The notes below the pieces were generated by a model that saw only the letters and a list, made by a program, of their open reading frames with translations, searched no databases and was not told where the DNA came from. From Halobaculum halobium (GTDB taxonomy: Archaea; Halobacteriota; Halobacteria; Halobacteriales; Haloferacaceae), in contig NZ_CP126158.1 in NCBI RefSeq assembly GCF_030127145.1, positions 1,240,001 to 1,304,000 of the forward strand: a stretch of 64,000 nt of DNA. The letters run 5' to 3'. How positions within the stretch are numbered: the first letter of the stretch is position 1; the number at the start of each line of letters is the position of its first letter. This document shows, in pieces, positions 1 through 64,000 of this stretch. Made by a program: the position numbers and the translations under genes.

Positions 1-945
1 CGCGAGGACCTCCTCGGTGAGCGTCGCCGAATCGACGGCCACGTCGTCGACCTCCAGGTCGGCCTCCTCGAAGTCCATGCCGTACTCGGCCGTCTCGATC
101 TCGAAGTCGGTGAACGAGTCGCCCTCGCTGCCGTCGGCACCGTCCGCGTCGCCTCCCGCGTTCCACTCCGCGACTTTCGTGTACCCGGGACGGATGTCGT
201 CGTAGCCCTCCATCCCTTGGAACATGATGACGCGGTCGAGGTCGTGGAAGTCGCTCTCGACGAAGGTGTCGACGACCTTCTTCGCGAACGCGAGGTGGTA
301 GAACGAGCCTAGGTGCGTCGAGGCGCCCGCGGGGTTGGCGAGCGTCTCGATCGTGTTGACGAACGACCGGACGCCCATCATGTCGCGGCGCTCCCACAGG
401 TCGTCGATCGCGGGGTTGAACGTCGGCTGGTAGTAGAAGCCGAAGCCGGTGTCGTCGACCATCTCGGCGGAGTCGCGCGGCGTCAGCTCGGTCGCGATCC
501 CCAGTTCGTCGAGGACGTGCTTGTAGGCGTCCTGTTTTTGCGTGGGGACGCGGTCGCCGGAGTGGACGACGACGGGCGTGCCGGCGCCGGCGGCGACGAT
601 GCCCGCGGCGGCGCCGAGGATCGCCGTCTCCCCTTTGCCGTCGTAGTTGGCGCCACAGTCGACGGGGTCGACCTCGGGCTCGGCGTACTCGACGCGCGCG
701 CACATCTCGTCGACGTACGCCGCGAGCTCCTCGGGGTTGTTGCGCTTCCAGCGGTTCGCCAGCCAGAAGGCGCCGAGCGTCGTGTGATCGGGTTCGCCCG
801 CGAAGATCCGGCGCATGGCCTCGGTCGCTTGGGCGCGGGTCATGTCGTCGGCCGACTTCGGCCCGGAGCCACACACCTCGGTCATGAGCCGCTTGAGCGG
901 CCACTCGCCGAACGCCTCGTCTTCCTCGGTGGTCGCCTTCGCCAT
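1..945 (-). CDS. Anthranilate phosphoribosyltransferase-like protein, 3' part missing
   Basis: The frame is open from an ATG at 945 down to base 1, giving 315 residues with no stop, so the C-terminus lies outside the window. The N-terminus has the helical region of the nucleoside phosphorylase/TrpD fold. It is followed by a glycine-rich stretch (DCGANYDGKGETAILGAAAG, about residues 92-111) like the PRPP-binding loop of TrpD-type enzymes. Haloarchaeal proteins of this kind are usually annotated as anthranilate phosphoribosyltransferase, but they differ from canonical TrpD and no trp genes are visible here, so the substrate is uncertain. The gene stands alone and diverges from the siroheme decarboxylase gene. 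Confidence 0.7.
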   Translation of the reverse strand, partial: MAKATTEEDEAFGEWPLKRLMTEVCGSGPKSADDMTRAQATEAMRRIFAGEPDHTTLGAFWLANRWKRNNPEELAAYVDEMCARVEYAEPEVDPVDCGANYDGKGETAILGAAAGIVAAGAGTPVVVHSGDRVPTQKQDAYKHVLDELGIATELTPRDSAEMVDDTGFGFYYQPTFNPAIDDLWERRDMMGVRSFVNTIETLANPAGASTHLGSFYHLAFAKKVVDTFVESDFHDLDRVIMFQGMEGYDDIRPGYTKVAEWNAGGDADGADGSEGDSFTDFEIETAEYGMDFEEADLEVDDVAVDSATLTEEVLA

Positions 946-1091
946 GCTCGATCGAAGGGACGTTCGCCGCAAAAACCACCCGGTTGCTCGCAGAACCCGA
1001 GATCGATCCCGAGGGACCGAGGACGGGCCCGATTGATCGGCGCCCCGGTACGAGCGAAACCGGTAGGTGCCGCCGGTCCCTACGACGGGTA

Positions 1092-2156
1092 ATGAGTAGC
1101 GCCGAGGGCGACGGGGCGGACGCGGATCCAGCTGACGACTGGCGCGCCGGGCTCGACGACATCGACGCGCGGTTGATCGACGACTACCAGAGCGGCTTCC
1201 CGGTCGTCGAGCGCCCGTTCGAGGTCGTCGGCGAGGAACTCGGGATCGACGAGGCCGAGGCGCTGGATCGAGTGAAGCGGCTCCGCGAACGGGGCGTCTT
1301 CCGGCGCTTCGGCGCGGTGCTCAATCCACCCGTGATCGGCTCCTCGACGCTGGCGGCCGTCTCGGCGCCCGAGGACCGCTTCGACGAGATCGCGGAGGTG
1401 ATCAACGGCTACCGGCAGGTGAACCACAACTACCGCCGCGATCACGAGTGGAACCAGTGGTTCGTCGTCACCGCCGCGAGCCGGGAGACGCGCGACCGGA
1501 TCCTCGCGGACATCGAGGAGCGCACCGGCTGTGCGGTGCTGAACCTCCCGATGCTGACCGACTACTACATCGACTTAGAGTTCCCCGTCTGGAACGACGA
1601 CGCGTTCGCGAGAGAGTCGCTCGACTCGACGGACGCCGGAGCGACCCGCATCTCCGAGAACGCGACCGGGGACCTCTCCGCGCTGGATCGGGCGCTCCTC
1701 GTCGAGATCCAAGACGGCTTCCCGCTGACGGCGACGCCGTACCGCGACGTGGCCGACGCCCTCGACGCCGACGTGTCGGACGTGCTCGCGGCGATCGAGC
1801 GCCTGCTGGCGGACGGCTGCATCAAGCGGATCGGCTGCGTCGTGAACCACATCGTCACCGGTTTCCGGAACAACTGCATGGTCGTGTGGAACGTCCCCGA
1901 CGACCGCCTCGACGAGTTGGGGGAGTCGGTGGGCGAACTCCCGTACGTGACGCTGTGTTATCACCGGCCGCGCCGTCCCGAGCAGGACTGGGAGTACAAC
2001 CTCTTCACGATGGTCCACGGCCGCGAGGCCGACGCCGTCGACGCGAAGATCGACGAACTCGCGAGCGAGCAGCTCCCCTTCGATCACGAACGCCTCTACT
2101 CGACGGCGACGCTGAAGCAGACCGGCGCGCAGTACGAGGAACTGGTCGGGGAGTAG
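1092..2156 (+). CDS. ahbAB: Siroheme decarboxylase, AhbA-AhbB fused in one chain
   Basis: This 354-residue protein consists of two consecutive Lrp/AsnC-like halves (about 15-165 and 195-350). Each half has a winged helix and an RAM-like ferredoxin domain. That is the architecture of siroheme decarboxylase, which removes two acetate carboxyls from siroheme to give didecarboxysiroheme in the alternative haem pathway of archaea. Motifs such as FRRFGAV and CIKRIGCVVNH are typical of Ahb subunits. In many organisms AhbA and AhbB are separate; here both are in one chain. I chose the ATG at 1092 because upstream in-frame residues are low-complexity and overlap the divergent promoter. It is often misannotated as a transcriptional regulator. 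Confidence 0.8.
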   Translation: MSSAEGDGADADPADDWRAGLDDIDARLIDDYQSGFPVVERPFEVVGEELGIDEAEALDRVKRLRERGVFRRFGAVLNPPVIGSSTLAAVSAPEDRFDEIAEVINGYRQVNHNYRRDHEWNQWFVVTAASRETRDRILADIEERTGCAVLNLPMLTDYYIDLEFPVWNDDAFARESLDSTDAGATRISENATGDLSALDRALLVEIQDGFPLTATPYRDVADALDADVSDVLAAIERLLADGCIKRIGCVVNHIVTGFRNNCMVVWNVPDDRLDELGESVGELPYVTLCYHRPRRPEQDWEYNLFTMVHGREADAVDAKIDELASEQLPFDHERLYSTATLKQTGAQYEELVGE

Positions 2157-2189
2157 GCGGAAGCGGCCTCCGACCTCGGTCCCGACGCC

Positions 2190-2960
2190 CTACCGCGCGA
2201 CCGCTCGGAACCGCACGCTCCGGGGGATCTCCCACAGCACGTCCGGGCGGTCGCTCTCGGACGGGTCGCCCTCGGCGACCGGGTCGTTCACGTGTTCCAG
2301 CATCCGGTTCACCTCGAAGCCGGCGTCGCGGAGGGCGTTGTACACCTGTGCGACGGTGCGGTCGAACAGGACCAGCGTCGACTCGTACCCATCGTCGACC
2401 GTGACCTCGCGCGGACCGGCGTCGAGGTAGCTCCCCGCCAGCGTCCGCGTCTCGGCGTCGAGTGCCTCGTACAGCGGATGCGGGAGGCTGAGCACGAACA
2501 CGCCGCCGTCGCGGAGGACCCGACGGGCCTCAGCGAGCGCCCGGTCGAGATCCGGGACCATCTGGAACGCCGCCTCCGAGGAGGCCAGATCGAACGCGCC
2601 GTCGGGCAGCGGGAGGTCGGTCACGTCGCCCTGCACGAACCGCGCGTCGACGCCGTAGAAGTCGCGAAGCCGGCGGGCGTGTCGGAGCTGTTCGCCGGAG
2701 AAGTCGACGCCGACGACGGTGTCGGCTCCCGCTCGGGCGGTACCGACGCTGCCCTGTCCGCCGCCGCAGCCCAACTCGACGTAGTCGGTTCCCGCGACCG
2801 AGTCGAGCGGGTCGGGAGCCATCCCGCCCGGGCGGTCCGTGTCGAACGGCGACGGCGCCGGCGGGAGGTCGCCGTCGGCGGTGGTCGCGTTCCAGTACGA
2901 CTGAAACTCGTCGCTCCACTCGTCCCACAACCGACGGTTCTCCAGACGGTGGTCGCTCAC
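2190..2960 (-). CDS. Class I SAM-dependent methyltransferase
   Basis: A protein of 256 residues with a Rossmann methyltransferase core. Motif I is YVELGCGGGQGS (about residues 60-71), followed by an acidic VVGVDFS loop, a VQGDVTDLPLPDG motif typical of UbiE/Methyltransf_11 enzymes, and a RVLRDGGVFVLSLP strand. The substrate cannot be told from sequence. I chose the GTG at 2960 (MSDHRLENRRLWDEWS) because a longer in-frame ATG at 3047 would add a basic, unconserved-looking extension and overlap the promoter with its inverted repeat. It runs convergently toward ahbAB. Confidence 0.75.
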   Translation of the reverse strand: MSDHRLENRRLWDEWSDEFQSYWNATTADGDLPPAPSPFDTDRPGGMAPDPLDSVAGTDYVELGCGGGQGSVGTARAGADTVVGVDFSGEQLRHARRLRDFYGVDARFVQGDVTDLPLPDGAFDLASSEAAFQMVPDLDRALAEARRVLRDGGVFVLSLPHPLYEALDAETRTLAGSYLDAGPREVTVDDGYESTLVLFDRTVAQVYNALRDAGFEVNRMLEHVNDPVAEGDPSESDRPDVLWEIPRSVRFRAVAR

Positions 2961-2980
2961 GACGGCTGTGTTCGGTCGCG

Positions 2981-3026
2981 CGATATCAGCGTTTCGTCGG
3001 CGTGAGAGTTTCACACACTGATATCG
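2981..3026. promoter_or_regulatory. Inverted repeat upstream of the methyltransferase gene
   Basis: CGATATCAG at 2981-2989 is repeated as its exact complement CTGATATCG at 3018-3026. The two 9-base arms flank a GTGTGAAAC-type element (3009-3017, minus strand). The site lies about 20-65 bases upstream of the GTG at 2960. It could be an operator; no bound regulator is known. Confidence 0.35.
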
Positions 3027-3068
3027 TCCGGACCGCTCGACCGTCACGGTCTGTGGCCGCGGTCTCGC

Positions 3069-4142
3069 TCACTCCGTTCGCTCGACCGCGCCCGTTCCGC
3101 TGCGCTCGACCGCCCTGAGGTCGATCCGCCCGTCCGGCATCGGCACGCCGTCGAACGGGTCCGCGTCCTCGGCGAGCAGCAGGCTCCCGTCCAGATCCGC
3201 GTAGTCGAGCAGCGGCCCGAGGTGACAGCCGGCGGCGATGGCGGCGTTCGACTCCACCATACAGCCGAGCATCACCTCCAGCCCGTGGGCGCGGGCGGCG
3301 TGGATCATGCGCTTCGCCTCTAGCAGCCCGCCGCACTTCATGAGCTTCATGTTCGCGATGTCGCAGCGATCCGCGATCCGGGGGATATCCGCGAGCGTGA
3401 CGCACGACTCGTCGGCGGCGATCGGGAGGACCGAGCGCTCGTAGGCGTCCTTCAGGCCCGCGGGGTCACTCGCGGGGAGCGGCTGTTCGATGAACTCCAC
3501 GCCACGTTCCGCGAGCCACTCGCTCTTGCGGGCGGTTTCGCGGGGCGTCCACGCCTCGTTGGCGTCGACGCGGAGGGTGGCGTCGGGCGCCTCCTCGCGC
3601 ACCGCCTCGACGACCTCCCGGTCGCGGTCGGTGCCCAGTTTCAGCTTGAGGGTGGCGTAGCCCGCGTCGACCGCCTCGCGGGTTTTCTCGCGCATCACGT
3701 CGGTGTCGTCGATGCCGACGGTGAACGACGAGGTGGGCGCTTCCCCGGGGTTCAGTCCCCAGAGGCGGTACAGCGGGACGCCGAGGCGCTTCGCGACCAG
3801 GTCGTGCAGCGCGATGCTCACCGCACACCGGGCGGCGGGGTTGTCGGCGACGACGCCCTCCATTCGCCGCTCGATCTCGGCGAGCGCGTGCGGGTCGCCG
3901 ACGGCCTCGACGGCGGCGAGCAGATCGGGGAGGACCGCCTCGACCGTCGCTGCGGTCTCGCCGTAGTGGCTGGAGGGGGCGGCCGCGCCGACGCCGACCA
4001 TTCCGCCCTCGTCCTCGACGCGGACGATCACGTTCTCGGCGGCGGTGGTGGTGCCCCGCGAGATGGTGAAGTCGTGTTCCAGCGGCAGGGACACGCGCTC
4101 GAAGGAGGTCGAGAGCGAGGTGGAGGACGGCGCTCCAGTCAT
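3069..4142 (-). CDS. dgcA: Enolase-superfamily epimerase, DgcA-like (N-acetyl-D-glutamate racemase / dipeptide epimerase)
   Basis: This 357-residue enolase-superfamily protein of the muconate-lactonizing/dipeptide-epimerase group has a TLKLKLG lysine motif (KxK, about 165), metal ligands in RVDANEAW, EFIEQP and AADESC, and an ANMKLMKCGG lysine at the far end of the barrel. Those residues fit racemisation of an amino-acid alpha carbon. Its start overlaps the stop of the upstream DUF1611 gene by 4 bases. In marine bacteria the pair DgcN (DUF1611) and DgcA acetylates D-glutamate and racemises N-acetyl-D-glutamate. The same pairing here supports that role over a cell-wall dipeptide epimerase, since haloarchaea lack peptidoglycan. 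Function is inferred from context. Confidence 0.75.
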   Translation of the reverse strand: MTGAPSSTSLSTSFERVSLPLEHDFTISRGTTTAAENVIVRVEDEGGMVGVGAAAPSSHYGETAATVEAVLPDLLAAVEAVGDPHALAEIERRMEGVVADNPAARCAVSIALHDLVAKRLGVPLYRLWGLNPGEAPTSSFTVGIDDTDVMREKTREAVDAGYATLKLKLGTDRDREVVEAVREEAPDATLRVDANEAWTPRETARKSEWLAERGVEFIEQPLPASDPAGLKDAYERSVLPIAADESCVTLADIPRIADRCDIANMKLMKCGGLLEAKRMIHAARAHGLEVMLGCMVESNAAIAAGCHLGPLLDYADLDGSLLLAEDADPFDGVPMPDGRIDLRAVERSGTGAVERTE

Positions 4143-5161
4143 CGGATCGCCTCCAGTACCTCGTCGGCGCCGAGGCGAATCAGGTCAGTCGCGGGCGCGT
4201 CGATGTCGTCGGCAAACGCCTCGATCGCGTCCTCGGCGGCCGCGTCGTCGTCGATGTCGACGGTGTTGAGCGCGCCGGCGACGACCTCGGTCTCGTGGAC
4301 GGGCGCCGCGAGCGACTCGTAGAGGTCGACGTACGCCTCGATCGGCGGGAGTGCGGTGTCCTCGTAGCCGTGGATCGCCTCGCGGCCGGCGGCGTGACAG
4401 AGGACCAGTTTGTCGGCCATCGCGCCGTGGAGGATGCCGCAGGTGACCGCCGAGTAGGCGGGATGGACGATGCTCCCCTGCCCCTCGACGACGAGCAGGT
4501 CGTGCTCGTCGCCCTTCTCGAGGATCATCTCCTCGACGGCGCCGGCGGTGAAGTCGGAGACGACGCGGTCGACGGGGTTGCCCCAGCCCTCGATCATGAT
4601 CCCGGTCTGCCCGGTCGGGATCGCGCAGGCGTCGATTCCAGCGTCGCGGGCGGCCTCGACCAGTTCCATCGTCGCGGTCATCTTCCCGACCGAACAGTCG
4701 GTGCCGACGGTGAGGACCACGTCGGCGTCCACCTCGTCGGCGCGCCCCTCGGCGACGCCGATGTCGCGGTCGGGACGGCGCACGTCCCACAGCTCGACGC
4801 CGTGTTCGGCCGCCAGCGCGGAGAGTTTGTCGTCGTCGTCGAGGAAGTAGTGGAGTCCCGAGATCACGTCGCACCCCGCCTCGATGGCCGCCTCCACGTC
4901 CGGGCGCCACGACTCGTCGAAGCCGCCGCCGATGGGGGCGATGCCGATCACGAGCGCGTCCACGTCGCCCGGCACATCCGCGAACGAGGCAACGACGGGC
5001 GCATCGGGTACCGCCGGGAGGTGGTCGGCGACGCGCTCGCCGGGGCGGTCTCGGTCGAGGACGGCCGCCACCTCGTAGTCGGCGTAGCGGATGATCCCGT
5101 TGGCGGTCTTCGAGCGGTCCGGGAACTTCTCGTGGGCGAGGACGGCGACGCGGTCGGACAT
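4139..5161 (-). CDS. dgcN: DUF1611 P-loop protein, DgcN-like (D-glutamate N-acetyltransferase)
   Basis: A protein of 340 residues. The N-terminal half is a Rossmann-like domain (VLIGIAPIGGGF region). The C-terminal half is a P-loop domain with the phosphate-binding loop GTDCSVGKMT (about 153-162) and LLVVEGQGSI as the second acidic motif. This is the DUF1611 family, whose member DgcN was shown in bacteria to N-acetylate D-glutamate as the first step of D-Glu breakdown. It is the first gene of a two-gene operon, with a 4-base overlap to the epimerase gene. Its upstream region is shared with a possible small membrane protein gene reading in the same direction. Confidence 0.75.
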   Translation of the reverse strand: MSDRVAVLAHEKFPDRSKTANGIIRYADYEVAAVLDRDRPGERVADHLPAVPDAPVVASFADVPGDVDALVIGIAPIGGGFDESWRPDVEAAIEAGCDVISGLHYFLDDDDKLSALAAEHGVELWDVRRPDRDIGVAEGRADEVDADVVLTVGTDCSVGKMTATMELVEAARDAGIDACAIPTGQTGIMIEGWGNPVDRVVSDFTAGAVEEMILEKGDEHDLLVVEGQGSIVHPAYSAVTCGILHGAMADKLVLCHAAGREAIHGYEDTALPPIEAYVDLYESLAAPVHETEVVAGALNTVDIDDDAAAEDAIEAFADDIDAPATDLIRLGADEVLEAIR

Positions 5162-5210
5162 GCGATGAGATCCGTGAGGGCCCGTCTTAAATCGGACTCA
5201 CGCGGGCGGA

Positions 5211-5384
5211 TCAGCCGGGAACTCCGGGTCTGATGAAAGAGATGTGGAACAGGTCGACTACGAGTTGGACGGCGATAGCCGCCGCTGCACCGGCGACCAC
5301 ACCGACGGCCGTCACTATCGACGGTGACCATGTCGACGGCGCGACCACCACCGCGCCGAGACCGACCGGTCCGACTACAGGCAC
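5211..5384 (-). CDS. Possible 57-residue small membrane protein
   Basis: A GTG at 5384 opens a 57-residue frame ending at 5211. Residues 22-50 (ending AVQLVVDLFHISF) form one long hydrophobic segment, and the N-terminus is also apolar. The gene would sit about 50 bases from the divergent monooxygenase start and about 50 bases upstream of dgcN. The opposite strand here encodes only a low-complexity extension. No family is recognised; the call rests on hydrophobicity and position. Confidence 0.4.
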   Translation of the reverse strand: MPVVGPVGLGAVVVAPSTWSPSIVTAVGVVAGAAAAIAVQLVVDLFHISFIRPGVPG

Positions 5385-5436
5385 GTCCGGCCGATTTCAC
5401 CGCCTCTTACCCGACAGCACACACAACTCACGATCA

Positions 5437-6789
5437 ATGAGCGACGGGATCCATCTCAACCTCTTTACCATGAACTCCGTGGAGCACGTCTCCCCGGGGT
5501 CGTGGACGCATCCGGCGGACCGATCTGCGGAGTACACGGACAGGGAATACTGGACCGACGTGGCCCGCACCGCCGAGCGCGGCGGCTTCGCGGCCGTCTT
5601 CTTCGCGGACGTGCGCGGCATCTACGACGTGTACGGCGGCGACCGCGAGACCGCCATCGAACACGCCGTCCAGACGCCCTCGAACGACCCCGGCTACCTC
5701 GTGCCCGCGATGGCCGAGGTCACCGACTCCCTCGGATTCGCGGTCACGAAGTCGACCACCTACACCCATCCGTACCAACTCGCCCGCGAGTTCTCCACGC
5801 TCGATCACCTCACCGACGGCCGCGTCGCGTTCAACGTCGTCACCTCGTACCTGGAATCCGCGGCGCGGAATCTCGGGCTCGACGAGCGCATGGACAAGCA
5901 GACCAGGTACGACCGCGCCGACGAGTTCATGGACGTCTGCTACGCGCTGTGGGAGGACTCGTGGGACGACGGCGCGGTCGTCCGCGACCGCGAGTCGGCC
6001 GCGTTCACCGACCCCGCCGGGGTCCACGAGATCGACCACGAGGGCGAGTTCTTCGACGTGCCCGGCCCGCACGGCTGCGAACCGTCGCCGCAGCGCTCGC
6101 CCGTGATCTTCCAGGCCGGTTCCTCCGACCGCGGGCGCGACTTCGCCGCCGCCAACGCCGAGGCGGTGTTCTGCTCGCAGCCCACCGAGCGCGGCGTCCG
6201 CGAGTACATCGACGACCTCCGCGAGCGCGCCGCCGACCTCGGTCGGGACCCCGACGAGTTGGCGTTCTTCCCGGGCGTCGTCCCCGTCGTCGCCGAGACT
6301 GAGGCGGCGGCTGAGGCGAAGTACGAGCGCCTCCTCGACACCGTCGACGTGGAGGCCACGCTCGCGCTGCTCTCGGGGTTCCTCGACATGGATCTCTCGG
6401 CGCTCGACCCGGACCAGCAGATCGAACACATCGAGACCGACGCGATCCAGGGGACGATGAACGCCTTCACGAAGGCCGATCCCGACCGCGAGTGGACCGT
6501 CCGGGAGGTCGCGCAGTTCTCCGGGCTCGGCACCACCTCGCCGGTCGTCGTCGGCACGCCCCAGCAGGTGGCCGACGAACTCCAGTACTGGCACGAGGAG
6601 GTCGGCGTCGACGGCTTCAACGTGAAGGAGGTGCTGCGAACCGGGAGCCTCGACGACGTGGTCGACCTTCTCGTCCCCGAGTTGCGCGCGCGCGACCTCC
6701 TCGCGGAACCGACGGCCGGGGAGACCCTCCGCGAGCGACTGCTCGGAGGGGGTCCGCGCCTCTCGTTGTCGCATCCCGCGCGACAGTGA
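5437..6789 (+). CDS. LLM-class flavin-dependent monooxygenase (NtaA/SnaA/DmoA type)
   Basis: A protein of 450 residues with a bacterial-luciferase-like TIM barrel. The NtaA/DmoA group is recognised by its length and by the segments ARTAERGGFAAVFFAD, YQLAREFSTLDHLTDGRV and AFNVVTSY near the N-terminus, plus FQAGSSDRGRDFAAANAEAV before the insertion. It would use reduced FMN and oxygen to attack a sulfur, nitrogen or carbon substrate such as a sulfonate or nitrilotriacetate; the substrate is unknown. I chose the ATG at 5437 because family members begin just before NLFTMNSVEH. The 68 residues upstream in frame are low-complexity. Confidence 0.8.
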   Translation: MSDGIHLNLFTMNSVEHVSPGSWTHPADRSAEYTDREYWTDVARTAERGGFAAVFFADVRGIYDVYGGDRETAIEHAVQTPSNDPGYLVPAMAEVTDSLGFAVTKSTTYTHPYQLAREFSTLDHLTDGRVAFNVVTSYLESAARNLGLDERMDKQTRYDRADEFMDVCYALWEDSWDDGAVVRDRESAAFTDPAGVHEIDHEGEFFDVPGPHGCEPSPQRSPVIFQAGSSDRGRDFAAANAEAVFCSQPTERGVREYIDDLRERAADLGRDPDELAFFPGVVPVVAETEAAAEAKYERLLDTVDVEATLALLSGFLDMDLSALDPDQQIEHIETDAIQGTMNAFTKADPDREWTVREVAQFSGLGTTSPVVVGTPQQVADELQYWHEEVGVDGFNVKEVLRTGSLDDVVDLLVPELRARDLLAEPTAGETLRERLLGGGPRLSLSHPARQ

Positions 6790-7094
6790 GGTAAAATGAA
6801 CGAACCGCAGTCCGCAAGGATCGCAAACGGCATCGCTGTGCCGTGGGCGGCGCACGACCGGTAGTCACGGTTGAGGTTGGTACGGCCGGCGCCAATATCG
6901 TTAAGTACCCGCACCCGCTTGTCACAGGTGACGCTTCGTCTGGAGGGCCGAAGCGTCAGCGGGGACCAATTCAGGGCGGAACGCGTGCCGCTCTTTTCAC
7001 CGGCACGCGTTCCTCCCACGTTTCACACGTTCGAGCTACCGCTGCGTGTCGTGTGGATCCGATCGGTTGCGCGAACCGTCGAGCCCCCGGCTCG
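6790..7094 (+). ncRNA. Candidate structured small RNA (two strong hairpins)
   Basis: This gap between convergent genes has no convincing ORF. It holds two perfect hairpins. TGACGCTTCG (6929-6938) pairs with 6949-6958 across a 10-base loop. GGAACGCGTGCCG (6978-6990) pairs with 7001-7013, also across a 10-base loop. An outer CCCGC/GCGGG pair (6914-6918 with 6959-6963) can extend the first. A TATA-like GTTAAGTA (6900-6906) lies about 25 bases before the first hairpin, where transcription would begin. This could be a small RNA on the plus strand, or the hairpins could end the convergent messages. No known RNA family was recognised. Confidence 0.4.
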
Positions 7095-7283
7095 TCACCC
7101 GTCGGTGGGCGGGTTGCGGAACACGCCGTCGGCGATGGCGAGGCCGCCGACCACCGATCCTGCGGGCGCGGTCAGCCGAAACGGGACGCCGAGCGCGGCC
7201 GTCGCGAGCACGGCCGCGAGCAGGCTCACGCCGATGAGCGCGAGGAGCGCGTCCGGCCGCGACGGTCCGTCGGTCGGAAGCAT
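7095..7283 (-). CDS. Small two-helix membrane protein
   Basis: A 62-residue protein with two hydrophobic segments (ALLALIGVSLLAAVLATAAL, about residues 12-31, and a weaker one about 38-52) joined by a short turn. The start is ATG, and the upstream region is shared with the divergent tautomerase gene. Short membrane proteins of this shape are common in haloarchaea and mostly uncharacterised. I assign no function. Confidence 0.6.
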   Translation of the reverse strand: MLPTDGPSRPDALLALIGVSLLAAVLATAALGVPFRLTAPAGSVVGGLAIADGVFRNPPTDG

Positions 7284-7372
7284 GGTAATTACATCTCATT
7301 AGAGACGGAAACCGCTTGGGGTCGTTCGACGGTCGTCGGAACGGGTAGGTGACTCGGGGACGAGGTCCGGAC

Positions 7373-7744
7373 GTGCCACACCTGCAGTTCGATACGGACG
7401 CCGGCCCGACGGCCGCCCAGAAGGAGGCGCTCGCGGCGACGGTCACCGATCTGTACACCGACCACATGGAGACGTCACCCGGGCACGTCGCGGTCACGAT
7501 CCGCGACCGCGACCCGGCCGAGCTCCATCTGGGCCGCGCGGTCGAGGGCGCGCTCGTCGTTCTCGACGCGGATATCCGTGAGGGCCGCCCGTTCGAGTTG
7601 AAACGGGCGTTCGCGCTCGCGACGATGGAGTATCTGATCGACGAGTGGGGCGTCCCCGAGGCGAACCTCAAGGCGACGTTCACTGCACACGCGGGCGAGG
7701 AGATGATGGGCTACGACCGCGTCGGCGGCGACTGGGAGGAGTAA
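7373..7744 (+). CDS. Tautomerase-superfamily protein
   Basis: A 123-residue protein beginning Met-Pro from the GTG at 7373. After Met removal, Pro1 would be the N-terminal catalytic base that defines the 4-oxalocrotonate tautomerase/MIF superfamily. An upstream start at 7349 would bury this proline, so I reject it. The beta-alpha-beta pattern (PHLQFDTDAG, then a helix with TVTDLYTDHM, then GHVAVTIRDRD) fits the fold. The second half may be a second related beta-alpha unit, as in longer superfamily members. The substrate is unknown. Confidence 0.7.
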   Translation: MPHLQFDTDAGPTAAQKEALAATVTDLYTDHMETSPGHVAVTIRDRDPAELHLGRAVEGALVVLDADIREGRPFELKRAFALATMEYLIDEWGVPEANLKATFTAHAGEEMMGYDRVGGDWEE

Positions 7745-7948
7745 GCCGTCGTCACGAGACCGGCTGCAGCAGCCGATCGGATCGCCCGCTTGCTGCGGAC
7801 GCGTACGCGGAGCTATCGGTCCCGCGACTCGTCGCTGTGGTCCTCGCGACTGCGAGAGAAGTGAGTTGAACCGCGGTCGCAGCAAGCTGCTCCCTACGTC
7901 AAATCTTTCCTCGATGTGCATTCGAGCGCGCTTGCGGCGCGCACGCAT

Positions 7949-8032
7949 GCGAGGGAAGGGATTTGAACCCTTGAACCCCTGAGGGAGCGGATCTTAAGTC
8001 CGCCGCCTTTGGCCAAGCTCAGCCACCCTCGC
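7949..8032 (-). tRNA. tRNA-Leu (anticodon UAA)
   Basis: On the minus strand an 84-nt cloverleaf runs from 8032 to 7949. The acceptor arms GCGAGGG (8032-8026) and CCCTCGC (7955-7949) pair fully. The anticodon stem is GCGGA/TCCGC around the loop CTTAAGA, with anticodon TAA at 7996-7994. The T arm reads GGGTTCAAATCCC. A long variable arm is present, as expected for leucine tRNA. No CCA is encoded; the discriminator base is A. No intron is seen. Confidence 0.95.
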
Positions 8033-8166
8033 GCGGGTCGTCGTTTCGCCGGATGGTGGAAGTGGATTTCGGTCGCCCGACGGAGTCGTTTGCTACGGCT
8101 CCGGGGTTGCGGACAACGCTGCGGCGAGCGACGGATGAATACGTGTGGAAAAATGTTGTTGTCCTC

Positions 8167-9813
8167 GTGAGCGACACCACAGACGAAACGCTGGACGCGA
8201 TCACACGGCGGCGAGTCCTCGCGGGCGCCGGGACCGCGAGCGCAGTCGGCCTCGCCGGCTGCACCGGCGGGTCGGGCGGCGACGAGTCCGAGACCGACGC
8301 GCCCGAGACGAGCGACGGCGAATCGACGACCGCGGCGACCGGCGGCGGGACGCTGAACTTCGCGCAGTCGAAGTCGCCGCTGGATTTCGACCCGCTGAAG
8401 GCCAACGACGTCCCGTCGCTGCAGGTCGTCGAACAGCTCTTCGACAGCCTCTACACGTACGGCGAGGGGACCGAACTGGTTCCGAAGCTTGCCGCCGGCG
8501 ACCCCGAGGTCAACGACGACGCCACGCAGTACGTCGTCGAACTCCGGGAGGGGATCACGTTCCACAACGGCGAGCCGATCACCGCCGAGGACGTGAAGTA
8601 CTCCTTCCTCGCACCGGGGCGCGAGGAGACCAACAACGGGTCGGAGTTCACGATGATCGACTCCATCACCGTCGTCGACGAGCGGACGGTCCAGTTCGAC
8701 CTGAAGTTCGCCTTCGGGCCGTTCCGCCACAAGCTCGCGTGGGCGCCGGTCCCGAAGGCGTACCGCGAGGAGAACAAGGACTCGTTCAACCGCGACCCCG
8801 TCGGCTCCGGGCCGTTCACGCTGGAGTCGGCCACCGAGGGCGACGAGGTCGTCATGGAACGGTGGGACGAGTACCACGGGGACGCGCCGAGCCTCGAACG
8901 GGCGGTCTTCAGCCCCGTCGAGGAGCCGACGACGCGGGTGACGACGCTGAAGAACGGCGAGTTCGACATCGTCCAGACGGTGCCGCCGAAGCTGTACTCG
9001 ACCGTCGAGAGCCAGGAGGGCTCCTCCGTCGCCGAGCGTCAGGGGCTGGGCTACTACTACCTCTCGTTCAACTGCAACGAGGGGCCAACCGCCGATCCGA
9101 AGGTCCGGGAGGCAATCGACTACGCGGTCTCGATGGACCAGGCCGTCGAGAACTACATCGAGCCGGCGGGCACGCGCCTGACCGCGCCGATGCCCGACAC
9201 CGTCACCGACGCCTGGGACTTCCCGACCGACGAGTGGGCCGACATCTCCCACGACAAGGACGTCGACATGGCCGCTCAGTTGCTGGAGGAGGCCGGCGTG
9301 CCCACGGACTACTCTTGGAAGATCATCGTTCCGCCGGACGACAAGCGCGAACAGATCGGCGTCTCGGTCGGTAACGGGCTCCAAGAGGCCGGTTGGAGCA
9401 ACGTCGAGGTCCAGCGGCTGGACTGGGGAGCGTTCCTCGACAAGTACTCCACCGGCAACGAGGACGACTACAACATGTACACCCTCGGGTGGGTCGACGA
9501 GTTCGACCCCGACGGCTACCTCTACTACATGTTCCACCCCGAGGTGGAAAGCGAGACCAACGGCTGTTACTACCGCAACGAGGAGGTCGCCGACAAGCTG
9601 ACCCAAGCGCGGGAGTCCGCCGACCGCGAGGAGCGCAATCGGCTCTACACGGAGGCGACGACGACGATCCTCGAGGACCGCGCCCACCTCCCCGCGTACA
9701 ACCTCAAGAACAGTTTCGGCGTGAGAGACACCGTCGAAGGGTTCCGCCCCCACACCGTCTCCGGGATCAACCCGCGACTGACCGGGGAGGACACCGTCAG
9801 CCTGAACGACTGA
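8167..9813 (+). CDS. ABC transporter substrate-binding lipoprotein (peptide/nickel family 5)
   Basis: A protein of 548 residues. The N-terminus has a twin-arginine signal (RRRVLAGAG) running into a lipobox ending GLAGC, followed by an acidic Gly/Ser/Thr linker. This is the standard layout of a Tat-exported, lipid-anchored haloarchaeal binding protein. The mature part matches the SBP_bac_5 family (DppA/OppA) with LREGITFHNGEPITAEDVKY and DPVGSGPFTLE. It should bind oligopeptides or a similar ligand outside the cell. I chose the GTG at 8167 because it places the RR motif near the N-terminus. No permease or ATPase genes follow; the ferredoxin gene lies convergently downstream, so this is an orphan binding protein. 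Confidence 0.88.
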   Translation: MSDTTDETLDAITRRRVLAGAGTASAVGLAGCTGGSGGDESETDAPETSDGESTTAATGGGTLNFAQSKSPLDFDPLKANDVPSLQVVEQLFDSLYTYGEGTELVPKLAAGDPEVNDDATQYVVELREGITFHNGEPITAEDVKYSFLAPGREETNNGSEFTMIDSITVVDERTVQFDLKFAFGPFRHKLAWAPVPKAYREENKDSFNRDPVGSGPFTLESATEGDEVVMERWDEYHGDAPSLERAVFSPVEEPTTRVTTLKNGEFDIVQTVPPKLYSTVESQEGSSVAERQGLGYYYLSFNCNEGPTADPKVREAIDYAVSMDQAVENYIEPAGTRLTAPMPDTVTDAWDFPTDEWADISHDKDVDMAAQLLEEAGVPTDYSWKIIVPPDDKREQIGVSVGNGLQEAGWSNVEVQRLDWGAFLDKYSTGNEDDYNMYTLGWVDEFDPDGYLYYMFHPEVESETNGCYYRNEEVADKLTQARESADREERNRLYTEATTTILEDRAHLPAYNLKNSFGVRDTVEGFRPHTVSGINPRLTGEDTVSLND

Positions 9814-9819
9814 GCCCGC

Positions 9820-10161
9820 TCACCAGTCGACGCTCAACGTTCCGTCGCCGTGCGGGTCCGGCGACAGCTCCTCGTCGGTCCGCCGATCGACGACGTGGAT
9901 GCAGCCCACGTCCTTCTTCGCGGGACACACCTCCGCCGCGCGGATGTTCTCTTCCAACTCGTCCTCGCCGATGTAGTACGACTTCGGCTTCGCCATGCCG
10001 CTGGCGATATCCATCTCCCAGTTGTCCGCGACCTCCGCGCACTTGCCCGCGCCGAAGCAGGCGTTGGCCTCGAAGATGATCTTGTACGGCTTCTCCTCCA
10101 CCGGCGGCCCGTCGCCCCCGAAGTCGCTGGCGGTCTGTACCTCCGCGTCGAGGTCGCTCAT
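9820..10161 (-). CDS. Ferredoxin (single 4Fe-4S-type)
   Basis: A 113-residue protein with the pattern ACFGAGKCAEVADNW (Cys35, Cys41) and AAEVCPAKKDVGCIHV (Cys79, Cys87). This is a ferredoxin with a modified cysteine spacing around a 4Fe-4S or 3Fe-4S cluster. The acidic N-terminus is typical of halophile ferredoxins. The ATG at 10161 is preferred; the frame stays open much further but only through shadow sequence of the divergent gene. It presumably carries electrons to soluble redox enzymes; no partner is adjacent. Confidence 0.75.
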   Translation of the reverse strand: MSDLDAEVQTASDFGGDGPPVEEKPYKIIFEANACFGAGKCAEVADNWEMDIASGMAKPKSYYIGEDELEENIRAAEVCPAKKDVGCIHVVDRRTDEELSPDPHGDGTLSVDW

Positions 10162-10329
10162 ACCCGACCTTCCGCCCGGGGCGACTTTCGTCTGTCGGTG
10201 GCCGGGCGGACGCGTCCTTGTCGACGGCGGCGATCCACGCCCGGTGGCGCGGGAAGCGGCGTCGAGGTGGTCCCATCGGCACGGGAACGGCCGACGCGCT
10301 TTTTCCGCCGGCCCGCAAGCGACGCGGTA

Positions 10330-11334
10330 GTGAGCGACGCCCCGGAGGACACGATGCGCGAACGGGCGGGGACGAGCCGGCTGAAACTCTGGCTCCTCGT
10401 CGACGCCGACCGGTGGCTCGTCGCCGCGGGCTTTCTCGCGGCCGTGTTCCTCCTGCTGTTCGCCGCCGGCGTCCTCGTCCCCGGCGCGGCGGCGCTGCTC
10501 ACCGACGGCGACCCGATCGAGACGGCGTTCCAGCCGCTCATCGGGGGAACGATCACCGTCGTCACGCTCGTGCTCACGCTGAACCAGCTCGTGCTCTCCC
10601 AGGAGTTGGGCGCCGTCGGCGACCAGCGTGAGCGCATGGAGGGCGCGACGGAGTTCCGACGCGACGTGGCCGACGCGCTCGGTCGCGACGTGATGCCGCC
10701 CGAGCCGTCGGCGTTCCTCCGGGAGTTGGTGATCGCCGCCGGACAGCGCGCCGACGACGTGGACGAGGCGCTGGCCGACGACGAGGAGCTCGCCGACGAC
10801 GCCGCACGGCTCGTCGACAGCGTCCGCGGCAACGCCGAGGCGGTCGGCGACAGCCTCGACGACGCGCAGTTCGGCACCTTCGCGGTGGTCTCGGCGGCGC
10901 TGAACTTCAACTACTCGTGGAAGCTGTACGAGGCCCGACGCCTCCGAGCCGACCACGACCTCACCGACGATCAAGACGAGGCGCTGTCGGCGTTAGCGGA
11001 CGTGCTGGAGCTGTTCGGCCCCGCCCGCGAGCACTTCAAGACGCTGTACTTCCAGTGGGAGCTGGTCGACCTCTCGCGGTCCGTGCTGTGGGCGGCGGTG
11101 CCGTCGCTCGCCGTCGCGTTCGGCTCGGTGCTGTACCTCAGCGCGCTCGTCCCCGGGGCCCCCGCGGGCGGGGTGTACCTCGCGGGGCCGTTCGTCGTCA
11201 GCCTCGTCGCCGCGGTCGGGCTGCTCCCGTTCGCCGTCCTGCTGTCGTACGTGCTCCGCATCGCGACGGTGACGAAACGGACGCTCTCCATCGGCCCGTT
11301 CACCCTCCGCGAGACGAGCGCGAGCGACGACTGA
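10330..11334 (+). CDS. Four-helix membrane protein of unknown function
   Basis: A protein of about 334 residues from the GTG at 10330 (an ATG at 10354 is also possible). Two transmembrane segments near the N-terminus (about 25-55 and 68-90) are followed by a long acidic cytoplasmic-type domain (about 95-240). Two further segments follow (about 245-275 and 280-310). The layout resembles sensor-like or channel-like membrane proteins, but no motif identifies it. It is monocistronic, with PspA convergent downstream. Confidence 0.65.
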   Translation: MSDAPEDTMRERAGTSRLKLWLLVDADRWLVAAGFLAAVFLLLFAAGVLVPGAAALLTDGDPIETAFQPLIGGTITVVTLVLTLNQLVLSQELGAVGDQRERMEGATEFRRDVADALGRDVMPPEPSAFLRELVIAAGQRADDVDEALADDEELADDAARLVDSVRGNAEAVGDSLDDAQFGTFAVVSAALNFNYSWKLYEARRLRADHDLTDDQDEALSALADVLELFGPAREHFKTLYFQWELVDLSRSVLWAAVPSLAVAFGSVLYLSALVPGAPAGGVYLAGPFVVSLVAAVGLLPFAVLLSYVLRIATVTKRTLSIGPFTLRETSASDD

Positions 11335-11415
11335 GCGGGACCGACGGCCGACGGGACGCCGCGACGGAGCAGCGCGAAGAGCCGAAAGCGGGGAGTCCGA
11401 TCGGGAACGGGGACG

Positions 11416-12261
11416 TTACTTCGAGGAGTCGGACTCCTCCTGCTGGAGTTCCTCCAATTCCGCCTCGACCTCCTCGTCGGTCACGTCTTCGGCGACGGCC
11501 TCGCCGTCGCCACCGGCGTCGGCGTCGACCGCCGCATCGCCGCCGTCGTCCGACTCCGCGGACTCCTTGCCCAGCTCCGCGCGCAGCGTCTCCAGTTCGG
11601 CGTCGACCTCGCGGTCGGTGCGCCCGGACTGGAGCTCCCGGTCGATCTCGTCATCGTCGGAGAGCGCGTCGTCGAAGGCGCCGGTGTCCTGCAGTTCGTC
11701 CATCGCCTGCGAGCGCGCCTCCATCTCCTCGGTGCGGTCCTCGGCGCGCTCGATCGCGCGGCCGACGTCCGCCATCTCGTCGCCGACGCCCGACATCGCC
11801 TCCGACACCCGCGTCGACGCCTCCGCGGCCTCGTAGCGCGCCTTCATCGTCTCCTTTTTCGTCTTGAACTCCTCGATGCGACCCTGGAGCTCGTCTTTCT
11901 TGTCGACCAGTTGGTCCTGCGTGTTCTGGAGCTCGGCGATCTGCGTCTCCAGGTCCTCGATCTGGTTCATCTTCGACTTCTTCTTCTCCAGCGCCTTGCG
12001 GGCCAGATCGTCGCGGTCCTGTTCGACGGCTTCTCGCGCCTGCTCGTTGTGCTTCTCGACGTTCTCCTCCAGTCGTCGCTTCTGGATCTCCAGGCGCTTC
12101 TTTTGAGTCGTGAGGTCGGCGATACCCTGTTTCACCTCCTGCAGTTCGTCGCGCATCTGTTCGTAGCTGTAGTCGAGCGTCTCCGACGGGTCCTCCGCCC
12201 GGTTGAGGATCGAGTTGATCTTCGAGCGGATGACGTAGGAGGTGCGCGAGAGGATACCCAT
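11416..12261 (-). CDS. PspA/IM30 family membrane-stress protein
   Basis: A protein of 281 residues. MGILSRTSYVIRSKINSILN is the amphipathic N-terminal helix of PspA/Vipp1 proteins. It is followed by about 170 residues of coiled coil (heptads such as QKKRLEIQKRRLEENVEKHN) and an acidic, low-complexity C-terminal tail unlike bacterial PspA. Family members are ESCRT-III-like and polymerise on membranes to repair or stabilise them. I set the start at 12261 because the 12 residues upstream in frame precede the conserved MGILSR. A plausible TATA element lies before the divergent hydrolase gene. Confidence 0.85.
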   Translation of the reverse strand: MGILSRTSYVIRSKINSILNRAEDPSETLDYSYEQMRDELQEVKQGIADLTTQKKRLEIQKRRLEENVEKHNEQAREAVEQDRDDLARKALEKKKSKMNQIEDLETQIAELQNTQDQLVDKKDELQGRIEEFKTKKETMKARYEAAEASTRVSEAMSGVGDEMADVGRAIERAEDRTEEMEARSQAMDELQDTGAFDDALSDDDEIDRELQSGRTDREVDAELETLRAELGKESAESDDGGDAAVDADAGGDGEAVAEDVTDEEVEAELEELQQEESDSSK

Positions 12262-12354
12262 GGCCCGAAGTTGGTGAACAGGCCGTATAAATCTCACCCG
12301 ACCGAGAGGAACCTACCCGCTACCATTTTTAACAGAGCGCCCGGATCCAACCGC

Positions 12355-13031
12355 ATGACCGACGTCCTGGTCCCCGGCGGCCGCGACGTCCGCGCGACGT
12401 TGGATCGCGCGGGCGACGTCGATAGCACGGAAGGGGTCGCCGCGAGCGCCGACGCCTGCGTCGTCGCGTGTCCGCCGCATCCACAGCATCGGGGTCACCG
12501 CGGCGACGAACGTCTTCGAGCGGTCTCAGCGGCGCTCACCGGCGGCGGCGTCGACTGTCTCCGCTTCGACTACGGCGACTGGGACGAGGGGTACGGCGAG
12601 CGCGCCGACGCGCGCAACGCCGTCGCGTGGGCGCGCGACCGGTACGACCGCGTCGGGCTGTTCGGCTTCAGCTTCGGGGGACGCTCGCGCTGATCGTGGC
12701 GAGCGAGGCCGAACCGGGCGAGGCCTCGACCGCGAGCGGGGAGCCGGGCGGCCAGCGAGCGCGCGTGGGCGACGTTGCCGCCGTCTCGGCGCTCGCGCCC
12801 ACCGCTCGCATCGCGGCGGACCTGGACGCCGTCACCGCGCTCGACGGCATCGACTGCTCCGCACAGGTGGTGTACGCGACCCGCGACGACACCGCCGACT
12901 GGCGGCCGGTGGTGGAGCGCGCCGAGGAATTGGGATTCGATCTGCAAGAGTTCTCCGCTGACCACTTTTTCGTGGGCCAAGCGGGGAAGGTGGGCGAGGC
13001 GGTCGGGGAGTGGCTGGTAAACGCGCTGTGA
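12355..13031 (+). pseudogene. Alpha/beta hydrolase gene with a single-base frameshift
   Basis: The frame from the ATG at 12355 stops at 12693. Conserved sequence continues in another frame to 13031. The break falls right after the nucleophile elbow GFSFGG, at a run of five G (12676-12680). One added base there restores GFSFGGTLALIV and an intact 225-residue dienelactone-hydrolase-like protein. It has an acid residue in YATRDDTADW and a histidine in SADHFFVG. Either the gene is inactivated, or the run was miscounted in the sequence, or the ribosome shifts there. A TATA-like TTTTTAAC about 25 bases upstream of the ATG suggests a promoter is still present. Confidence 0.75.
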
Positions 13032-13049
13032 GTGACCGGTCTCCCGTCG

Positions 13050-13373
13050 TCAGTTGTACTCGCGCCAGCGGTACCCGCACTCCTTGCACTTGAAGAAGCG
13101 CGTCGGCGGCTCGTCGGCGGCGCCGGTCTGTTTGATCGTGTACCACGCGACGGTGTGGCCGCACTCGTCGCAGACGACGTCGTCGGAGGTGGGTTTCCCT
13201 TCGAAGTTCGCGCCCTCCTCGGTCTCGATCACGTCGCCGTCGGTCTGGGCCTCGGTGGAGACGAACCGCGCGGCACGGTCCTCGTCGCGGTCGGCGGTGG
13301 CGCCGCACGACGAGCACACCATCACCCCGTCTTCGGTGCGCATCATCGAGCCGCACTCGTCGCAAAACTGCAT
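13050..13373 (-). CDS. tfs: Transcription factor S (TFIIS-like cleavage factor)
   Basis: A 107-residue protein with two zinc ribbons. N-terminal: CDECG at 4-8 with CSSCG. C-terminal: CDECGH and CKECGYRW. The C-terminal hairpin carries an Asp-Glu pair (AADEPPTRFF) before the last ribbon, which in TFS/TFIIS enters the polymerase active site to stimulate cleavage of backtracked RNA. Length and domain order match archaeal TFS, a relative of RPB9/RPA12. The start is the ATG at 13373; the longer frame is a shadow. Confidence 0.9.
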   Translation of the reverse strand: MQFCDECGSMMRTEDGVMVCSSCGATADRDEDRAARFVSTEAQTDGDVIETEEGANFEGKPTSDDVVCDECGHTVAWYTIKQTGAADEPPTRFFKCKECGYRWREYN

Positions 13374-13405
13374 GGCCGACCGTAGTCGGGCCGCACCGGT
13401 ATGGC

Positions 13406-14062
13406 TTACGCGTCGTCGCCGGCGGCGAAGTTCGGTCGCCCCTGAGCGGTCGCCATCGGACAGCCACGGACGCGGAAGTGCTCGCCGTCGACGACCTCGA
13501 CGATGTCCGTGTCGTCGTGGCCGCACGCGACGTCCGGCGGCGCAGAGAGGTGCGGACAGCGTTGGCAGTACTCCCGCTTATCGAGGACGTGCTCGAGACG
13601 AGTGTCCCCCGCGGCGGACGCCTCGACGCGCTCGGCCGCGGCCTCGGACGGGTCGTACTGGCCGAGGTCGTCGTCGTCGCCCGGCTCGGCCGGCTCTCCC
13701 GTCGCGAGCGACTCCCACAGCGCGCCGGTGTCGATGTCCCCGACCTCGACCTCCTCGAACGGGGTGGAGTCGTCGCGCGCGTCGCGGTCCCGCCCGCGTT
13801 CGCCGACCCGCTCGGCGAGATCGCTGAGCGGAGCGTCGCGGCTCCGACGACCCGGGGGACCGGTCGTGGCGTCGGTCCCGTCGGTTGTGGCGCTGATCTC
13901 ATCGGTCGTGCCGTCGGTCTGGTCTCCGCTCTCGGCGTCCATCTCGTCGCCCCGCTCGCCGCGTGTCGGCTCGTCGGACGCGAACGGGTTCCGGACCTCC
14001 GGCGAACCCTCCTGGTCCCCCTTCGCCTCGTCGCGGCGGTCGTCGTCGCGGTCGTCCGTCAT
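13406..14062 (-). CDS. Acidic haloarchaeal protein with a C-terminal Cys/His cluster
   Basis: A protein of 218 residues. The first half is highly acidic and disordered. The C-terminal 60 residues hold a likely metal site: EYCQRCPHLS, a further Cys-Gly-His, and a late Cys (VRGCPMAT). Its ATG abuts the stop of the upstream coiled-coil gene, so the two are co-transcribed and probably translationally coupled. I do not recognise the family. The Cys pattern suggests zinc or iron-sulfur binding. Confidence 0.6.
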   Translation of the reverse strand: MTDDRDDDRRDEAKGDQEGSPEVRNPFASDEPTRGERGDEMDAESGDQTDGTTDEISATTDGTDATTGPPGRRSRDAPLSDLAERVGERGRDRDARDDSTPFEEVEVGDIDTGALWESLATGEPAEPGDDDDLGQYDPSEAAAERVEASAAGDTRLEHVLDKREYCQRCPHLSAPPDVACGHDDTDIVEVVDGEHFRVRGCPMATAQGRPNFAAGDDA

Positions 14063-14914
14063 CTACTCGTCCTCGAAGATCGGTTCGGTGGGTTGCTCGT
14101 CGACGGTCTCGCCCTCCAACGCGGGGCGCGTGCCAACCGTGAGCGACGGCGATCCGAAGAAGCCGGACGCCGGCTCGACCGCCTCGAACGTTGCCTCGCA
14201 GTGGGGGCACTCCGGCGTCGACAGCAGACTGAGCCGAACGGTCGCGCCGCAGCCGTTGCAGTCTGCGCTCGCGACCCCAAGCCGGTTCGCCTCCGCTTTC
14301 AGATCGGCCGCCGCGAGACGGCGCGTCTCGCGCGCCTCCAGCGTCGAGACGCGGGTGCGCACGTCCGACACCACGGCAGCCACCCGCGAGAGCTTCTCCT
14401 CGTGATCGTCTGCAGTGTCGGTGAGATACTCTAAGACCTCCTCGTAGTTCGCGAAGCCGGCGTCGAACGACTCCTCCAACTCGGAGAGGTCCGTCCGGAT
14501 CGACTCGACGTCCGCCCCCAGGTCGTCGAGTTCGGCCTCTAGGTCGTCGACCGACTCGGTCGCCTCCCGCAGCTTCGGGTGATCGTGGTCGGCCTCGGCC
14601 TTCGCGTCGGCCTCGCGTTTGACCTGGATCACCCGCGAGCGGACGTCGTCGATCTTCTCGTCGAGTTCGGCGTCCAGGTCGTCGACGCGGGCGGTCAGAT
14701 CGGCGATCCGCTCGGGGAGTTCCCCGGTCGAGGTCCCCGCGGCACCGTCAAGGGGCGCCGCGTCTCCGAGCGCCTCGTCGTGGTCGTCGATCAATCGAGC
14801 GACGGTGACGGCCCGAGCCAGCACCTCCTCCCGGGAGCGCCCCGTCTCCTCGGCCCGAGCCTCGATCCACTCGTGGAGCACGTCTGGGAGCTCCTGGACC
14901 TGTTCACCGTCCAT
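14063..14914 (-). CDS. Coiled-coil protein with C-terminal zinc ribbon
   Basis: A protein of 283 residues. An N-terminal helical part resembles a short ribbon-helix-helix or CopG-like segment (EETGRSREEVLARAV). A long coiled coil (about 70-200) is followed by a zinc ribbon (CNGCG ... CPHCEATF, about 222-243) and a short acidic tail. It is the first gene of a two-gene operon with the acidic Cys/His protein. No function is known; a DNA- or complex-organising role is only a guess. Confidence 0.65.
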   Translation of the reverse strand: MDGEQVQELPDVLHEWIEARAEETGRSREEVLARAVTVARLIDDHDEALGDAAPLDGAAGTSTGELPERIADLTARVDDLDAELDEKIDDVRSRVIQVKREADAKAEADHDHPKLREATESVDDLEAELDDLGADVESIRTDLSELEESFDAGFANYEEVLEYLTDTADDHEEKLSRVAAVVSDVRTRVSTLEARETRRLAAADLKAEANRLGVASADCNGCGATVRLSLLSTPECPHCEATFEAVEPASGFFGSPSLTVGTRPALEGETVDEQPTEPIFEDE

Positions 14915-15058
14915 CTACCAGCCCGTTGGCTGTGGGTAGGTAAATACTACCGGCCCGACTATCGCAAGTGGTATCGGGTTGAAACGATCGGGTCACCACC
15001 GGTGAGGATCGGCCCGCGCAACCCGATCTCGGGGGGCGCCGCCGCAGCACGGCGTCGC

Positions 15059-15895
15059 TCACCGGATCTTCCGCACGTCGCTGATGTCGAGTCCGCCGTC
15101 GTGGATCTCGGTCTCAAACCGTACGATGTTCTCCGATTCGAGCTGGGAGAGGACGCCGCGGAACTCGCGGACGACCATCGTCCGGGCGCGCTTCGAGCCG
15201 CCGGACTCCCAGCTGAACTGGAGCGTGCCGCTGCTGCCGTCGACGAGCTGGCCGAGTTGGCGGTCGGCGATCGTGTCGGTATTGACGAGCGCGAGCAGCA
15301 GCCCGCCCCACGAGTGGACCGCCTTCGCGAGCCCGCGAACGAGCATCGCCACGTCCTCCCACTCGACCTCGCCGCCGGAGGCGCCGACGAGGTCGGTGAC
15401 CGCGTCGATCACGACGAGGTTGCCGGCGGCGTTAGCCGTCAGATACTCGCCGAGCGCCGAGAGGACGGTGTCGCGGTTGCCGGCGCCGTTGAGGTCGTGG
15501 ATGGTGCTGGTGGCCCCCATGTACCACTCGCGGGGGATCGGGGACAGCTGAAAGTACTCCGCCGAGAGGTCGGCGAACTCGATCCCCGCCATGGCGGCGT
15601 CGACGATCTCGTCGGCCATCGTGTAGCGCAGCTCGCGCTCGATGTAGTCGTCGTCGGTGGTAAACGAGAGGTAGTGGACCTCCGGCGGGACCGTCGCGTC
15701 GTCGTCGAGATCCCCGTAGTACAGGTCGAACGTCTCGTCGTCGACGCTGGCGAGCGCGTTCATCGCGGCGCTCGTGTAGGCGAACTCCCGGGCGCCGGCG
15801 CCGGACTCGCCGGCGACGAGCACGACGCTGCCCTCGGGGGCGCCGCCGCCGAGCACCGAGTCGAGTTGGGCGACGCCGAACGGGATCCGGTCCAT
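15059..15895 (-). CDS. RecA-superfamily KaiC/RadA-like protein with degenerate Walker A
   Basis: A protein of 278 residues starting MDRIPFGVAQLDSVLGGGAP, the typical entry of KaiC/GvpD/HTR-like RecA proteins. The P-loop reads GESGAGARE, with no lysine where GK[ST] is expected. Walker B (NLVVIDAVTDLV, about 168) is intact. It may therefore bind nucleotide weakly or act as a non-catalytic regulator. Haloarchaea carry many such HTR-like proteins with signalling or unknown roles. It is monocistronic. Confidence 0.7.
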   Translation of the reverse strand: MDRIPFGVAQLDSVLGGGAPEGSVVLVAGESGAGAREFAYTSAAMNALASVDDETFDLYYGDLDDDATVPPEVHYLSFTTDDDYIERELRYTMADEIVDAAMAGIEFADLSAEYFQLSPIPREWYMGATSTIHDLNGAGNRDTVLSALGEYLTANAAGNLVVIDAVTDLVGASGGEVEWEDVAMLVRGLAKAVHSWGGLLLALVNTDTIADRQLGQLVDGSSGTLQFSWESGGSKRARTMVVREFRGVLSQLESENIVRFETEIHDGGLDISDVRKIR

Positions 15896-15964
15896 GCGTC
15901 TGCTCGCTCGGGCGGGCGCTTAGGCGTTGTGCCGAACCGCGGGGGTCGCGGGCGCGTCGCGCCG

Positions 15965-16984
15965 TCAGTCGGCGTCGACGCGGGCGATCGTCGCGCCGCC
16001 GTTCCGCGGCTCGGCGACCCGCACGTCGCCGGCGACGCCGGCGGCCTCGAGCGCGTCGACCCCCGCCTCGCGGGCCGCGTCGGCGCGGGCCGCGTCGGTG
16101 ACGCCGTAGACGGCGGGCCCCCACGAGGACTGTCCGGTGCCGTAAACCGCGGGGTCGTCCCCCACTTCGGCGGCGATGTCGCCCACCGGCGGGCGGTAGA
16201 CCCCGCCCTGCTCGTCGGCGAACCACGCCCCGTTGAGCCGCCCGATCTCCTCGACTGCGGCGCCGAACCGCTCGGCGGAGCCCTCCGCGACCGCGGGGAG
16301 CAGTCGGCGCTGTATCACGCCTGCGACGCGGTCGGCGACCGCGGGGTCGGCGTCCTCGACCGCGCGGCGTATCGCCGAGTCCTCGTCGTCGCCGGCGCGA
16401 CCGGGGTCCGCGTCGGGGACGACCAGCAGGAACCGCCAGTCGGCAGGCACGCGGTGGCGCGCGGCGACCGCGGGAACGCGCCAGTCGCCGTCTGCGGGGC
16501 GGTCCGTGGTGAATCTCCCGGTGGGGTGGCCCGCGTCGAGGACGAAGCCGCCGTCCTCGAACGTCGCGACGCCGACGCCCGATCGGCCGCCCCGCCCGAG
16601 CGCCGGCGCGCGCTCGCGCACCGCCGGGTCGCAGCCATGTGCGGCGGCGACGCCCGCGAGCGTCGCGAGCGCAAGTTGCGTCCCGCTCCCCAGGCCCATG
16701 TGGCGGGGGAGTTCCGTCTCGACCGCGACGCGAGCGCCGTCGACGCCGAGCAGGTCGCACGCGCGCTCGGCGTAGTCGCGGACGGCGACGTGCTCGCTTG
16801 TGACAGAGCCCGCGGGCGAGATGCGGAGTCGGACGCGGGGCGCCTCGAGGGCGACGCCGGCGGCGCCGTACAGGCGCTCGTGCGCAAGCGAGAGGTTGGC
16901 GAAGCCGAAATGCAGGCGCGCGCCGGACTCCACCGTGACGGGACCGGGTGCGTCGGCACGTCGGACGGCTGCTGGGTCCGGCAT
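15965..16984 (-). CDS. mptG: Beta-ribofuranosylaminobenzene 5'-phosphate synthase (beta-RFAP synthase)
   Basis: A 339-residue GHMP-kinase-fold protein. Near the N-terminus is VESGARLHFGFANLSL, characteristic of beta-RFAP synthase. The phosphate-binding loop is PRHMGLGSGTQLALA (about 95-109), and YGTGQSSWGPAVYGV is another family signature near the C-terminus. The enzyme condenses 4-hydroxybenzoate or 4-aminobenzoate with PRPP, releasing CO2, to start the methanopterin-type pterin side chain. Haloarchaea keep this gene although they are not methanogens; its product there is not settled. Confidence 0.85.
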   Translation of the reverse strand: MPDPAAVRRADAPGPVTVESGARLHFGFANLSLAHERLYGAAGVALEAPRVRLRISPAGSVTSEHVAVRDYAERACDLLGVDGARVAVETELPRHMGLGSGTQLALATLAGVAAAHGCDPAVRERAPALGRGGRSGVGVATFEDGGFVLDAGHPTGRFTTDRPADGDWRVPAVAARHRVPADWRFLLVVPDADPGRAGDDEDSAIRRAVEDADPAVADRVAGVIQRRLLPAVAEGSAERFGAAVEEIGRLNGAWFADEQGGVYRPPVGDIAAEVGDDPAVYGTGQSSWGPAVYGVTDAARADAAREAGVDALEAAGVAGDVRVAEPRNGGATIARVDAD

Positions 16985-17065
16985 CGCGTCTCGGGGAAAG
17001 TTTCGACCGACTATCGGGTGTTGGTTTCGACAGCGGAGAATACGGACGCTGTCGACGGCGGAGCG

Positions 17066-18154
17066 CTACAGCCGGTCGGCGATGGACTCGCCAGCGTCGA
17101 TCCCGTTCCACAGCGCCGCGGCGGCGCGGCCGCGGCCGGCGACCCAGTCGCCGGCGACGAACACTCCCGCCTCGCGGGCGGCAGCGACCGCGTCGGCGGT
17201 TCCGTCAGCGTCGGCGTCGGTTCCGCCGCCCTCGACGCCGTCCCGGTCGCCGTCGAGCCCCTCGTTCGGGAGCGCGTAGCGCCACCCCTGGTCGTCGACC
17301 CAGTCCGGGTCCGCGAGTCGATCGTCGCCGACGAGGTCGGCCGCCAGCGTCGCCGCTGTCTCTGCTGTCTCCTCCAGCGGGTCGTCGTAGCGCTCGGCGG
17401 ACCACTCGGGGCTCGGTTGTACGATCAGCAGGCTCTCCCCGTCGGGGACGTGTCCGCGTTTGCACTCCTCGCGCGAGAGCCACCCGATCTCGTGTGCCTT
17501 GTCCGTGTCGACGAGCCCGTACCACGGCACGTCGAGTTCGAACGGGTAGTGCAACACGAGCGTCCGGATCGTCCGGTACTTGGTCCCTTCGACGGCCGCA
17601 CGGAGATCTTCGAGCGCGCCGTCGGCGTCGGCTCCTTCCGTCGCGGCCAGCAGTTCGGCCGTCTGCGGCGCCGGGGGCGTGAGCACGAGCGCGTCGAACG
17701 GGCCGTGGTCGTCGCCGTCGGTGTCGGTCGCGGCCCACGTCCCCCCCGCGCGGTCGAGGGCGGCGACGCGGGTCGTCTTGCGTACCTCGGCGCCGCTCTC
17801 GGCGAGCAGGCGCTTGGCGAACTGGGTGATCCCGGCCTCCCAGGTGTACTTGTGGTCGTCGTCGCCGTCGCCGGGAGCGATCTCCCCGTCGGCGCCGAAC
17901 GTCCACACCGGTTCCGCGATGTCGACGAGGCCCTCCTCGCCGAGGTCGCGGATCAACTCGCCGGTCCGGTCGTCGGGGACCTTCACGTAGTTGGCGCCGT
18001 AGTCGTAGCGGCAGCCGTCGCGCCGCCGCGTCGCCGCCCGCCCGCCGACCCCGCGCGACTTCTCCAAGATCGTCACCTCGTGGTCAGTGTCGCGAAGCGC
18101 GTACGCCGCACCGGCGCCCGCGAGGCCGGCGCCGACGATACCGATGTGTGCCAT
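17066..18154 (-). CDS. FAD-dependent amine-oxidase-like oxidoreductase (renalase-like)
   Basis: A protein of 362 residues with an N-terminal dinucleotide-binding motif (IGIVGAGLAGAGAAYAL), then EKSRGVGGRAATRR, the FAD ribose- and pyrophosphate-contact motif of the amine oxidase/renalase group. The C-terminal GVFVAGDWVAGRG contacts the flavin. A low-complexity Gly/Asp/Ala insert (about 318-337) is likely a halophilic loop. The substrate is unknown. I chose the ATG at 18154 (MAHIGIVG) over 18166 because the strand should begin directly. It diverges from the HAD gene. Confidence 0.8.
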   Translation of the reverse strand: MAHIGIVGAGLAGAGAAYALRDTDHEVTILEKSRGVGGRAATRRRDGCRYDYGANYVKVPDDRTGELIRDLGEEGLVDIAEPVWTFGADGEIAPGDGDDDHKYTWEAGITQFAKRLLAESGAEVRKTTRVAALDRAGGTWAATDTDGDDHGPFDALVLTPPAPQTAELLAATEGADADGALEDLRAAVEGTKYRTIRTLVLHYPFELDVPWYGLVDTDKAHEIGWLSREECKRGHVPDGESLLIVQPSPEWSAERYDDPLEETAETAATLAADLVGDDRLADPDWVDDQGWRYALPNEGLDGDRDGVEGGGTDADADGTADAVAAAREAGVFVAGDWVAGRGRAAAALWNGIDAGESIADRL

Positions 18155-18228
18155 CACCGTGTCCACGGGCGGCGGCGCCGTATCGCTTGCGGGCGGTCCG
18201 GGCGCGCCGTGCTCACGCCAGCGTCCGT

Positions 18229-18267
18229 GTGTGAAACGCTTATCCGCAAAGACGCGTCAATACAGGC
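18229..18267 (+). promoter_or_regulatory. TATA promoter of the HAD phosphatase gene, probably leaderless
   Basis: A CTTATCC element (18239-18245) lies about 25 bases upstream of the ATG at 18268, so transcription should start at or next to the start codon. Immediately before it is GTGTGTGAAAC, a word that recurs upstream of the methyltransferase gene at 2960. Confidence 0.45.
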
Positions 18268-18921
18268 ATGTACGACGCGATCGTCTTCGACAACGACGGG
18301 GTGCTCGTGGGGCGCACCCACTACGAGGTGCTCCACGAGGCGGCCTGGGACGCCTTCGAGGCGCTCTCTGTGGCCGATCCCGACCCCGAGCACGTCGAGT
18401 CGATGGTCGTCGGCGTCTCCCCCCACCAAGTCGAGGAAGTGTGCTCGACGTACGACCTCACGCCGCGGGAGTTCTGGGCGATGCGCGACCGGACCGCGTT
18501 CGAGGCACAGCGTCGCGAGGTCCGTGCGGGCAACAAACGCCTGTACGACGACGTCGACGTGTTGCGCGACCTCTCTGCGCCCCTCGGCGTCGTCTCCTCG
18601 AACCAACACGAGACGGTGGAGTTCCTGCTCGACCACTTCGGCGTCGCCGACCTGTTCGACACCGCCTACGGCCGCGAGCCGACCGTCGAGAGCCTCCGCC
18701 GGAAGAAACCGAACAGCCACTACATCGACCGCGCGCTCGCGGACCTCGACGCCGAGACGGCACTGTTCGTGGGCGACAACGAGTCCGACATCGAGGCGGC
18801 CGACAACGCCGGCATCGACTCGGCGTTCATCCGCCGCCCGCACCGGGAGGACTGGACTCTCTCGGTCACGCCGACGTACGACATCGACGGGCTCGCGGAC
18901 CTCCAAGCGATCTGCCTGTGA
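18268..18921 (+). CDS. HAD-superfamily hydrolase (phosphoglycolate phosphatase-like)
   Basis: A 217-residue HAD phosphatase with motif I FDNDGVLV (Asp8, Asp10), motif II VVSSNQ, motif III lysine in RRKKPNS, and motif IV FVGDNESDIEAADNAG. The helical cap domain lies between motifs I and II, as in subfamily IA enzymes such as Gph. The order and spacing are complete, so it should be active. The substrate could be phosphoglycolate or another small phosphoester. Confidence 0.85.
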   Translation: MYDAIVFDNDGVLVGRTHYEVLHEAAWDAFEALSVADPDPEHVESMVVGVSPHQVEEVCSTYDLTPREFWAMRDRTAFEAQRREVRAGNKRLYDDVDVLRDLSAPLGVVSSNQHETVEFLLDHFGVADLFDTAYGREPTVESLRRKKPNSHYIDRALADLDAETALFVGDNESDIEAADNAGIDSAFIRRPHREDWTLSVTPTYDIDGLADLQAICL

Positions 18922-19025
18922 GGTGAGGTCGGGGACGGTCGTCGACCCCCTGACTGGTTTCCGTCGGCCGACGGGCGCCGAACAGCCACCGCCGACGCTT
19001 TCCGCACGACCGACGACGGTCACGC

Positions 19026-19823
19026 ATGGACACGACGCTCCCGCTTCCGGCCGTCGGGCTCGGCACGATGGGCCTCGACGGCGACGAGGGCGCTGCCGCG
19101 GTGGAGACGGCACTCGAGGTCGGGTACCGCCACCTCGACACCGCGCAGGTGTACGAGAACGAGGCGACCGTCGGCGCCGGACTCGCGGCGGCCGTCGAGG
19201 CGGACATCGTCGTCCGCGACGACGTCACTGTCGCGACGAAGACGTGGATCGACCGCCTCGACCCCGAGGACGTACGCCCCTCGACGGCGGCCAGCCTGGA
19301 CCGCCTCGGCCTCGACGCGGTCGATCTGCTGTACGTCCACCGTCCCCGCGGCGGCTACGATCCCAAGGACACGCTCGCCGCCTACGACGCCCTCGTCGCT
19401 GACGGCCTCGTGGGGCACGTCGGCGTCTCGAACTTCGAGCTCGATCAGCTCGACGAGGCGATTCGCCTCCTCGACGCACCGCTTGCGGCCCACCAGACGG
19501 AGTACCACCCGCTGTTTCGACGGCCGGCGCTGCGCGAGCATGCCGTCGAGCACGACTACCTGCTCGTCGCCTACTCGCCGCTGGCGGGCGGTCGGGTGAG
19601 CGAGGTCGAGGCGGTTCGCGCGGTCGCCGAGAAGCACGACACGACGCCCGAGGCCGTGAGCATCGCGTGGCTCACCGACAAGGCGGGCGTTGTCACGATC
19701 CCGAAGGCGTCGAGCGAGCGCCACCTGCGAGCGAACCTCGCTGCCGCCGACCTCGACCTCGACGCCGAGGACCGCGAGCGCATCGACGGGATCGACCGCG
19801 AGGAGGAGCTCTTCCCGGAGTGA
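19026..19823 (+). CDS. Aldo/keto reductase
   Basis: A 265-residue TIM-barrel reductase of the AKR5/2,5-diketo-gluconate reductase type. The catalytic tetrad is visible: Asp in RHLDTAQVY, Tyr in the same motif, Lys in VATKTW, His in LLYVHRP. The NADP(H)-binding end has VVTIPKASSERHLRANL with the usual phosphate-contact lysine. It would reduce small aldehydes or ketones. It is monocistronic between the HAD and msrB genes, all on the plus strand. Confidence 0.85.
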   Translation: MDTTLPLPAVGLGTMGLDGDEGAAAVETALEVGYRHLDTAQVYENEATVGAGLAAAVEADIVVRDDVTVATKTWIDRLDPEDVRPSTAASLDRLGLDAVDLLYVHRPRGGYDPKDTLAAYDALVADGLVGHVGVSNFELDQLDEAIRLLDAPLAAHQTEYHPLFRRPALREHAVEHDYLLVAYSPLAGGRVSEVEAVRAVAEKHDTTPEAVSIAWLTDKAGVVTIPKASSERHLRANLAAADLDLDAEDRERIDGIDREEELFPE

Positions 19824-19942
19824 GTCGGCGCGGGACCGTTCCGTGCTCGCAGTAGCAGTCGCGGGATCGCGCCGTGCCGGCGGTCGGTGCGTCCGACCGC
19901 CGGCTCCCGTGGGTTCATGCGGCTGTGGCTCCACTATCGAGT

Positions 19943-20362
19943 ATGAGCGATTCCGCCGAGCAGACACCCGAAGAGGACCTCCCGGAGACCGACGAGGAGT
20001 GGCGCGAGCGGCTGACCGACGAGGAGTACCGGATCCTCCGCGAGCGGGGCACTGAGGCGCGGTTCTCCGGTGAGCACGTCGACCGGAAGGACGACGGCGT
20101 CTACAAGTGCGCTGGCTGCGGCACCGTCATCTTCGAGTCGGAGACGAAGTACGACTCCGGCTGTGGCTGGCCCAGCTTCTACGCCGCCGACGAGTCGACG
20201 GTGACGCTAGAAGAGGACAACCGTCACGGGATGTCTCGCGTCGAGGTGAACTGCGCCGTCTGTGACGGCCACCTCGGGCACGTGTTCCAGGACGGCCCCG
20301 AACCGACCGGCGAGCGCTTCTGCATCAACTCCGCCGTGCTCGACTTCGAGCCCGACGAGTAG
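19943..20362 (+). CDS. msrB: Peptide-methionine (R)-S-oxide reductase
   Basis: A 139-residue MsrB with four zinc cysteines in two CxxC pairs (CAGC and CAVC), the CGWPSF substrate-binding motif, and the catalytic cysteine in ERFCINSAVL. It reduces methionine-R-sulfoxide in oxidised proteins, using thioredoxin or a similar thiol donor. The acidic N-terminus is halophilic. I chose the ATG at 19943, after which EEWRERLTDEEYRILRERGT begins the fold. It is followed by a short 15-base tandem repeat. Confidence 0.92.
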   Translation: MSDSAEQTPEEDLPETDEEWRERLTDEEYRILRERGTEARFSGEHVDRKDDGVYKCAGCGTVIFESETKYDSGCGWPSFYAADESTVTLEEDNRHGMSRVEVNCAVCDGHLGHVFQDGPEPTGERFCINSAVLDFEPDE

Positions 20363-20397
20363 GCTGCGCCACCGCGGGACACGGTCGCCGAGCGGCC

Positions 20398-20451
20398 CGA
20401 CGCCCGATGGTCCGACGCCCGATGGTCCGACGCCCGATGGTCCGACGCCCG
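20398..20451 (+). repeat. Tandem repeat of a 15-base unit
   Basis: The unit CGACGCCCGATGGTC occurs three times in a row (20398-20412, 20413-20427, 20428-20442), followed by a partial fourth copy. It lies between msrB and the dehydrogenase gene, outside any gene. The perfect copies suggest recent slippage. Confidence 0.9.
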
Positions 20452-20495
20452 CACTCACCGGCGCGTTTTAGTTTCGACCGGGCGACGCGAGCGGT

Positions 20496-21455
20496 ATGTC
20501 CGCCGATCACACCCTCCTGTTAGCACACACCGTCGGCCCCGGGCGCGGCGCCGATCTCCGCGAGCGGTTACTCGACGAGGGGCTCCCCGCCGACCGCGTC
20601 GTCGCCGCCGCGACGCCCGCCGAGACCGACGCGCACGTCGCCGACGCCGACGGCATCGTCGTCGGCCGACTCCCCGAGGGGTTGCTCGACCGCGCCGACT
20701 CGCTTCGGTGGGTACAGGTGCTCTCCTCGGGCACCGACTACCTCCCGACCGAGGACCTCGCCGACCGTGGCGTCGCACTCACGAACTCGGCGGGGGTCCA
20801 CGCCGAACCGATCGGCGAGCAGGTGCTCGGCTATATGCTGAGCTTCGAGCGCGACCTCCACGCACTCGCGCGCCAGCAGGCCGAGTCGCGCTGGGAGCGC
20901 CGCGAGGGCGGCGAGTTGCGCGGGAAGACCGTCGGGATCGTCGGCGTCGGCGCCATCGGCACGCGCGTCGCAGAGCTGGCGAGCGCGTTCGGGATGGAGG
21001 TGTGGGGGGTGAAGCGCGACCTCGATACGATGCCCGACGCCGTCGACGAGGCGCGCCCGCCCGACGCGCTCCACGAGACGTGTCTCGCCGCCGACTACCT
21101 CGTGCTCGCGTGTCCGCTCACCGACGAGACGTCGGGGCTGATCGGCGGTGACGAACTCCGGCTCCTCGGCGATGCGGGCGTGCTGGTCAACGTCGCCCGC
21201 GGCGGGGTCTGCGATCAGGATGCCCTCGTCGGCGCGCTGCGCTCGCACCTGATCGGCGGGGCCGCCCTCGACGTGTTCGAGGAGGAGCCGCTTCCCGCGG
21301 ACTCGCGGCTGTGGGATCTCTCGAACGTGATCGTGACGCCGCACATGGCCGGGAGCACGCCACACAAGCAGAAACGGTGGGCCGAGATCATCGCGGAGAA
21401 CTCCCGGGCGTTGGCCGATGGCGACATCGACGGACTCCGGAATCGGGTGGTGTAG
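20496..21455 (+). CDS. D-2-hydroxyacid dehydrogenase
   Basis: A 319-residue protein of the formate/glycerate dehydrogenase family. The NAD-binding motif is GVGAIGTRVAELA (about 151-163). The catalytic Arg lies in VNVARGG, the Glu in DVFEEEPLP and the His in VTPHMAG. It interconverts a 2-keto acid and a D-2-hydroxy acid. The exact substrate (glycerate, lactate, phosphoglycerate) cannot be read, and length without an ACT domain excludes full SerA. TTTTAGT at 20465-20471, about 30 bases upstream, may be its TATA box. Confidence 0.88.
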   Translation: MSADHTLLLAHTVGPGRGADLRERLLDEGLPADRVVAAATPAETDAHVADADGIVVGRLPEGLLDRADSLRWVQVLSSGTDYLPTEDLADRGVALTNSAGVHAEPIGEQVLGYMLSFERDLHALARQQAESRWERREGGELRGKTVGIVGVGAIGTRVAELASAFGMEVWGVKRDLDTMPDAVDEARPPDALHETCLAADYLVLACPLTDETSGLIGGDELRLLGDAGVLVNVARGGVCDQDALVGALRSHLIGGAALDVFEEEPLPADSRLWDLSNVIVTPHMAGSTPHKQKRWAEIIAENSRALADGDIDGLRNRVV

Positions 21456-21498
21456 CGGGGGGTCGCCGGAGCCGCCGATCGCGTTGGAACCGAGGCCC

Positions 21499-21744
21499 TC
21501 AGTGGGTCAACACGAGCAGTCGCTCGTCGGTGCGCGCCACGCAGATCGGGCCGTTCGGCGCCGAGTCGAACGTCACGGCCTCGTCGTCGCTGACGAACAG
21601 TCGGTCGAACTCGGCGCCGCAGGCCGGACAGCTCAGTCCCTCGCGATTCGCCAGCGACATCGAACCGGCGTCCTGCCGGAGGAGCTTCAGTTTGGCCCGG
21701 TAGTCGTGGACGTCGAAGCCGTTGGAGAGATCGAGGCTAGTCAC
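21499..21744 (-). CDS. Small zinc-finger protein (haloarchaeal flagella-cluster-like family)
   Basis: An 81-residue protein from the GTG at 21744. The central segment SCPACGAEFDRLFVSDDE has a CxxC pair, and a later Cys (GPICVART) could complete a metal site. The overall pattern (DVHDYRAKLKLLR, then SLANREGLSCPACG, then FDSAPNGPICVARTDERLL) matches a conserved haloarchaeal small protein, sometimes annotated as a flagella cluster protein. I recall this match from memory, not from a search. No function is known. Confidence 0.65.
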   Translation of the reverse strand: MTSLDLSNGFDVHDYRAKLKLLRQDAGSMSLANREGLSCPACGAEFDRLFVSDDEAVTFDSAPNGPICVARTDERLLVLTH

Positions 21745-21860
21745 ACGGGAAGGCGGTGGCTGACGGGCAAGTAGCTTCGGTCCCGGCCCGCAGCGCTGCG
21801 AGCGGCGAGGCGGGGACCGGAGAACTGCGGGTGACGCGGTCGTGCGCGCGCCGGTCGGCG

Positions 21861-22475
21861 TTACGTCAGGCGGGCGAACGCGAGGTTGCCCGAGATGTTG
21901 TGGACGTACGCCTGGACGGTCTGGCCCTCCTGGGCGCCGGAGACGAACACGGTGAACTTCCCCTTCTCGGCGACGCCGTCGCCTTTGCGACCGGTGCCGG
22001 TGATCTCCAGTTCGTACGTCTTGCCCTCCTCGATCTCGGGGCCCTGCGAGTGGGAGGCCGCCGCCGAGGAACGCTTCTGGACCGGGCGGAACGCACCGCA
22101 CGCCTGGCAGCGCAGCATCCGGACCCCGTCCTCTGTCTTGAGGATCGTGTCGGGGAGACCGCACTCCGAGCAGGTGACGAACTCGGCGACGTACTCGTCG
22201 ATGGCGCCGTCGAAGTCGGCGATAGAGAACGACCCGTTGTAGCGGGCGACGCCGTCCTCGTACTGCCCGTTCGTCCCGAGCTGTCGCTGGATGGCGCTGT
22301 GGAGGTGCTCGGGGTCTCGCGAGAGCGCGTCGGCGATGTCCGAGAGGTTCGTCAGCCGGGTAAACGCCCCGTCGGTCTGTCCCTCGGGGTCGGGGACCTG
22401 TAGGCGCTCGCCCGCGTCGGCGGGCGTGTCGGGCAGCTCGTCGTAGGCTCTGTCGAGCGCGTCGGCGTAGTTCAT
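21861..22475 (-). CDS. eif2b: Translation initiation factor aIF2, subunit beta, with C-terminal TRAM domain
   Basis: A 204-residue protein. After a helical N-terminus comes the aIF2-beta core (YNGSFSIADFDGAIDEYVAEFV) and the zinc ribbon CSECGLPDT ... CQACGA (about 104-128). The last 60 residues form a TRAM domain (GKTYELEITGTGRKGDGVAE ... VFVSGAQEGQTVQAYV), an RNA-binding fold. aIF2 brings initiator tRNA to the ribosome. The TRAM fusion is an archaeal, especially haloarchaeal, feature and may add RNA contacts. It diverges from the YchF gene. Confidence 0.9.
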   Translation of the reverse strand: MNYADALDRAYDELPDTPADAGERLQVPDPEGQTDGAFTRLTNLSDIADALSRDPEHLHSAIQRQLGTNGQYEDGVARYNGSFSIADFDGAIDEYVAEFVTCSECGLPDTILKTEDGVRMLRCQACGAFRPVQKRSSAAASHSQGPEIEEGKTYELEITGTGRKGDGVAEKGKFTVFVSGAQEGQTVQAYVHNISGNLAFARLT

Positions 22476-22692
22476 AGGCGATGGAGGGCAGTTTCACGTA
22501 TATGGCTTCCGAGAGAGTCGGTACCGTGATTCCGGCGAGATCGGCCGACTGCGCCGCGTCGACGCCGGCATCGGTTACGCGAGGTGGATTCGGGTTCCAG
22601 TCGAAGCGGTCCCGTGTGGATCCCGTGTGAACGGACAGCACAGGCGACCTGCGGTAGAAACGCGTTTCAGTCGCGACGGCCCAGCGAGCGTA

Positions 22693-23892
22693 ATGAGCTA
22701 CAAGATCGGTCTCGTCGGGAAGCCGTCCGTCGGCAAGTCCAGCTTCTTCAACGCGGCGACGATGAACGACGTGCCCGAGGGCGCCTACCCGTTCACGACT
22801 ATCGATCCAAGCGTCGGCGAGGCGTACGTCGGGGTCGACTGCCCCGCCCCCGAGTTCGAGGAGACGTGCCAGCCCAACCACGGCTTCTGCCGCGACGACA
22901 CCCGATTCGTCCCCGTGAAGCTCGTCGACGTGGCCGGGCTCATCCCCGGCGCCCACGAGGGAAAGGGGCTGGGCAACCAGTTCCTCTCGGACCTCAACGA
23001 GGCGGACGTGCTCGTCCACGTCGTCGACTTCTCGGGCACGACCGACATCGAGGGCGAACCGACCGAGGGTCACGACCCGCGCGAGGACATCGACTTCCTG
23101 GAGAACGAACTCGACCAGTGGTACCTCGATATCCTCCAGAAGGGGATCCAGAAGTTCGAGTCGATGTATCAGGGCCCCAACCCCGGCGACGAGGTCGGCG
23201 TCGAGGAGGTGCTCGCCGAGCAGATGAGCGCGTTCCGCACCAACAAAGACGAGATCAAACAGACCGTCCTCGCGCTGGATCTGGCGCTGGATCCGGAGAC
23301 GTGGGACGACGAGGACCGCTTCGATCTGGCCCGCGAGATCCGCAAGCGCACGAAGCCGATGGTGATCGCGGCGAACAAGATGGACACACCCGCCGCGCGC
23401 GACAACTACGACGAGATCACGAGCGACCCCGAGTACGAGCACCTCACGGTCGTTCCCGCGAGCGCGCACGCGGAGGGGTCGCTGAAGAAGGCCGACGAGG
23501 CGGGCGTCGTCGACTACGCGCAGGGCGACGACGACTTCGCCATCGTCGGCGACGTGAGCGACGAGCAAGAGCGGGGGCTCGAGGCCATCCGGGAGTTCGT
23601 GACCGAGTACGGCGGCACCGGCGTCCAGCGCGTCATCGAGGCCGCGCTGTTCGAGGAACTCGACGCGAAGGCCGTCTTCCCCGGGAGCGCGAGCGGCAGT
23701 TGGAGCAAGGGGCCGTTCCGCGACTGCTTCGTCCTCCCCGGGTACGCGACCGCCGAGGATTTCGCGTACACGCTGCACTCGGATATCGGCGACGGCTTCC
23801 TCCACGGGATCGACTGCCGGAGCGGCCGCCAGGTCGGCGCCGATACCGTGCTTGAGCACCGCGACGTGGTCGAGGTCGTGACGACCGGATAG
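22693..23892 (+). CDS. ychF: Obg-family ATPase/GTPase YchF
   Basis: A 399-residue P-loop protein of the archaeal/eukaryotic YchF/OLA1 group: G1 LVGKPSVGKSSF, switch region AYPFTTIDPSVG, G3 DVAGLIPGAHEGKGLGNQFL, G4 AANKMD, and a C-terminal TGS domain (VFPGSASGS ... DIGDGFLHGIDCRSGR). YchF proteins bind ribosomes and hydrolyse ATP more readily than GTP. I chose the ATG at 22693 because MSYKIGLVGKPS starts the G domain directly; the upstream in-frame stretch is unlike the family. Confidence 0.92.
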   Translation: MSYKIGLVGKPSVGKSSFFNAATMNDVPEGAYPFTTIDPSVGEAYVGVDCPAPEFEETCQPNHGFCRDDTRFVPVKLVDVAGLIPGAHEGKGLGNQFLSDLNEADVLVHVVDFSGTTDIEGEPTEGHDPREDIDFLENELDQWYLDILQKGIQKFESMYQGPNPGDEVGVEEVLAEQMSAFRTNKDEIKQTVLALDLALDPETWDDEDRFDLAREIRKRTKPMVIAANKMDTPAARDNYDEITSDPEYEHLTVVPASAHAEGSLKKADEAGVVDYAQGDDDFAIVGDVSDEQERGLEAIREFVTEYGGTGVQRVIEAALFEELDAKAVFPGSASGSWSKGPFRDCFVLPGYATAEDFAYTLHSDIGDGFLHGIDCRSGRQVGADTVLEHRDVVEVVTTG

Positions 23893-24104
23893 GTCGCCTC
23901 CACGACCGAGGGGCCCGATCGCGGTCCCGCGTACGGTGACCCGTCCACGACACGCGACGGGAGCCGACGCCCCACACCGGTCGCTCTCAACTCACCCCGA
24001 TCCGGGCGTACTGTCGGAGGCGGGGCCGTCGCTGTCGGATGTGCGCGTCAGTGAAGAAACGGAATCACAGTGATGTCGCCGTCAGGCGACGGTGTGAGCC
24101 GGAA

Positions 24105-24299
24105 TTATGCGCGGACGACGTTCGTCGCGCGCGGGCCCTTGGGGGCCTGTTCGATGTCGAATTCGATCTCGGTCCCTTCCGTCAGATCCTCGCCGCCGAC
24201 ATCCTCCATGTGGAAGAACACGTCGTCGTCGGAGTCCTCAGTCGCGATGAAACCGTAGCCGCCAGTGTCGTTGAAGAAGTCAACCTTACCGTTTGCCAT
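24105..24299 (-). CDS. cspA: Cold-shock domain protein
   Basis: A 64-residue single cold-shock domain. It has RNP1-like GGYGFIATED and RNP2-like VFFHMEDV motifs that bind single-stranded nucleic acid, and the usual FDIEQAPKGPRATNV end. The CSD acts as an RNA chaperone. The ATG at 24299 (MANGKVDFF) is the family start. The AT-rich region 24300-24420 upstream carries a CTTATCC element (24327-24333, minus strand) about 30 bases before the ATG. Nothing else is seen up to 24600. Confidence 0.93.
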   Translation of the reverse strand: MANGKVDFFNDTGGYGFIATEDSDDDVFFHMEDVGGEDLTEGTEIEFDIEQAPKGPRATNVVRA

Positions 24300-24600
24300 T
24301 GCAACTGATCGAACACCCGTCGATCGGATAAGGGTTCCGCATTTGTGTTCCAACAGCGATTCTTCCCGGACAAATATTCTGTGACAAATGAGAATAGTTG
24401 TTATTCGCCGATATACACTCGGTTATCGAGGAGTACGGTGACTGATCCACCATAACGAGGCGGTGATTCTCGGAATTCGGAGGTATCGGCCCCCTGTGAG
24501 GCACTGACGCCCGATCCGTGCACCCACAGCACACTGCTCGGCCGTCGGATTTCCGGACCCGGCTCACACCGTGGACGGGAACTGCACCCACGTGCGGAAG

Positions 24601-25443
24601 TCACTCGTCGGACTCGTACTCCTGGTAGATGACGCGTCCGCAGGCCTTGCAGTGGGACGCGTCCGCGTCGTGGCCCGTGAGCCCGCAGTTCGGGCAGGTC
24701 ACGTCGACGCGGTCGCCGCGGGTCCACGCGCGGATGATCTTGCTCGCCTGCCACGGGACGAGAACGATGGCCGCGAGGACGCTGCCGACCGTCACCCATC
24801 GCCCGAGCCGGGTGGCGGGGACGATGTCGCCGAATCCGACGGTCGTGAGGGCGATGACCATGTAGTAGAACGCGTCGCCGAAGTTCGCGACGCCGGGGTT
24901 CACGGCCGCCTCGGCGCTGTAGAACAGTCCGGCGCCGACGAAGAAGATCACGAGTACGGTGAACAGGAGCTTCGTCGCCCGGAGCGTGCTGACCTCGACG
25001 GTCCCGAAAAAGAACTCCTCGTCGCGGGCGAACCGATAGAAGCGGAGCACGCGAACGACGCGGATCGCCCGGAGGAACCCGATGTTGACGCCGAACACGG
25101 GGCCGACGGCGGCAATCGCCATGAGCGTCGGCAGCACTGAAAACAGGTCGACGACGGTGTACGGGTCGGTCGCCTCGTCGAGTCGGTCGCGGGCGCCGTA
25201 CAGTCGGAAGACGTACTCGACGGAGAACACGACGGCGATAGCGACCTCGACGCGCCACAGCGCGTCCCGCGTCGACTGGGAGATGTCGTAGCTTTGGACG
25301 ACGAACACGCCGACGAACGCGAGGTTCAGTGCCAACAGCGCGATGTCGATCGCCTGTCCGAGCCTCGTCTGGTGATCGAGCAGGTAGAAGCGCACCCGCT
25401 CGCGGAACGCTCGCGGTGCACCTCCCGGCGCGTGACCGTCCAT
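24601..25443 (-). CDS. Voltage-gated-type potassium channel with C-terminal zinc ribbon
   Basis: A 280-residue ion channel with an N-terminal six-helix region. An S4-like segment RAIRVVRVLRFYRFAR (about 125-140) has a basic residue every third position, consistent with voltage sensing. The pore helix and selectivity filter TVGFGD (201-206) indicate K+ selectivity. After S6 the chain ends in a cytoplasmic zinc ribbon (CPNC at 250-253, CKAC at 265-268). The channel should sit in the cell membrane and pass K+, the main osmolyte ion of haloarchaea. Confidence 0.88.
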   Translation of the reverse strand: MDGHAPGGAPRAFRERVRFYLLDHQTRLGQAIDIALLALNLAFVGVFVVQSYDISQSTRDALWRVEVAIAVVFSVEYVFRLYGARDRLDEATDPYTVVDLFSVLPTLMAIAAVGPVFGVNIGFLRAIRVVRVLRFYRFARDEEFFFGTVEVSTLRATKLLFTVLVIFFVGAGLFYSAEAAVNPGVANFGDAFYYMVIALTTVGFGDIVPATRLGRWVTVGSVLAAIVLVPWQASKIIRAWTRGDRVDVTCPNCGLTGHDADASHCKACGRVIYQEYESDE

Positions 25444-25476
25444 ACCCCCGGATGCGACACCGAGGGGTAAAGAACC

Positions 25477-26592
25477 TCACACCCCGCCGTCGTCGATCGA
25501 TTCGACATCGCCGTCAGTCTCGCCGTCGGCCTCCACTGCGCCGGGAGTCTCCTGGCTCGCGCCGGCGGGCTCGTCGACCTCGACGAGCGTCTCCACGAGC
25601 ACCGCGGCGAACGCGAGCACGATAGGACCGACGAACAGGCCCGCGAACCCGAACGCGAGGACGCCGCCGAAGATGCCGACCACCATCACCCCCGGACTCA
25701 CCCGCGCCTCGTGTCCGGTGATCACGGGGCGCAGGTAGTTGTCCGAGAGGCTGATCACCGCGGTCCCGAACGCGAACACGACCGCAGCGTCAACCGGGCG
25801 CCCCGCCATGAACAGGAAGGCGGTCATCGGAAGCCACACGACCGACGCGCCGATCAGCGGCAGCAGCGACAGCAGCGTCGTGACGACGACCCAAAACACG
25901 ACGTTCGAGATCCCGACGAGCCCGAACACGAGCCCGGTGAGCACGCCGTGAACGGCCGCGACGGCGATGTTGCCGACGACGACGCCCCACGTGATCCGGT
26001 CGAGGTCCCGGCGGAGAGCCGTCTGCGTTTCGCCGTCGAGCGGAATGACACGCCCCGTCCACGCGAGCAGTCTGTCCCCGTCCGCGAGGAGGTAGTAGAC
26101 GACGAACAGCAGTACGGTGAGCCCCACGAGCACCTCGGTGAGCCCGCCGAACAGGTCGAGGACCCTCCCCAGCCCCGATTCGAGCCCGCGACGCGTCAAC
26201 TGGTCGAGCTCGGCGCGCAGGTCGATGCCGCCGGCCGCCGCGAGCAGTTCCACCGTCTCGAGCTCGACGGTCCCCTCTGCGAGCGCCGCGCGCAGACGGA
26301 GCAGTTCACGCAGCGCCACCGCGATCACGACCGCGATCGGCGCGAGGACTGTGGCCGTCGAAACCGAAACGAGGACGGCCGCCGACGGACGCTCGCCGAT
26401 GCTCGGTGCGAGCCGATCGTGAACCGGCCGGAGGACGTACGCGAGCAGCACCCCGAACAGGACGTACTGTGCGACCGGCGCGACAACCGCTACCGCCGCC
26501 GCGACGACGACCGCGGTGGCGACGAGGAGGAACCGACGCTGTAGCGTCACACGACCGCAGATGTCACGGACCGATATCAACACACGTGCCAT
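25477..26592 (-). CDS. AI-2E family (UPF0118) membrane transporter
   Basis: A 371-residue protein with about eight hydrophobic helices, including two near the N-terminus (FLLVATAVVVAAAVAVVAPV and the next). The conserved late segments LSLLPLIGASVVWLPMT, ISLSDNYLRPVITG and FVGPIVLAF match the AI-2E transporter family. Members include TqsA and halophile Na+/H+ antiporter-like proteins, so the substrate is open. The C-terminal 40 residues are acidic and disordered. It lies directly upstream of the channel gene on the same strand, about 30 bases apart. Confidence 0.85.
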   Translation of the reverse strand: MARVLISVRDICGRVTLQRRFLLVATAVVVAAAVAVVAPVAQYVLFGVLLAYVLRPVHDRLAPSIGERPSAAVLVSVSTATVLAPIAVVIAVALRELLRLRAALAEGTVELETVELLAAAGGIDLRAELDQLTRRGLESGLGRVLDLFGGLTEVLVGLTVLLFVVYYLLADGDRLLAWTGRVIPLDGETQTALRRDLDRITWGVVVGNIAVAAVHGVLTGLVFGLVGISNVVFWVVVTTLLSLLPLIGASVVWLPMTAFLFMAGRPVDAAVVFAFGTAVISLSDNYLRPVITGHEARVSPGVMVVGIFGGVLAFGFAGLFVGPIVLAFAAVLVETLVEVDEPAGASQETPGAVEADGETDGDVESIDDGGV

Positions 26593-26720
26593 ATCGACCG
26601 ACTCGGCCCGACCGTCGACGCGCGCTCACCGCGTCGGCGCGGCGGAAGACGACACCCAGGCAGTCGCGACGTAACGCGGCGGGAGCGAAGTACTATGGTG
26701 GCGCTCGCGGATCGCCAACC

Positions 26721-27539
26721 ATGGCAGCAGATACCGATCCGGTCGGAGGAGACGCGTACGAGACTGTCGACGTCGATCGCGACGGCTACGTCGGCCGGAT
26801 CACCCTCGACCGACCGGAGGCGATGAACACGTTCAGCACCGAGTTGGCGGTCGACCTCGACGACGCGCTGCACGATCTCGACGAGCGCGACGACATCCGA
26901 GCGGTCGTCGTCGACGGAGCGGGCGACGCGTTCTCCGCGGGGATCGACGTCTCCGAGCACGGCGAGTACGACACGAAAGCCGAGTACGAGGCGTGGGTCG
27001 CGCGGATGGAGGACCCGTTCCACACGCTGGCGGAGATGGCCACACCGGTCATCGCGGCGGCGCACGGCCACGCGGCCGCGAACGGCCTCGGGCTGGTGGC
27101 GGCGTGCGACCTCGCTGTCGCCGCCGAGGGGACGATGTTCGGGGCGACCGCGCCGAAGGTCGGGCTGTTCTGCATGGGACCGTCGGTCCCGCTGATGGAG
27201 ACGCTCACGCGCAAGCGGTGTCTGGAGATGGTGCTCACGGGGGATCTGATCGACGCGGAGACGGCCCTGGAGTGGGGGATCGTCAACCGCGTCCGACCGC
27301 AGGGCGAACACGTCGAGGGAGCCGTCGAGCTCGCCGAGACCATCGCTTCGAAGAGCCCCGCAGCCGTGCAACTGGGCAAGCGCGCCTACTACGAGATGGA
27401 GGACATGCCCTACCACGAGGCGCTCGATTACTCCAACGAGCAGTTCGCCGGCCTGTGCACGACGGCGGACGCCAACGAGGGGATCGAGGCGTTCCTCTCG
27501 GGGGAGCCGCTCGCGGCCGACGAGTGGCCGGGCGAGTGA
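26721..27539 (+). CDS. Enoyl-CoA hydratase/isomerase family protein
   Basis: A 272-residue crotonase-fold protein. The oxyanion-hole segment GDAFSAGIDVSEH and HGHAAANGLGLVAACDLAVA fit the family. In this family catalytic glutamates normally follow about 110-145; KVGLFCMGPSVPL shows the usual loop but the two classic glutamates are not clear here, so hydratase activity is uncertain. It could be an enoyl-CoA isomerase, hydratase or related acyl-CoA enzyme. The ATG at 26721 is the first start after an AT-rich region. Confidence 0.75.
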   Translation: MAADTDPVGGDAYETVDVDRDGYVGRITLDRPEAMNTFSTELAVDLDDALHDLDERDDIRAVVVDGAGDAFSAGIDVSEHGEYDTKAEYEAWVARMEDPFHTLAEMATPVIAAAHGHAAANGLGLVAACDLAVAAEGTMFGATAPKVGLFCMGPSVPLMETLTRKRCLEMVLTGDLIDAETALEWGIVNRVRPQGEHVEGAVELAETIASKSPAAVQLGKRAYYEMEDMPYHEALDYSNEQFAGLCTTADANEGIEAFLSGEPLAADEWPGE

Positions 27540-27888
27540 GCGGGCTATCGCTCGCCGTCTCGGCGACGTGACAGTCCAGAAACCCCCGGAATCGGGGCCG
27601 CAAGCCGGTTCTACGGCCATCGACGGAGTACGCGGACGAAGGGGGCCCAGCGGGAGGTGTCGGAACGGTGGGCTCGGCACTCGCGACGCACAATTGATCC
27701 AGAGTGAGCGCGGGCAAACCGACGGTGGCATCGCAGCCCGTAATCCGAGCACCGCATAGAGGGTCGGAACCGACCTGTATCGTTCCTCTCGGCAGTGCGT
27801 GAGTCCGAGGACGCGTTCTGGACGCAGTCGTCGAAAACGTTCGTTTGGAAAACATATCATCATAACACTTCCCGTCGAATACGAGGGT
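27540..27888. other. Intergenic region before the heliorhodopsin gene
   Basis: No convincing gene is seen. The 3' part is AT-rich (AAAACATATCATCATAAC, 27848-27865), about 25-40 bases before the GTG at 27889, and probably holds the heliorhodopsin promoter. The rest is GC-rich without clear repeats. Confidence 0.5.
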
Positions 27889-28668
27889 GTGACTACGCCG
27901 GACTCGCAGTATCGACGGCTCCGCCAGTTCAATGCCGTGATGGCTGTCCTCCACTTCGTTCAGGGGGCACTGATGGTCTACCTGAGCACCACACGCAACT
28001 GGACCATCACCGTCACCGCACTCGAATTCAACGCCGACACCCAACGGCTCGCACCCGTCCTCGAACCGTGGACGACGATTCAACTGTCGTATCTCGTCGC
28101 CGGGTTCCTGCTCCTCTCGGCGCTCGCACATCTCCTCATCGCGACGGTGCTGTACGACTCCTACGTGGCGTATCTCAAACGTGGCATGAACCCGTACCGC
28201 TGGTACGAGTACTCGATCAGCGCGTCCGTGATGATCGTCGTCATCGCGATGCTCGCGGGCGTCTGGGACCTCGGGACCCTCGTGGCGCTGTTCTCGCTGG
28301 TCGCCGTGATGAACCTCATGGGCCTCATGATGGAAGTGCACAACCAGACCACCGAGGAGACCGATTGGACGTCCTACATCATCGGCTCCGTCGCGGGCCT
28401 TGTCCCCTGGGTCGTCATCGCCATCACCATCGTGGCCACCGTACTCGGGAGCGACGGCGGCGGGCCGCCGGACTTCGTGTTGCTAATCTACGTCAGCCTG
28501 TTCGTGTTCTTCAACCTGTTCGCGATCAATATGGTGCTGCAGTACCGCGAGACCTGGAAGTGGCAGGACTACCTCTTCGGCGAGAGGACCTACATCGTCC
28601 TCAGCCTGGTCGCGAAGTCCCTGCTGGCCTGGCAGGTGTTCTTCGGCGCGCTCAACGCCCCTGTCTAA
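27889..28668 (+). CDS. Heliorhodopsin
   Basis: A 259-residue protein from the GTG at 27889, with seven hydrophobic helices. Helix 3 carries YRWYEYSISASVM with Glu107, the counterion position of heliorhodopsins. Helix 7 carries SLVAKSLLAWQ with Lys243, the retinal-binding lysine (Lys241 in the reference 48C12). From this start the Glu number is the same and the Lys is two off, which supports the start; a GTG at 27799 would add 30 basic residues. The protein belongs to the photosensory-type family with inverted membrane topology, not to bacterio-, halo- or sensory rhodopsins. Its stop codon overlaps the left island repeat. Confidence 0.9.
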   Translation: MTTPDSQYRRLRQFNAVMAVLHFVQGALMVYLSTTRNWTITVTALEFNADTQRLAPVLEPWTTIQLSYLVAGFLLLSALAHLLIATVLYDSYVAYLKRGMNPYRWYEYSISASVMIVVIAMLAGVWDLGTLVALFSLVAVMNLMGLMMEVHNQTTEETDWTSYIIGSVAGLVPWVVIAITIVATVLGSDGGGPPDFVLLIYVSLFVFFNLFAINMVLQYRETWKWQDYLFGERTYIVLSLVAKSLLAWQVFFGALNAPV

Positions 28669-28698
28669 ACGGTCGGTAAGAGTTTGGCCTCGGCACTC
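28665..28698 (+). repeat. Left island boundary repeat (attL candidate)
   Basis: A 34-base sequence, ending CCTCGGCACTC, matches 50793-50826 at 30 of 34 positions in direct orientation. It overlaps the heliorhodopsin stop codon (28666-28668). Between the copies lies AT-richer DNA with a tyrosine recombinase gene, so the pair probably are the attachment-site halves of an integrated element. Confidence 0.75.
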
Positions 28699-28719
28699 GA
28701 ACCAGTAACTATTACCGAC
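28672..28719. promoter_or_regulatory. Inverted arms at the left island end
   Basis: GTCGGTAAGAGTT (28672-28684) is repeated inverted as AACTATTACCGAC (28707-28719) with one mismatch. The reversed copy is identical to the start of the right boundary (GTCGGTAATAGTT, 50800-50812). A related TTACCGAC recurs at 28904-28911. This spacing suits paired binding sites of a tyrosine recombinase, but that is inference. Confidence 0.4.
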
Positions 28720-28875
28720 TCACGAAACTATTTATAGAAGAGCACTCGCCCAATATCCAAATCGATAGACGGCGCTATGGTATTAGGCCACGCGCCCTAT
28801 GTTGGGGAACGCTCCACGGCTGCTCGCAACCATCCACGCTACCCAAACGAAGTAAACCGATTTGCGCGCTTTTTG
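28693..28875 (+). ncRNA. Candidate small RNA, copy 1 of a tandem promoter-hairpin unit
   Basis: A BRE/TATA promoter CGAAACTATTTATAG (28723-28737) is followed about 25 bases on by a hairpin: ATAG-AC-GGCGC (28765-28775) pairs with GCGCC-CTAT (28792-28800) around a 16-base loop. The transcript would begin at the hairpin and could end at GCTTTTT (28868-28874). The first 48 bases (28693-28740) match copy 2 with two mismatches. Stems are conserved but loops differ, as for a structured RNA family. No ORF of note is present. Confidence 0.5.
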
Positions 28876-28884
28876 GACACACAC

Positions 28885-29033
28885 GCACTCGAACCAGTAA
28901 ATATTACCGACTTACGAAACTATTTATAGAAGGAAATCCGATTCGCGCCTAAACCGATAGACGGCGCAGGGATAACTACTGAGATGCGCCCTATGTTGTG
29001 GAATCCTCATTTGATTCTCTCCCACATTTATTT
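28885..29033 (+). ncRNA. Candidate small RNA, copy 2 of the tandem promoter-hairpin unit
   Basis: The same promoter word (28915-28929) precedes an identical stem: ATAG-AC-GGCGC (28957-28967) with GCGCC-CTAT (28986-28994), around an unrelated 18-base loop. After the stem both copies continue ATGTTG-GGA-like. The likely end is in the T-rich stretch near 29027-29033, which is also the TATA box of the next gene. The RNA would be about 75-80 nt. Confidence 0.5.
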
Positions 29034-29056
29034 GGATTCTATTTCAATTAGCTTCC

Positions 29057-29629
29057 ATGGCCACTGCCGAAACGTTGCTTCTTAGTGGAGGTGTGAGTCT
29101 TGCTGTCAGCTTTCTCGTATCTGAGTATCAAGTGAGGAGACAATCCACGAAAGATGAAAAGCAAGAGGCGGACCAATGGTATCGAGAGTTGAACGAAGAA
29201 CTGAGCCGACTCAAACATTATTGTCAGAAGCAACTGACCACCTCTGATATCGGTTTTAAACAGGTAGCGGAAGAACACGAAGCAGTCTCAGACGAACTCG
29301 CCAGAATTGCAGGCCGGGCTCCAACTGGAGTCAGTATCGCGGCAGTCAGAGAAGTAGAATCCCTTTCTGGCAAATTATACTCTCAAGCAGAAAACATCGA
29401 GGCTTTCGATGCCGATAATCCCAGTGATGCACGAGAGTTCATGGAAGAAGCAGTCTCTGAGTTCAACACCCATGTCGGAGACACAGTAGACGGAAGTGAA
29501 TTCTCGTTTCTAGAGGAAATGGATGATTGGGAAACGGGGCGACATCTGTTCTCGAAAATGCTACTGAAGCTCACTCAGCAGGAGATAGACTCCCATAGGT
29601 CCCGACTGAGTGAATTCAGGCAAGAATAG
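29057..29629 (+). CDS. Island protein: N-terminal membrane helix plus helical domain
   Basis: A 190-residue protein. LLLSGGVSLAVSFLVSEYQV near the N-terminus is a single membrane anchor. The rest is largely alpha-helical and partly coiled coil, without recognised motif. A TATA-like ATTTATTT (29026-29033) lies 24-31 bases before the ATG, so the mRNA is probably leaderless. The lower GC and A/T-ended codons match the island. Function unknown. Confidence 0.65.
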   Translation: MATAETLLLSGGVSLAVSFLVSEYQVRRQSTKDEKQEADQWYRELNEELSRLKHYCQKQLTTSDIGFKQVAEEHEAVSDELARIAGRAPTGVSIAAVREVESLSGKLYSQAENIEAFDADNPSDAREFMEEAVSEFNTHVGDTVDGSEFSFLEEMDDWETGRHLFSKMLLKLTQQEIDSHRSRLSEFRQE

Positions 29630-29676
29630 ATCTCGGGCATCGACTTAGTGCTGTTCGAGTACTTCGATGACTTCCA

Positions 29677-29793
29677 TTACGCGTGAAAGTTTTCTTCGCA
29701 ATTTCGGCAGGTGACCCACTGGCCTGCCGTTACCTTCTGCTTTTCCCCGCACTCGGGGCACTCGCGCCATGCTGAGCGATTTCCGTAGGACAT
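29677..29793 (-). CDS. 38-residue zinc-ribbon protein
   Basis: An ATG at 29793 opens a 38-residue frame with two CxxC knuckles, ECPECGEK and CRNCEENF, 15 residues apart. This spacing suits a small zinc ribbon. An AT-rich element (GATTTACATG, minus strand) lies about 20 bases upstream. No known partner; such mini ribbons are frequent in haloarchaeal mobile DNA. Confidence 0.65.
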   Translation of the reverse strand: MSYGNRSAWRECPECGEKQKVTAGQWVTCRNCEENFHA

Positions 29794-29920
29794 ACTCTCA
29801 TTAACAAACCCGCATGTAAATCTCTAACTCGTAATCCGAAATGTGAATCTTCGAGACCACTTTCACTCCGGTTGGAGGACTTTCATGACGGTCGGTCACA
29901 AAGTGAAGGCTACACTCATC

Positions 29921-30214
29921 ATGAGCAATATCATCTGTAAAGCGATTCAGGAGCAGAAAGCAATCGAATTCACCTATGACGGACATCACCGAAAAGTCGA
30001 ACCCTACTGCCACGGCCGAAGCAAGAAGGGCAAGGAGTCGCTTCGAGGCTACCAAATCGCAGGAGGGAGCAATTCGCGGCGAGTTCCGTTCTGGCGTCTC
30101 TTCACCGTAGCGAAGATGGGGAACCTGACGCTGACAGACGAGTCATTCACTGGGGACCGGGCTCACTACAACCCGAACGATAAGGACCTGTCTCCGATTC
30201 ACTGCAACATCTGA
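29921..30214 (+). CDS. WYL-domain-like protein
   Basis: A 97-residue protein. ICKAIQEQKAIEFTYDGHHR, VEPYCHGRSKKGKESLRGYQ and the later basic strands resemble the WYL domain, an SH3-like fold that senses ligands, often nucleotides, in defence and regulatory proteins. No HTH is attached, unlike typical WYL regulators. I chose the ATG at 29921, inside a longer open frame from 29843. The next gene starts two bases after the stop, so the two are one operon. Confidence 0.6.
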   Translation: MSNIICKAIQEQKAIEFTYDGHHRKVEPYCHGRSKKGKESLRGYQIAGGSNSRRVPFWRLFTVAKMGNLTLTDESFTGDRAHYNPNDKDLSPIHCNI

Positions 30215-30216
30215 CG

Positions 30217-30570
30217 ATGGACAAGGAACGTGCGAAAGAACTGATGCTCGAAGAACGAGAAGATGACGAAGGTTTCAAAGACTCGATTGTCGTTCTCGAA
30301 ATGGACCTCATCGAGGAGGACGCGGGTATCATTCGGGGCGAGCTGATAATCGAAGGCGAGGTTGATACGACCGGGAGTCTCCTCGTACCGCTCAACGAGC
30401 CCAAGCCAGAGAATTGGCAAGACCTCGAAGTCGGAGAAACGAAAGCGTACGGCCTTCGGGTTGATTCTCGGAAGGAGACTCTACGAGAGAAGATGAACTC
30501 GTTCTTCAGTCGGAGCTTAGAGGAGGGACGCGTGCAAGATTTCGTTCCTGGGACACCCCCTGGTACGTAG
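30217..30570 (+). CDS. Acidic island protein of unknown function
   Basis: A 117-residue acidic protein with an N-terminal helix (DKERAKELMLEEREDDEGFK) followed by beta-rich sequence (GIIRGELIIEGEVDTTGSLL). It begins 2 bases after the WYL-like gene and is likely co-translated. Family not recognised. A partner or target of the WYL-like protein is possible. Confidence 0.6.
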   Translation: MDKERAKELMLEEREDDEGFKDSIVVLEMDLIEEDAGIIRGELIIEGEVDTTGSLLVPLNEPKPENWQDLEVGETKAYGLRVDSRKETLREKMNSFFSRSLEEGRVQDFVPGTPPGT

Positions 30571-30640
30571 CTCTCTTCTGGGCGTGGCCGATCTTGGTTT
30601 GTCTTATGCAACGCCTCATGTTGAGTTGGATAACGACAAC

Positions 30641-32032
30641 TCAGTAATCCAAACTCCGAATATTTGCAAGATAGCCATCAATATTCACACGCTCAGTCTC
30701 AGGTTCTTGCGGAGCGATGAATTCTCGAAAGATCTTATCAACATCCTCAGTAGAAACGTCAAATACTCGCTGGTCAGCTTCCATATATGTATCTGGGTCG
30801 GGATCATGGTAATTACCCTTTGTAAATAGCCTATGGACGTGCTTACGGAACTCTCTTGATTTCGCTTGCACTCCATCTCGATCCGACTGTACGGCTTGGA
30901 ATATATGGACTAGCGCATCAAACTGGAGGTGTGTTACGGAACCATTCCAGTCGTCATCATTTTCTGTCAGTCGCCGCTGTATGCGCTCTGCAAGCCGAAC
31001 CATTGAGCTATCTGAAACGCCGGGGGAGATGATAAGATATCCTGAGAGATCATCATAGATGTCTTTCACATTCGATTCTCGACGGAAATTTACTAGATGT
31101 TTTGCCATATTTTCATACTCGCCACTCAGACCCCTACTCTCACCTGGTTCTTGAACATACTTTGCATCCCAAATATACGCATGTGAACTATCTTCATAAT
31201 CAAGTGACAAAACTCCTTCAGGAACCTGCTCCCCGCTTTCTTCACCCCCAAGTAGTCGAGAGGTTTCGAAAGAAGCCGAAAAGCAGTGTTGGACAGTATG
31301 TTCGAACTCACGCCAAGTATACCTTGAACGATGTTTGCTGTATAGATCGATTCCCTTATCTGCCAGTTGACCAGCTGGAATCTTTGATTCCCGAGCAGAA
31401 GAAATCAATTGTTCAATGTCGGCGCTACTATCACCGATCTCAATTATTTCTGATGCGGCTACACAGGTAAGTCCCCTCTGCTCATATTGAGTTGCCTGAG
31501 GAACCGCATTACCAACGAGGACAACAACTAATGGTTGATTGAATACCTGTATTGAATCGAGTATTTCTGAGCTGGTGTACTCAAACTGAATCAGAAAGCG
31601 AGTTTGATTTGCACCATGGCGAACGGTGAATGCAGGTTTCAATCGAGTATCTAAGAATCGAAGGCCGTTATTTATTTTTGAGGCCCTTGCATCGAGTTCA
31701 TGCTTGATTACGTCACGAACATATGAATAGACTCCACGGTCGTCACGGTGCGTGATTAGACGTGATCTGCGAGTCTTTTTGTATAATTCAATATTTCGAC
31801 CACAACCTGGGCAAGTTATATTGCCGTCTGGAACTTCAGAGAGACCTATCTCCTCATCACATCCACGTTCTTTTACTTCGAAGTAATCATCATCTTTTGG
31901 AGAAACACATTTGATATATTCTCGCTCCTCGATTTCACGGAGTAATCCTAACTCTTCAAGACTTCTGGCGCTCTCAAGTTGATCTTCAGTAAGTCCGTGA
32001 ACAGAGGGCTGTAAGAGGCGATCAATAGTCAC
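30641..32032 (-). CDS. Putative nuclease: zinc ribbon plus PD-(D/E)XK-like domain
   Basis: A 463-residue protein. The N-terminal 100 residues have a winged-helix-like start and a possible zinc site (Cys42, Cys58, Cys74, Cys77). The centre shows WREFEHTVQ (Glu242/244), LSLDYEDSS (Asp278) and YIWDAKYVQ (Asp289-Lys291), an E...D...DxK pattern of PD-(D/E)XK nucleases such as restriction endonucleases. The C-terminal 150 residues are helical. It overlaps the preceding gene by 4 bases. A DNA-targeting defence nuclease is the likeliest reading. Exact family unknown. Confidence 0.6.
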   Translation of the reverse strand: MTIDRLLQPSVHGLTEDQLESARSLEELGLLREIEEREYIKCVSPKDDDYFEVKERGCDEEIGLSEVPDGNITCPGCGRNIELYKKTRRSRLITHRDDRGVYSYVRDVIKHELDARASKINNGLRFLDTRLKPAFTVRHGANQTRFLIQFEYTSSEILDSIQVFNQPLVVVLVGNAVPQATQYEQRGLTCVAASEIIEIGDSSADIEQLISSARESKIPAGQLADKGIDLYSKHRSRYTWREFEHTVQHCFSASFETSRLLGGEESGEQVPEGVLSLDYEDSSHAYIWDAKYVQEPGESRGLSGEYENMAKHLVNFRRESNVKDIYDDLSGYLIISPGVSDSSMVRLAERIQRRLTENDDDWNGSVTHLQFDALVHIFQAVQSDRDGVQAKSREFRKHVHRLFTKGNYHDPDPDTYMEADQRVFDVSTEDVDKIFREFIAPQEPETERVNIDGYLANIRSLDY

Positions 32033-33270
32033 GAGTGCTTGTAAGTTGGTATAATACCGAGCATTTCTTCGATGAACTGCTCAAATGCAGCTCGTTCCTC
32101 ATCTGTCGGAGTCGAAGAGCTATACCGAAGAGCCCACAATTTTTCGCCATCGCGCTCAGGCCGATTTAGATACACACTGTACGGTCGCTCATCGTACTCA
32201 ATCTTGAGGTAGCGCACATTTTCAGGATCATCTAGTAGGTCGAGATCTGCCTGTTTTAATTGATTAAGTGCGGGTAAAATACTACTATTACCCTTGATTT
32301 CGACTTTGGGGCTGCCAGCGAGGGGTGACTGTCTCAATCCAATCTCAGTTAGTTCGACATCATCATCTTCATTCTGGATCTGTTCAACCTTCGCGCGAAA
32401 ATCACTAAAATGGTCTGACCCTGCAGTTTCTCCCTCAGGTTCATATGTGACCTGACTTTCCCCCTCTTCGTCCTCGGCAGCAGAATTGACTCCCGTAACT
32501 GCGCGATTCGCAATTGATGCTGTTGGGGCATAAACCATCAATCTTTTATCATTAAACCGTAGTACAACAAGGTCTGCCTCAGCTACGTCCTGATTTTCAT
32601 CAACCTGTCGCTCAACTCTGTCTCGAATATGTCGTTTTATAGCAATATATTTGTCAGACTTGTATTCAAAACTATGCCAATGGTCATACTCACGACTGTC
32701 AGCACCTAATTGGTCCAGAATAGCGTCCGTATCTAGCTCTTCGATCGGATCAGAGAGTATATTGTCACTTGTTGAATTGGCATCTGGCATTTTTCCCTTA
32801 CAAAAGTCTAGTACTAGAATATCTCGGAACTTCGGACGATCAAGCATATCCACAATCAATAGTTTCCCAAATCGCCTCGACTTGTCGCTAAAATCATTAT
32901 AATATTCCAAAAGGTTAGCTGCACCCGCATCTGTCTCCAGCTGGTTGAAGTAGTGGTCTATAAATTCAGACGCACGATTCTTTCCGAAATGGTGAATCGA
33001 ATATAGGTTCTGGGCAAGTTCGAGATCATGGTTGCTGATCGCCGTCAGCATTTTTGACTTTTTACCGGGTAGATCTTCAGAATCTGGATTGAACCGACGC
33101 CAATAGGGCTCAAGCTCTTTACGGACGACTGTTTGAGAATCAACAAACCTTGAGAGCCGTGATTGATACTCTGTACTCCAATTATTTGCGATTACATTAG
33201 CAGGAACTTCGACATCTATCCAAAAATCTCGATCAAAAGAGATCTCAACTCGATCCAGAGCTGACGCCAT
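32029..33270 (-). CDS. Unknown protein coupled to the putative nuclease
   Basis: A 413-residue acidic protein with no recognised motif. It has a helical N-terminal half, a middle strand-rich part (ADLVVLRFNDKRLMVYAP), and a C-terminal domain (NVRYLKIEYDERPYSVYLNR) that looks beta-rich. The gene is first in a two-gene operon, its stop overlapping the nuclease start by 4 bases. Such tight coupling suggests the two act as one system, perhaps sensor and effector. Confidence 0.6.
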   Translation of the reverse strand: MASALDRVEISFDRDFWIDVEVPANVIANNWSTEYQSRLSRFVDSQTVVRKELEPYWRRFNPDSEDLPGKKSKMLTAISNHDLELAQNLYSIHHFGKNRASEFIDHYFNQLETDAGAANLLEYYNDFSDKSRRFGKLLIVDMLDRPKFRDILVLDFCKGKMPDANSTSDNILSDPIEELDTDAILDQLGADSREYDHWHSFEYKSDKYIAIKRHIRDRVERQVDENQDVAEADLVVLRFNDKRLMVYAPTASIANRAVTGVNSAAEDEEGESQVTYEPEGETAGSDHFSDFRAKVEQIQNEDDDVELTEIGLRQSPLAGSPKVEIKGNSSILPALNQLKQADLDLLDDPENVRYLKIEYDERPYSVYLNRPERDGEKLWALRYSSSTPTDEERAAFEQFIEEMLGIIPTYKHS

Positions 33271-33427
33271 AGCCAGAGTATTAATACAGCTTCAATTAAG
33301 CTTTCCCCTGAACAATAACTCCGTCTGCCGATTAATAGAGAGTACTTTTCGCTTTCCGGATACCCTGTGTGTAGAATACAGAGGTCGTGTGAGAGTTCAT
33401 TCGCCGGTATTGATAATATCCTGACAG

Positions 33428-33443
33428 CCATCCGATTAGATGG
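33428..33443. promoter_or_regulatory. Inverted repeat before the small 68-residue gene
   Basis: CCATC (33428-33432) pairs with GATGG (33439-33443) across CGATTA, ending 9 bases before the ATG at 33453. The same site before the paralogous gene at 34539 keeps the pairing with different bases, so the hairpin or palindrome itself seems selected. Confidence 0.5.
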
Positions 33444-33452
33444 AGATTCTCA

Positions 33453-33659
33453 ATGACTGATGCACCATTAGCGCCGCGTCGACCGATGGACGACAACAAA
33501 GGATTAGGCGAGGGAATGACCAGCGTCGATATCTACTGCCACCGCCAGCACAAAGGCCAATGGCAGCAAGAGGCCGACGAACAGGGCCTCAGTCTGAGTC
33601 GTTACCTCATCGAACTCATTCAAGAAGCTCGCTGGCAGCGCCTCAGCAACGAGGCGTAA
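33453..33659 (+). CDS. Small paralogue of the recombinase-linked helical protein
   Basis: A 68-residue protein. HRQHKGQWQQEADEQGLSLS then RYLIELIQEAR is closely similar to the N-terminal part of the 169-residue protein at 34539 (KQHKEEWWEEAEHEGASLSG, YLYELIQEAR). The pattern looks like a ribbon-helix-helix-type DNA-binding module. The promoter region is also duplicated. This is probably a shortened copy. It could regulate or interfere with the longer paralogue. Confidence 0.65.
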   Translation: MTDAPLAPRRPMDDNKGLGEGMTSVDIYCHRQHKGQWQQEADEQGLSLSRYLIELIQEARWQRLSNEA

Positions 33660-33771
33660 TTGGTCGCTGCCAGCGTTCCGATGTAGAGGAACCAAGGAGG
33701 GTCAGGAGCGTAGGACTCCTTTAGGCCTCAAACAGAAGGACCGAAATAGCTACTGAGTTCCTCGGATCCGG

Positions 33772-34236
33772 TTAGAGGCTGTTCAGAGTGGCTTCGTCAA
33801 AAACATCCTTGAAGGCATTTCGTACAGCCTTAGCGTCAGCGTGGAGGTTGTGGACAGCCTGCTGCCCTTTCGAGACATTGAACAGCTCCGGATAGTCGTC
33901 CCGGTGAACCTGTTCATATCGGTCGAGCTGCAGAGCCTTGATCTTCGTGCCGTTCCCAGCTTCAATTATCTCAATATTCTTGTCTTGGTTGACGTAACCC
34001 AGTAGCATGAGGTCGTCTCGGTGGTACTGTCCAAGAACGATTCCGCCTTCTTCGCGAAGCGAGTCCATAGTTTCGATAGAATCCGTTGGCTCACCTTCCT
34101 CAGCAAATGCAGTCTTATTAAAGACCTCGCCCATACCGTAGTCTATTCCGATTTTTCCGTTTCCAAAGAGGTCCGCGATATCGTCTTCAGGCACTGCCAA
34201 GTTATGGTGTGCGTAGACGACTTGTGGCTCGGACAT
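33772..34236 (-). CDS. Island protein of unknown function
   Basis: A 154-residue protein from the ATG at 34236 (another at 34257 would add 7 residues). The acidic sequence alternates strands and helices (GIDYGMGEVFNKTAF, GIVLGQYHRDDLMLLGYV). No catalytic motif or membrane segment is visible. The gene lies alone between the two paralogous small genes, on the other strand. Confidence 0.55.
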   Translation of the reverse strand: MSEPQVVYAHHNLAVPEDDIADLFGNGKIGIDYGMGEVFNKTAFAEEGEPTDSIETMDSLREEGGIVLGQYHRDDLMLLGYVNQDKNIEIIEAGNGTKIKALQLDRYEQVHRDDYPELFNVSKGQQAVHNLHADAKAVRNAFKDVFDEATLNSL

Positions 34237-34333
34237 GCAAATCCTGAGATACGTCAACAGTATTTACATCCAGCGGTTCAGACAACATGACAAATTGACA
34301 ACTTATTTTGCGTCTTGCTCCATAATCTTGTGA

Positions 34334-34402
34334 ATGAACCCGCCATCTTCCTATCAGTCAATCCATCTGTTCATCGATGAAACGGGAATGTTTGCTTCCT
34401 GA
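34334..34402 (+). pseudogene. Possible remnant of a DUF3800 gene
   Basis: A 22-residue open frame, MNPPSSYQSIHLFIDETGMF and two more residues, ends in a stop. The segment IHLFIDETG resembles the N-terminal strand of DUF3800 proteins (FIDESG with a catalytic-type Asp-Glu), often found in mobile DNA. Nothing downstream continues the match. This is the only coding-like signal in the 300-base gap 34237-34538, whose 3' end is the promoter of the next gene. Confidence 0.25.
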
Positions 34403-34512
34403 CTATATCCTCTGAATCTCGCCCATACTTCCTGTCGAGGCTGAGGATCTCAACAAAGCCAGAATTTTGCACATAGACCGGACTTTTACCGGTAATATCA
34501 TTATCCTAACAA

Positions 34513-34528
34513 CCAACTGATTAGTTGG
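34513..34528. promoter_or_regulatory. Inverted repeat before the recombinase operon
   Basis: CCAACT (34513-34518) pairs with AGTTGG (34523-34528) across GATT, ending 10 bases before the ATG at 34539. It corresponds in position to the CCATC/GATGG repeat at 33428-33443, with compensating changes. Either a translational hairpin or an operator. Confidence 0.5.
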
Positions 34529-34538
34529 CGATTCTGGT

Positions 34539-35048
34539 ATGACAGACGCATCTCTAGCCAGTTCTGACGACGAACAGAGCTACCAAACGCTCCACGAAAA
34601 CACAACGAGAGCCGAACTCTTCCCCGCCAAACAACACAAAGAAGAATGGTGGGAGGAGGCCGAACACGAGGGAGCCAGCCTCAGCGGCTACCTCTACGAA
34701 CTGATCCAAGAAGCCCGGATGTATCGGGATAGCGGCGCTCCATTCATCCAGACACAGGACCAGACGGTCAAGCAACTGCAAAACAAAATCGACGGCCTCC
34801 AAGCCCAACTCGAAAATGCCCGACAAGCTAGCGGTGGTCGAACCCACCTCAGTATCGATGACCTCGTTACGCGCGTTCTCGACCAACAGTACCAGTCACT
34901 AGACGAACTCACCGAGCGGATCACAGCCAGCGACGATGTCGCTCAACACCTCCAACGACAGATCGAGAACCGATTGTACGCTCTAGCCGAGAACGGCCGG
35001 GTTGAATTCCAGCGTGGGCACGGCTGGCGGCTCAAGGAGGCGAACTAA
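34539..35048 (+). CDS. Recombinase-linked protein with coiled coil
   Basis: A 169-residue protein. The N-terminal helix module (KQHKEEWWEEAEHEGASLSG) is followed by a coiled coil (about 75-100, QLQNKIDGLQAQLENARQ) and a winged-helix-like C-terminus (IENRLYALAENGRVEFQRGH). The gene ends 1 base before the recombinase ATG, so they form an operon. A regulator or accessory DNA-binding partner of the recombinase is likely. Confidence 0.65.
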   Translation: MTDASLASSDDEQSYQTLHENTTRAELFPAKQHKEEWWEEAEHEGASLSGYLYELIQEARMYRDSGAPFIQTQDQTVKQLQNKIDGLQAQLENARQASGGRTHLSIDDLVTRVLDQQYQSLDELTERITASDDVAQHLQRQIENRLYALAENGRVEFQRGHGWRLKEAN

Positions 35049-35049
35049 G

Positions 35050-35985
35050 ATGGGAGCCGAAGCCAATGCCTCGAAAATCTACGACAACAAACACGACGAG
35101 GTCACTTACTTCCTCACCCGGAAAGAGGCGACTGGGCGAAGCACGCGAACCCTCAACTCGTACAGTCGTATCCTCCGCGAGTTCTTCCACGACCAATTCC
35201 CTGACCTCGATCCCGGCGAGGTCGAAATACGCCACGTCGAAGACTACGTAATGGCGCTCACCGAACGCGGCGTCTCGCAGAACTCGAAAAAGAAGTACCT
35301 CGAAATTCTCTCCAGCTTCTACGGCTACACGATGAAGCGGCCACAGTTCGAGGACATCACGGGTAATCCCGCCGCAGTCGTAATGGAAGAAATTCCTCGC
35401 ATTCGTCCAGATCGACCGGACTGCGCGACGTGGGAGAACGCCTGCAAACTCATCAACGCGATTCCAGACCCGAGAGACAAAACCGTCGCCATCATCCTCG
35501 CTAAGACAGGAGCGCGTCTCCTCGAAGCTCTCTCAATCGAGAAGGACGACGTGGACCTCGAGAAGGGATTCATTCGACTCCGCGAGCGCAAGGGTGGCGG
35601 ACAGACCGTCGTCCCAATCGATGACGAGACGATCTACGCCATCAAACGCTACCAGTTCGTCAACTCCGACTCCGACTCTCCGTACCTATTCACGAGTACG
35701 CTCGGAGGACGACTCTCGAAAGAGCGGATTCGTCGGGAAGTGAAAGCCGCCGCCGACCGCGCCGGCGTCGCCCCCAAAGAAGAACGACGGTTCGAGAAGA
35801 AGTTCACTCCTCACACCTTCCGCACCGTGTTCACCACGCTAATGCGGAAGCAGGGAATGAAGCCGTACATTCTGAAATACATCCGTGGGGACGCCAAGAC
35901 CGAGACGATGGATATCTACACTCGCGTTGACCGAGACGAAGCGAAAGAAGAGTACCTGAACTGTATCAAGGAGATCGGGCTCTAG
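35050..35985 (+). CDS. Tyrosine recombinase (XerC/D-like integrase)
   Basis: A 311-residue site-specific recombinase. An N-terminal SAM-like core-binding domain (about 15-100) precedes the catalytic domain with Arg156 (TGARLLEA), Lys181 (RERKGGG), His255 and Arg258 (PHTFRTVF) and the nucleophile Tyr290 (DIYTRV). The usual second His/Trp site reads RGDAKTETM. This is the only integrase in the island and most likely the enzyme that moved it between the 34-base boundary repeats. Its gene follows the coiled-coil partner by 1 base. Confidence 0.9.
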   Translation: MGAEANASKIYDNKHDEVTYFLTRKEATGRSTRTLNSYSRILREFFHDQFPDLDPGEVEIRHVEDYVMALTERGVSQNSKKKYLEILSSFYGYTMKRPQFEDITGNPAAVVMEEIPRIRPDRPDCATWENACKLINAIPDPRDKTVAIILAKTGARLLEALSIEKDDVDLEKGFIRLRERKGGGQTVVPIDDETIYAIKRYQFVNSDSDSPYLFTSTLGGRLSKERIRREVKAAADRAGVAPKEERRFEKKFTPHTFRTVFTTLMRKQGMKPYILKYIRGDAKTETMDIYTRVDRDEAKEEYLNCIKEIGL

Positions 35986-35998
35986 CGAGGATGGACAG

Positions 35999-36313
35999 TT
36001 GGTCGAAGTCATAATCTATCGAAATCCGTTGGAGAACCCTGAGGAGGTAGCTCGCGTTTCCATTGAAGCAACCGTGGTTGGCGAGACGCCAACGGCTGAA
36101 TCTCTCCGGGGCCGGATTCAGGACGAACGTGATCCAATCATCAGCGAGTACACGGACGGACGGGAATTGCTGCGGTATCTGGCTGCCTCGTACTCGAATG
36201 GATATGTGATGGCTGGATACGATAGTGAAGAGTCCCGGCGAGTCGTTGAGGAGTTGAACGATGCCGAATACTTCAATTGGGCCGAAGAATCAGGGCTCGA
36301 CACCTCACTCTGA
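35999..36313 (+). CDS. Small acidic island protein
   Basis: A 104-residue protein from a TTG at 35999, with GAGG (35987-35990) 8 bases upstream as a ribosome-binding site. The start follows the recombinase stop closely. VEVIIYRNPLENPEEVARVS and SNGYVMAGYDSEESRRVVEE suggest a small alpha/beta fold. Family not recognised. The next 370 bases (36314-36683) show no gene I can support. Confidence 0.5.
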   Translation: MVEVIIYRNPLENPEEVARVSIEATVVGETPTAESLRGRIQDERDPIISEYTDGRELLRYLAASYSNGYVMAGYDSEESRRVVEELNDAEYFNWAEESGLDTSL

Positions 36314-36683
36314 TTCTCGAAGACTGTACGCTGGTAGTAGTCCCCCGACTGCTCACGCATTTCTGAGCGAATCGAATAGATTGACCCTCAGTCGTCCTCG
36401 AACGGCTCTCTACCCACGATAGGTAACATCCAGTCCGATACTGCTTGGGCTGTGGAGTCCCGAGGTTTTCTCTATCAATCGGCGGGTGTCCCCTGCTGTG
36501 CGTGATTGCTCCAGAGAACGGGTTGTTGACCTCATTGATTACTGATATTCGATTGATGGTGAACTCGTTCTCTGTTCTCTCAGCTTGGACCCCCACGCCG
36601 TTACAGACCAAGAGGAGCTGAATCACTCCGCTGCTCGGGAGTCTTATGATGAAACAGGATGATTATTGATACGGTGATTTGGC

Positions 36684-36893
36684 GTGGCATTGCTCATTTT
36701 CGGACTCAACGAAGAGAGAGACGGCTGGGATATTCTCGGGAGGATTGCGGACGGTGAGATAGTCGAGGACCCGACTGGCGAATTGGAGGCGACAATAGAA
36801 GGTGCGTATGATTTGGATGATGAAGACCATCTGAGGCGGGCATTGAACAACCACTACATCAACGCTGTTCCGCTGGCAGAGGACGAGGAGTAG
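36684..36893 (+). CDS. Small acidic protein, pair member 1
   Basis: A 69-residue protein from a GTG at 36684. It shares the pattern LGRIADGEIVEDPTGELE with the next protein (LGVIADGDVVDSIEEGFE), so the two are paralogues in tandem, 4 bases apart. Acidic, with no known motif; DNA mimicry or an antitoxin-like role is only a guess. Confidence 0.5.
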   Translation: MALLIFGLNEERDGWDILGRIADGEIVEDPTGELEATIEGAYDLDDEDHLRRALNNHYINAVPLAEDEE

Positions 36894-36897
36894 ATCG

Positions 36898-37113
36898 GTG
36901 CAGATTCTCTTTCAGATGTACCACGCCGGCGAGCTACACGATCTCGGTGTCATTGCCGACGGCGACGTGGTCGACAGCATCGAAGAGGGGTTTGAGGACT
37001 GGGTCCGATGGGAGTTGAGTCAGCCGACGACACCCAACATAGAGGATTCCAATGAGATCCTAGAGACCTACGAGGGACCGTACATCGTGACGAAAGTACT
37101 GGGATCAGAGTAG
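36898..37113 (+). CDS. Small acidic protein, pair member 2
   Basis: A 71-residue protein from a GTG at 36898, paralogous to the preceding one (IADGDVVDSIEEGFEDWV). It ends with YEGPYIVTKVLGSE. The close tandem arrangement suggests duplication. Function unknown. Confidence 0.5.
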   Translation: MQILFQMYHAGELHDLGVIADGDVVDSIEEGFEDWVRWELSQPTTPNIEDSNEILETYEGPYIVTKVLGSE

Positions 37114-37323
37114 TGACCTCTGGCTTAGCGAAGCTGGTTCCATTACCTAATAAAATATAAGACGGGGAATCGACAGAGACATCGCTCAAATAGATCCGTC
37201 AGGAGCGAAATGAGACACGGACGGGCGTGCTCCAAACAGTTTTAGAAAATTATTGCTGGGTGTACTAGACGGACCATCTGACGGCGACAGAACAGTTACA
37301 TACTCCACTCTCTTCAGCGGGTC

Positions 37324-37437
37324 GTGACCTACGACTACACCAAGATCAGCGTATATCCTGAGGATGGAGCGTCTTGGAGCGACTTGCTCCGTAGAGTAGC
37401 AAGCAAACTCAAGATCTATCCAGGGAGCCGGAACTGA
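37324..37437 (+). CDS. Possible 37-residue protein coupled to the winged-helix gene
   Basis: A GTG at 37324 opens a frame of 37 residues (TYDYTKISVYPEDGASWSDL, then a helix LLRRVASKLKIYPG). Its TGA overlaps the ATG of the following gene (TGATG at 37435-37439), a typical translational coupling. No family is recognised. Confidence 0.45.
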   Translation: MTYDYTKISVYPEDGASWSDLLRRVASKLKIYPGSRN

Positions 37438-38075
37438 TGACCGAGGGTACCGGAAAGGGAGATATAGATGATTTTGACGGACGAGTTCAGAAAGCACTCG
37501 AAGTTGGATTCGTAGCCGATTTGGTCCACTGGGCAAGGACCGGGGATGATACGAGCCTGACCTACATTGAGGACAGTTCTCGCTCTGGATTAGAGTACCA
37601 ATTAGCCCGACAAGGATGGTTTTGGGTCGGGGAAGGTGGTACTGAAGCTGTCGAAAAGTGGATGAACCAATTCGAACCTCCAAAGTGGACAGAGGAAGGG
37701 CCTGAATCAGAGTACCAGCGCCTCACACTAGAGAATAGTTATCAAAGGAAACGATACAACCCAATTCCAGAGAGTAGCGAGTACAGCATCTCTCAAGAGT
37801 CAATCCGGGATATAATGGATGTACTCATACAAGCGGAGAGAGTACGTAACGCGGAAATTAGGGAACAGACAGGCCTCTCAGAAAGTACAGTATATAGAGG
37901 GCTGAACTATCTAATTGACAAAGGCGTCGTTGTCCACGAAAAAGACAGCCGCTACAACTACTATCAGGATATCGGTGTCACGAGTATAGATAATACGGAC
38001 ATTGAAGCAGACCTCAACCCTGAAGAAGCACGATTAGAATGGTGCCGCCGCTATTATAATAATATAATAGAATGA
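37437..38075 (+). CDS. Winged-helix protein, putative regulator
   Basis: A 212-residue protein. The C-terminal part (about 125-175: ESIRDIMDVLIQAERVRNAE, then REQTGLSESTVYRGLNYLID) is a clear winged helix-turn-helix of the MarR/ArsR-like type, followed by VVHEKDSRYNYYQ as the wing. The N-terminal 100 residues are unrecognised. Very AT-rich at its 3' end. Likely a DNA-binding regulator of the island. Confidence 0.65.
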   Translation: MTEGTGKGDIDDFDGRVQKALEVGFVADLVHWARTGDDTSLTYIEDSSRSGLEYQLARQGWFWVGEGGTEAVEKWMNQFEPPKWTEEGPESEYQRLTLENSYQRKRYNPIPESSEYSISQESIRDIMDVLIQAERVRNAEIREQTGLSESTVYRGLNYLIDKGVVVHEKDSRYNYYQDIGVTSIDNTDIEADLNPEEARLEWCRRYYNNIIE

Positions 38076-38223
38076 AGCCTTGGTCCCCCAAGAGACATTG
38101 TAACCAAATACAGATGATATTAATTGACGTTAGTTAGCGTGAGTGATACGTAAGAAGGGATCTCTGATAGTGTTTGGACAGTCATTGATCCGACAACAGA
38201 AAGCGGATCCCGCTAGCCAGACA

Positions 38224-39291
38224 TCACGTATCAATTCCCTCGATAACGTGGCGGACAATAACTCCTGAATCCCGTTGGATGAAGGCTAGATCGTTCTCAG
38301 GAGCGGTTTGTAATTCGACAGCACCAGACATTCCTTCAACTACCGTCTCAAATGTAGGTCCGTACTCATTGCATAAGCTGGGACCCTCCACCTTAGCTGC
38401 GCCCAACCACCCCTCAGTAGTCGCTGCACCACTTACTACCTCCAACCAAAACTCGCCGTTCTTGATGATGATTGGATAGGTCTTCTGACCACCGACGAGT
38501 TCCCTCGCTTCAATTATTTTCTCCAGAACGCTCTGCGTGGTTCGGATTGTTGCTGACGCTGGTGCCGTTTTACTCCCTGTAGAAACGAGCAGTCTATTAC
38601 TGCGATCAAACTGGTCGTACAGCTCCGCGATCTCTTTTTCAGGATATTCAACTGAGAACTCGTTATCGTGGATCCACTCATAAACCTGCATCAGTGACAG
38701 ACGGCGCATCTCAGTCACAGGAAGGTCATACAGGCGATCCTCCACAGACCGCTCGCTATGGATCGTGCCTCTCTGAGATGTTGACATTGACCTGATCAAT
38801 TCTTCATGGAGAATTTCCGCCGTATCTCTACCATTATCTACGTCAGAAAGACAATCGGGGTCGATACCATGTGAGTTTGCAATCAACGCTGCCCGTCGTG
38901 GTCGAAATGCGGTCTGTGGAGTAGAGATTCCTACCGTTCGCTTGAGATCGTCTTTGATGTGAACCTCAGACGCAAAGTCGCTCTCTGGCTCACACATGAA
39001 ATCAAGATAGAGCAATTTCGACGTTGCCAGATTGAGATAGTCGTGCAACTCATCAACGTCAATGATAGCAAGCGTCGGGCTGTCGCTACGGAGTTCAATC
39101 GAGTGTAGATACTGGTCGGTGATCGTGCAGTACGTCGACACCTCTCCCGTCGGCTGCGTAATCGCTAATTCGTCATCTGTTATCCGAAGGAAAAGCTGGT
39201 CGTACTGGCGTTTCAGCGTAACCCTCGAAAGAAGACGATTGAACTGATGAAGAGACCCAGTTAGCGATGCAGCGATGATCGTAGATGACAT
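38224..39291 (-). CDS. Possible sliding-clamp-like protein, third gene of the GNAT/ParB operon
   Basis: A 355-residue protein. The N-terminal region (LLSRVTLKRQYDQLFLRITD, DELAITQPTGEVSTYCTITD, then LAIIDVDELHDYLNLATS) has the strand-helix pattern of a PCNA-type clamp half. The middle and C-terminal parts are unrecognised. The resemblance is by eye only. Its ATG overlaps the ParB-like gene stop by 1 base, so it is translationally coupled. Confidence 0.4.
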   Translation of the reverse strand: MSSTIIAASLTGSLHQFNRLLSRVTLKRQYDQLFLRITDDELAITQPTGEVSTYCTITDQYLHSIELRSDSPTLAIIDVDELHDYLNLATSKLLYLDFMCEPESDFASEVHIKDDLKRTVGISTPQTAFRPRRAALIANSHGIDPDCLSDVDNGRDTAEILHEELIRSMSTSQRGTIHSERSVEDRLYDLPVTEMRRLSLMQVYEWIHDNEFSVEYPEKEIAELYDQFDRSNRLLVSTGSKTAPASATIRTTQSVLEKIIEARELVGGQKTYPIIIKNGEFWLEVVSGAATTEGWLGAAKVEGPSLCNEYGPTFETVVEGMSGAVELQTAPENDLAFIQRDSGVIVRHVIEGIDT

Positions 39292-40397
39292 TAGTTCAAG
39301 TTCATCATCCTGAGCTGACTCTCGGAGAAGTCCCCCCGCTTCATGCTGATATCATCCTCACGGAGCCAGAAGCGAACTAATGACTCGGTGACTCCATAGC
39401 GGATAGCCAGTTCAAGCGGGGCGATGTCGCGCTCGTTGTACAATTCGTCGAGCAAGTCAGCATCAGGACGACGAGCAGCGATACTCCCGGCGACAGAATC
39501 GTCGTCTTCTGAGAGGTTTGCAAGCCCATTCCTCTCCATCAGGTAAACGAAGATTGGTGCCTCACCAGCTTTGACCGGCTCTCCTGAATGGTCATCATAT
39601 GCCTGACTAAGTTTCTGTAATCCTACGGTCCAGCTTTCCTCAGTAGTGATCTCGGGTTCGGTAACATCGTAGATCGTCTCTACAGTTCGTAGCTCATTCA
39701 GGAGATTCGCCTTCTCGATTGAATTCCAGGGAACCTCGTTGGTCGGTGAACTAGACTCGCGCTCGATTCTCTCTTTCAGGTCTGTCCAAGCACCATATAC
39801 GGACTTCTTGTCCCCGTCGAGATCCTTGACTAGCTCTTTGGCAAAGTCAGAGATGTCTGAGGAGTAGTTCTCCCCTCCCTCTGCAGCCTCCCAGACCTTC
39901 CGCGCATAGTAGAATTTCGAGCCAGACCACCCAATTCGATCTCCTACGAGTTCCCGAGTGGTCTTACCCTCTGCATCTGCTAGGTCTAGCTGAGGCGAAT
40001 TCTCAGACAGATCTGCAAAGTCGACCTTCTCGCTTTGCTCGATCCGCTTCTCCATCATCGGCGCAACCAGTTCCTTGTACTGGAGGGCGATCCGCATCTT
40101 CTGCGAAAACGTCTCCTCGCGGTCGTCATTGTGCCGTAGGATCGCCAACTGCTCCATCTCGGTGCTGCCATAGTCTCGCGTATCGACCGGGATCGAATCC
40201 CAATCAAGCGCCGTCGCAGCTTTCCATCGACGGACCCCGTCCAGAATCAACCCATCCTGGTTGACGATAATGGGATTTTCAAGCTCCTCATCGATGCTCT
40301 GAATGAACCGACTGCTTGGCTCATCTTGCTTGAATAGTTCCTCGCTGAAGGGGTGCGGTTCCAAATCCGAAACCATCATAGTAGCCCCATTTGACAT
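39291..40397 (-). CDS. ParB-like nuclease-domain protein
   Basis: A 368-residue protein. The N-terminal 100 residues form a ParB/Srx-type domain: SRFIQSIDEELENPIIVNQD, then LILDGVRRWKAATAL with the DGxxRWxA motif that binds or hydrolyses nucleotide in ParB-like enzymes. The rest is helical, with an HTH-like segment near the end (IAPLELAIRYGVTESLVRFW). In Dpd clusters a ParB-like protein (DpdB) assists DNA base exchange, so a link to the TGT genes at 42739-46565 is possible but not shown. Confidence 0.7.
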   Translation of the reverse strand: MSNGATMMVSDLEPHPFSEELFKQDEPSSRFIQSIDEELENPIIVNQDGLILDGVRRWKAATALDWDSIPVDTRDYGSTEMEQLAILRHNDDREETFSQKMRIALQYKELVAPMMEKRIEQSEKVDFADLSENSPQLDLADAEGKTTRELVGDRIGWSGSKFYYARKVWEAAEGGENYSSDISDFAKELVKDLDGDKKSVYGAWTDLKERIERESSSPTNEVPWNSIEKANLLNELRTVETIYDVTEPEITTEESWTVGLQKLSQAYDDHSGEPVKAGEAPIFVYLMERNGLANLSEDDDSVAGSIAARRPDADLLDELYNERDIAPLELAIRYGVTESLVRFWLREDDISMKRGDFSESQLRMMNLN

Positions 40398-40400
40398 ATT

Positions 40401-40910
40401 TCAGTCCTCCTGGAGCGTCTCGGGGATCGGTCGCTTCATCATGAGCATCTTCCGTCCGTTATCAGTGGTTCTTGACGAGTCTGGAGCGAATCCAATCGAG
40501 CGCCAATACGCTGACGCAGAGTCGTTTGCAGCAGCTTCTACCTTCATCGACCGCTTGCCGTGCTGAGAAGCGAACTTGATGGATTCAACAACTAATCGGG
40601 TTGCCAACCCCTGGCGACGGAAATCTGGATGCGTCGCAAGAAGCCGGATCTGCGCTTCGCCTTCATCCAGAATCCGAGATTCACACCAGACCATAACAGC
40701 CGAGACAACAATATCTCCCTCAGAGATGTAGAACAGCTGCCTCTCTGTCTGATCAACTGCTCTTTCTAGATTGTCTCGGTGCGTGAACGAATGAAGCTCA
40801 TTGCTGATCCGGTTGGAATTGAAGAGCCCCTGAACCTCGTCAATCTCCTCTTCTGTCGTAGCCGTAGCTATCTTGTCCGTAGTTTTGTTTCGCGTGTTGC
40901 TTGTTCTCAT
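40401..40910 (-). CDS. GNAT-family acetyltransferase
   Basis: A 169-residue GNAT protein with motif A IRLLATHPDFRRQGLATRLV (acetyl-CoA pyrophosphate loop, about 104-123) and the C-terminal ANDSASAYWRSIGF strand. It is the first of three tightly packed genes (GNAT, ParB-like, clamp-like). The ATG at 40910 is preferred to 41039, which would add a basic N-terminus reading through a structured leader. The substrate is unknown. Confidence 0.75.
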   Translation of the reverse strand: MRTSNTRNKTTDKIATATTEEEIDEVQGLFNSNRISNELHSFTHRDNLERAVDQTERQLFYISEGDIVVSAVMVWCESRILDEGEAQIRLLATHPDFRRQGLATRLVVESIKFASQHGKRSMKVEAAANDSASAYWRSIGFAPDSSRTTDNGRKMLMMKRPIPETLQED

Positions 40911-40945
40911 GGATCTCCCTCGTGAGCAATTCCCGGAGATGCCTC

Positions 40946-41040
40946 TACGGAGCCCGGCTCTCGGAAGCGCCAGAGCTCGCAGTCTGCGCTCCGTATTGCT
41001 CAGTTTGTTGGGTCGATTCGTAGCTCTCGACCCGTCCAAC
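40946..41040 (-). promoter_or_regulatory. Structured 5' leader of the GNAT/ParB operon
   Basis: Between the divergent promoter and the GNAT start, the DNA can fold into two strong elements. TACGGAGC (40946-40953) pairs with GCTCCGTA (40988-40995), enclosing GCTCT/AGAGC (40957-40961 with 40972-40976). GGGTCGA (41010-41016) pairs with TCGACCC (41027-41033), extendable by GTTG/CAAC. An AT-rich TTATACTTATT (minus strand, about 41060-41070) could be the promoter. This could be a regulatory leader RNA, or a small RNA. Confidence 0.45.
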
Positions 41041-41150
41041 TCTATGGTTGCGCGTGTAATAAGTATAACGACGTAATAGAATATGAAACGGTATGGGCGA
41101 AAATACGCAATTCCAATAGCTTCATTAGAATCACCGTAATAAAATAGCGT

Positions 41151-41696
41151 ATGTCATCTGATTGCGAGAGAGAACGTGGTATCCTCAGCACCAAAGACCG
41201 CAACTACCTAAGGAGCGGTGCTGGAATCGCACCGAAAAGCTCCGCAGAACGAGTTGCCCGATCCCGGATCCGAAAGCGCCTCCACAGCGCCTATCTGGAT
41301 TTCAGACTTCTCGTCGACGAATTAGAAGAACGCGACCGGAGAAGCGTGTTCGAGAATCTGCCCGATGATCGAGACCTCCACCGGGGAATCATCGCTGCGC
41401 TCGAATTCACATATCTCGCTCTGAAAGAACAGAACCTCGATTTCAAAGACTACCTGGAGGAGGCGGTCACAAACGCGGAGGAGAAGCTAGCTCGAAAAGA
41501 ATCTGAAAACCGCGTCGAGGTAGATGTAGAATTCAACGTCGAAACGAGACTCGTCCTCGATGAAACGCGAGATATCAGTGAGTACAGCGACCAAGAGATT
41601 GGTGAATTACTGATGAACGGCGAGATTGATGGTGAACTTGCAGCAAGGCTCTTGGAACAGAATCACAGCGACGGAGGCAGCAGAGATATCGCCTAA
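41151..41696 (+). CDS. Haloarchaeal helical protein of unknown function
   Basis: A 181-residue protein. GILSTKDRNYLRSGAGIAPK and RSRIRKRLHSAYLDFRLLVD are a signature I recall from many haloarchaeal plasmid and island proteins (GILSPADREYLR type), whose function is unknown. Largely helical and charged. The ATG at 41151 follows an AT-rich promoter (TAATAAAATA, 41131-41140). Confidence 0.65.
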   Translation: MSSDCERERGILSTKDRNYLRSGAGIAPKSSAERVARSRIRKRLHSAYLDFRLLVDELEERDRRSVFENLPDDRDLHRGIIAALEFTYLALKEQNLDFKDYLEEAVTNAEEKLARKESENRVEVDVEFNVETRLVLDETRDISEYSDQEIGELLMNGEIDGELAARLLEQNHSDGGSRDIA

Positions 41697-41871
41697 TCAC
41701 CGCTGAACTCGAGGTCAGTACTTCTGGTGAAAATTTACCGTAGGTTTTCATCCGCCACCTTCTCACGTAGTCCTCAAAAACACTCGATAGAATTGATTCA
41801 GGCAAATAGAATCACAGTCTCTCCACCGAACATAGGGACCTCCGTACAGTCTTCGACTCCCTTAGCCTGAA

Positions 41872-42138
41872 TCAGTCCTCAGACTCTCCCTCCTCGTAGC
41901 CAGCTTTGTGCTCATCTCGTACTGTTCTCGAAGCTCGCCTTGAGACCTTAGCGAGATTCTTGTTGAATCGACGGATAGAGAGATAGATGTACAGCAGGAG
42001 GAGATACGGCCAGATGAGCAACCCAACGACAGAATAGATAGCGAGTTTGAGGAACCGGTACTCTATCGGGCCGATATGGACGCTACCTATCTGGATGCCA
42101 CGCGACTCGTCTTCCTGGTCGCTGTCTGAATCAGTCAT
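41872..42138 (-). CDS. Single-span membrane protein
   Basis: An 88-residue protein with one strong hydrophobic segment (LAIYSVVGLLIWPYLLLLYI, about 32-51) between an acidic N-terminus and a basic then acidic C-terminus. A perfect 20-base palindrome lies 22 bases upstream of the ATG. Function unknown. Confidence 0.6.
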   Translation of the reverse strand: MTDSDSDQEDESRGIQIGSVHIGPIEYRFLKLAIYSVVGLLIWPYLLLLYIYLSIRRFNKNLAKVSRRASRTVRDEHKAGYEEGESED

Positions 42139-42160
42139 TGTAATCTCCGGCCAACGCCGT

Positions 42161-42180
42161 CGCTGCTAGACCTAGCAGCG
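42161..42180. promoter_or_regulatory. Perfect palindrome upstream of the membrane protein gene
   Basis: CGCTGCTAG (42161-42169) and CTAGCAGCG (42172-42180) are exact inverted copies separated by AC. The site ends the region 22-42 bases upstream of the ATG at 42138. It is a good candidate operator. Confidence 0.5.
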
Positions 42181-42425
42181 CCAGTAGGACCTATTCAGAG
42201 CGACGCCGGGAAAGAATATCAAATTACTTACTTAATATCCAGAATCCGGCCTCTGGATGTCCCCGGAAGAACAGTACTCAGCGTACAGTCTCCCGCCTGC
42301 TGACCGAGTCCACCGCTCAGAGGATGACTGGCATTCAGACTCGCGAGCGATGCGTTAGCGTCTGAGCCCTGTTACGCCCCATGCCATCCGAGAGAAGTAG
42401 AGGTGATGGCGAAGCGAGCAACTCG

Positions 42426-42688
42426 CTACAATAATTCAGAGATCGTCTCGGTCAAGTCCGCTAGGATATCTTCGGCTACCTCCAAACTCCGTCAACCCGT
42501 GATAACCACCTTGCCCGTAGCGAAGAGTGGGATAACGATATCCACGTCTTCTGGTCATTGAATGAGCCTTGGGAACTGCTCAGGCACCTACTTGGTCTTT
42601 CAGGACCTAACCCAATAGCGAGAGCGCTCAGATTGAGGTTTTGTCCCAATTCAGCCGGACAGACATTCCGGAGATTAGAGCGTATTTC
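42426..42688 (-). pseudogene. Decayed TATA-box-binding protein (TBP) gene, C-terminal repeat
   Basis: On the minus strand, broken frames spell the second TBP repeat: ELGQNLNLSALAIGLG, then in another frame VPEQFPRLIQ, a stop, PEDVDIVIPLFATGKVVITG, another stop, and RSLEVAEDILADLTETISEL. Intact haloarchaeal TBPs have LGQxLNLNAIAIGLG, YEPEQFPGLVYRL, LLFGSGKLVITG and a final helix in the same order. At least one frameshift and two stops are present, and the first repeat is missing. Extra TBP copies are common in haloarchaeal plasmids; this one is dead. Confidence 0.75.
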
Positions 42689-42738
42689 GGGACCGTAGAA
42701 TTAGGGGTTTGCTACGCTACAGACTGTCGAGGTCGCAA

Positions 42739-44727
42739 CTACGCCTCGGGTGTTTCTTCTGAGGACAGGACAGCCCGGATGCTAACAGCCAGCTCATCCA
42801 GGTTTGAGTTTCGGAAGTGTTCCGTAACTCGACGAACTGCTGGATCAGACGGTAACATTGTCCCGACTCCTGCTTGATCGAACGCCTCCTCGATCGTAGT
42901 TCTGTATGTCTTCGTCGTCACATACGCGAAGACAGCTCTGTATTGATCTTTGTGTGCTTCGAGGAATTCGACGAGGCGGTTTTGTACGCGATTGACTTGG
43001 TCGGTGTCCGCATCCGTCAGGAAGTAGTCATACGACAGCACTGCGTCGTGGGTTTCGAACTCTTGTGGAACGGGCCCGTATAATCCAGAGACAGAGACTT
43101 TTTCTACCTCATTCCAGAGGCCAGCTTCGCTGAGACGATTGGCGACTTCTAAGTGGGTCTTCGAATCACTGTACGGCTTCGTGTCGCTACAAGAGACTAT
43201 CAGACAGACAGGCTTCTCTGACGAGGGCTCAAATTGTTCGCGTCGAATATCGAAGTCATCGGGAGTGTGTTCGAGCGAGGTCTTTTGAGATGACTCGACG
43301 GCTAGTGATCCATCATCGTTGAACACGGTCTGTCGTAGCTCAGCGCCGTTAGAAGGAGCGTTTTCCGCAATGTCGAATCCTTCTGGAACCACCGAACGAA
43401 GTTCGGGCCATCTGCTCGCAGCGCGAGCGAGTCCGGCACCAAGATCCGCGTTTTGTCTAGCACGCTCTGTAAGGAGCGTATGCAGCGACCCGTCCATGAT
43501 GGCGTCTCGGACTTCGTTCACCTCCCGCTGGAACACGTGGAAGTTGTGATGTGCTATCAGCGCATAGAAATCGCTCTTCATGTATGACCGCGTCTCGCCG
43601 TCTCGCTTGATCTCAACCGGCTTGTATGAACGATCTGCCGCGAAGACCTCCTTCATATCGGCGACGCCTACGTCAGTCAATTCTTCGCATGCAGGGCAAT
43701 CACAGTTCCACTCGTCGGCTGTGAGTTCCGTCGCGTTAGTTTTCTTTCCGTCTTTGGGGTTGATGAAGTCCTGATGCTGTGCTGCCTGTACGTACGTGGA
43801 CGAGTCATAGCTGTCTACCCCGAGAGCAGCGATGAGAGGGGCTAATTGCCCTCCAATACCGAAGACGTGCAAAGCGAATTCGTCACGTCGGTTCGGCGGG
43901 ATCGCCATCGTAGCTCCCTGAACGATATCAACGAGCATTTCGATCTTTCCAGACCGTAGTGGGACAAGCGAGCCAACTGCGAACCCATCGAGTGAATCCT
44001 CGTAGTTAGTCCGCTCAAGCAGTTTTGAGACGTAGTATCCGACCTCGTCATGGCTGTGCCCATGGAGCGCGGCGTAAACCGTTGGATCCCAGTCTGCGTA
44101 CTTCTCATCTTCTTCTAAGAGCCTGAGACATTCGACGGCGCTGTCGATGCTCTTCTCAACCCGCTCATATTTTTCATCATCGGCGAGTCCAGGTGGGATC
44201 GGATAGTCAAGCGTGGCAAGCATGTCCGCTCCATAGTCGTACTGTAAATCAAGGATAGACCGAGGGTTAGTGTAGATTCCCCAGTCATTCTCTTCTCCCC
44301 CTTCCTCGGGATGTTCTCCGAACGTTCGGGAGTTCATGAGTTTGAACCCTCCCGAGTCGACGAACAGCGGTTTCTCGAACGCTGGTGGTTTTGGGTTGTC
44401 TTTTGGAGATTCGTGGTCGGTGAACCACTCGTGAAGGCCGCTCGCCTCAGTTCGCCATGTTTCGACGTGGTGTGGGCTGAGATTGAAATCCAGGAAGCTC
44501 ATCGCTTGGAACATCGCGCCCTGGAACTCGTCGTCGCCGAACAATCGGTTTCGGAGTCGGCTCCAGATGCCACCAGAAACGGGCGTCGGCCCGCCCATGA
44601 GGTTGAGGACTGGAAAGAACGCCGGAGTATCGACAGCACCGCCTAGGGGGGCCTCAGGGGTATACAGCCTACCGGTTCTGGCAGCTCCGACATCTGACTT
44701 CTGGAGCGATTCGAAACCACGTGTCAT
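42739..44727 (-). CDS. TGT-like base-exchange enzyme fused to DUF5591 (DpdA/ArcS-like)
   Basis: A 662-residue protein. Residues 1-420 are a tRNA-guanine-transglycosylase-like barrel: FVDSGGFKL (Asp124, general base), LGVDSYDSSTY (Asp308, nucleophile position) and a zinc site CDCPAC (342, 344, 347) with His393. The C-terminal part (about 500-620, LIVSCSDTKPYSDS ... VSGLYGPVPQEFE) matches DUF5591, the domain of archaeosine synthase ArcS. No PUA domain is seen. It would swap guanine for a 7-deazaguanine and perhaps convert its nitrile, in DNA (as DpdA) or RNA. The ATG at 44727 fits a TATA at about 44756-44762. Confidence 0.75.
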   Translation of the reverse strand: MTRGFESLQKSDVGAARTGRLYTPEAPLGGAVDTPAFFPVLNLMGGPTPVSGGIWSRLRNRLFGDDEFQGAMFQAMSFLDFNLSPHHVETWRTEASGLHEWFTDHESPKDNPKPPAFEKPLFVDSGGFKLMNSRTFGEHPEEGGEENDWGIYTNPRSILDLQYDYGADMLATLDYPIPPGLADDEKYERVEKSIDSAVECLRLLEEDEKYADWDPTVYAALHGHSHDEVGYYVSKLLERTNYEDSLDGFAVGSLVPLRSGKIEMLVDIVQGATMAIPPNRRDEFALHVFGIGGQLAPLIAALGVDSYDSSTYVQAAQHQDFINPKDGKKTNATELTADEWNCDCPACEELTDVGVADMKEVFAADRSYKPVEIKRDGETRSYMKSDFYALIAHHNFHVFQREVNEVRDAIMDGSLHTLLTERARQNADLGAGLARAASRWPELRSVVPEGFDIAENAPSNGAELRQTVFNDDGSLAVESSQKTSLEHTPDDFDIRREQFEPSSEKPVCLIVSCSDTKPYSDSKTHLEVANRLSEAGLWNEVEKVSVSGLYGPVPQEFETHDAVLSYDYFLTDADTDQVNRVQNRLVEFLEAHKDQYRAVFAYVTTKTYRTTIEEAFDQAGVGTMLPSDPAVRRVTEHFRNSNLDELAVSIRAVLSSEETPEA

Positions 44728-44749
44728 TGGACATCCCATCGTACTCGGG

Positions 44750-44886
44750 TACAGGGTTAAACTTGACCAGTGACAGCCACAATATTGGAATATTGATATA
44801 ATAGACCTCGATCAGGTCAGCGGTTGTAGAGCAGGACTGTCTCTATCCACGCAACGCTTTTGTCTTGGAGGATCGACGGAAGCGTA
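44750..44886. promoter_or_regulatory. Divergent promoter region of the TGT module
   Basis: The region holds GTTTAAC (44756-44762, minus strand), about 30 bases before the TGT gene start at 44727. An AATATTGGAATATTG repeat with ATATAATAG lies nearby (44782-44806). GGAGG (about 44867-44871) precedes the plus-strand ATG at 44887 and could be its ribosome-binding site. One divergent region probably controls both arms of the module. Confidence 0.45.
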
Positions 44887-45351
44887 ATGACCGAGTTGCT
44901 GATCCAGGGTTGTTCGCAACGCAAAAACGACCCCAATAAGCCGGTTCCACCGGAGCAGCTCTACGACGGGTACTTCTTCAGAATCTTAGAGGCAAACCGA
45001 TCAGAATCTGGGAGGAACATAGAAGTCGTAGTTCTCTCTGCGAAACACGGTTTCGTTACTCAGGAAGACCGGATCACAAAGTACGATACACAAATGACTC
45101 AGAACCGTGCCACTGAACTTAATTCAGATATAGTTCAATCGTTTAATGAGTACGTTCGTGATTCTGATTTTTCCGACGTGTGGGTGAACGTCGGTCAGCC
45201 GTATCTCAGGGCGCTCGATGGTATCGAGTCAGGTATTCAAGCAGAATTCCACTACCTACAGGGTAGGCTGGGTGAACGTGGACATCATCTCAAACGTCTC
45301 TTACAGGGAGACCACGAGACCGTCAAAGACGAACTCTCCCACATAGATTGA
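44887..45351 (+). CDS. DUF6884-like protein
   Basis: A 154-residue protein. LLIQGCSQRKNDPNKPVPPE with Cys9, then VVVLSAKHGFVTQEDRITKY, is the pattern (CSxxK ... LSAKYG) of DUF6884 and of the related ArcS/YaaA-like DUF5591 group. It may process a 7-deazaguanine base or bind nucleic acid. The ATG at 44887 follows GGAGG. Its TGA overlaps the ATG of the next TGT gene (TGATG at 45349-45353), so they are coupled. Confidence 0.65.
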   Translation: MTELLIQGCSQRKNDPNKPVPPEQLYDGYFFRILEANRSESGRNIEVVVLSAKHGFVTQEDRITKYDTQMTQNRATELNSDIVQSFNEYVRDSDFSDVWVNVGQPYLRALDGIESGIQAEFHYLQGRLGERGHHLKRLLQGDHETVKDELSHID

Positions 45352-46565
45352 TGACCAGTTTCGAAACATCCGCGCGAGTTGGTGACGCAAGAAGTGGAAA
45401 ACTCCACTGCCGAGACACAGTAGTAGAGACACCACACTTGTTTCCAGTAATAAATTTCTACTGTGGGGGACTCGCGCGTACTCACTTTGGCGGAGGTGTA
45501 TTTCGAACAGTCAAAGAATTCCTCTCAAACGAAGTTCCTGCGGCCAACGGAACAGATTATAGCGAATATTTCAGAGGTGTCATGACATCAGTTGCATCAC
45601 TGACTGATTTCGGATTGAGTAGAGAGCGATACCTCTCGTACCTCGAGACACCAGTCAAGTCCCGTCCGGAGTTCGCCGAATTCGATGGGGCGCTGTTCGT
45701 CGATTCGGGAGGCTACAAACTACTAAATGAGGGGTCGCTTAGTGGTACAAATTTTTCAATCGAGACGAGCCAGAAACTCATCCATGGGATACAACGAGCA
45801 TTTGGCGCGGACATCGCTGTCAATCTCGACCTGCCGTTCGAGGAAAGTGATGTGTATCGTGACCGCGTCAGCAAAACCGAAGCCACGGCTTCCTTCGCAG
45901 CCGAATTCGTGAACATGGATGCTGAAGGGTCAAGGCGCTACTTGACCGTTCATGGGTACTCAAAGGCGATGCTCGACCGGTTCTTTGACACAGTAGCACG
46001 GACACTCCCTGGGCCTATCGATCAGTTTTATGATGGAATCGCATTCGGTGGCTTAGTCCCGAAAAAAGACGATTTGAATGGGCTGATTAACGCCGTGTCT
46101 AGCTTAAAAACGGTTCTCGCAGAACGGAATCTGTCACATCTACCGATCCACGTTTTAGGAATCTCGGGACGTGCGATGCCGTTATTGATTGCCCTGGGCG
46201 TGGACACATTCGATTCCTCGACGTACCTCCATTCTGCGATCAACGGGAAGTACAGTACATCTCTATTTACTAGCACGAACGTGGCGGAAGCTGATTTCGA
46301 TATCTGTGACTGCCCAGTATGTACTTCTCCTGCACTCCGTCAACAAATGCGAGGTGACGCGGAGTACCAGAAGGACATCTTGGGTCCAGTTGCAGTACAC
46401 AATCTAATACTTCAACAACAATTTGTCAAACGGCTCCGCCGCTCAATAGCTGAAGGGAACCGTGAACAGCTACGAACGTTTCTTGAAAACGCGTACCAGG
46501 ACCGCCCGCAAAGTAGGAAGTTCGCGTATCGCGTGATCAACCAGACGCTGGGGTCGTACTTCTGA
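45351..46565 (+). CDS. Second TGT-like base-exchange enzyme (DpdA-like)
   Basis: A 404-residue protein with the same TGT-like core as the 42739 gene but without DUF5591. It has FVDSGGYKL (Asp118), LGVDTFDSSTY (Asp288), a zinc site CDCPVC (319, 321, 324) and His350. The two differ enough to suggest separate roles or a heterodimer, as in eukaryotic TGT. The DUF6884-like gene just upstream may supply the missing domain in trans. I use the ATG at 45351 rather than the TTG at 45348. Its stop overlaps the GHKL ATPase start. Confidence 0.75.
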   Translation: MTSFETSARVGDARSGKLHCRDTVVETPHLFPVINFYCGGLARTHFGGGVFRTVKEFLSNEVPAANGTDYSEYFRGVMTSVASLTDFGLSRERYLSYLETPVKSRPEFAEFDGALFVDSGGYKLLNEGSLSGTNFSIETSQKLIHGIQRAFGADIAVNLDLPFEESDVYRDRVSKTEATASFAAEFVNMDAEGSRRYLTVHGYSKAMLDRFFDTVARTLPGPIDQFYDGIAFGGLVPKKDDLNGLINAVSSLKTVLAERNLSHLPIHVLGISGRAMPLLIALGVDTFDSSTYLHSAINGKYSTSLFTSTNVAEADFDICDCPVCTSPALRQQMRGDAEYQKDILGPVAVHNLILQQQFVKRLRRSIAEGNREQLRTFLENAYQDRPQSRKFAYRVINQTLGSYF

Positions 46566-48103
46566 TGAGCGAACAACTCGAATACAGAAAACCGTCGGTC
46601 AACGAGGTGAACGAGTTTCTGGAGATCGCGAGCGATTTTCAGGACCCACTGGAACTGATCCGTGAAGCCTTATCTAACTCGTATGATGCAAAAGCCAGTC
46701 GTGTCACGATCGAAATTGACCAACGCTTCGACGGTCGAACGAGGATCCGGATCCAAGACGATGGGAACGGAATGGATGAGGAAGGACTAACGTCTTTTTT
46801 TGATCTCGGAAACTCAACTAAGGAAGACAGTATCGGATACAAAGGTCATGGAACGAAAATCTACTACAAGAGTGATCTAGTTGAGGTAGACACGGCAAAG
46901 GATGGAGTCGGCTATCGTGCCGTTATGGAAGATCCGTGGGAGAAACTCAACAGTCATGAACTCCCAGAGTACTCGCTGTATAGCGGAACAGGGGTCGACG
47001 AGACGTATACAAACATCGAGATTGTCGGGTTCCGGTCCGGTGAGGGATTTAGTGCTGGGAAGTTAACATACAACAGAATCAACCACTATATCAACTGGAA
47101 AACGATCGGTGGGTCGCTCGCACATCGGCTTGCTGCAGACCCACACGAGATGGAGATCAGAGTAGAGTTGGATGACGTGTTCGACGACACCAGAAACGAG
47201 TTGGTCCAGCAGTCCCGGTTCGAATTCCCTCAAGAGCGAACAGATCTTCAGAGGCTCGACGACATTGAATCCGCTTGTAAGCACTACCCATACCGTCAGC
47301 GGACAGTCGAAGTCAACGGAAGAGAAGTTACGTACGATATTGTAGGCTTTGTCGCTGGGAAAGAAGCTCGAGAAGAGCTCCCGACGTACGGGCGACACTC
47401 AACGCAATTCGGCATCTGGCTTGCCAAGGACCACATCAAAGTCGAGCGTGTCCCTAGTGTGGTTGGGTCAGATCACGAGACGCCGCGATTCTTTTTTGTC
47501 GCCAACTGCCAAGAACTGGAATTATCTGCGAACCGTGAAACAGTCCGAAACAAGTCGAGTGCACTGTTCGACGCCCTCGTATCAGATCTAAAGCGGTTCC
47601 TCGATCGAGTTGTTGAGGACCCATGGTACCGGGAATACTTAGCTCAGCGCAAAACCGTCGAGATTGAGGAGTCCGCAGATGAGGCCGCAGGGTCGATCCA
47701 AGATAGAATTGAGCGCGCCCGATATGCAAACACAGTCTCTGTGTCCAACTCCCACGAACTGATCGCACGGTGTACGGAGTATGCATCATCGGGCGGATCC
47801 TTCGGTCAAATTGTGGATTTCGACTCCACGGAGGACATTGAGGCAATCGTGGAAAAAGGAGGAGAGTATCGGGCAGTCGCGCTAACACCTTCGCTACACG
47901 ACCTCTTCGTGGCGGAGCGTGCGGTTCGAGAAGCCGACCAGATCATTTGCTGGGAGTACGGTGACTTGGATATACTCCGACAGATCGAGGTTGACGGATA
48001 TCTCGGCAGAGATATTCAGTTCGTCCTGTCGGCAGAAGAGCCGTACTGCGAACTTGATGGTGAGAGAATACCGGTCCTAGAGTTACAGCAATGTTTCTCG
48101 TAA
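46565..48103 (+). CDS. GHKL ATPase (Hsp90/MutL/MORC-like)
   Basis: A 512-residue protein. ELIREALSNSYDAKA is the N-box (Asn38, Asp41), DDGNGMD the G1 box (65-71) and GYKGHGTK the G2 box (91-98), so an ATP-binding Bergerat fold is complete. The domain after it (about 200-330) resembles the transducer domain of GyrB/MutL-type proteins. No histidine-kinase phosphoacceptor is seen. ATP-driven dimer clamping on DNA, as in MORC or MutL, is the natural model. The gene is coupled to the TGT gene by TGATG. Confidence 0.8.
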   Translation: MSEQLEYRKPSVNEVNEFLEIASDFQDPLELIREALSNSYDAKASRVTIEIDQRFDGRTRIRIQDDGNGMDEEGLTSFFDLGNSTKEDSIGYKGHGTKIYYKSDLVEVDTAKDGVGYRAVMEDPWEKLNSHELPEYSLYSGTGVDETYTNIEIVGFRSGEGFSAGKLTYNRINHYINWKTIGGSLAHRLAADPHEMEIRVELDDVFDDTRNELVQQSRFEFPQERTDLQRLDDIESACKHYPYRQRTVEVNGREVTYDIVGFVAGKEAREELPTYGRHSTQFGIWLAKDHIKVERVPSVVGSDHETPRFFFVANCQELELSANRETVRNKSSALFDALVSDLKRFLDRVVEDPWYREYLAQRKTVEIEESADEAAGSIQDRIERARYANTVSVSNSHELIARCTEYASSGGSFGQIVDFDSTEDIEAIVEKGGEYRAVALTPSLHDLFVAERAVREADQIICWEYGDLDILRQIEVDGYLGRDIQFVLSAEEPYCELDGERIPVLELQQCFS

Positions 48104-48184
48104 CATCGTCACAACTTCGGCGGGAGAGATTTGGGCGTCGTGTAACACGAGTGTTTATGTAGATTCCATCGCGGGATAATTGCA

Positions 48185-50674
48185 ATGTCCGAAGAGAACG
48201 ACGTTCCGCTCTGCGCTAAGCGTGTATTCCTATATCCGGGGGATCCGGATGGAACTGGCATCATCAAATACGACGCTGATGATTATATCGGTGGATACTC
48301 AGAAATCGATTTTGTTGACAGCACTCAGTTCATCCGCTCGCTTGAGGAGGATATCACGCTGAGGAACAGATCGCTACTACAAGTCACTGACGGGGCTAGA
48401 TTCGAGGTCCCCGAGTACCAGCGCAATTACAGCTGGACAGAAGATCAACATGAAGAACTGTGGGAAACGGTCCGTGAAATCCTATCGCTGCAATCAACGT
48501 CGGGACAGAAACCGTCAGACACGTACTTCGGAACGGTATACGTAGCTAAGTCTCCGAAGCAGGACAATGTTGAGGTTATTGACGGACAGCAGAGACTCTC
48601 GACTTTCGCAATCCTCCTCCATAACCTCGGAAAGAAACTTGACGAGAAGATTCCAGAAGTTTCTGGCGAACTCAGCTCCTACGCAGAACACGTCCGAGAT
48701 ATCTATATTGATGAGCTTCTCTACCGGCAACAGGGTCCGAAAGAGGTACCATTCCTCCAACTCAACGATCACGACAATGCGTTCTTTGAGGCTCTATTCA
48801 GCGAAGACGAGGACGTGGTAAAGTCCGTAGTAGAGAAGATGGATCAATATGACGGCCGGAAGACGAACGCCATCCAGCTGAAAGAACTTCTTGAAGAGTT
48901 TGAAGTCGATGAGGAAGTATACAGCGAAGTTGGATTGGACACCGACAACGGTGTTCTAGATTCGTTCCGTTACTACGCCGAATCGCATCAGAAACTCGTA
49001 GCCGCAGACGATTTTTACGGCGAGAAGATCGAACAGTTCCTCAACCACAAACGGTTCGAGACGGAAGAACACGAAGTCCGTGCTTTGGTCAATATGACCC
49101 ACTTCGTCTTGAGGTCGCTTCGCGTTTCCGAGTGTCTGTTCGAGACCAACGATCAAGAACTCCGGATCGAAGTGTTCCAGTCACTCAACGACCGTGGAGT
49201 GGAGTTAACGAAGATGGACAAAGTCCGAGCGCGTATCGTGGGGCGATTCCAAGGGGAATCCGATCAAGACAAGCAGATCGGTCGATGGGATTCCGTCGTA
49301 CAGGAGTTCGGTGGAAACGCTGACGATGTCGAGGAGTTCCTTGCACACTATTTCGCGGCCACAGAAAAGGAGTTCGAGACGGTCACTGATGCGAAGAATG
49401 AGTTGCTTGAGGCGTTCCGACTGAAGAATATCAGCCGAACGAGTATCAAATCGCGCCTCGCAAATCCGGGAGATGCGCGGGACTTCCTCGAGGAGTTACA
49501 GGAGTATGCAGTACGGTATCGTGAGATAACCAACGCAGATCTCGTGGACGATGACAAGCAGTTGAATCAGGACTACCGTGAGGAATGTGAGTCAATCCTG
49601 CGCCGACTGAATGGCCTCGGAACCAGTCAGTGGCGGCCGTTCGTTATGTACGTATATCAAAAGGTCACTGAGACTCCAGGACAAAACGAATTCCTCCGGG
49701 ATATTCTGAAGACAGTAGAGAATATCACGTTCCGTGTGGCGATTTCTCCGCACGTCGCGACCGTCGTTGACAGCACGTATCCGAAGTCGACCCAGAAATT
49801 CATCGAATTGGAGCGGTCCGGTAGTGAATTCGATGTGGAGAAAATCTCCAGAGAACTCATCGACAATATCGACAGTGGTGCTCGCCAGGTATTCGGAGAG
49901 GACTTTGCAGACAGCCTCATTTCCGAGAGTAACTGGCAGAATAACCAGACGAAGCAGTTGTTCTTGAAACTCGCAGACGAGTATTATCGTCGCGAGAACC
50001 GAACGGGGATTACGAAGACGGGGATCTCTGACGCCACAGATGAAGTTCATATCGAGCATATTCTCCCACTGAACTTCTTCCAGAAGTACAAGCAGAACCC
50101 GTATGCGTGGCCTGAGTTCTTTTTTAGTGGTGAAAGAGACAAGCCTTTGGAAGGTCGTATTGACCTTCTCCGTAGACACAAAGCTGCTGAGATAGACTCC
50201 GACTCAGACGGATCTGAAGTTGTAGAGCGGGTCGTTTCCTCCATTCAGGAGAACTTCGTCCGAGACCTGGGCAATATGATGCTCTTGGACTCCAAGCTGA
50301 ACCAGTCAATCAAGAATCGGCTGTTTTCGGTGAAACTCCGAGAATATCACAGCGAGCACGCCAAAGACCTCACCAATGTCGTCAACGAATTCTTCTCTGA
50401 GGGAGGAGCGATTGATGGGAGGTCGCTGAATGAGTTGTCTCGGATCGACTTGCCGGATGATGAGACGGACCCCGACGCAGCTAAGATAGTTACAGAGTTC
50501 AACAAATGGTGGAACTACGAGCGTGCTGTCGATCGTAAGGCCGAACTGATCACTGAGATCATAGATTCACTAAGCTTCAGCGTGATCGACGATGAGTTCG
50601 AGACGATCAGACCAAACGTCGAAGAGTTGGTCAGAGAGGACTACAATACGCGATTCATGTTGATGAGCGCGTAG
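48185..50674 (+). CDS. DUF262/DUF1524 nuclease (GmrSD-like)
   Basis: An 829-residue protein. The N-terminal DUF262 domain shows FEVPEYQRNYSWTEDQ and VEVIDGQQRLSTFAIL (DGQQR 133-137), a ParB-like NTPase motif. The C-terminal DUF1524 HNH region has VHIEHILPLNF (His622, Glu624, His625) and NMMLLDSKLNQSIKNR. The same two domains make the type IV restriction enzyme GmrSD, which cuts modified phage DNA. The gene starts 82 bases after the ATPase gene, with its own TATA-like GTTTATG (48152-48158), about 30 bases upstream. It probably is the effector of the module. Confidence 0.88.
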   Translation: MSEENDVPLCAKRVFLYPGDPDGTGIIKYDADDYIGGYSEIDFVDSTQFIRSLEEDITLRNRSLLQVTDGARFEVPEYQRNYSWTEDQHEELWETVREILSLQSTSGQKPSDTYFGTVYVAKSPKQDNVEVIDGQQRLSTFAILLHNLGKKLDEKIPEVSGELSSYAEHVRDIYIDELLYRQQGPKEVPFLQLNDHDNAFFEALFSEDEDVVKSVVEKMDQYDGRKTNAIQLKELLEEFEVDEEVYSEVGLDTDNGVLDSFRYYAESHQKLVAADDFYGEKIEQFLNHKRFETEEHEVRALVNMTHFVLRSLRVSECLFETNDQELRIEVFQSLNDRGVELTKMDKVRARIVGRFQGESDQDKQIGRWDSVVQEFGGNADDVEEFLAHYFAATEKEFETVTDAKNELLEAFRLKNISRTSIKSRLANPGDARDFLEELQEYAVRYREITNADLVDDDKQLNQDYREECESILRRLNGLGTSQWRPFVMYVYQKVTETPGQNEFLRDILKTVENITFRVAISPHVATVVDSTYPKSTQKFIELERSGSEFDVEKISRELIDNIDSGARQVFGEDFADSLISESNWQNNQTKQLFLKLADEYYRRENRTGITKTGISDATDEVHIEHILPLNFFQKYKQNPYAWPEFFFSGERDKPLEGRIDLLRRHKAAEIDSDSDGSEVVERVVSSIQENFVRDLGNMMLLDSKLNQSIKNRLFSVKLREYHSEHAKDLTNVVNEFFSEGGAIDGRSLNELSRIDLPDDETDPDAAKIVTEFNKWWNYERAVDRKAELITEIIDSLSFSVIDDEFETIRPNVEELVREDYNTRFMLMSA

Positions 50675-50792
50675 CTGAGTTGTAATACGGAGATTTTTGA
50701 CTCTGTTGAAATTCGTCTGATCTGACCTTGAGGCGATAGATTTCATTAGTCGATTTTGCTATCTTTTTAAATCACCGCGATAAACGGTCGAG

Positions 50793-50826
50793 CTAAAGAG
50801 TCGGTAATAGTTCGGCCTCGGCACTC
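50793..50826 (+). repeat. Right island boundary repeat (attR candidate)
   Basis: A direct copy of 28665-28698 (30 of 34 identical). AT-rich island sequence ends here and GC-rich core starts immediately to the right. Read on the minus strand, both copies end in the same frame with SAEA-K/E-LLPT and a stop, so integration preserved the 3' end of whatever lies there. Confidence 0.75.
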
Positions 50827-50888
50827 ATAGGGCTCGTCGTCGCACCGGAGCCACCCGGGCTCGGAGCGGTCGCCTCGTCATCGGCCAT
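50793..50888 (-). CDS. Possible 31-residue ORF whose 3' end is the integration site
   Basis: An ATG at 50888 opens a 31-residue frame (MADDEATAPSPGGSGATTSP, then MSAEAELLPTL) ending inside the right boundary repeat. The left repeat keeps the same last residues. The Ser/Gly/Pro-rich composition gives no function. The element may have integrated into the 3' end of this small gene, as integrases often do in tRNA genes; equally the ORF may not be real. Confidence 0.3.
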   Translation of the reverse strand: MADDEATAPSPGGSGATTSPMSAEAELLPTL

Positions 50889-50999
50889 CCACACCTTCCC
50901 CGCCGTGACGCAAGTGCGTTTCTCCTGGCGAGCGACGGACCGGACCCGTAGCGACGCCGCGTCCGTCAAACAGTTATCCCCCTCCGACCCGTGGCATCG

Positions 51000-52640
51000 A
51001 TGATGAGTTCGACCCGCCGCTTCGACGCCCTCCGACTGAGCAGGCCGGAGGTCGCGGTGTTCGTCTCCGGCGTCGCGAGCATGGGCCTGGAGATCCTCGC
51101 CGGTCGGATGATCGCCCCGCAGTTCGGCAGCAGCATCTACACCTGGGGCACGATCATCGGCGTGTTCCTCGCGGCGCTCAGCTACGGCTACCACCGCGGC
51201 GGCAAACAGGCCGCCGAGCGCGCGACGAACGGCCGAATGGCCCGCGTGTTCCTGCTGACGGCCGCCTACGTCGCGGGGCTGATCCTCGTCGGCGACGTGT
51301 TGTTGCGCGCCACCTCGGGCTTCCCGCTCCCCGGTCGAGTCGCATCGCTGCCGGCGGTGACGCTGCTGTTCGGCCCGCCGACGTACCTCCTCGGCTACGT
51401 GAGCCCCTACGCCGCAGAGCTGTCCGCCAAGCAGGGGCTGGGCGAGGCGTCGGGGCACGTGTACATGCTCGGAACGGTCGGCAGCATCGTCGGGGCGTTC
51501 GCGACCACGTACTTCCTGATCCCCTCGCTCGGGATCGACCAGATCGCGCTGGTGTTCGGCGCGCTCTCGATCGCGACGGCGGTCGCGATCAGCCGGCCGA
51601 TCGGGCGCGAGCGCGCGACCGTCACCGGCTTCGTCGCGCTGCTGCTCGTCGCGTCGGTCGCGACCGGCGCCGCGGGCTACACCGTCGAGGGAGAAGTGGT
51701 GTACGAGACGCAGACGCCGTACCAGAACCTCCGCGTCGTCGACCTCGGGGACACCCGAACCCTCTATCTCGGCGGGCAGCGCCACAGCGCCATGGACCTG
51801 TCGGAGCCGAACCGGCACGTGTTCCAGTACACTCGCTACTTCCATCTGCCGTATCTCGTCGCGGACGACCCGGACGAGATCGACCGCGTGCTGTTCATCG
51901 GCGGCGGGGGATTCACCGGTCCGAAGCGATTCGTCCACGAGTACGAGAACGTGACCGTCGACGTAGCCGAGATCGATCCGGCTGTGATCGCGACGGCGAA
52001 GGAGTATTTCCGAGTCGAGGAGTCCGGGCGGCTGAACATCCACAACCAGGGCGGCCGGCAGTTCCTGCGTGAGACGAACCACACGTACGACCTGATCGTG
52101 CTCGACGCCTACCAGAAGGACAAGGTGCCGTTCGAGCTGACCACGCGGGAGTTCATGTCGCTCGCGAACGACCGCCTCGACGACGACGGGATCGTGTTCG
52201 CGAACGTCATCTCGGCCGCCAACGGCCCTGCCTCGCAGTTCTACCGCGCGGAGTACCGCACCATGTCGAAGGTGTACCCGCAGGTGTACAGCTTCCCGAC
52301 CGCCGGCGGCGGCGTGGTCCAGAACATCGAGCTGATCGCGACGAAGAACGACAGCCGGCTCTCGGAGGCGCAGTTGCTCGCGCGCAACGAGCGCCGCGAG
52401 GTGGGCGTCGACCTCGGCGCGGAGATCCGGACGTACGCCGCCGCGCCCCGGACGGACGACGTTCCCGTCCTTCGAGACGACCGAGCGCCGGTCGACAGCC
52501 TCCTGGACCCGATGGTCGGGCAGCGCTACGTGATCCAAGAGTCGAACGCGAGTGAGTCGGAAGGGGATCCCCAGCAGGGGCGTGAGCGGCGGGAGGCCGC
52601 TCCGATAGCCGTTCGAAGCGCGAGCGTCCGCTCGGGCTGA
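51000..52640 (+). CDS. Membrane-anchored spermidine-synthase-like protein
   Basis: A 546-residue protein (ATG at 51000 or 51003). The N-terminal half has six to eight transmembrane helices (for example VFVSGVASMGLEILAGRMIA). The C-terminal half is a spermidine-synthase-like Rossmann domain with VLFIGGGGFTGPKRF, VDVAEIDPAVIATAKEYF and YDLIVLDAYQKDKVPFELTT. Fusions of this type are widespread, and whether they make polyamines is unclear. It lies near genes for agmatinase and hypusine formation, but polyamine supply is only a suggestion. Confidence 0.82.
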   Translation: MMSSTRRFDALRLSRPEVAVFVSGVASMGLEILAGRMIAPQFGSSIYTWGTIIGVFLAALSYGYHRGGKQAAERATNGRMARVFLLTAAYVAGLILVGDVLLRATSGFPLPGRVASLPAVTLLFGPPTYLLGYVSPYAAELSAKQGLGEASGHVYMLGTVGSIVGAFATTYFLIPSLGIDQIALVFGALSIATAVAISRPIGRERATVTGFVALLLVASVATGAAGYTVEGEVVYETQTPYQNLRVVDLGDTRTLYLGGQRHSAMDLSEPNRHVFQYTRYFHLPYLVADDPDEIDRVLFIGGGGFTGPKRFVHEYENVTVDVAEIDPAVIATAKEYFRVEESGRLNIHNQGGRQFLRETNHTYDLIVLDAYQKDKVPFELTTREFMSLANDRLDDDGIVFANVISAANGPASQFYRAEYRTMSKVYPQVYSFPTAGGGVVQNIELIATKNDSRLSEAQLLARNERREVGVDLGAEIRTYAAAPRTDDVPVLRDDRAPVDSLLDPMVGQRYVIQESNASESEGDPQQGRERREAAPIAVRSASVRSG

Positions 52641-52887
52641 TAAAAGCGGACGCACATAGCTCGAACGAGCACGCGACCGATCCGTCGGGTCGTTCGCACC
52701 GTAGCCGGGACCGAATCCGTCGTCGACCGTCGGACTCGCCGACGGAAGACCGACTCAGCCACGTCACACCTGAGTGACTGGGGGTGGCGAGCGATCGGTG
52801 ATCGTGAAACCTGAGCGATGCGACGTGGCAACCATTGTCGCGAGCCACCGCCTTCAAGACAGTTCCGAGAGCATGCGACTGACACAC

Positions 52888-52995
52888 ATGAGTCTCACCG
52901 GCTCCGACCGCGTCTTCTGTCACGACTGTGGCAGGGGATTCGACTCCGCAGCAGAACTCGAACGACACGTACGAGAAGAACGGCTCAACGAGTAG
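52888..52995 (+). CDS. Short zinc-finger protein, one ligand apparently missing
   Basis: A 35-residue protein: DRVFCHDCGRGFDSAAELER with one clear CxxC and a following His, like a C2H2 finger. The usual second His position is absent (RHVREERLNE), so metal binding may be weak. The ATG at 52888 is preferred; an ATG at 52873 would add 5 residues. The 250 bases upstream hold nothing else I can support. Confidence 0.5.
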   Translation: MSLTGSDRVFCHDCGRGFDSAAELERHVREERLNE

Positions 52996-53007
52996 CGGCT
53001 ACCAGTC

Positions 53008-54066
53008 CTACTCGGCCTCGACGCGCTCGCGCGCCGCCGCCACGAGCAGCGGGAGGAACACCGTCGCGTCGCCGTAGACGGACGCGTTTCGGGCGTCCTT
53101 CTCCAGCTTCCCCCACGATCGGGCCTCTTCCAGCGTCGCCCCAGAGAGGCCGCCGGTCGCCTCCGGGTCCATCGTTATCTGCACCGCGTAGTCGTACGCG
53201 CGCGGCGTGACGAGCATCGTCTGGAGCGTGAAGTTCTTCGGCACGCCGCCGCCGACCAACAGACAGCCCGCGGTGTCCGCCTCGAACGCCATGTCCGTCA
53301 GCGGCGTCATGTCCGCCAGCGCGTCGAGCAGCAGGTCCGAGGTCTGACTGTACATCCACGCCTGCAGTCCGAGCACGGAGTCCTGTACCGCCGGGCAGTA
53401 CACCGGCACGTCGTGTTCGTACGCGGCGGCGGCGACGCCGGGGGCCTCCTCGACGTCCTCGCGCTCGTTGACCTCGGCGTTCGCGCGGCCCAGCTCGGCG
53501 GTCAGGTCGGCGATGGAGACGGCGCCGTCGCGCTCGGCCAGCGGGGGGAACACCTCGTCGCGGAGGTGCCCCTCGAACTCCGCGAAGTGCTCCTGCGGGA
53601 GGTAGACGTTGTAAATGCGGTCGACCTCCTCGTCACGGAGCTGCTCGTCGTGCTCGCGGAGGCTCTTGCCCTCCTGTCGCTCCTCGCCGTGGTGGTGTTT
53701 GCCGCCGGTCGCCTCGATCGCGTCGTGGGTCAGGTTCGCCCCCGTCGTCACGAGCGCGTCGACGTAGCCGTCGCGGATGAGGTCCGCGACGATCCGCCGC
53801 ATTCCGGTCGGCACCATCGCGCCCGCGAGCGAGACGAACACGGTGCAGTCGTCGTCGGCCCACATCTCCGAGAGCACGCCCGCCGCGCCGTGGACCGACT
53901 CCGCGCCGATCCCCGCGTGTCCGTACTGGTCGACCAGTTCGCCGACGGTCATGCCGCCGCGGACCCGCGCGTGACCGAGCGGGTCGTGATCGAACGCCTC
54001 GCGCTCGGGCGGGTGGTAGCCGCCGCCGTCGCTGTCGTCGCTCCCCTCGTGGCCCTCGTCGCTCAT
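53008..54066 (-). CDS. dys: Deoxyhypusine synthase
   Basis: A 352-residue protein. VSLAGAMVPTGMRRIVADLI and TTGANLTHDAIEATGGKHHH are NAD- and substrate-binding motifs of DHS, and VGGGVPKNFT contains the catalytic Lys277. The enzyme transfers an aminobutyl group to a specific lysine of aIF5A. In haloarchaea agmatine is thought to be the donor, with later removal of the guanidine. The acidic N-terminal 40 residues are halophile-specific. The aIF5A and agmatinase genes lie 1-2 kb upstream on the same strand. Confidence 0.93.
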   Translation of the reverse strand: MSDEGHEGSDDSDGGGYHPPEREAFDHDPLGHARVRGGMTVGELVDQYGHAGIGAESVHGAAGVLSEMWADDDCTVFVSLAGAMVPTGMRRIVADLIRDGYVDALVTTGANLTHDAIEATGGKHHHGEERQEGKSLREHDEQLRDEEVDRIYNVYLPQEHFAEFEGHLRDEVFPPLAERDGAVSIADLTAELGRANAEVNEREDVEEAPGVAAAAYEHDVPVYCPAVQDSVLGLQAWMYSQTSDLLLDALADMTPLTDMAFEADTAGCLLVGGGVPKNFTLQTMLVTPRAYDYAVQITMDPEATGGLSGATLEEARSWGKLEKDARNASVYGDATVFLPLLVAAARERVEAE

Positions 54067-54188
54067 GTCCCCCCGTCCGGTCGGGGGGCGCTTGAACCGC
54101 GTGGTTCGCGGGTCCGACGCGACGCCGTCGCGCCCGTGACTCGCCGGTCAAGGAACCCGCGGTCCGAGGCCACCCCCGATGTCGACGC

Positions 54189-54956
54189 TCACAGCCCAGT
54201 GGGGTGGTCGATGTAGCGCGTCTCCAGTCCCCAGTCGTCGGCCACCGACTGCAGCGCGCGCACGCCGAAGGTCTCGGTCGCGTAGTGGCCCGCAAGGAAC
54301 ACCGAAACGCCGGCCTCGCGCGCCTCGTGGTACGCTTTCGCTTTCGCCTCCCCGGTGACGAGCGCGTCGAGTCCCAGGTCCTCGGCCTCGCGAAGCCAGT
54401 CGCTCCCGCTGCCCGTGACGATCCCCACGTCCTCGAGTTCGTCGGGGCCGAACTCGAGCACCTGCACGCCCTCGCCGCCGTGATCGAGTTCCGCCTCCAG
54501 CGTCGCCGCGAGGTCGTCGGCGGAGGAGCCGTCGGGGACGACCCCGCGTTGGCCGACGTACTCCGGCCCGACCTGGCCGAACGGCTCGCGGTCGACGAGG
54601 CCGAGCACGTCGGCGACGCCGGCGGCGTTACCGAGGGTCTGGTGGCCGTCGAGCGGGAGATGCGAGACGTACAACGGCACGTCGTTCGCGACGAGGGGTT
54701 CGATGCGGTCGTACTCGCGGCCGGTCACGCGGTCGAGGCCCCCCCAGATCATCCCGTGGTGAGTCACGAGCGCGTCGGCGCCCACGTCGACGGCGGTCTC
54801 GACGGTCGCCTCGACGGCGTCGACGGCGAACGCGACCGTCTCGATCTCCCCGGTCTTCGACCCGACCTGGAGGCCGTTCGGAGAGGCGTCGAGGTCGGCG
54901 TACGCGTCGGTGTTCAGCTTCTCGTCGAGTCGGTCGACGAACGCGGATCGCTGCAT
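54189..54956 (-). CDS. Nif3-like dinuclear metal-centre protein
   Basis: A 255-residue Nif3/DUF34 protein. ALVTHHGMIWGG (His66, His67) and the C-terminal LAGHYATETFGV supply the dinuclear metal ligands, and SPNGLQVG is another family motif. Members form hexameric toroids and are linked to GTP cyclohydrolase-type activity, without proven function. It lies between the deoxyhypusine synthase and agmatinase genes on the same strand. Confidence 0.88.
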   Translation of the reverse strand: MQRSAFVDRLDEKLNTDAYADLDASPNGLQVGSKTGEIETVAFAVDAVEATVETAVDVGADALVTHHGMIWGGLDRVTGREYDRIEPLVANDVPLYVSHLPLDGHQTLGNAAGVADVLGLVDREPFGQVGPEYVGQRGVVPDGSSADDLAATLEAELDHGGEGVQVLEFGPDELEDVGIVTGSGSDWLREAEDLGLDALVTGEAKAKAYHEAREAGVSVFLAGHYATETFGVRALQSVADDWGLETRYIDHPTGL

Positions 54957-55032
54957 GCACGTGGGTTCGGCGGGCGGCCGTTTGTAGCCACCGTGTCGGC
55001 TGCGAGCGACGATCCCGACGGCGAGAGAGCCG

Positions 55033-55920
55033 TCAGTTCGCGTCCGCGGCGGCGTGCGAGTACACCGCCTCGCGCAGCAGTTTCCCCGCCAGCGCCGCGG
55101 CCTGCCCGTCGTCGCGGTCGTTCACTTCGACGGCGTCGACGCCGACGCAGTGGGGCGCGACCGCGCGGACGGCCTCGCGCATCTCCCGGGGCGAGAGGCC
55201 GAACGGCTCCATCGTCCCGGTGCCGGGCGCGAACCCCGGGTCCGCACCGTCGATGTCGATCGAGAGGTACGCGTCGCGGTCACCGAACCCGTCGTCGAAC
55301 TCGCGAGCCCAGTCGGTCACGTCCGCGGGCGCGACGACGGTCACGTCGGGTGCATCGGCGCGCTCCCACTCCTCGGGGGAGCCGGTACGCGCGCCGAGGA
55401 TGACCACCTCGTCGACGGTGGGGTACTCGCCCGTGTCGTCGCCGGCGGTGTGGTCGTCGTCCGCGCCGTCCGAGTCGTGCCCGTCGAGACACCGTCGGAC
55501 GACGCAGGCGTGGTTCAGCGGGTTGCCGTCGTAGGCGTCGCGGAGATCGAGGTGCGCGTCGAGCGTGACGAGCACGTCGGGTGCGGCGGCACGGACGCCC
55601 GCCCAGGTGACGGTGTGCTCGCCGCCGAGCATGAGGGGCACGGCGTCGTCGATGACGGCCGCGCGCAGTTCGGCGGTCAGGTGATCGAGATACTCGTCGA
55701 GCGCGTCCCACGCGGGCACGTCGCCCGCGTCGTGGACGCGGAGGTCGGAGAAGAACGAATCCGTCCGTCGGTCGTAGTCGTCGTACGTCGCGGCGAACTT
55801 GCGAACGCGGTCGGGGCCGAAGCGGGTCCCCGGCTGGAACGTCGTCGTCGCGTCGAGCGGCGCGCCCGTCAGCACGTAGTCGGCGCCGTCGCGGTCGGCG
55901 GTGGCGCCGGGGAAGCGCAT
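55033..55920 (-). CDS. speB: Agmatinase/arginase-family hydrolase
   Basis: A 295-residue ureohydrolase. GGEHTVTWAG, VTLDAHLDLRDAYDGN and LSIDIDGADPGFAPGTG carry the His/Asp ligands of the two Mn2+ ions. Its gene follows aIF5A by 3 bases. In Haloferax the neighbouring agmatinase-like protein is needed for hypusination of aIF5A, presumably removing urea from an agmatine-derived intermediate on the protein. So free agmatine may not be the only substrate. Confidence 0.9.
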   Translation of the reverse strand: MRFPGATADRDGADYVLTGAPLDATTTFQPGTRFGPDRVRKFAATYDDYDRRTDSFFSDLRVHDAGDVPAWDALDEYLDHLTAELRAAVIDDAVPLMLGGEHTVTWAGVRAAAPDVLVTLDAHLDLRDAYDGNPLNHACVVRRCLDGHDSDGADDDHTAGDDTGEYPTVDEVVILGARTGSPEEWERADAPDVTVVAPADVTDWAREFDDGFGDRDAYLSIDIDGADPGFAPGTGTMEPFGLSPREMREAVRAVAPHCVGVDAVEVNDRDDGQAAALAGKLLREAVYSHAAADAN

Positions 55921-55923
55921 GGG

Positions 55924-56301
55924 TTACCCGACGACCTTCCGCTGTCCCTCGTACTCGAGGTACTCGATGTTCTGGTCGGGCGTGAAGTCCTCGTCCTCGG
56001 GCACGCGCATCGTGAAGGTCTCGTAGGTGTCCAGGTCCATCACCTGCGCGTCGTCGCCGGAGACGGAGACGACCTGCCCCTGCTTACGCTGGATTATCGG
56101 CACCCAGACCTTCGCGTCGACGGGCTGGGAGAGCGAGCGCTTCTTGTCGTCGAACACGCCTTTGCCCTCGATTCGGGCCTTCGCGCTCCCGTGCTTACCG
56201 GGCTTGGCGGTGCTGTAGGCGTTGATCTTGCAGGGGGAGTCCTCCATCATCACGTAGCTCCCCTCTTGCAGCTCGCGGACCTGCTTCTGCTCTCTCGGCA
56301 T
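55924..56301 (-). CDS. eif5a: Translation factor aIF5A
   Basis: A 125-residue protein of the eIF5A/EF-P family. The N-terminal KOW-like domain carries the exposed loop KPGKHGSAK, where Lys36 is the hypusine site. The C-terminal OB fold ([20 protein letters not shown]) binds RNA. It eases ribosome stalling at proline runs and other motifs. First gene of a two-gene operon with agmatinase. Confidence 0.95.
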
Positions 56302-56432
56302 ACCACGCGGTTCCCGTCGGACCGGTATAAACGGTTTGATAGCGCCGGACGCGCGGGAGATCCGACGACGTGCTGCGCCGAGCGAGCACGGCTCACTACG
56401 TGATTATCTCCCGCCACGACGTAGGTGAGGTC

Positions 56433-56819
56433 ATGACCGACGACACAGACGCGCCGGCCGACGACGGAAACGACCGACACGGGAGCGACGACGAACCGGA
56501 CCACGCAACGATCGCCGGGGCGAGTGCTGCGGGATCGGAGGCCCCGATCGCCGACGAGAACCCGGCGGCGAAGGTGTACTACGACGACGGCGAGCCGGTC
56601 GTGCTCGCGGCGGCGTTCGTCATCGAGGGGTGGCCGTGGGTCGTCGGCTTCGATCAGGCCGGCACGGACGGCTACGACTACGTCTCGATCCCGATCGATC
56701 GGATCGTCGGCGTTCGCAGCCCGCGGTACACCGCCTTCTCGCACAACGGGCGCCGCGTCACCGCCTACGGCGTCATGGACGATGAGGTTCGGGAGTTCCG
56801 CGACCTCCTCCCGCTGTGA
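56433..56819 (+). CDS. Haloarchaeal protein of unknown function
   Basis: A 128-residue protein. The first 45 residues are acidic and disordered, then a compact beta-rich domain follows (VYYDDGEPVVLAAAFVIEGW, YDYVSIPIDRIVGVRSPRYT). GGTGAGG-like bases just upstream of the ATG at 56433 form a ribosome-binding site. No motif suggests a role. Confidence 0.6.
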   Translation: MTDDTDAPADDGNDRHGSDDEPDHATIAGASAAGSEAPIADENPAAKVYYDDGEPVVLAAAFVIEGWPWVVGFDQAGTDGYDYVSIPIDRIVGVRSPRYTAFSHNGRRVTAYGVMDDEVREFRDLLPL

Positions 56820-56872
56820 GACGCATCGCCGCCGGCGCCGCCAGTGACGCAGTCACCAGATGACCGACGCCG

Positions 56873-57631
56873 TCACCAGTCGATGATCTCGCGATCCCGC
56901 CAGAACCGCCCGCCGGGACCGTCGCGAACGCGCGCGAGCCACGTTGGCGTCTCGGCGCCCTCGGCGGGCGTTCGCGGCGCCTCCTCGCCGCCCATCTCGG
57001 TGTGGACCCAGCCGGGACACGCCGAGTTGGCGATGAGTCCATCCTCGGCGTACTCGCCGTGGAGATATTTCGTGAGCCCGTTCAGGCCCGTCTTCGTCAC
57101 GCGATAGGAGGGGGAACCGCCCGACTGCTCCTCGCCGAGCGCGCCCATCCCCGATGAGACGTTGACGACGCGCGGGGACTCGGTGTTCAGCATCGGCGGG
57201 ATCGCGTACTTGCACAGCAGCATCGGGCCGCGGAGGTTCACCGAGATGGAGTGGTCGACGTGGTGCGTCTGCTCCTCGTGCAGCGGCTCCCCGAAGTGGC
57301 CGACGCCGGCGTTGTTGACCAGGATGTCGAGTCCGTCCTCCGACTCGCCGATCCGATTCAGCGCGTCTTGGATGTCGCCCTCCTGACTCACGTCGAGGGT
57401 GACGCGCTCGTACTCGTCGGGGAGGTCGTAGGTGACGCTCCTGACGCCCGCGTAGACGGTCGCGCCCAACTCGGCGAGGTTGCTCGCGATCTCGGCGCCG
57501 ATGCCGCGGTTCGCGCCCGTGACGAGCGCGGCCTGGCCCGAGAGGTCGTCGTACAGATCCGGCTCCGGCGAGGGGTCGTCGCCGCGAGCGGGCGCGTCCG
57601 CGCCACCCGCGTCGGCGTCGCTGTCGGTCAT
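56873..57631 (-). CDS. Short-chain dehydrogenase/reductase
   Basis: A 252-residue SDR: TGANRGIG (TGxxxGxG, about 39-46), NNAGVG, a catalytic Ser in VNVSSGMG, and YRVTKTG supplying the YxxxK Tyr and Lys. The N-terminal 30 residues are an acidic tail. It oxidises or reduces a small alcohol/carbonyl with NAD(P). The substrate is unknown. Convergent with the preceding gene. Confidence 0.85.
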   Translation of the reverse strand: MTDSDADAGGADAPARGDDPSPEPDLYDDLSGQAALVTGANRGIGAEIASNLAELGATVYAGVRSVTYDLPDEYERVTLDVSQEGDIQDALNRIGESEDGLDILVNNAGVGHFGEPLHEEQTHHVDHSISVNLRGPMLLCKYAIPPMLNTESPRVVNVSSGMGALGEEQSGGSPSYRVTKTGLNGLTKYLHGEYAEDGLIANSACPGWVHTEMGGEEAPRTPAEGAETPTWLARVRDGPGGRFWRDREIIDW

Positions 57632-57654
57632 ACCCGGCGTAGGACGTCAGGCCA

Positions 57655-58107
57655 TTACGGCGTTTCGACCCGGAGCGGCCGGAACGACTCGCCGGTCCAG
57701 CGGTACGCGACGATCTCCTCCGGCGCGACGATCGCGTAGACGTAGCCCGTCCACGTCGCGCGCTTGTGGTCGATTTCGGAGGGTTCAGCCGGGCCGCGCG
57801 GGTGGCTGTGGTAGAAGCCGACCACGTCGCGACCGCGGGTCTCAGCGTTCTCAATGGCCGCGACGGTCTCCGCAGGGTCCAGTTCGTAGAAACGTTCGGG
57901 GTCGTCGGCGACGTTCGCGACCGGAACCGCCTCGGCGACGCGGTCGGCCGTATCCGCGTCGCGCTCCCCGCGCTCCGTGTCGGCGTCGCCCGCGCGTTCC
58001 CCGAGAAGGACGCCGCACACCTCCGCGGGCGCGCCCGCGACGCGGCGCTCGCGGAGGATCTCACGCACGTCGGCCGGCACCAGCAAGCGGCCCGCGGACA
58101 CAGTCAC
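57655..58107 (-). CDS. JAMM/MPN+ metalloprotease (desampylase candidate)
   Basis: A 150-residue JAMM-domain protein from the GTG at 58107. The acid residue in EVCGVLLGE and the metal motif FYHSHPRGPAEPSEID (HxHPxGPxxPSxxD) are complete, so zinc-dependent isopeptidase activity is expected. HvJAMM1 of Haloferax, of similar length, removes ubiquitin-like SAMPs from proteins. Its gene starts 4 bases after the isomerase stop. Confidence 0.85.
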   Translation of the reverse strand: MTVSAGRLLVPADVREILRERRVAGAPAEVCGVLLGERAGDADTERGERDADTADRVAEAVPVANVADDPERFYELDPAETVAAIENAETRGRDVVGFYHSHPRGPAEPSEIDHKRATWTGYVYAIVAPEEIVAYRWTGESFRPLRVETP

Positions 58108-58111
58108 ACCC

Positions 58112-58705
58112 CTACTCGAAGTCGCGCCGCATCGCGATCTCGAACCACGGGCACAGGCGCAGTTGCCGGTACCACTCGGGGTGCTCGTGGAGGTGCTCGT
58201 AGTCGACCCACAGCAGTCCCGCGATCTCCTCCTCGTCGGGGTCGAGGGCGTCGTCCTCCAGCGTGACTTTCAGGACCGCACAGACCTCCCACTCCAGCCC
58301 CGCGTTCTCGAAGTAGCGCTTGTACTCGAAGCGGTCGGTGAGCGTCACGTCGTCGTACTGGTCGGGGGTGATCCCGAGTTCCTCCTCCAGCCGCTCGCGT
58401 GTGGCCTCCTTCTGCGTCTGCCCCTCGACGGGGTGAGAGGCGACCGTGCCGTCCCAGAACGTGCCCCACAGGCGCTTGCCGGGCGCGCGCTGGCCCAACA
58501 GGAGGCGGCCGTTCGAGTCGAAGACGAGGCAGGTGAACGCGCGGTGGCGGATGCCGTCGCCCGTGTGGGCGTCCAGCCGGTTCACCGTGCCCTGCGGGTT
58601 GTCGTCGCTGTCGACGGCGATCACGTCCTGGAGCGCGTTCTCGTGGTCCGAGTCCTCGCTCGCGGTCGCCGCGGCGTCGCTCGCGTCGGCGTCCTCTGTG
58701 CTCAT
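58112..58705 (-). CDS. idi: Isopentenyl-diphosphate delta-isomerase, type I
   Basis: A 197-residue Nudix-fold enzyme. FWDGTVASHPVEGQTQKEAT and RERLEEELGITP form the Nudix-like box, and CLVFDSNGRLLLGQRAPGKR precedes it. The C-terminal YRQLRLCPWFEIAMRRDFE matches haloarchaeal IDI. The enzyme interconverts IPP and DMAPP for ether lipids and carotenoids. The ATG at 58705 is chosen over 58732. Confidence 0.88.
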   Translation of the reverse strand: MSTEDADASDAAATASEDSDHENALQDVIAVDSDDNPQGTVNRLDAHTGDGIRHRAFTCLVFDSNGRLLLGQRAPGKRLWGTFWDGTVASHPVEGQTQKEATRERLEEELGITPDQYDDVTLTDRFEYKRYFENAGLEWEVCAVLKVTLEDDALDPDEEEIAGLLWVDYEHLHEHPEWYRQLRLCPWFEIAMRRDFE

Positions 58706-58786
58706 ACGCCGTGGGTCGTGAGGGCGGACCATGACCGCTTCGGTCGACCGCGACGGGACCCCCGCTGGTGACCCGGCGGGCGAGAC

Positions 58787-59200
58787 CTAGCCGAGCCGTT
58801 CGTCCAGAATGAGTCGCGTCTTCGTCCCCTCGATCTCGTCGAGTTCGCGGGCGCGCGTGATGAGTTCGTTGACGGCGCGGGTGTCCACGCAGTCGACGAT
58901 GAGCACGATGTCTTCTTGTCCCGACACCTGCCACACGAAGTCGACTTCCTCCCAGTCTGCCAGCCGCTCGGAGACGGCGCTGGTGTTGACGTTCATGTCG
59001 ACGCTGATCTCCACCATCGCCTTCACGTTCCCCGTGCGCGTCGTGACCGTGAACCGCTCGATCACGCCCTCGCTGGTCATCCGGTCGACGCGGTTTCGCA
59101 CCGTCCCCTCGCTGGTGCCCACCTCCTCCGCGATCTCCGTGTACGGCGTCCGGGCGTCCCGTCGAAGGAGGTTCAGAATGCGCCGGTCGAGATCGTCCAT
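58787..59200 (-). CDS. Lrp/AsnC-family transcriptional regulator
   Basis: A 137-residue regulator: N-terminal winged helix (DLDRRILNLLRRDARTPYTE, then GTSEGTVRNRVDRM) and C-terminal RAM domain (FVWQVSGQEDIVLIVDC). Members bind amino acids and palindromic DNA as octamers. The gene diverges from carA, with a perfect palindrome between them, so carA and its own gene are likely targets. I set the start at 59200 where the helix begins. Confidence 0.88.
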   Translation of the reverse strand: MDDLDRRILNLLRRDARTPYTEIAEEVGTSEGTVRNRVDRMTSEGVIERFTVTTRTGNVKAMVEISVDMNVNTSAVSERLADWEEVDFVWQVSGQEDIVLIVDCVDTRAVNELITRARELDEIEGTKTRLILDERLG

Positions 59201-59232
59201 ACACGCCCTTGCCGGAGGGACGGCAAAAGAGA

Positions 59233-59247
59233 TTACGAATTTCGTAA
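59233..59247. promoter_or_regulatory. Perfect palindrome between lrp and carA
   Basis: TTACGAA (59233-59239), T, TTCGTAA (59241-59247) is an exact 15-base palindrome, 33 bases upstream of the regulator start and about 52 bases upstream of the carA ATG. CACTTATG (59266-59273) downstream is a TATA box about 25 bases before the ATG at 59299, so the carA mRNA is probably leaderless. A second half-like GTAACTCGTAA (59289-59299) runs into that ATG. Confidence 0.6.
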
Positions 59248-59298
59248 CTGAGCTTCGAACGACGCACTTATGTGCCGCCAGAGGATGTGTAACTCGTA

Positions 59299-60366
59299 AT
59301 GGCGGACGCCTACGTCGCCCTGGCCGATGGTCGTGTCTTCGAGGCACGCGCCCGCGCGCCGGGCCGGACACGTGGTGAACTGGTCTTTACGACCGCGTAC
59401 ACCGGGTACGAGGAGTCGCTCACGGACCCCTCCTACGAGGAGCAGGTCCTGACGTTCTCCTACCCGTTGATCGGGAACTACGGCGTCCGAGACGAGCGAT
59501 TCGAGTCCGATCGCGTCCACCCGAACGCGGCGATCGCCCGCGAGTTCACCGACGACGTCGCCGAGTGGCTCGAGTCGGAGGGCGTGCCCGCGGTCGACCA
59601 CCTCGACACCCGCGACATCGTCACGAGCGTGCGCGAGGAGGGCGCGATGGCCTGCGGCATCGCCGCCGGCCCGGACGCGACCCCCGAGGCCGCGAAAGAA
59701 GAGCTGGAACAGTGCGTCGAGATGTCCGACCACCTCGACATCGGCAAGCAGGTGTCGACCGAGGAGCCGTACACCGTCGAAGGCGGCGGCGAGTGCAACG
59801 TGGCGCTGGTCGACTGCGGCATGAAAGGCTCCATCCCGAGTTCGCTGACCGACCGGGGCGCCGACGTGCACGTGCTCCCGTACGACGTTGACGCCGAGAC
59901 GGTCGCGGAACGCGATCCGGACGTGCTGTTCATCTCGAACGGCCCGGGCGACCCCGCGAACTTCGAGTCGGCGCAGGCGCTCGTCGAGGAGTTCGCCGGC
60001 GAAGTCCCGCTGGCGGGCATCTGCCTCGGCCAGCAGATCGTCGCCCGCGCGTTCGGCGGCGACACCGAGAAGATGGCCTTCGGCCACCACGGCGTCAACC
60101 AGCCCGTGCGCGACCTGGAGACCGGCCAGGTCGTCATGACGACACAGAACCACGGCTACTCGGTCGCCGACCCCGGTGACTTGGAGGTGACGCAGGTGAA
60201 CGTCAACGACGACACCGCCGAGGGACTCACGAGTAACGAGTGCGCCGTCGTCACCCGGCAGTACCATCCCGAGGCCAATCCGGGCCCGCACGACTCGCTG
60301 GGCTTCTTCGACGACGTACTGGAGATGGCCGAGAACGGGTCGCGGACGCCCGCCACCGCCGATTAG
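59299..60366 (+). CDS. carA: Carbamoyl-phosphate synthase small subunit
   Basis: A 355-residue glutaminase subunit. The N-terminal CarA domain (VFTTAYTGYEESLTDPSYEE) is followed by a class I amidotransferase domain with LAGICLGQQIVARAFGG, which holds the nucleophile Cys, and QYHPEANPGPHD, which holds the His and Glu. It releases ammonia from glutamine for carbamoyl phosphate, feeding arginine and pyrimidines. carB is not adjacent in this window. Confidence 0.93.
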   Translation: MADAYVALADGRVFEARARAPGRTRGELVFTTAYTGYEESLTDPSYEEQVLTFSYPLIGNYGVRDERFESDRVHPNAAIAREFTDDVAEWLESEGVPAVDHLDTRDIVTSVREEGAMACGIAAGPDATPEAAKEELEQCVEMSDHLDIGKQVSTEEPYTVEGGGECNVALVDCGMKGSIPSSLTDRGADVHVLPYDVDAETVAERDPDVLFISNGPGDPANFESAQALVEEFAGEVPLAGICLGQQIVARAFGGDTEKMAFGHHGVNQPVRDLETGQVVMTTQNHGYSVADPGDLEVTQVNVNDDTAEGLTSNECAVVTRQYHPEANPGPHDSLGFFDDVLEMAENGSRTPATAD

Positions 60367-60444
60367 CGACGGCGAAACTGTTCGCGTTCTTACAAAATTC
60401 GACTTCCGAGAAGCTACTTCCCCGCTCGTGTCGTCTCGCCGAAC

Positions 60445-62265
60445 ATGGCAGTCGATGACGCGGGACGCGACGAGTACCGCAAGGCGGTCGACCTCGACGA
60501 CCTCCGCAAAGAGGGCCGCGCGCTGACCGCCGTCGACGGGACGCCGATCGCGCTGTTCTACCACGAGGGGGAGGTGCGGGCGGTGAACAACCGCTGTCCG
60601 CACATGGGCTTTCCGCTCACAGAAGGAACCGTCGACGAGGGCGTGCTCACCTGCCACTGGCACCACGCGCGCTTCGAGCTCTCTTGCGGCGACACGTTCG
60701 ACCCGTGGGCCGACGACGTGGACACCTACCCGACGGACGTCCGAGACGGGACGGTGTACGTCTCGCCGGCCCCGCGGCGCTCGGATCCGCCGGGAGTCCA
60801 CTGGCGCGAGCGCCTCGACGACGGCCTCGAACAGAACCTCCGACTCGTGCTCGCGAAGTCCGCGGTCGCGCTCACCGACGCGGGCGTCCCCCCGGCCGAA
60901 GTCGTCGAGCGCGGCGTCACCTTCGGCGTGGGCAACCGCGCAGACGGGTGGAGCTCCGGGCTCACCATCCTGGTCGCGCTGGCGAACAGACTGCCGGACC
61001 TGGACGAACCGGACCGGAAACGCGCGCTGTATCAGGGGCTCACGGAGGTCGCCGGCGACTGCGACGGCGAGGCGCCGAAGTTCGATCAGGAGGCGTTCGC
61101 CGCGACGGACGTGCCGTTCGAGCGCCTGCTGTCGTGGTTCCGCGAAAACGTGGAGGTGCGCGACGCCGACGGCGCCGAGCGCGTGCTTCGCACCGCCGTC
61201 GCGGCCGGCCACGACCCCGAGAAGCTGACCGAACTACTCGTCACCGCGGCGACCGACCACCGCTACCTGAACACGGGCCACACGTTCGACTACGTCAACA
61301 AGGCGACGGAGGCGCTGGACCTGATTGGGTGGGACGACGAGGAGCGCACCGCCGAGGTGCTCGCGTCGCTCGTGCGCGGGCTCGCGACGGCCGACCGCGC
61401 CGAGGAGACGTCGTCGTGGCGCCAGCCCGACGACCTCGCGACGATGTGCGAGGAGTCGTTCGCTCGCCTCGACGACCTCGTCGCCGCCGGCGAGGCGAAG
61501 ACGTGGACCGAGCCGGACGACTTCACCGAGCGCCTGCACGCGGCCGACCCCGAGACGGTGTTCGACGCGCTGGAGGGGGCGATCGAGGACGGGGCGACCG
61601 TCGAACAGCTCGCGAGCGCCGTGTCGTTCGCGGCCGCAAAGCGCGTCGCGCTGTTCGCCACGAGCAACGAGTTCGCCGACTGGAACACGGTCCACCACAC
61701 GTTTACGTTCGCGAACGCGGTTCACCGCGCGGCCGAGCGGACGGACGCGACCGCGCTGTATCGCGGCGTGTTCGACGCCGCCGTGAACGTCTACCTCGAC
61801 CGCTTCCTCAACACGCCGCCGGCGCCCGAAGCGACGGGCGATCCCGACGCCGATCCGGAGACGGCGCTGGAGTCGCTCCGGACGGCCTTCGAGCAGCAGG
61901 GGAGGGTGCAACAGGCGGGCGACGCCGTCGCCGATTACCTCGCCGGCGGCGGCGACCCCGACCGGCTGAAGGCCGCGCTGGGCAACGCCCTGCTGGTCGA
62001 GGACACGAACTTCCACACGTTCCAGGCGTACGAGGCGGCGTGTCGCCAGTTCGACCGACGCGCGGCCGCCGGCGACGACGCCGGCGTCACCGACGAGCAG
62101 CGCGACTGCCTCGTCGCCGCCGCGCGCTACATGGCCGCCCACTACCCGACGCGTCGGTCGCGCGAACAGACGTTCTCCATCGCTGCGCGGCTGTTGCGCG
62201 GGGAGCGGGTCGACGCCGCCGACGAGGGAAGGGACGCGGATGCCGAGACGACGGCGGGGGATTGA
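60445..62265 (+). CDS. Rieske-type 2Fe-2S protein with a large C-terminal domain
   Basis: A 606-residue protein. Residues 15-110 are a Rieske ferredoxin domain: Cys51-x-His53 and Cys70-x2-His73 (RCPHMG, CHWHH) hold the cluster. The other about 490 residues are mostly helical, acidic and without recognised motif, with conserved-looking histidines (TDHRYLNTGHTFDYVNKATE). The size suggests an electron donor domain fused to an oxidoreductase or scaffold. It is neither a bc1 subunit nor a dioxygenase alpha subunit of normal layout. Confidence 0.78.
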   Translation: MAVDDAGRDEYRKAVDLDDLRKEGRALTAVDGTPIALFYHEGEVRAVNNRCPHMGFPLTEGTVDEGVLTCHWHHARFELSCGDTFDPWADDVDTYPTDVRDGTVYVSPAPRRSDPPGVHWRERLDDGLEQNLRLVLAKSAVALTDAGVPPAEVVERGVTFGVGNRADGWSSGLTILVALANRLPDLDEPDRKRALYQGLTEVAGDCDGEAPKFDQEAFAATDVPFERLLSWFRENVEVRDADGAERVLRTAVAAGHDPEKLTELLVTAATDHRYLNTGHTFDYVNKATEALDLIGWDDEERTAEVLASLVRGLATADRAEETSSWRQPDDLATMCEESFARLDDLVAAGEAKTWTEPDDFTERLHAADPETVFDALEGAIEDGATVEQLASAVSFAAAKRVALFATSNEFADWNTVHHTFTFANAVHRAAERTDATALYRGVFDAAVNVYLDRFLNTPPAPEATGDPDADPETALESLRTAFEQQGRVQQAGDAVADYLAGGGDPDRLKAALGNALLVEDTNFHTFQAYEAACRQFDRRAAAGDDAGVTDEQRDCLVAAARYMAAHYPTRRSREQTFSIAARLLRGERVDAADEGRDADAETTAGD

Positions 62266-62300
62266 TCGGCTGGTGACGACGCGGCCGGCGATCGGTCCGT

Positions 62301-63017
62301 TCAGTCGTCCTCGAAGCCGGATCCGTCGGTCCGGGCAGCCCCCGACCCCCACAGGGCGTCGGCGGTGCCGCCCCGCGGAAGGTCGTCGAAGCTCCACACT
62401 CGGTGGTCCGCGCGGACGCAGCGTCCCCGCTCCTCGTGCCCGTGGCGCTCGACGTGGACGGCGTCGAGGCCCGCGTTCCACGCGGCGCCCACGTCGCTGT
62501 CGCCGTCTCCGAGGTAGACGCCCCGCTGGCTCGTCGGGTCGACGCTGATGTCGTCCATCGCGATCTGCAGCGGGTCGGGGGCGGGCTTCCACCCCGTCTC
62601 GTCCGAACACGAGAGGAACGTGTCGAAGCGGGCGGTCAGGTCGAGCCGGTCGGTGACCGGTCGGGCGAGAAACTCCGCGCAGTGGGTGACCAAGCCCACC
62701 GGAACGTCCTGCTCGTGGAGGTCGTCGAGCAGCCGCGCGGCGTCGTCGTGGAGGTACGAGGCCTCGGCCCGCGCTTGCGGGTTCTCGACGGCGTGGAACG
62801 CCGGCCAGAACTCGGTCGGGTCGAGCCCCCACTCGCGCAAGAGCGGGTCGCGCGCGCCGGTGAGGCCGTGCCACAGCAGTTCGGCCTGCCGGTCGGAGAA
62901 CTCGTACCCGAGACGAGCGCCGACGCGGTCGAACACCTCGCGGGTGTACGACCACTCGGCGTCGACGAGCGTGCCGTCGAGGTCGAACAGCCAGAAGTCG
63001 TACGTGTTGGGGACCAT
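62301..63017 (-). CDS. HAD-superfamily phosphatase
   Basis: A 238-residue HAD hydrolase: motif I WLFDLDGTLVDAEW, motif II LVTHCA, motif III GWKPAPDP (Lys), motif IV YLGDGDSDVGAA. A helical cap sits after motif I. The C-terminal extension is unlike the family and may be halophile-specific. Likely a phosphoglycolate- or sugar-phosphate phosphatase. ATG at 63017 chosen over 63062. Confidence 0.82.
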   Translation of the reverse strand: MVPNTYDFWLFDLDGTLVDAEWSYTREVFDRVGARLGYEFSDRQAELLWHGLTGARDPLLREWGLDPTEFWPAFHAVENPQARAEASYLHDDAARLLDDLHEQDVPVGLVTHCAEFLARPVTDRLDLTARFDTFLSCSDETGWKPAPDPLQIAMDDISVDPTSQRGVYLGDGDSDVGAAWNAGLDAVHVERHGHEERGRCVRADHRVWSFDDLPRGGTADALWGSGAARTDGSGFEDD

Positions 63018-63096
63018 CAGCGGAGTCTGGAGTAGGTCGTTCCCGCTGTTATATCTTCGCACCCTAACGACCGAGTTTGGAACACCTTACTCGGGG

Positions 63097-63513
63097 TCAG
63101 GGCGCGGGATCGTCCGTTGCCCTTCCCGCGGCCGTACCGTCGCCCCCGTCCACGCGAATCGACGAGCCGAGGTACTTGTGCAGAACTTCGCGGACCGAGT
63201 CCGCCCGAAACGCCGTGAGGTCGTCGGCGATTGCGTCCCGCAGCGCCTCGAGGTACGCCCGGTCGGTCTCGAACTCCGAGAACCTCGCGGACACCACCTC
63301 GACCCCCGCAGGGAGCCGGTCGGCACACAGCCCGCGGACGTGCTCCTCGTCGTTCGCCTCGCCGCGCCACAGCGCGTCGCGAAACAGCAGCCATCCCTCC
63401 TCGCCCGGCCGCGGCGCGGGGATCCGAAGCACCGTCTCGAAGGCGTCCGGGTCGATACGCGCGCGCCGCGGCGAGAGAGTGAACCGGACCCGGAACACGT
63501 ACGACGCCTCCAT
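63097..63513 (-). CDS. LWR-salt family protein
   Basis: A 138-residue protein. EGWLLFRDALWRGEANDEEH contains the LWR triplet that names the haloarchaeal LWR-salt family, and ADSVREVLHKYLGSSIRV closes the conserved domain. The function of the family is unknown. The ATG at 63513 starts with the conserved MEASYVFRVRF. It follows the dehydratase gene by 14 bases in one operon. Confidence 0.75.
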   Translation of the reverse strand: MEASYVFRVRFTLSPRRARIDPDAFETVLRIPAPRPGEEGWLLFRDALWRGEANDEEHVRGLCADRLPAGVEVVSARFSEFETDRAYLEALRDAIADDLTAFRADSVREVLHKYLGSSIRVDGGDGTAAGRATDDPAP

Positions 63514-63527
63514 CGCCTCCGCCCCCG

Positions 63528-63812
63528 TCACTCCGCGAGTTCGTTCAGTCGCTCGGCCAAGTCGATGTCCTTCGCGGTGACCCCGCCGGCGTCGTGGGTG
63601 GTGAGGCGGACCTCGACCTCGCGCCACTCGACGGTCATCGACGGGTGGTGGAACGCCTCCTCGGCGAGGCCGCCCGCGCCGGCCGCGAAGCCGACGCCTT
63701 CGAGGTACGAGTCGAACTCGAAGGTGCGGGCGATCTCGTCAGCGTCCGCGTCGTGACGCCAGCCGTCGGGTAGTTCCGCCGCGATCTCGTCGGTATCGAG
63801 TACGTCGCTCAC
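63528..63812 (-). CDS. Pterin-4a-carbinolamine dehydratase
   Basis: A 94-residue protein from the GTG at 63812. FHHPSMTVEWREVEVRLTTH and the later Asp (KDIDLAERL) match the PCD/DCoH motif, including the His-His-Pro and the distal His. The enzyme dehydrates 4a-hydroxytetrahydropterin. Haloarchaeal members may also assist other pterin chemistry. The start is set where the fold begins; upstream residues are low-complexity. Confidence 0.85.
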   Translation of the reverse strand: MSDVLDTDEIAAELPDGWRHDADADEIARTFEFDSYLEGVGFAAGAGGLAEEAFHHPSMTVEWREVEVRLTTHDAGGVTAKDIDLAERLNELAE

Positions 63813-63932
63813 GGGAACACGGACGGTCGCCCGGGGCAAAAGCGTACCTCGGGGATCGTCCCTGTGAGAACCGAAGAAGACAGCCGAACAGAGCCGGTCA
63901 GGCGGCACGAGTCGGGACGCGTCCGAGATCGG

Positions 63933-64000
63933 TCAGCGACCGCCCGCGGCCGACGCGAGCGCAGACGTCGCGTCGTCGATCAGCGAAAGCGTCCTCGCAC
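63933..64000 (-). CDS. C-terminal end of a gene cut by the window (tentative)
   Basis: A minus-strand frame is open from the window edge to a TGA at 63933-63935 and reads RTLSLIDDATSALASAAGGR at its end. Codon third bases are mostly G or C, as in neighbours. Too short to identify; another frame in the same strand is also open. Confidence 0.3.
   Translation of the reverse strand, partial: ARTLSLIDDATSALASAAGGR

Follow-up and report, generated by a model that had tools for sequence, protein, structure and literature searches.

A heliorhodopsin gene, probably acquired laterally, at an integration hotspot behind the sR-tMet guide-RNA gene of Halobacteria

The window analysed here, a 64,000-nucleotide stretch of Halobaculum halobium DNA, contains a heliorhodopsin (HeR) gene at 27889-28668 on the plus strand. 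The combined evidence makes it quite probable that this is a true heliorhodopsin, likely a sensor or regulator, which was laterally acquired within Halobacteria and has persisted at a hotspot of integration on the 3′ side of the gene for the guide RNA sR-tMet. The protein itself is ordinary, and the notable part is its genomic setting.

The gene encodes 259 residues from a GTG start and is a genuine heliorhodopsin. Its product matches the Pfam profile PF18761 (Heliorhodopsin) over 242/242 profile positions (1.2e-98, 329.7 bits, cut-off 26.7) as well as the NCBIfam equivalog NF038020 (5.7e-108, 360.1 bits, cut-off 100), and a sequence search recovers the solved Thermoplasmatales heliorhodopsin 6is6 at 2e-86. 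E107 is opposite E107 of 48C12 in the phmmer alignment and K243, judged from the block offsets of that alignment, opposite K241. The two residues which the initial annotation derived from the GTG start are present at the numbers it gave; H22, H81, R104, E107, S111, E149, S239 and K243 are invariant in all 67 aligned HeR rows. The heliorhodopsin motif, as described in the available text of PMC9601134, comprises a helix-7 retinal Lys with a Ser four positions earlier and a helix-3 Glu counter-ion, and the window protein conforms to it with K243, S239, E107 and S111; its third motif position is V118, where that source gives L. The GTG start is supported by an ATG at the homologous place in Halolamina pelagica (locus L033), and a start at 27940, proposed by the codon-usage gene caller from which the reading frames of the neighbouring genes were taken, was rejected as wrong.

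An AlphaFold2 model of the protein (pLDDT 90.0, pTM 0.85) superposes on 6is6 with a TM score of 0.92 and an rmsd of 1.2, whereas the best structure outside the family gives 0.65 and 8.3. The model is thus nearest to the solved heliorhodopsins, the type-1 topology raised initially as a counter-case was not recovered, and profiles, sequence match and structure agree on what had been put forward as a firm call. Residues 37-65 form the first-loop hairpin that is a typical heliorhodopsin trait, and the loop charges, with six K/R on the N-terminal side versus two opposite, lean weakly towards a cytoplasmic N terminus. Family, fold, hairpin, Glu counter-ion and Schiff-base lysine are common to TaHeR (PDB 6is6, 7u55; 56% identity in the structure alignment) and 48C12 (6su3, 6uh3; 38%); unlike these, the window protein is haloarchaeal and has no partner gene. 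By homology, it would be an inverted seven-helix protein with retinal on K243 and E107 as counter-ion. A haloarchaeal HeR as such is already known, since the Halorhabdus tiamatea protein, according to the accessible part of the report, has been expressed and forms a pigment with a maximum at 536 nm (PMC7807009). The window HeR and its Halorhabdus salina counterpart share 72-73% identity, and Halorhabdus-type HeRs are the sister group of the window's HeR group (90/89), most of them not located near sR-tMet.

Heliorhodopsins show a scattered distribution across archaea and bacteria. Congruent with the expectation that they are rarer among haloarchaea than pump and sensory rhodopsins, PF18761 was found in 41/391 Halobacteria genomes (19/86 genera), compared to 280/391 genomes (69/86 genera) for type-1 rhodopsins (PF01036). 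The retinal-forming family PF15461 is present in 243/391 genomes, a list that includes 30 of the 41 HeR genomes and from which the other 11 are absent. The window genome has a single PF18761 match, the gene at 27889-28668, along with three type-1 rhodopsins and one PF15461 protein, a Blh-type enzyme that would supply the HeR with retinal. On haloarchaeal plasmids and phages no HeR like that of the window was found; HeR genes are carried by a 10.5-kb Lactococcus petauri plasmid (NZ_CP141705.1) and a 180-kb Chloroflexota plasmid (CP069395.1). Decayed forms were also encountered: one gene has an in-frame TAG (G354; L118, the Halorubrum kocurii locus), another is split into two separate pieces (G041; L122), and a fragment (G268:C9:18545-18787) lies 3.9 kb from sR-tMet.

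Adjacent to the HeR gene, the GC content drops from about 0.67-0.70 to 0.43-0.57 over approximately 28.7-51 kb of the window, and 34-bp direct repeats, 88% identical, bound this low-GC region at 28665-28698 and 50793-50826, confirming the mobile island noticed at the outset. Each repeat holds an exact copy of a 13-bp core, GGCCTCGGCACTC, at 28686-28698 (attL, on the HeR side, 17 bp past the HeR stop) and at 50814-50826 (attR, on the sRNA side, at the 3′ end of sR-tMet); the element spans 28699-50826, or 22,128 bp core to core, and the HeR-side repeat touches the HeR stop codon. In the element-borne halves the core is flanked by arms AGTCGGTAATAGTT and AACTATTACCGACT, with four matches in the window against 0.14 expected, the AACTATTACCGACT arm at 28707-28720 (+) having its inverted partner at 50799-50812. 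The element has the hallmarks of a tyrosine-recombinase insertion: it encodes a tyrosine integrase (35050-35985, +; PF00589, 2.4e-23), a direct att repeat closes each end, and a relative has the empty site. The proposed adjacency of the integration site and HeR therefore stands, but the site is more precisely the 3′ end of sR-tMet, and HeR is outside the element.

The att region at 28693-28740 is repeated with 96% identity at 28885-28932, 192 bp inside the island, perhaps as the trace of an earlier insertion. The cargo at 39291-50674 resembles a module for defence or DNA modification, with a weak ParB_N match (39291-40379, −), a second TGT with DUF5591 (42739-44727, −), a DUF6884/DpdC-like protein (44887-45351, +), a DpdA-like TGT (45351-46565, +), an HSP90-like ATPase (46565-48103, +) and a GmrSD-type restriction-like protein (48185-50674, +). 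A viral origin of the island is unsupported, as viral contigs have no exact attP match and phage integrases are all less than 60% identical. A Natrinema salinisoli plasmid carries an integrase 60% identical to that of the element; the core, at up to one mismatch, was not found within 12 kb of this gene, and no episomal attP was found.

Rfam places sR-tMet at 50814-50886 on the minus strand (RF02163, 68.5 bits, cut-off 50, model positions 1-72 of 72), and the att core consequently forms the 3′ terminus of a gene for a C/D-box guide RNA, a gene left complete after the insertion. Downstream of HeR, a conserved minus-strand peptide end had suggested a small antisense protein gene, a reading dropped on the strength of this assignment. 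The fold of sR-tMet alone gave no signal over shuffles (z 1.17), as can be expected for a C/D-box RNA. A match was obtained in 50/50 genomes asked, 45 of them above the cut-off, Haloferax volcanii as control also has sR-tMet, and a spermidine-synthase-like membrane protein gene (51000-52640, +) is its constant chromosomal neighbour in the genus. In haloarchaea sR-tMet is the Cm34 guide RNA for elongator tRNA-Met (RF02163), and it is listed in the tRNA-methylation table in the accessible part of PMC4033218; the window copy, a full-length match, would have the same methylation-guide role. Three genomes (G017, G124 and G209) have two matches each, and in G017 both copies are above the cut-off, 18.6 kb apart and with integrases near, perhaps reflecting duplication of the target through insertion.

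The arrangement resembles that of archaeal tyrosine-integrase elements in tRNA genes, which, in the accessible text of PMC8371274, are bounded by direct att repeats whose core coincides with the 3′ end of a gene for a small stable RNA, the target being kept whole. Their targets are tRNA genes, whereas that of the window element is a C/D-box guide sRNA gene, and the same text contains no mention of sRNA, snoRNA or non-coding RNA. The portion of PMC6563490 available to us names tRNA genes, protein genes and intergenic regions as archaeal integrase targets, and a target of the sRNA-gene kind is absent from the searched text of PMC7911831, PMC10264941 and PMC12596717. In the literature that we found, with subscription papers largely outside its coverage, sR-tMet (RF02163; PMC4033218, seen in part) is not described as an integration site, nor is any other C/D-box sRNA. 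If the reading holds, C/D-box guide-RNA genes would join the archaeal integrase targets, and mobile-element traffic would be linked with a tRNA-modification guide.

The synteny check of Halobacteria that the initial annotation had proposed reveals HeR at this site well beyond the window. HeR and sR-tMet share a contig in 31 of the 41 HeR genomes, and among these testable genomes HeR is within 30 kb of sR-tMet in 18, with 0.57 expected at random; it is within 1 kb in six and farther than 30 kb in 13. All 18 near copies are on the 3′ side of the sRNA and they are drawn from 10/14 genera, although the counts are not independent because the genomes are related. As controls, type-1 rhodopsins are within 30 kb in 0/21 cases and PF15461 in 1/24, both among the matches listed on sR-tMet contigs. 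HeR direction relative to sR-tMet is evenly divided, nine the same and nine opposite: 'same' comprises all hotspot members of a 22-row HeR clade, and 'opposite' the window, Halolamina, the g40 group (including Halovivax asiaticus), g62 and Halorubellus. These data lend good support to the 3′ side of sR-tMet being an integration hotspot at which HeR recurs across genera. The core was flagged near HeR in 12/60 loci, and a one-mismatch core in L133 was dropped, its context not being sR-tMet, which is located 7 kb away in that genome. A family of about 240 residues (cluster c26) recurs at the hotspot near HeR in L112, L044 and L125, and a HeR-less congener (L186) has, beside sR-tMet, a protein that resembles it at the N terminus.

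Lateral acquisition of the window HeR within Halobacteria is supported by its conflict with a core protein, the YchF/Obg-like GTPase with a TGS domain encoded at 22693-23892, which served as control. In a tree of 67 HeRs, from which exact duplicates and the two-piece L122 gene were left out, the window protein forms a group (99/97) together with the HeRs of L113, L115, H. pelagica and two Haloarchaeobius, separate from the congener G139, whose HeR belongs to the 22-row clade, which spans several families (100/99). Between the window and G139, HeR identity is 65.5% versus 93.2% for the GTPase, and the relation is reversed for G042 of another genus (90.0% versus 72.1%), G191 (89.5% versus 71.1%), G204 (86.8% versus 73.2%) and G214 (87.1% versus 73.4%). 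Pairs such as G315-G069 (91.6% versus 65.4%) indicate that HeR transfer is general among haloarchaea. In hotspot pairs of different genera with HeR at the same site and in the same direction, HeR identity is likewise far above that of the GTPase, at 86.3 versus 66.9 (G003-G002), 91.0 versus 71.6 (G307-G053) and 90.0 versus 72.1 (G000-G042). Over 30 genomes, the two identity matrices show a weak rank correlation of 0.147, reached by 3/1000 permutations. Moreover, only 2/11 genomes of the window's genus have HeR; sR-tMet immediately precedes the spermidine-synthase-like gene in all nine congeners without it, and the filling on the 3′ side varies from genome to genome, while the HeR of G139 is at the sR-tMet site in the direction opposite to that of the window. 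The suspicion that HeR was itself acquired is hence upheld, not by adjacency to the island but by the tree and identity conflict and by the nine of 11 congeners that have no HeR. We found no earlier report of HeR transfer in haloarchaea, in a literature with subscription papers largely outside coverage, and the available text of PMC8612252 mentions neither 'Halobacteria' nor 'horizontal'.

HeR could alternatively have been located 3′ of sR-tMet already in the haloarchaeal ancestor and mostly lost since, the tree conflicts then representing homologous replacement between relatives. In several genomes, and across several families, sR-tMet has long had the control GTPase gene as a neighbour, which makes an ancestral HeR position there possible for some lineages; HeR is within the GTPase-sR-tMet interval in the g40 group and others, and the weak correlation of HeR with control identity persists. 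On the other hand, the two orientations are split by HeR clade, one genus has both kinds of HeR at the same site at 65.5% identity with neither in most of its genomes, and a Halostella HeR is located between two cores. On balance we regard such an ancestral origin as unlikely, while granting it some weight, and favour lateral acquisition at the hotspot.

The integrase family of the element points to the same chromosomal site. Homologues of the protein encoded at 35050-35985 (E<=1e-30, 391 genomes) amount to 48 hits in 46 genomes, of which 41 share a contig with sR-tMet. Of the 41, 34 are within 50 kb and all but one of them, 33, on the 3′ side, the exception being in G017 with its two sR-tMet copies, and the remaining seven are more distant. 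The core, with zero or one mismatch, is present in the short loci of 13/30 integrase hits. In Halapricum (L044), sR-tMet and HeR enclose an integrase belonging to the same cluster, which is also their arrangement in the window. In Halostella pelagica (L125, 9342-10493), HeR alone is found between direct-orientation cores at 9342 and 10481, 1.14 kb apart; this is the only locus with cores on both sides of HeR, and it includes another core with arms resembling those of the window element and a gene 95% identical to window 29057-29629. In L120 (5517-9394), the sR-tMet core and a further core enclose three genes, one of them a receiver-type regulator by its start, and no integrase; HeR follows. 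An extended reading would be that the sR-tMet 3′ end is a Halobacteria-wide capture platform, at which sR-tMet-specific integrases, partly working in trans, insert, stack and exchange short core-flanked gene cassettes, with HeR as a recurrent single-gene cassette. This would be akin to an integron-like array, in which many short cassettes are each bounded by att sites and the integrase works in trans. We consider this generalisation rather doubtful; if true, it would make HeR a mobile light sensor. The L125 locus of the haloarchaeon Halostella also has a match to the Rfam L4-Archaeoglobi ribosomal leader (17442-17541, +; 70.2 bits, cut-off 34.5).

In other clades HeR acts with partners, and the accessible parts of PMC9529153, PMC9769723 and PMC11109279 describe glutamine synthetase, photolyase or ABC-transporter operon partners, so that a fixed partner encoded beside the haloarchaeal gene might be anticipated. 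No gene family recurs beside HeR in 60 loci beyond close relatives, the commonest within eight genes on either side being a large ABC-ATPase family (14/60), followed by YchF-like GTPase and CspA (8 each). The window gene is moreover isolated, as the preceding gene ends 350 bp upstream and the next chromosomal gene 3′ is 22 kb off, which makes it monocistronic by position; the upstream gene, of the enoyl-CoA hydratase family (26721-27539, +), has its closest form in 3/11 congeners and is therefore not an obvious partner. A conserved HeR operon was thus rejected and a fixed neighbouring partner is improbable. The early statement that partner genes are mostly unknown is accurate for the haloarchaea across these 60 loci and not for other clades, where partners have been published. 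That no partner gene is fixed beside it speaks for haloarchaeal HeR acting on a target encoded elsewhere, or on a general process. From its sequence, the window protein is predicted to bind retinal and sense light without pumping; it would most likely be a light sensor or regulator with its own promoter, for which the stretch common to Halolamina HeR genes at 27804-27888 (+) is a candidate, homology starting from about 27804 (L113) or 27848 (L033).

The order of events at the site was obtained from an empty-site comparison. When the flanks of the island are joined at the core, they align with Halolamina pelagica L033 in one unbroken 934-column alignment, 87% identical, spanning about 40 bp upstream of HeR, HeR, a spacer of less than 20 bp and sR-tMet. 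In that locus Rfam places sR-tMet at 8791-8863, with the HeR end less than 20 bp away, tail to tail; for a second relative (L113), the alignment runs through HeR, then an unaligned spacer, then sR-tMet. As the match is continuous without the island, HeR adjoined sR-tMet before the insertion. HeR is therefore outside the element and older than the insertion, which separated it from sR-tMet by 22 kb. That HeR instead arrived as cargo of the 22-kb island, in the same event, is very improbable and was rejected: HeR touches the att repeat, but it is outside the core-to-core interval, the island-free flanks align continuously with H. pelagica, its composition (GC 0.615, third positions 0.888) is unlike the 0.43-0.57 of the island, and no second element boundary with the same core was found upstream of HeR within the oriented 20-kb locus.

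With HeR as an older resident of the hotspot, a history in three steps can be proposed. An ancestor would first have gained HeR directly 3′ of sR-tMet, the two genes tail to tail in the manner still seen in H. pelagica; location and core-gene conflict are observed, and the manner of arrival is inferred. The 22-kb element, with its sR-tMet-linked tyrosine integrase family, would then have recombined at the 13-bp core in the sRNA 3′ end, leaving sR-tMet whole at one end of the insertion and an att copy next to HeR at the other end. The insertion itself follows from the empty-site comparison, and the element's own integrase is the presumed agent. More generally, the recurrence of HeR 3′ of sR-tMet in many genera, with an orientation fixed per clade, suggests that HeR genes move by integration into sR-tMet, travelling as cargo or remnants of such insertions. 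One route of HeR spread thereby becomes testable, since the chromosomal site and the integrase family can be named and a relative with an empty site is available.

Farther along the window, the deoxyhypusine synthase gene (53008-54066, −) belongs to a protein that exists in two very different haloarchaeal forms, some genomes having a copy 64-90% identical to that of the window and others only one at 30-36%.

Follow-up and report, generated by a model that had tools for sequence, protein, structure and literature searches.

A TGT barrel and an ArcS-type DUF5591 domain are encoded by a single open reading frame (ORF) in the window analysed here, a stretch of 64,000 nucleotides from the haloarchaeon Halobaculum halobium (contig NZ_CP126158.1, positions 1,240,001 to 1,304,000). 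This fusion, called TGT5591 below, is genuine, and we consider it likely that it forms, with its neighbours, the modification arm of a mobile Dpd-like restriction-modification island that is based on 7-deazaguanine in DNA and contains two transglycosylase/base-finishing pairs (Table 1). TGT enzymes exchange guanine for preQ0. In cells, 7-deazaguanine in DNA is known from the Dpd islands of bacteria; for Archaea, measurements come from a virus, and the involvement of a host DpdA has been no more than a proposal (PMC6884629). The locus makes a host system accessible to testing in about 10% of the haloarchaeal species sampled. It links a GmrSD nuclease genetically to presumed writers of 7-deazaguanine, and its single-chain enzyme could make base insertion and finishing one assay. 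The fusion also has a bacterial branch, in organisms not known to have archaeosine in their tRNA. The fusion seems to be undescribed in the literature searched: a full-text search for DUF5591 returned no match, and an earlier mention in the Dpd literature (Iyer 2013; Thiaville 2016; Yuan 2018; Cui 2023; Gedara 2023) is possible.

Table 1. Coordinates of the system and of its surroundings in the window, and of the split version in related loci
Feature	Position	Strand	Remarks
Low-GC mobile island holding the system	28500..50700	.	~50% GC vs 65-75% outside
Tyrosine-integrase-like ORF	35002-35985		in island
TGT-DUF5591 fusion (TGT5591)	42739..44727	-	ORF 42739-44739, ATG 44727 preferred
DUF5591 domain (residues 501-627)	42859..43239	-	C517-S-x-x-K521-PYSxSxxH and SGxYGPVPxE
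TGT barrel (residues 20-430)	43450..44682	-	D128-SGG, D178, GSLVPL, D309/D312; Zn ligands C346, C348, C351, H398
Divergent intergenic region, fusion gene / plus-strand operon	44728..44886	.	
DUF6884 protein	44887..45351	+	DpdC/YaaA/AF0587-like fold (predicted); CSxxK and SAxxG motifs
Second TGT (TGT2)	45348..46565	+	catalytic and zinc residues all present
GHKL (MutL/Hsp90-like) ATPase	46565..48103	+	N, G1 and G2 motifs intact
GmrSD-type nuclease	48185..50674	+	DUF262 DGQQR and HNH; candidate restriction effector
310-aa TGT-like protein and second DUF6884	L165:7940-9330 (also L166-L169)		in place of the missing fusion

The fusion protein and its active sites

The minus-strand ORF 42739-44739 comprises 666 amino acids and ends at a stop at 42739, and the plus strand of 42739-44727 is interrupted by stops throughout. 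The true start is probably the in-frame ATG at 44727 (MTRGFES), which is favoured by the family alignment. A Pfam search recovered TGT (residues 20-430, E 5e-25) and DUF5591 (residues 501-627, E 5e-15), and detected neither PUA nor TGT_C2. These matches do not occur by chance, since 36 haloarchaeal relatives align with the protein over its whole length; it also aligns in a set of 43 archaeal and bacterial rows.

Residue conservation was scored across 72 fusions, 41 from haloarchaea and 31 from bacteria. Apart from the truncation of two bacterial rows at the first two positions, the aspartate of DSGG, D178 and D312 are retained, and D309 is variable in six bacterial rows. H398 is kept as well, as are the zinc cysteines in all rows but one or two, including one archaeal fusion in which they are absent; minor positions vary in some bacterial rows. 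In DUF5591, Cys517, Lys521 and PYS are present in 72/72 fusions and GPVP in all but one, and no residue of this domain was reported as proven catalytic in the literature surveyed. Similarly, the whole transglycosylase residue set is retained in 34/34 TGT2 sequences. The initial annotation, which had described a TGT barrel joined to an ArcS-type DUF5591 domain, devoid of PUA and with complete catalytic and zinc residues, is thus confirmed on all of these points.

The structure of the full chain, whose prediction the same annotation had proposed, was modelled with AlphaFold from 43 alignment rows (mean pLDDT 86.6, pTM 0.84). The barrel is predicted to be arcTGT-like (1iq8, Z 35.4, 2.7 A over 346 residues) and the C-terminus to form a confident separate alpha/beta domain behind a low-confidence linker (464-484). 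Since a sequence comparison also pairs this domain with 2q07/AF0587, whose structure is solved (E 3e-10), its fold is presumably of the AF0587 type.

The barrel of TGT5591 is that of the TGT superfamily and includes the nucleophile, the general acid and the zinc site. With arcTGT it shares the fold of the barrel, the nucleophile and the zinc site, whereas it differs by large insertions, another C-terminal domain, a separate branch in the tree and a defence context. With ArcS it shares a TGT-type N-terminus, linker helices and a DUF5591 domain bearing the CSxxKPYSxSxxH and GxVPQE motifs. On the contrary, the full transglycosylase site that it keeps is lost in ArcS, and the TGT_C2 and PUA domains of ArcS are missing from it; indeed, the ArcS of H. 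halobium itself conserves the DUF5591 motif and has a partly lost barrel signature (DSGG, GS). The fusion scores below the NCBIfam equivalog thresholds of both ArcS (NF040592, 99.6 bits for 440 required) and arcTGT (TIGR00432, 101 bits for 350 required).

The island and its conserved neighbourhood

Beside the fusion, the plus strand carries the overlapping genes of the DUF6884 protein, TGT2 and the GHKL ATPase, followed by that of the nuclease, which matches GmrSD_N (DUF262, 8e-29) and GmrSD_C (HNH, 4e-10). Scanning the intergenic region for promoter consensus sequences gave nothing usable. Three further candidates were rejected as parts of the system because they do not recur next to the fusion elsewhere: a ParB-like ORF (39291-40397, minus strand) and a pair of adjoining ORFs (30641-33270, minus strand), both in the island, and a GNAT ORF. 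The pair has no PADLOC match, and its 463-aa product contains a D...DAKY stretch, possibly a nuclease motif.

TGT5591 was identified in 38 of 391 Halobacteria genomes (1 of 11 in its own genus) and TGT2 in 42 of 391; both co-occur in 37, against 4 expected when shared ancestry is ignored, the sole fusion genome without TGT2 being G237. In the 40 related loci whose neighbourhoods were compared, TGT2 and the ATPase are each present in 34 and DUF6884 in 32, the DUF6884-TGT2-ATPase operon being found in 32-34/40. The preQ0 genes QueD-QueE-(FolE)-QueC accompany 14/40 loci (QueC and QueE 14, QueD 12, FolE 5), often directly divergent from the TGT5591 gene. At least one restriction-type neighbour (DpdJ-like, DpdK-like PLD, DruE/BrxH-like or GmrSD) occurs in 36/40 loci, with a DpdJ-like helicase (E 2e-54) in 14, a c4 helicase bearing a STAND ATPase module in about 20 and a DpdK-like PLD in 6. 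A row of gene clusters, c14-c20-c21-c23-c25/c32, in which c20 is weakly RAMP-like and c25 an HNH protein, adjoins the fusion in six to nine haloarchaeal loci (L052:2614-8327, L069, L075, L087, L093).

The DUF6884 protein yielded a predicted model (pLDDT 90) whose best structural matches are AF0587 (Z 10.2) and YaaA (Z 9.9), the next row reaching 6.6. By sequence, it matches DpdC at E 1e-4. The hhalign comparison of the fusion family with the DUF6884 family is, taken alone, weak (probability 48, E 2e-4). Because the C-terminus of the fusion matches AF0587 by sequence and the DUF6884 model matches it by structure, DUF5591, DUF6884 and YaaA appear tied to one fold, mainly through the structural match of DUF6884 to AF0587 and YaaA. 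The authors of Pfam relate DUF6884 to YaaA and noted CxxxK and LSAxxG motifs (PMC11701544), both present in the window protein, and DUF6884 is reported to be the domain of DpdC in Dpd islands (PMC11888242). This protein type had already been flagged as a defence candidate, as the PADLOC candidate PDC-M57A matches DUF6884 proteins (44887-45351 in the window, E 3e-7; L165:8881-9330, E 1e-31).

In five TGT2 genomes devoid of the fusion, the operon DUF6884-TGT2-ATPase-GmrSD begins with two additional genes, for a protein of 310 aa and for a second DUF6884. Pfam and PADLOC gave no match for the 310-aa family, which is probably a divergent TGT according to hhalign with TGT2 over the active-site stretches (probability 88, E 3e-6). 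We read the 310-aa protein and its DUF6884 as a split equivalent of the fusion, each locus thereby having two transglycosylases and two nitrile-type domains. That the DUF6884 protein is the matching partner of TGT2, as suggested in the initial annotation, which had also placed both genes correctly, is well supported by the operon shared in 32/40 loci, the AF0587/YaaA fold and this split version in five genomes.

The genome of H. halobium carries a canonical arcTGT and ArcS as well as QueC/QueD. No DpdJ homologue and no full-length c4-helicase homologue were found in this genome, and preQ0, DpdJ-like and DruE-like genes are absent from the island of the window, so that GmrSD is left as the only effector candidate here. 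The lack of DpdJ and of a full-length c4 homologue would also suit a locus that protects DNA without restricting, either as an orphan mark, as anti-restriction cargo or as a system losing its nuclease arm. Poribacterial fusions, whose neighbours are metabolic genes and include no evident partner for restriction, and the use of such marks by phages as protection (PMC6884629) agree with such a role, which we nevertheless consider unlikely, because a GmrSD gene follows the ATPase gene in the window and, at the same place and with 61% identity over the full length, in five other genomes, and because no full-length relative of the fusion was found in 50,697 phage records or in a pattern scan of 2.9 million viral contigs.

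Known systems, substrate and proposed mechanism

The locus would work like a Dpd system, yet several features set it apart from this class. Like the bacterial Dpd islands (dpdA-K, dADG/dPreQ0), it combines a presumed TGT writer with a putative YaaA/DUF6884-type base converter, and its relatives have preQ0 genes nearby and, in some cases, DpdJ-like and DpdK-like genes. It differs by its two TGTs, one of them fused to DUF5591, by the GHKL ATPase and by GmrSD as the likely effector. Moreover, TGT2 reaches 23.5 bits with the DpdA equivalog NF041059 (cut-off 200 bits), for which the fusion is not among the matches listed; the genes scanned in the window and in the conserved neighbourhood gave no match to DpdB (ParB/DndB-like ATPase), and those scanned in the window none to the restriction genes DpdD-K either.

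BREX-related capture (BRC) systems with TGT and GNAT (PMC12839542) resemble the locus in that a TGT lies beside defence ATPases and a 7-deazaguanine self-mark is proposed, whereas none of HerA/FtsK, PglZ, DUF6079 and DUF4007 was detected among the window genes or the conserved clusters annotated. A different TGT, of 344 aa, lies beside a BREX-type ATP-binding protein, preQ0-synthesis genes and a 970-aa protein on other haloarchaeal plasmids (L189:1-9076, L193:344-8836), which perhaps carry a distinct, BRC-like TGT defence cluster. The window nuclease has the DUF262 DGQQR and HNH motifs of the GmrSD family (SspE, BrxU, GrwAB), but is here encoded with presumed writers of the mark.

The absence of PUA had been taken in the initial annotation as a hint at a non-tRNA substrate. 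This argument was dropped, as Pfam assigns DUF5591, TGT_C2 and PUA to the ArcS of the same genome and TGT only to its canonical arcTGT; the missing domain cannot separate DNA from tRNA enzymes, and ArcS acts even on a nucleoside (PMC11298593). The HVTV-1 virus, whose DpdA had been suggested for comparison, encodes no DpdA of its own (PMC6884629). The proposed two-step reaction on a non-tRNA substrate is plausible on other grounds: a complete TGT site joined to an ArcS-type domain makes insertion of preQ0 followed by conversion of the nitrile the natural reading, and the mobile island, the restriction neighbours, the patchy distribution and the presence in bacteria favour a non-tRNA substrate. 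The separate arcTGT and ArcS of this genome point the same way, and the fusion is borne on a 50%-GC island with an integrase. Judging from this context, the substrate of TGT5591 is most likely DNA, although genomic linkage does not fix it.

Some observations would also suit an arcTGT/ArcS paralogue that acts on tRNA or another RNA, for instance a particular RNA in stress or infection. The closest solved folds are those of tRNA enzymes, a missing PUA does not preclude action on tRNA (as the arcTGT of this genome and, by its title, a work cited in PMC11298593 indicate), and six cyanobacterial fusion loci have DUF262 and HEPN genes downstream, HEPN being a fold common among RNases. We nonetheless deem such an RNA enzyme quite improbable, considering that canonical arcTGT and ArcS are already present, that the fusion is scattered on islands and plasmids beside DNA restriction-type helicases and GmrSD, and that TGT5591 and TGT2 branch apart from arcTGT, ArcS and Tgt, with moderate support (93/90) and long branches.

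In the mechanism that we infer, the TGT5591 barrel would replace guanine in DNA by preQ0 (7-cyano-7-deazaguanine), supplied by the FolE/QueD/QueE/QueC pathway of the cell, and the Cys/Lys pair of DUF5591 would then add a nucleophile to the nitrile, yielding an archaeosine-like, amino-acid-adduct or amide base that would serve as the self-mark in antiviral restriction. In Archaea, archaeosine is completed by RaSEA, a step that bacteria are not expected to have, which speaks against archaeosine as the product there. TGT2 and the DUF6884 protein would constitute a second writer, and the GHKL ATPase would join the modification arm, where it might, as a guess, replace DpdB. The nuclease arm restricting unmarked DNA would most likely be GmrSD in this genome, possibly sparing the finished self mark, and DpdJ/DpdK-like proteins and DruE/BrxH-like helicases with a STAND ATPase in relatives. 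A GmrSD effector fits with GrwAB, a GmrSD-like pair that senses 7-deazaguanine in phage DNA and needs it to act (PMC12137116).

An alternative scheme is that preQ0 is inserted in DNA and left as plain dPreQ0, DUF5591 doing no more than binding DNA or flipping the base, a function proposed for YaaA. Descriptions of YaaA and DUF6884 proteins give them a cleft of positive charge and DNA-binding ability (PMC11701544), and phages with DpdA only carry dPreQ0 (PMC6884629). This scheme seems rather doubtful to us, as Cys517, Lys521 and PYS, invariant among the relatives, are common to ArcS, which attaches lysine to preQ0 in RNA and acts even on the bare preQ0 nucleoside (PMC11298593), and as DpdC, which has a related domain, hydrates dPreQ0 to dADG, according to a statement in PMC12839542. 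Under the preferred scheme, in which the nitrile is converted, we tentatively propose, as possible rather than probable, that in an archaeal and bacterial restriction-modification family the parallel pairs TGT-DUF5591 and TGT2 with DUF6884 each write a finished 7-deazaguanine mark of their own, or divide the marking by strand or motif, and that GmrSD reads the result, the first pair being a single chain that inserts preQ0 into DNA and converts it to an archaeosine-type base.

Bacterial relatives and other mobile elements

Genome and viral contigs searched with the single fusion protein gave no hit, whereas an alignment query retrieved full-length fusions from Cyanobacteria, Poribacteria and Chloroflexota, and from single Deinococcales, Kuenenia, Thermodesulfovibrio and Thermococcaceae bins. 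In the tree, those bacterial fusions that were included group together, next to the archaeal ones. No TGT2, DUF6884 or ATPase was found near bacterial fusions, which can therefore probably work independently of all three. A DpdJ-like helicase adjoins four of them (L134, L135, L150 and L155), the last also having QueD/E/C-like genes nearby; these helicases and the cyanobacterial DUF262 and HEPN neighbours also count in favour of the restriction-modification reading.

In viruses, weak matches to the DUF5591 stretch (E about 4e-3) were seen in the Sulfolobus spindle viruses STSV1 and STSV2 and in Synechococcus phages (hits H31-H37). A Haladaptatus plasmid harbors two diverged copies of the fusion that face each other (L005:14001-15965 and 16679-18700). 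Finally, two cyanobacterial plasmids (L190:602-9119 and L191:784-9113) encode an annotated DpdA and a second TGT of ~310 aa between two helicases, a further recurrence of two transglycosylases per locus.
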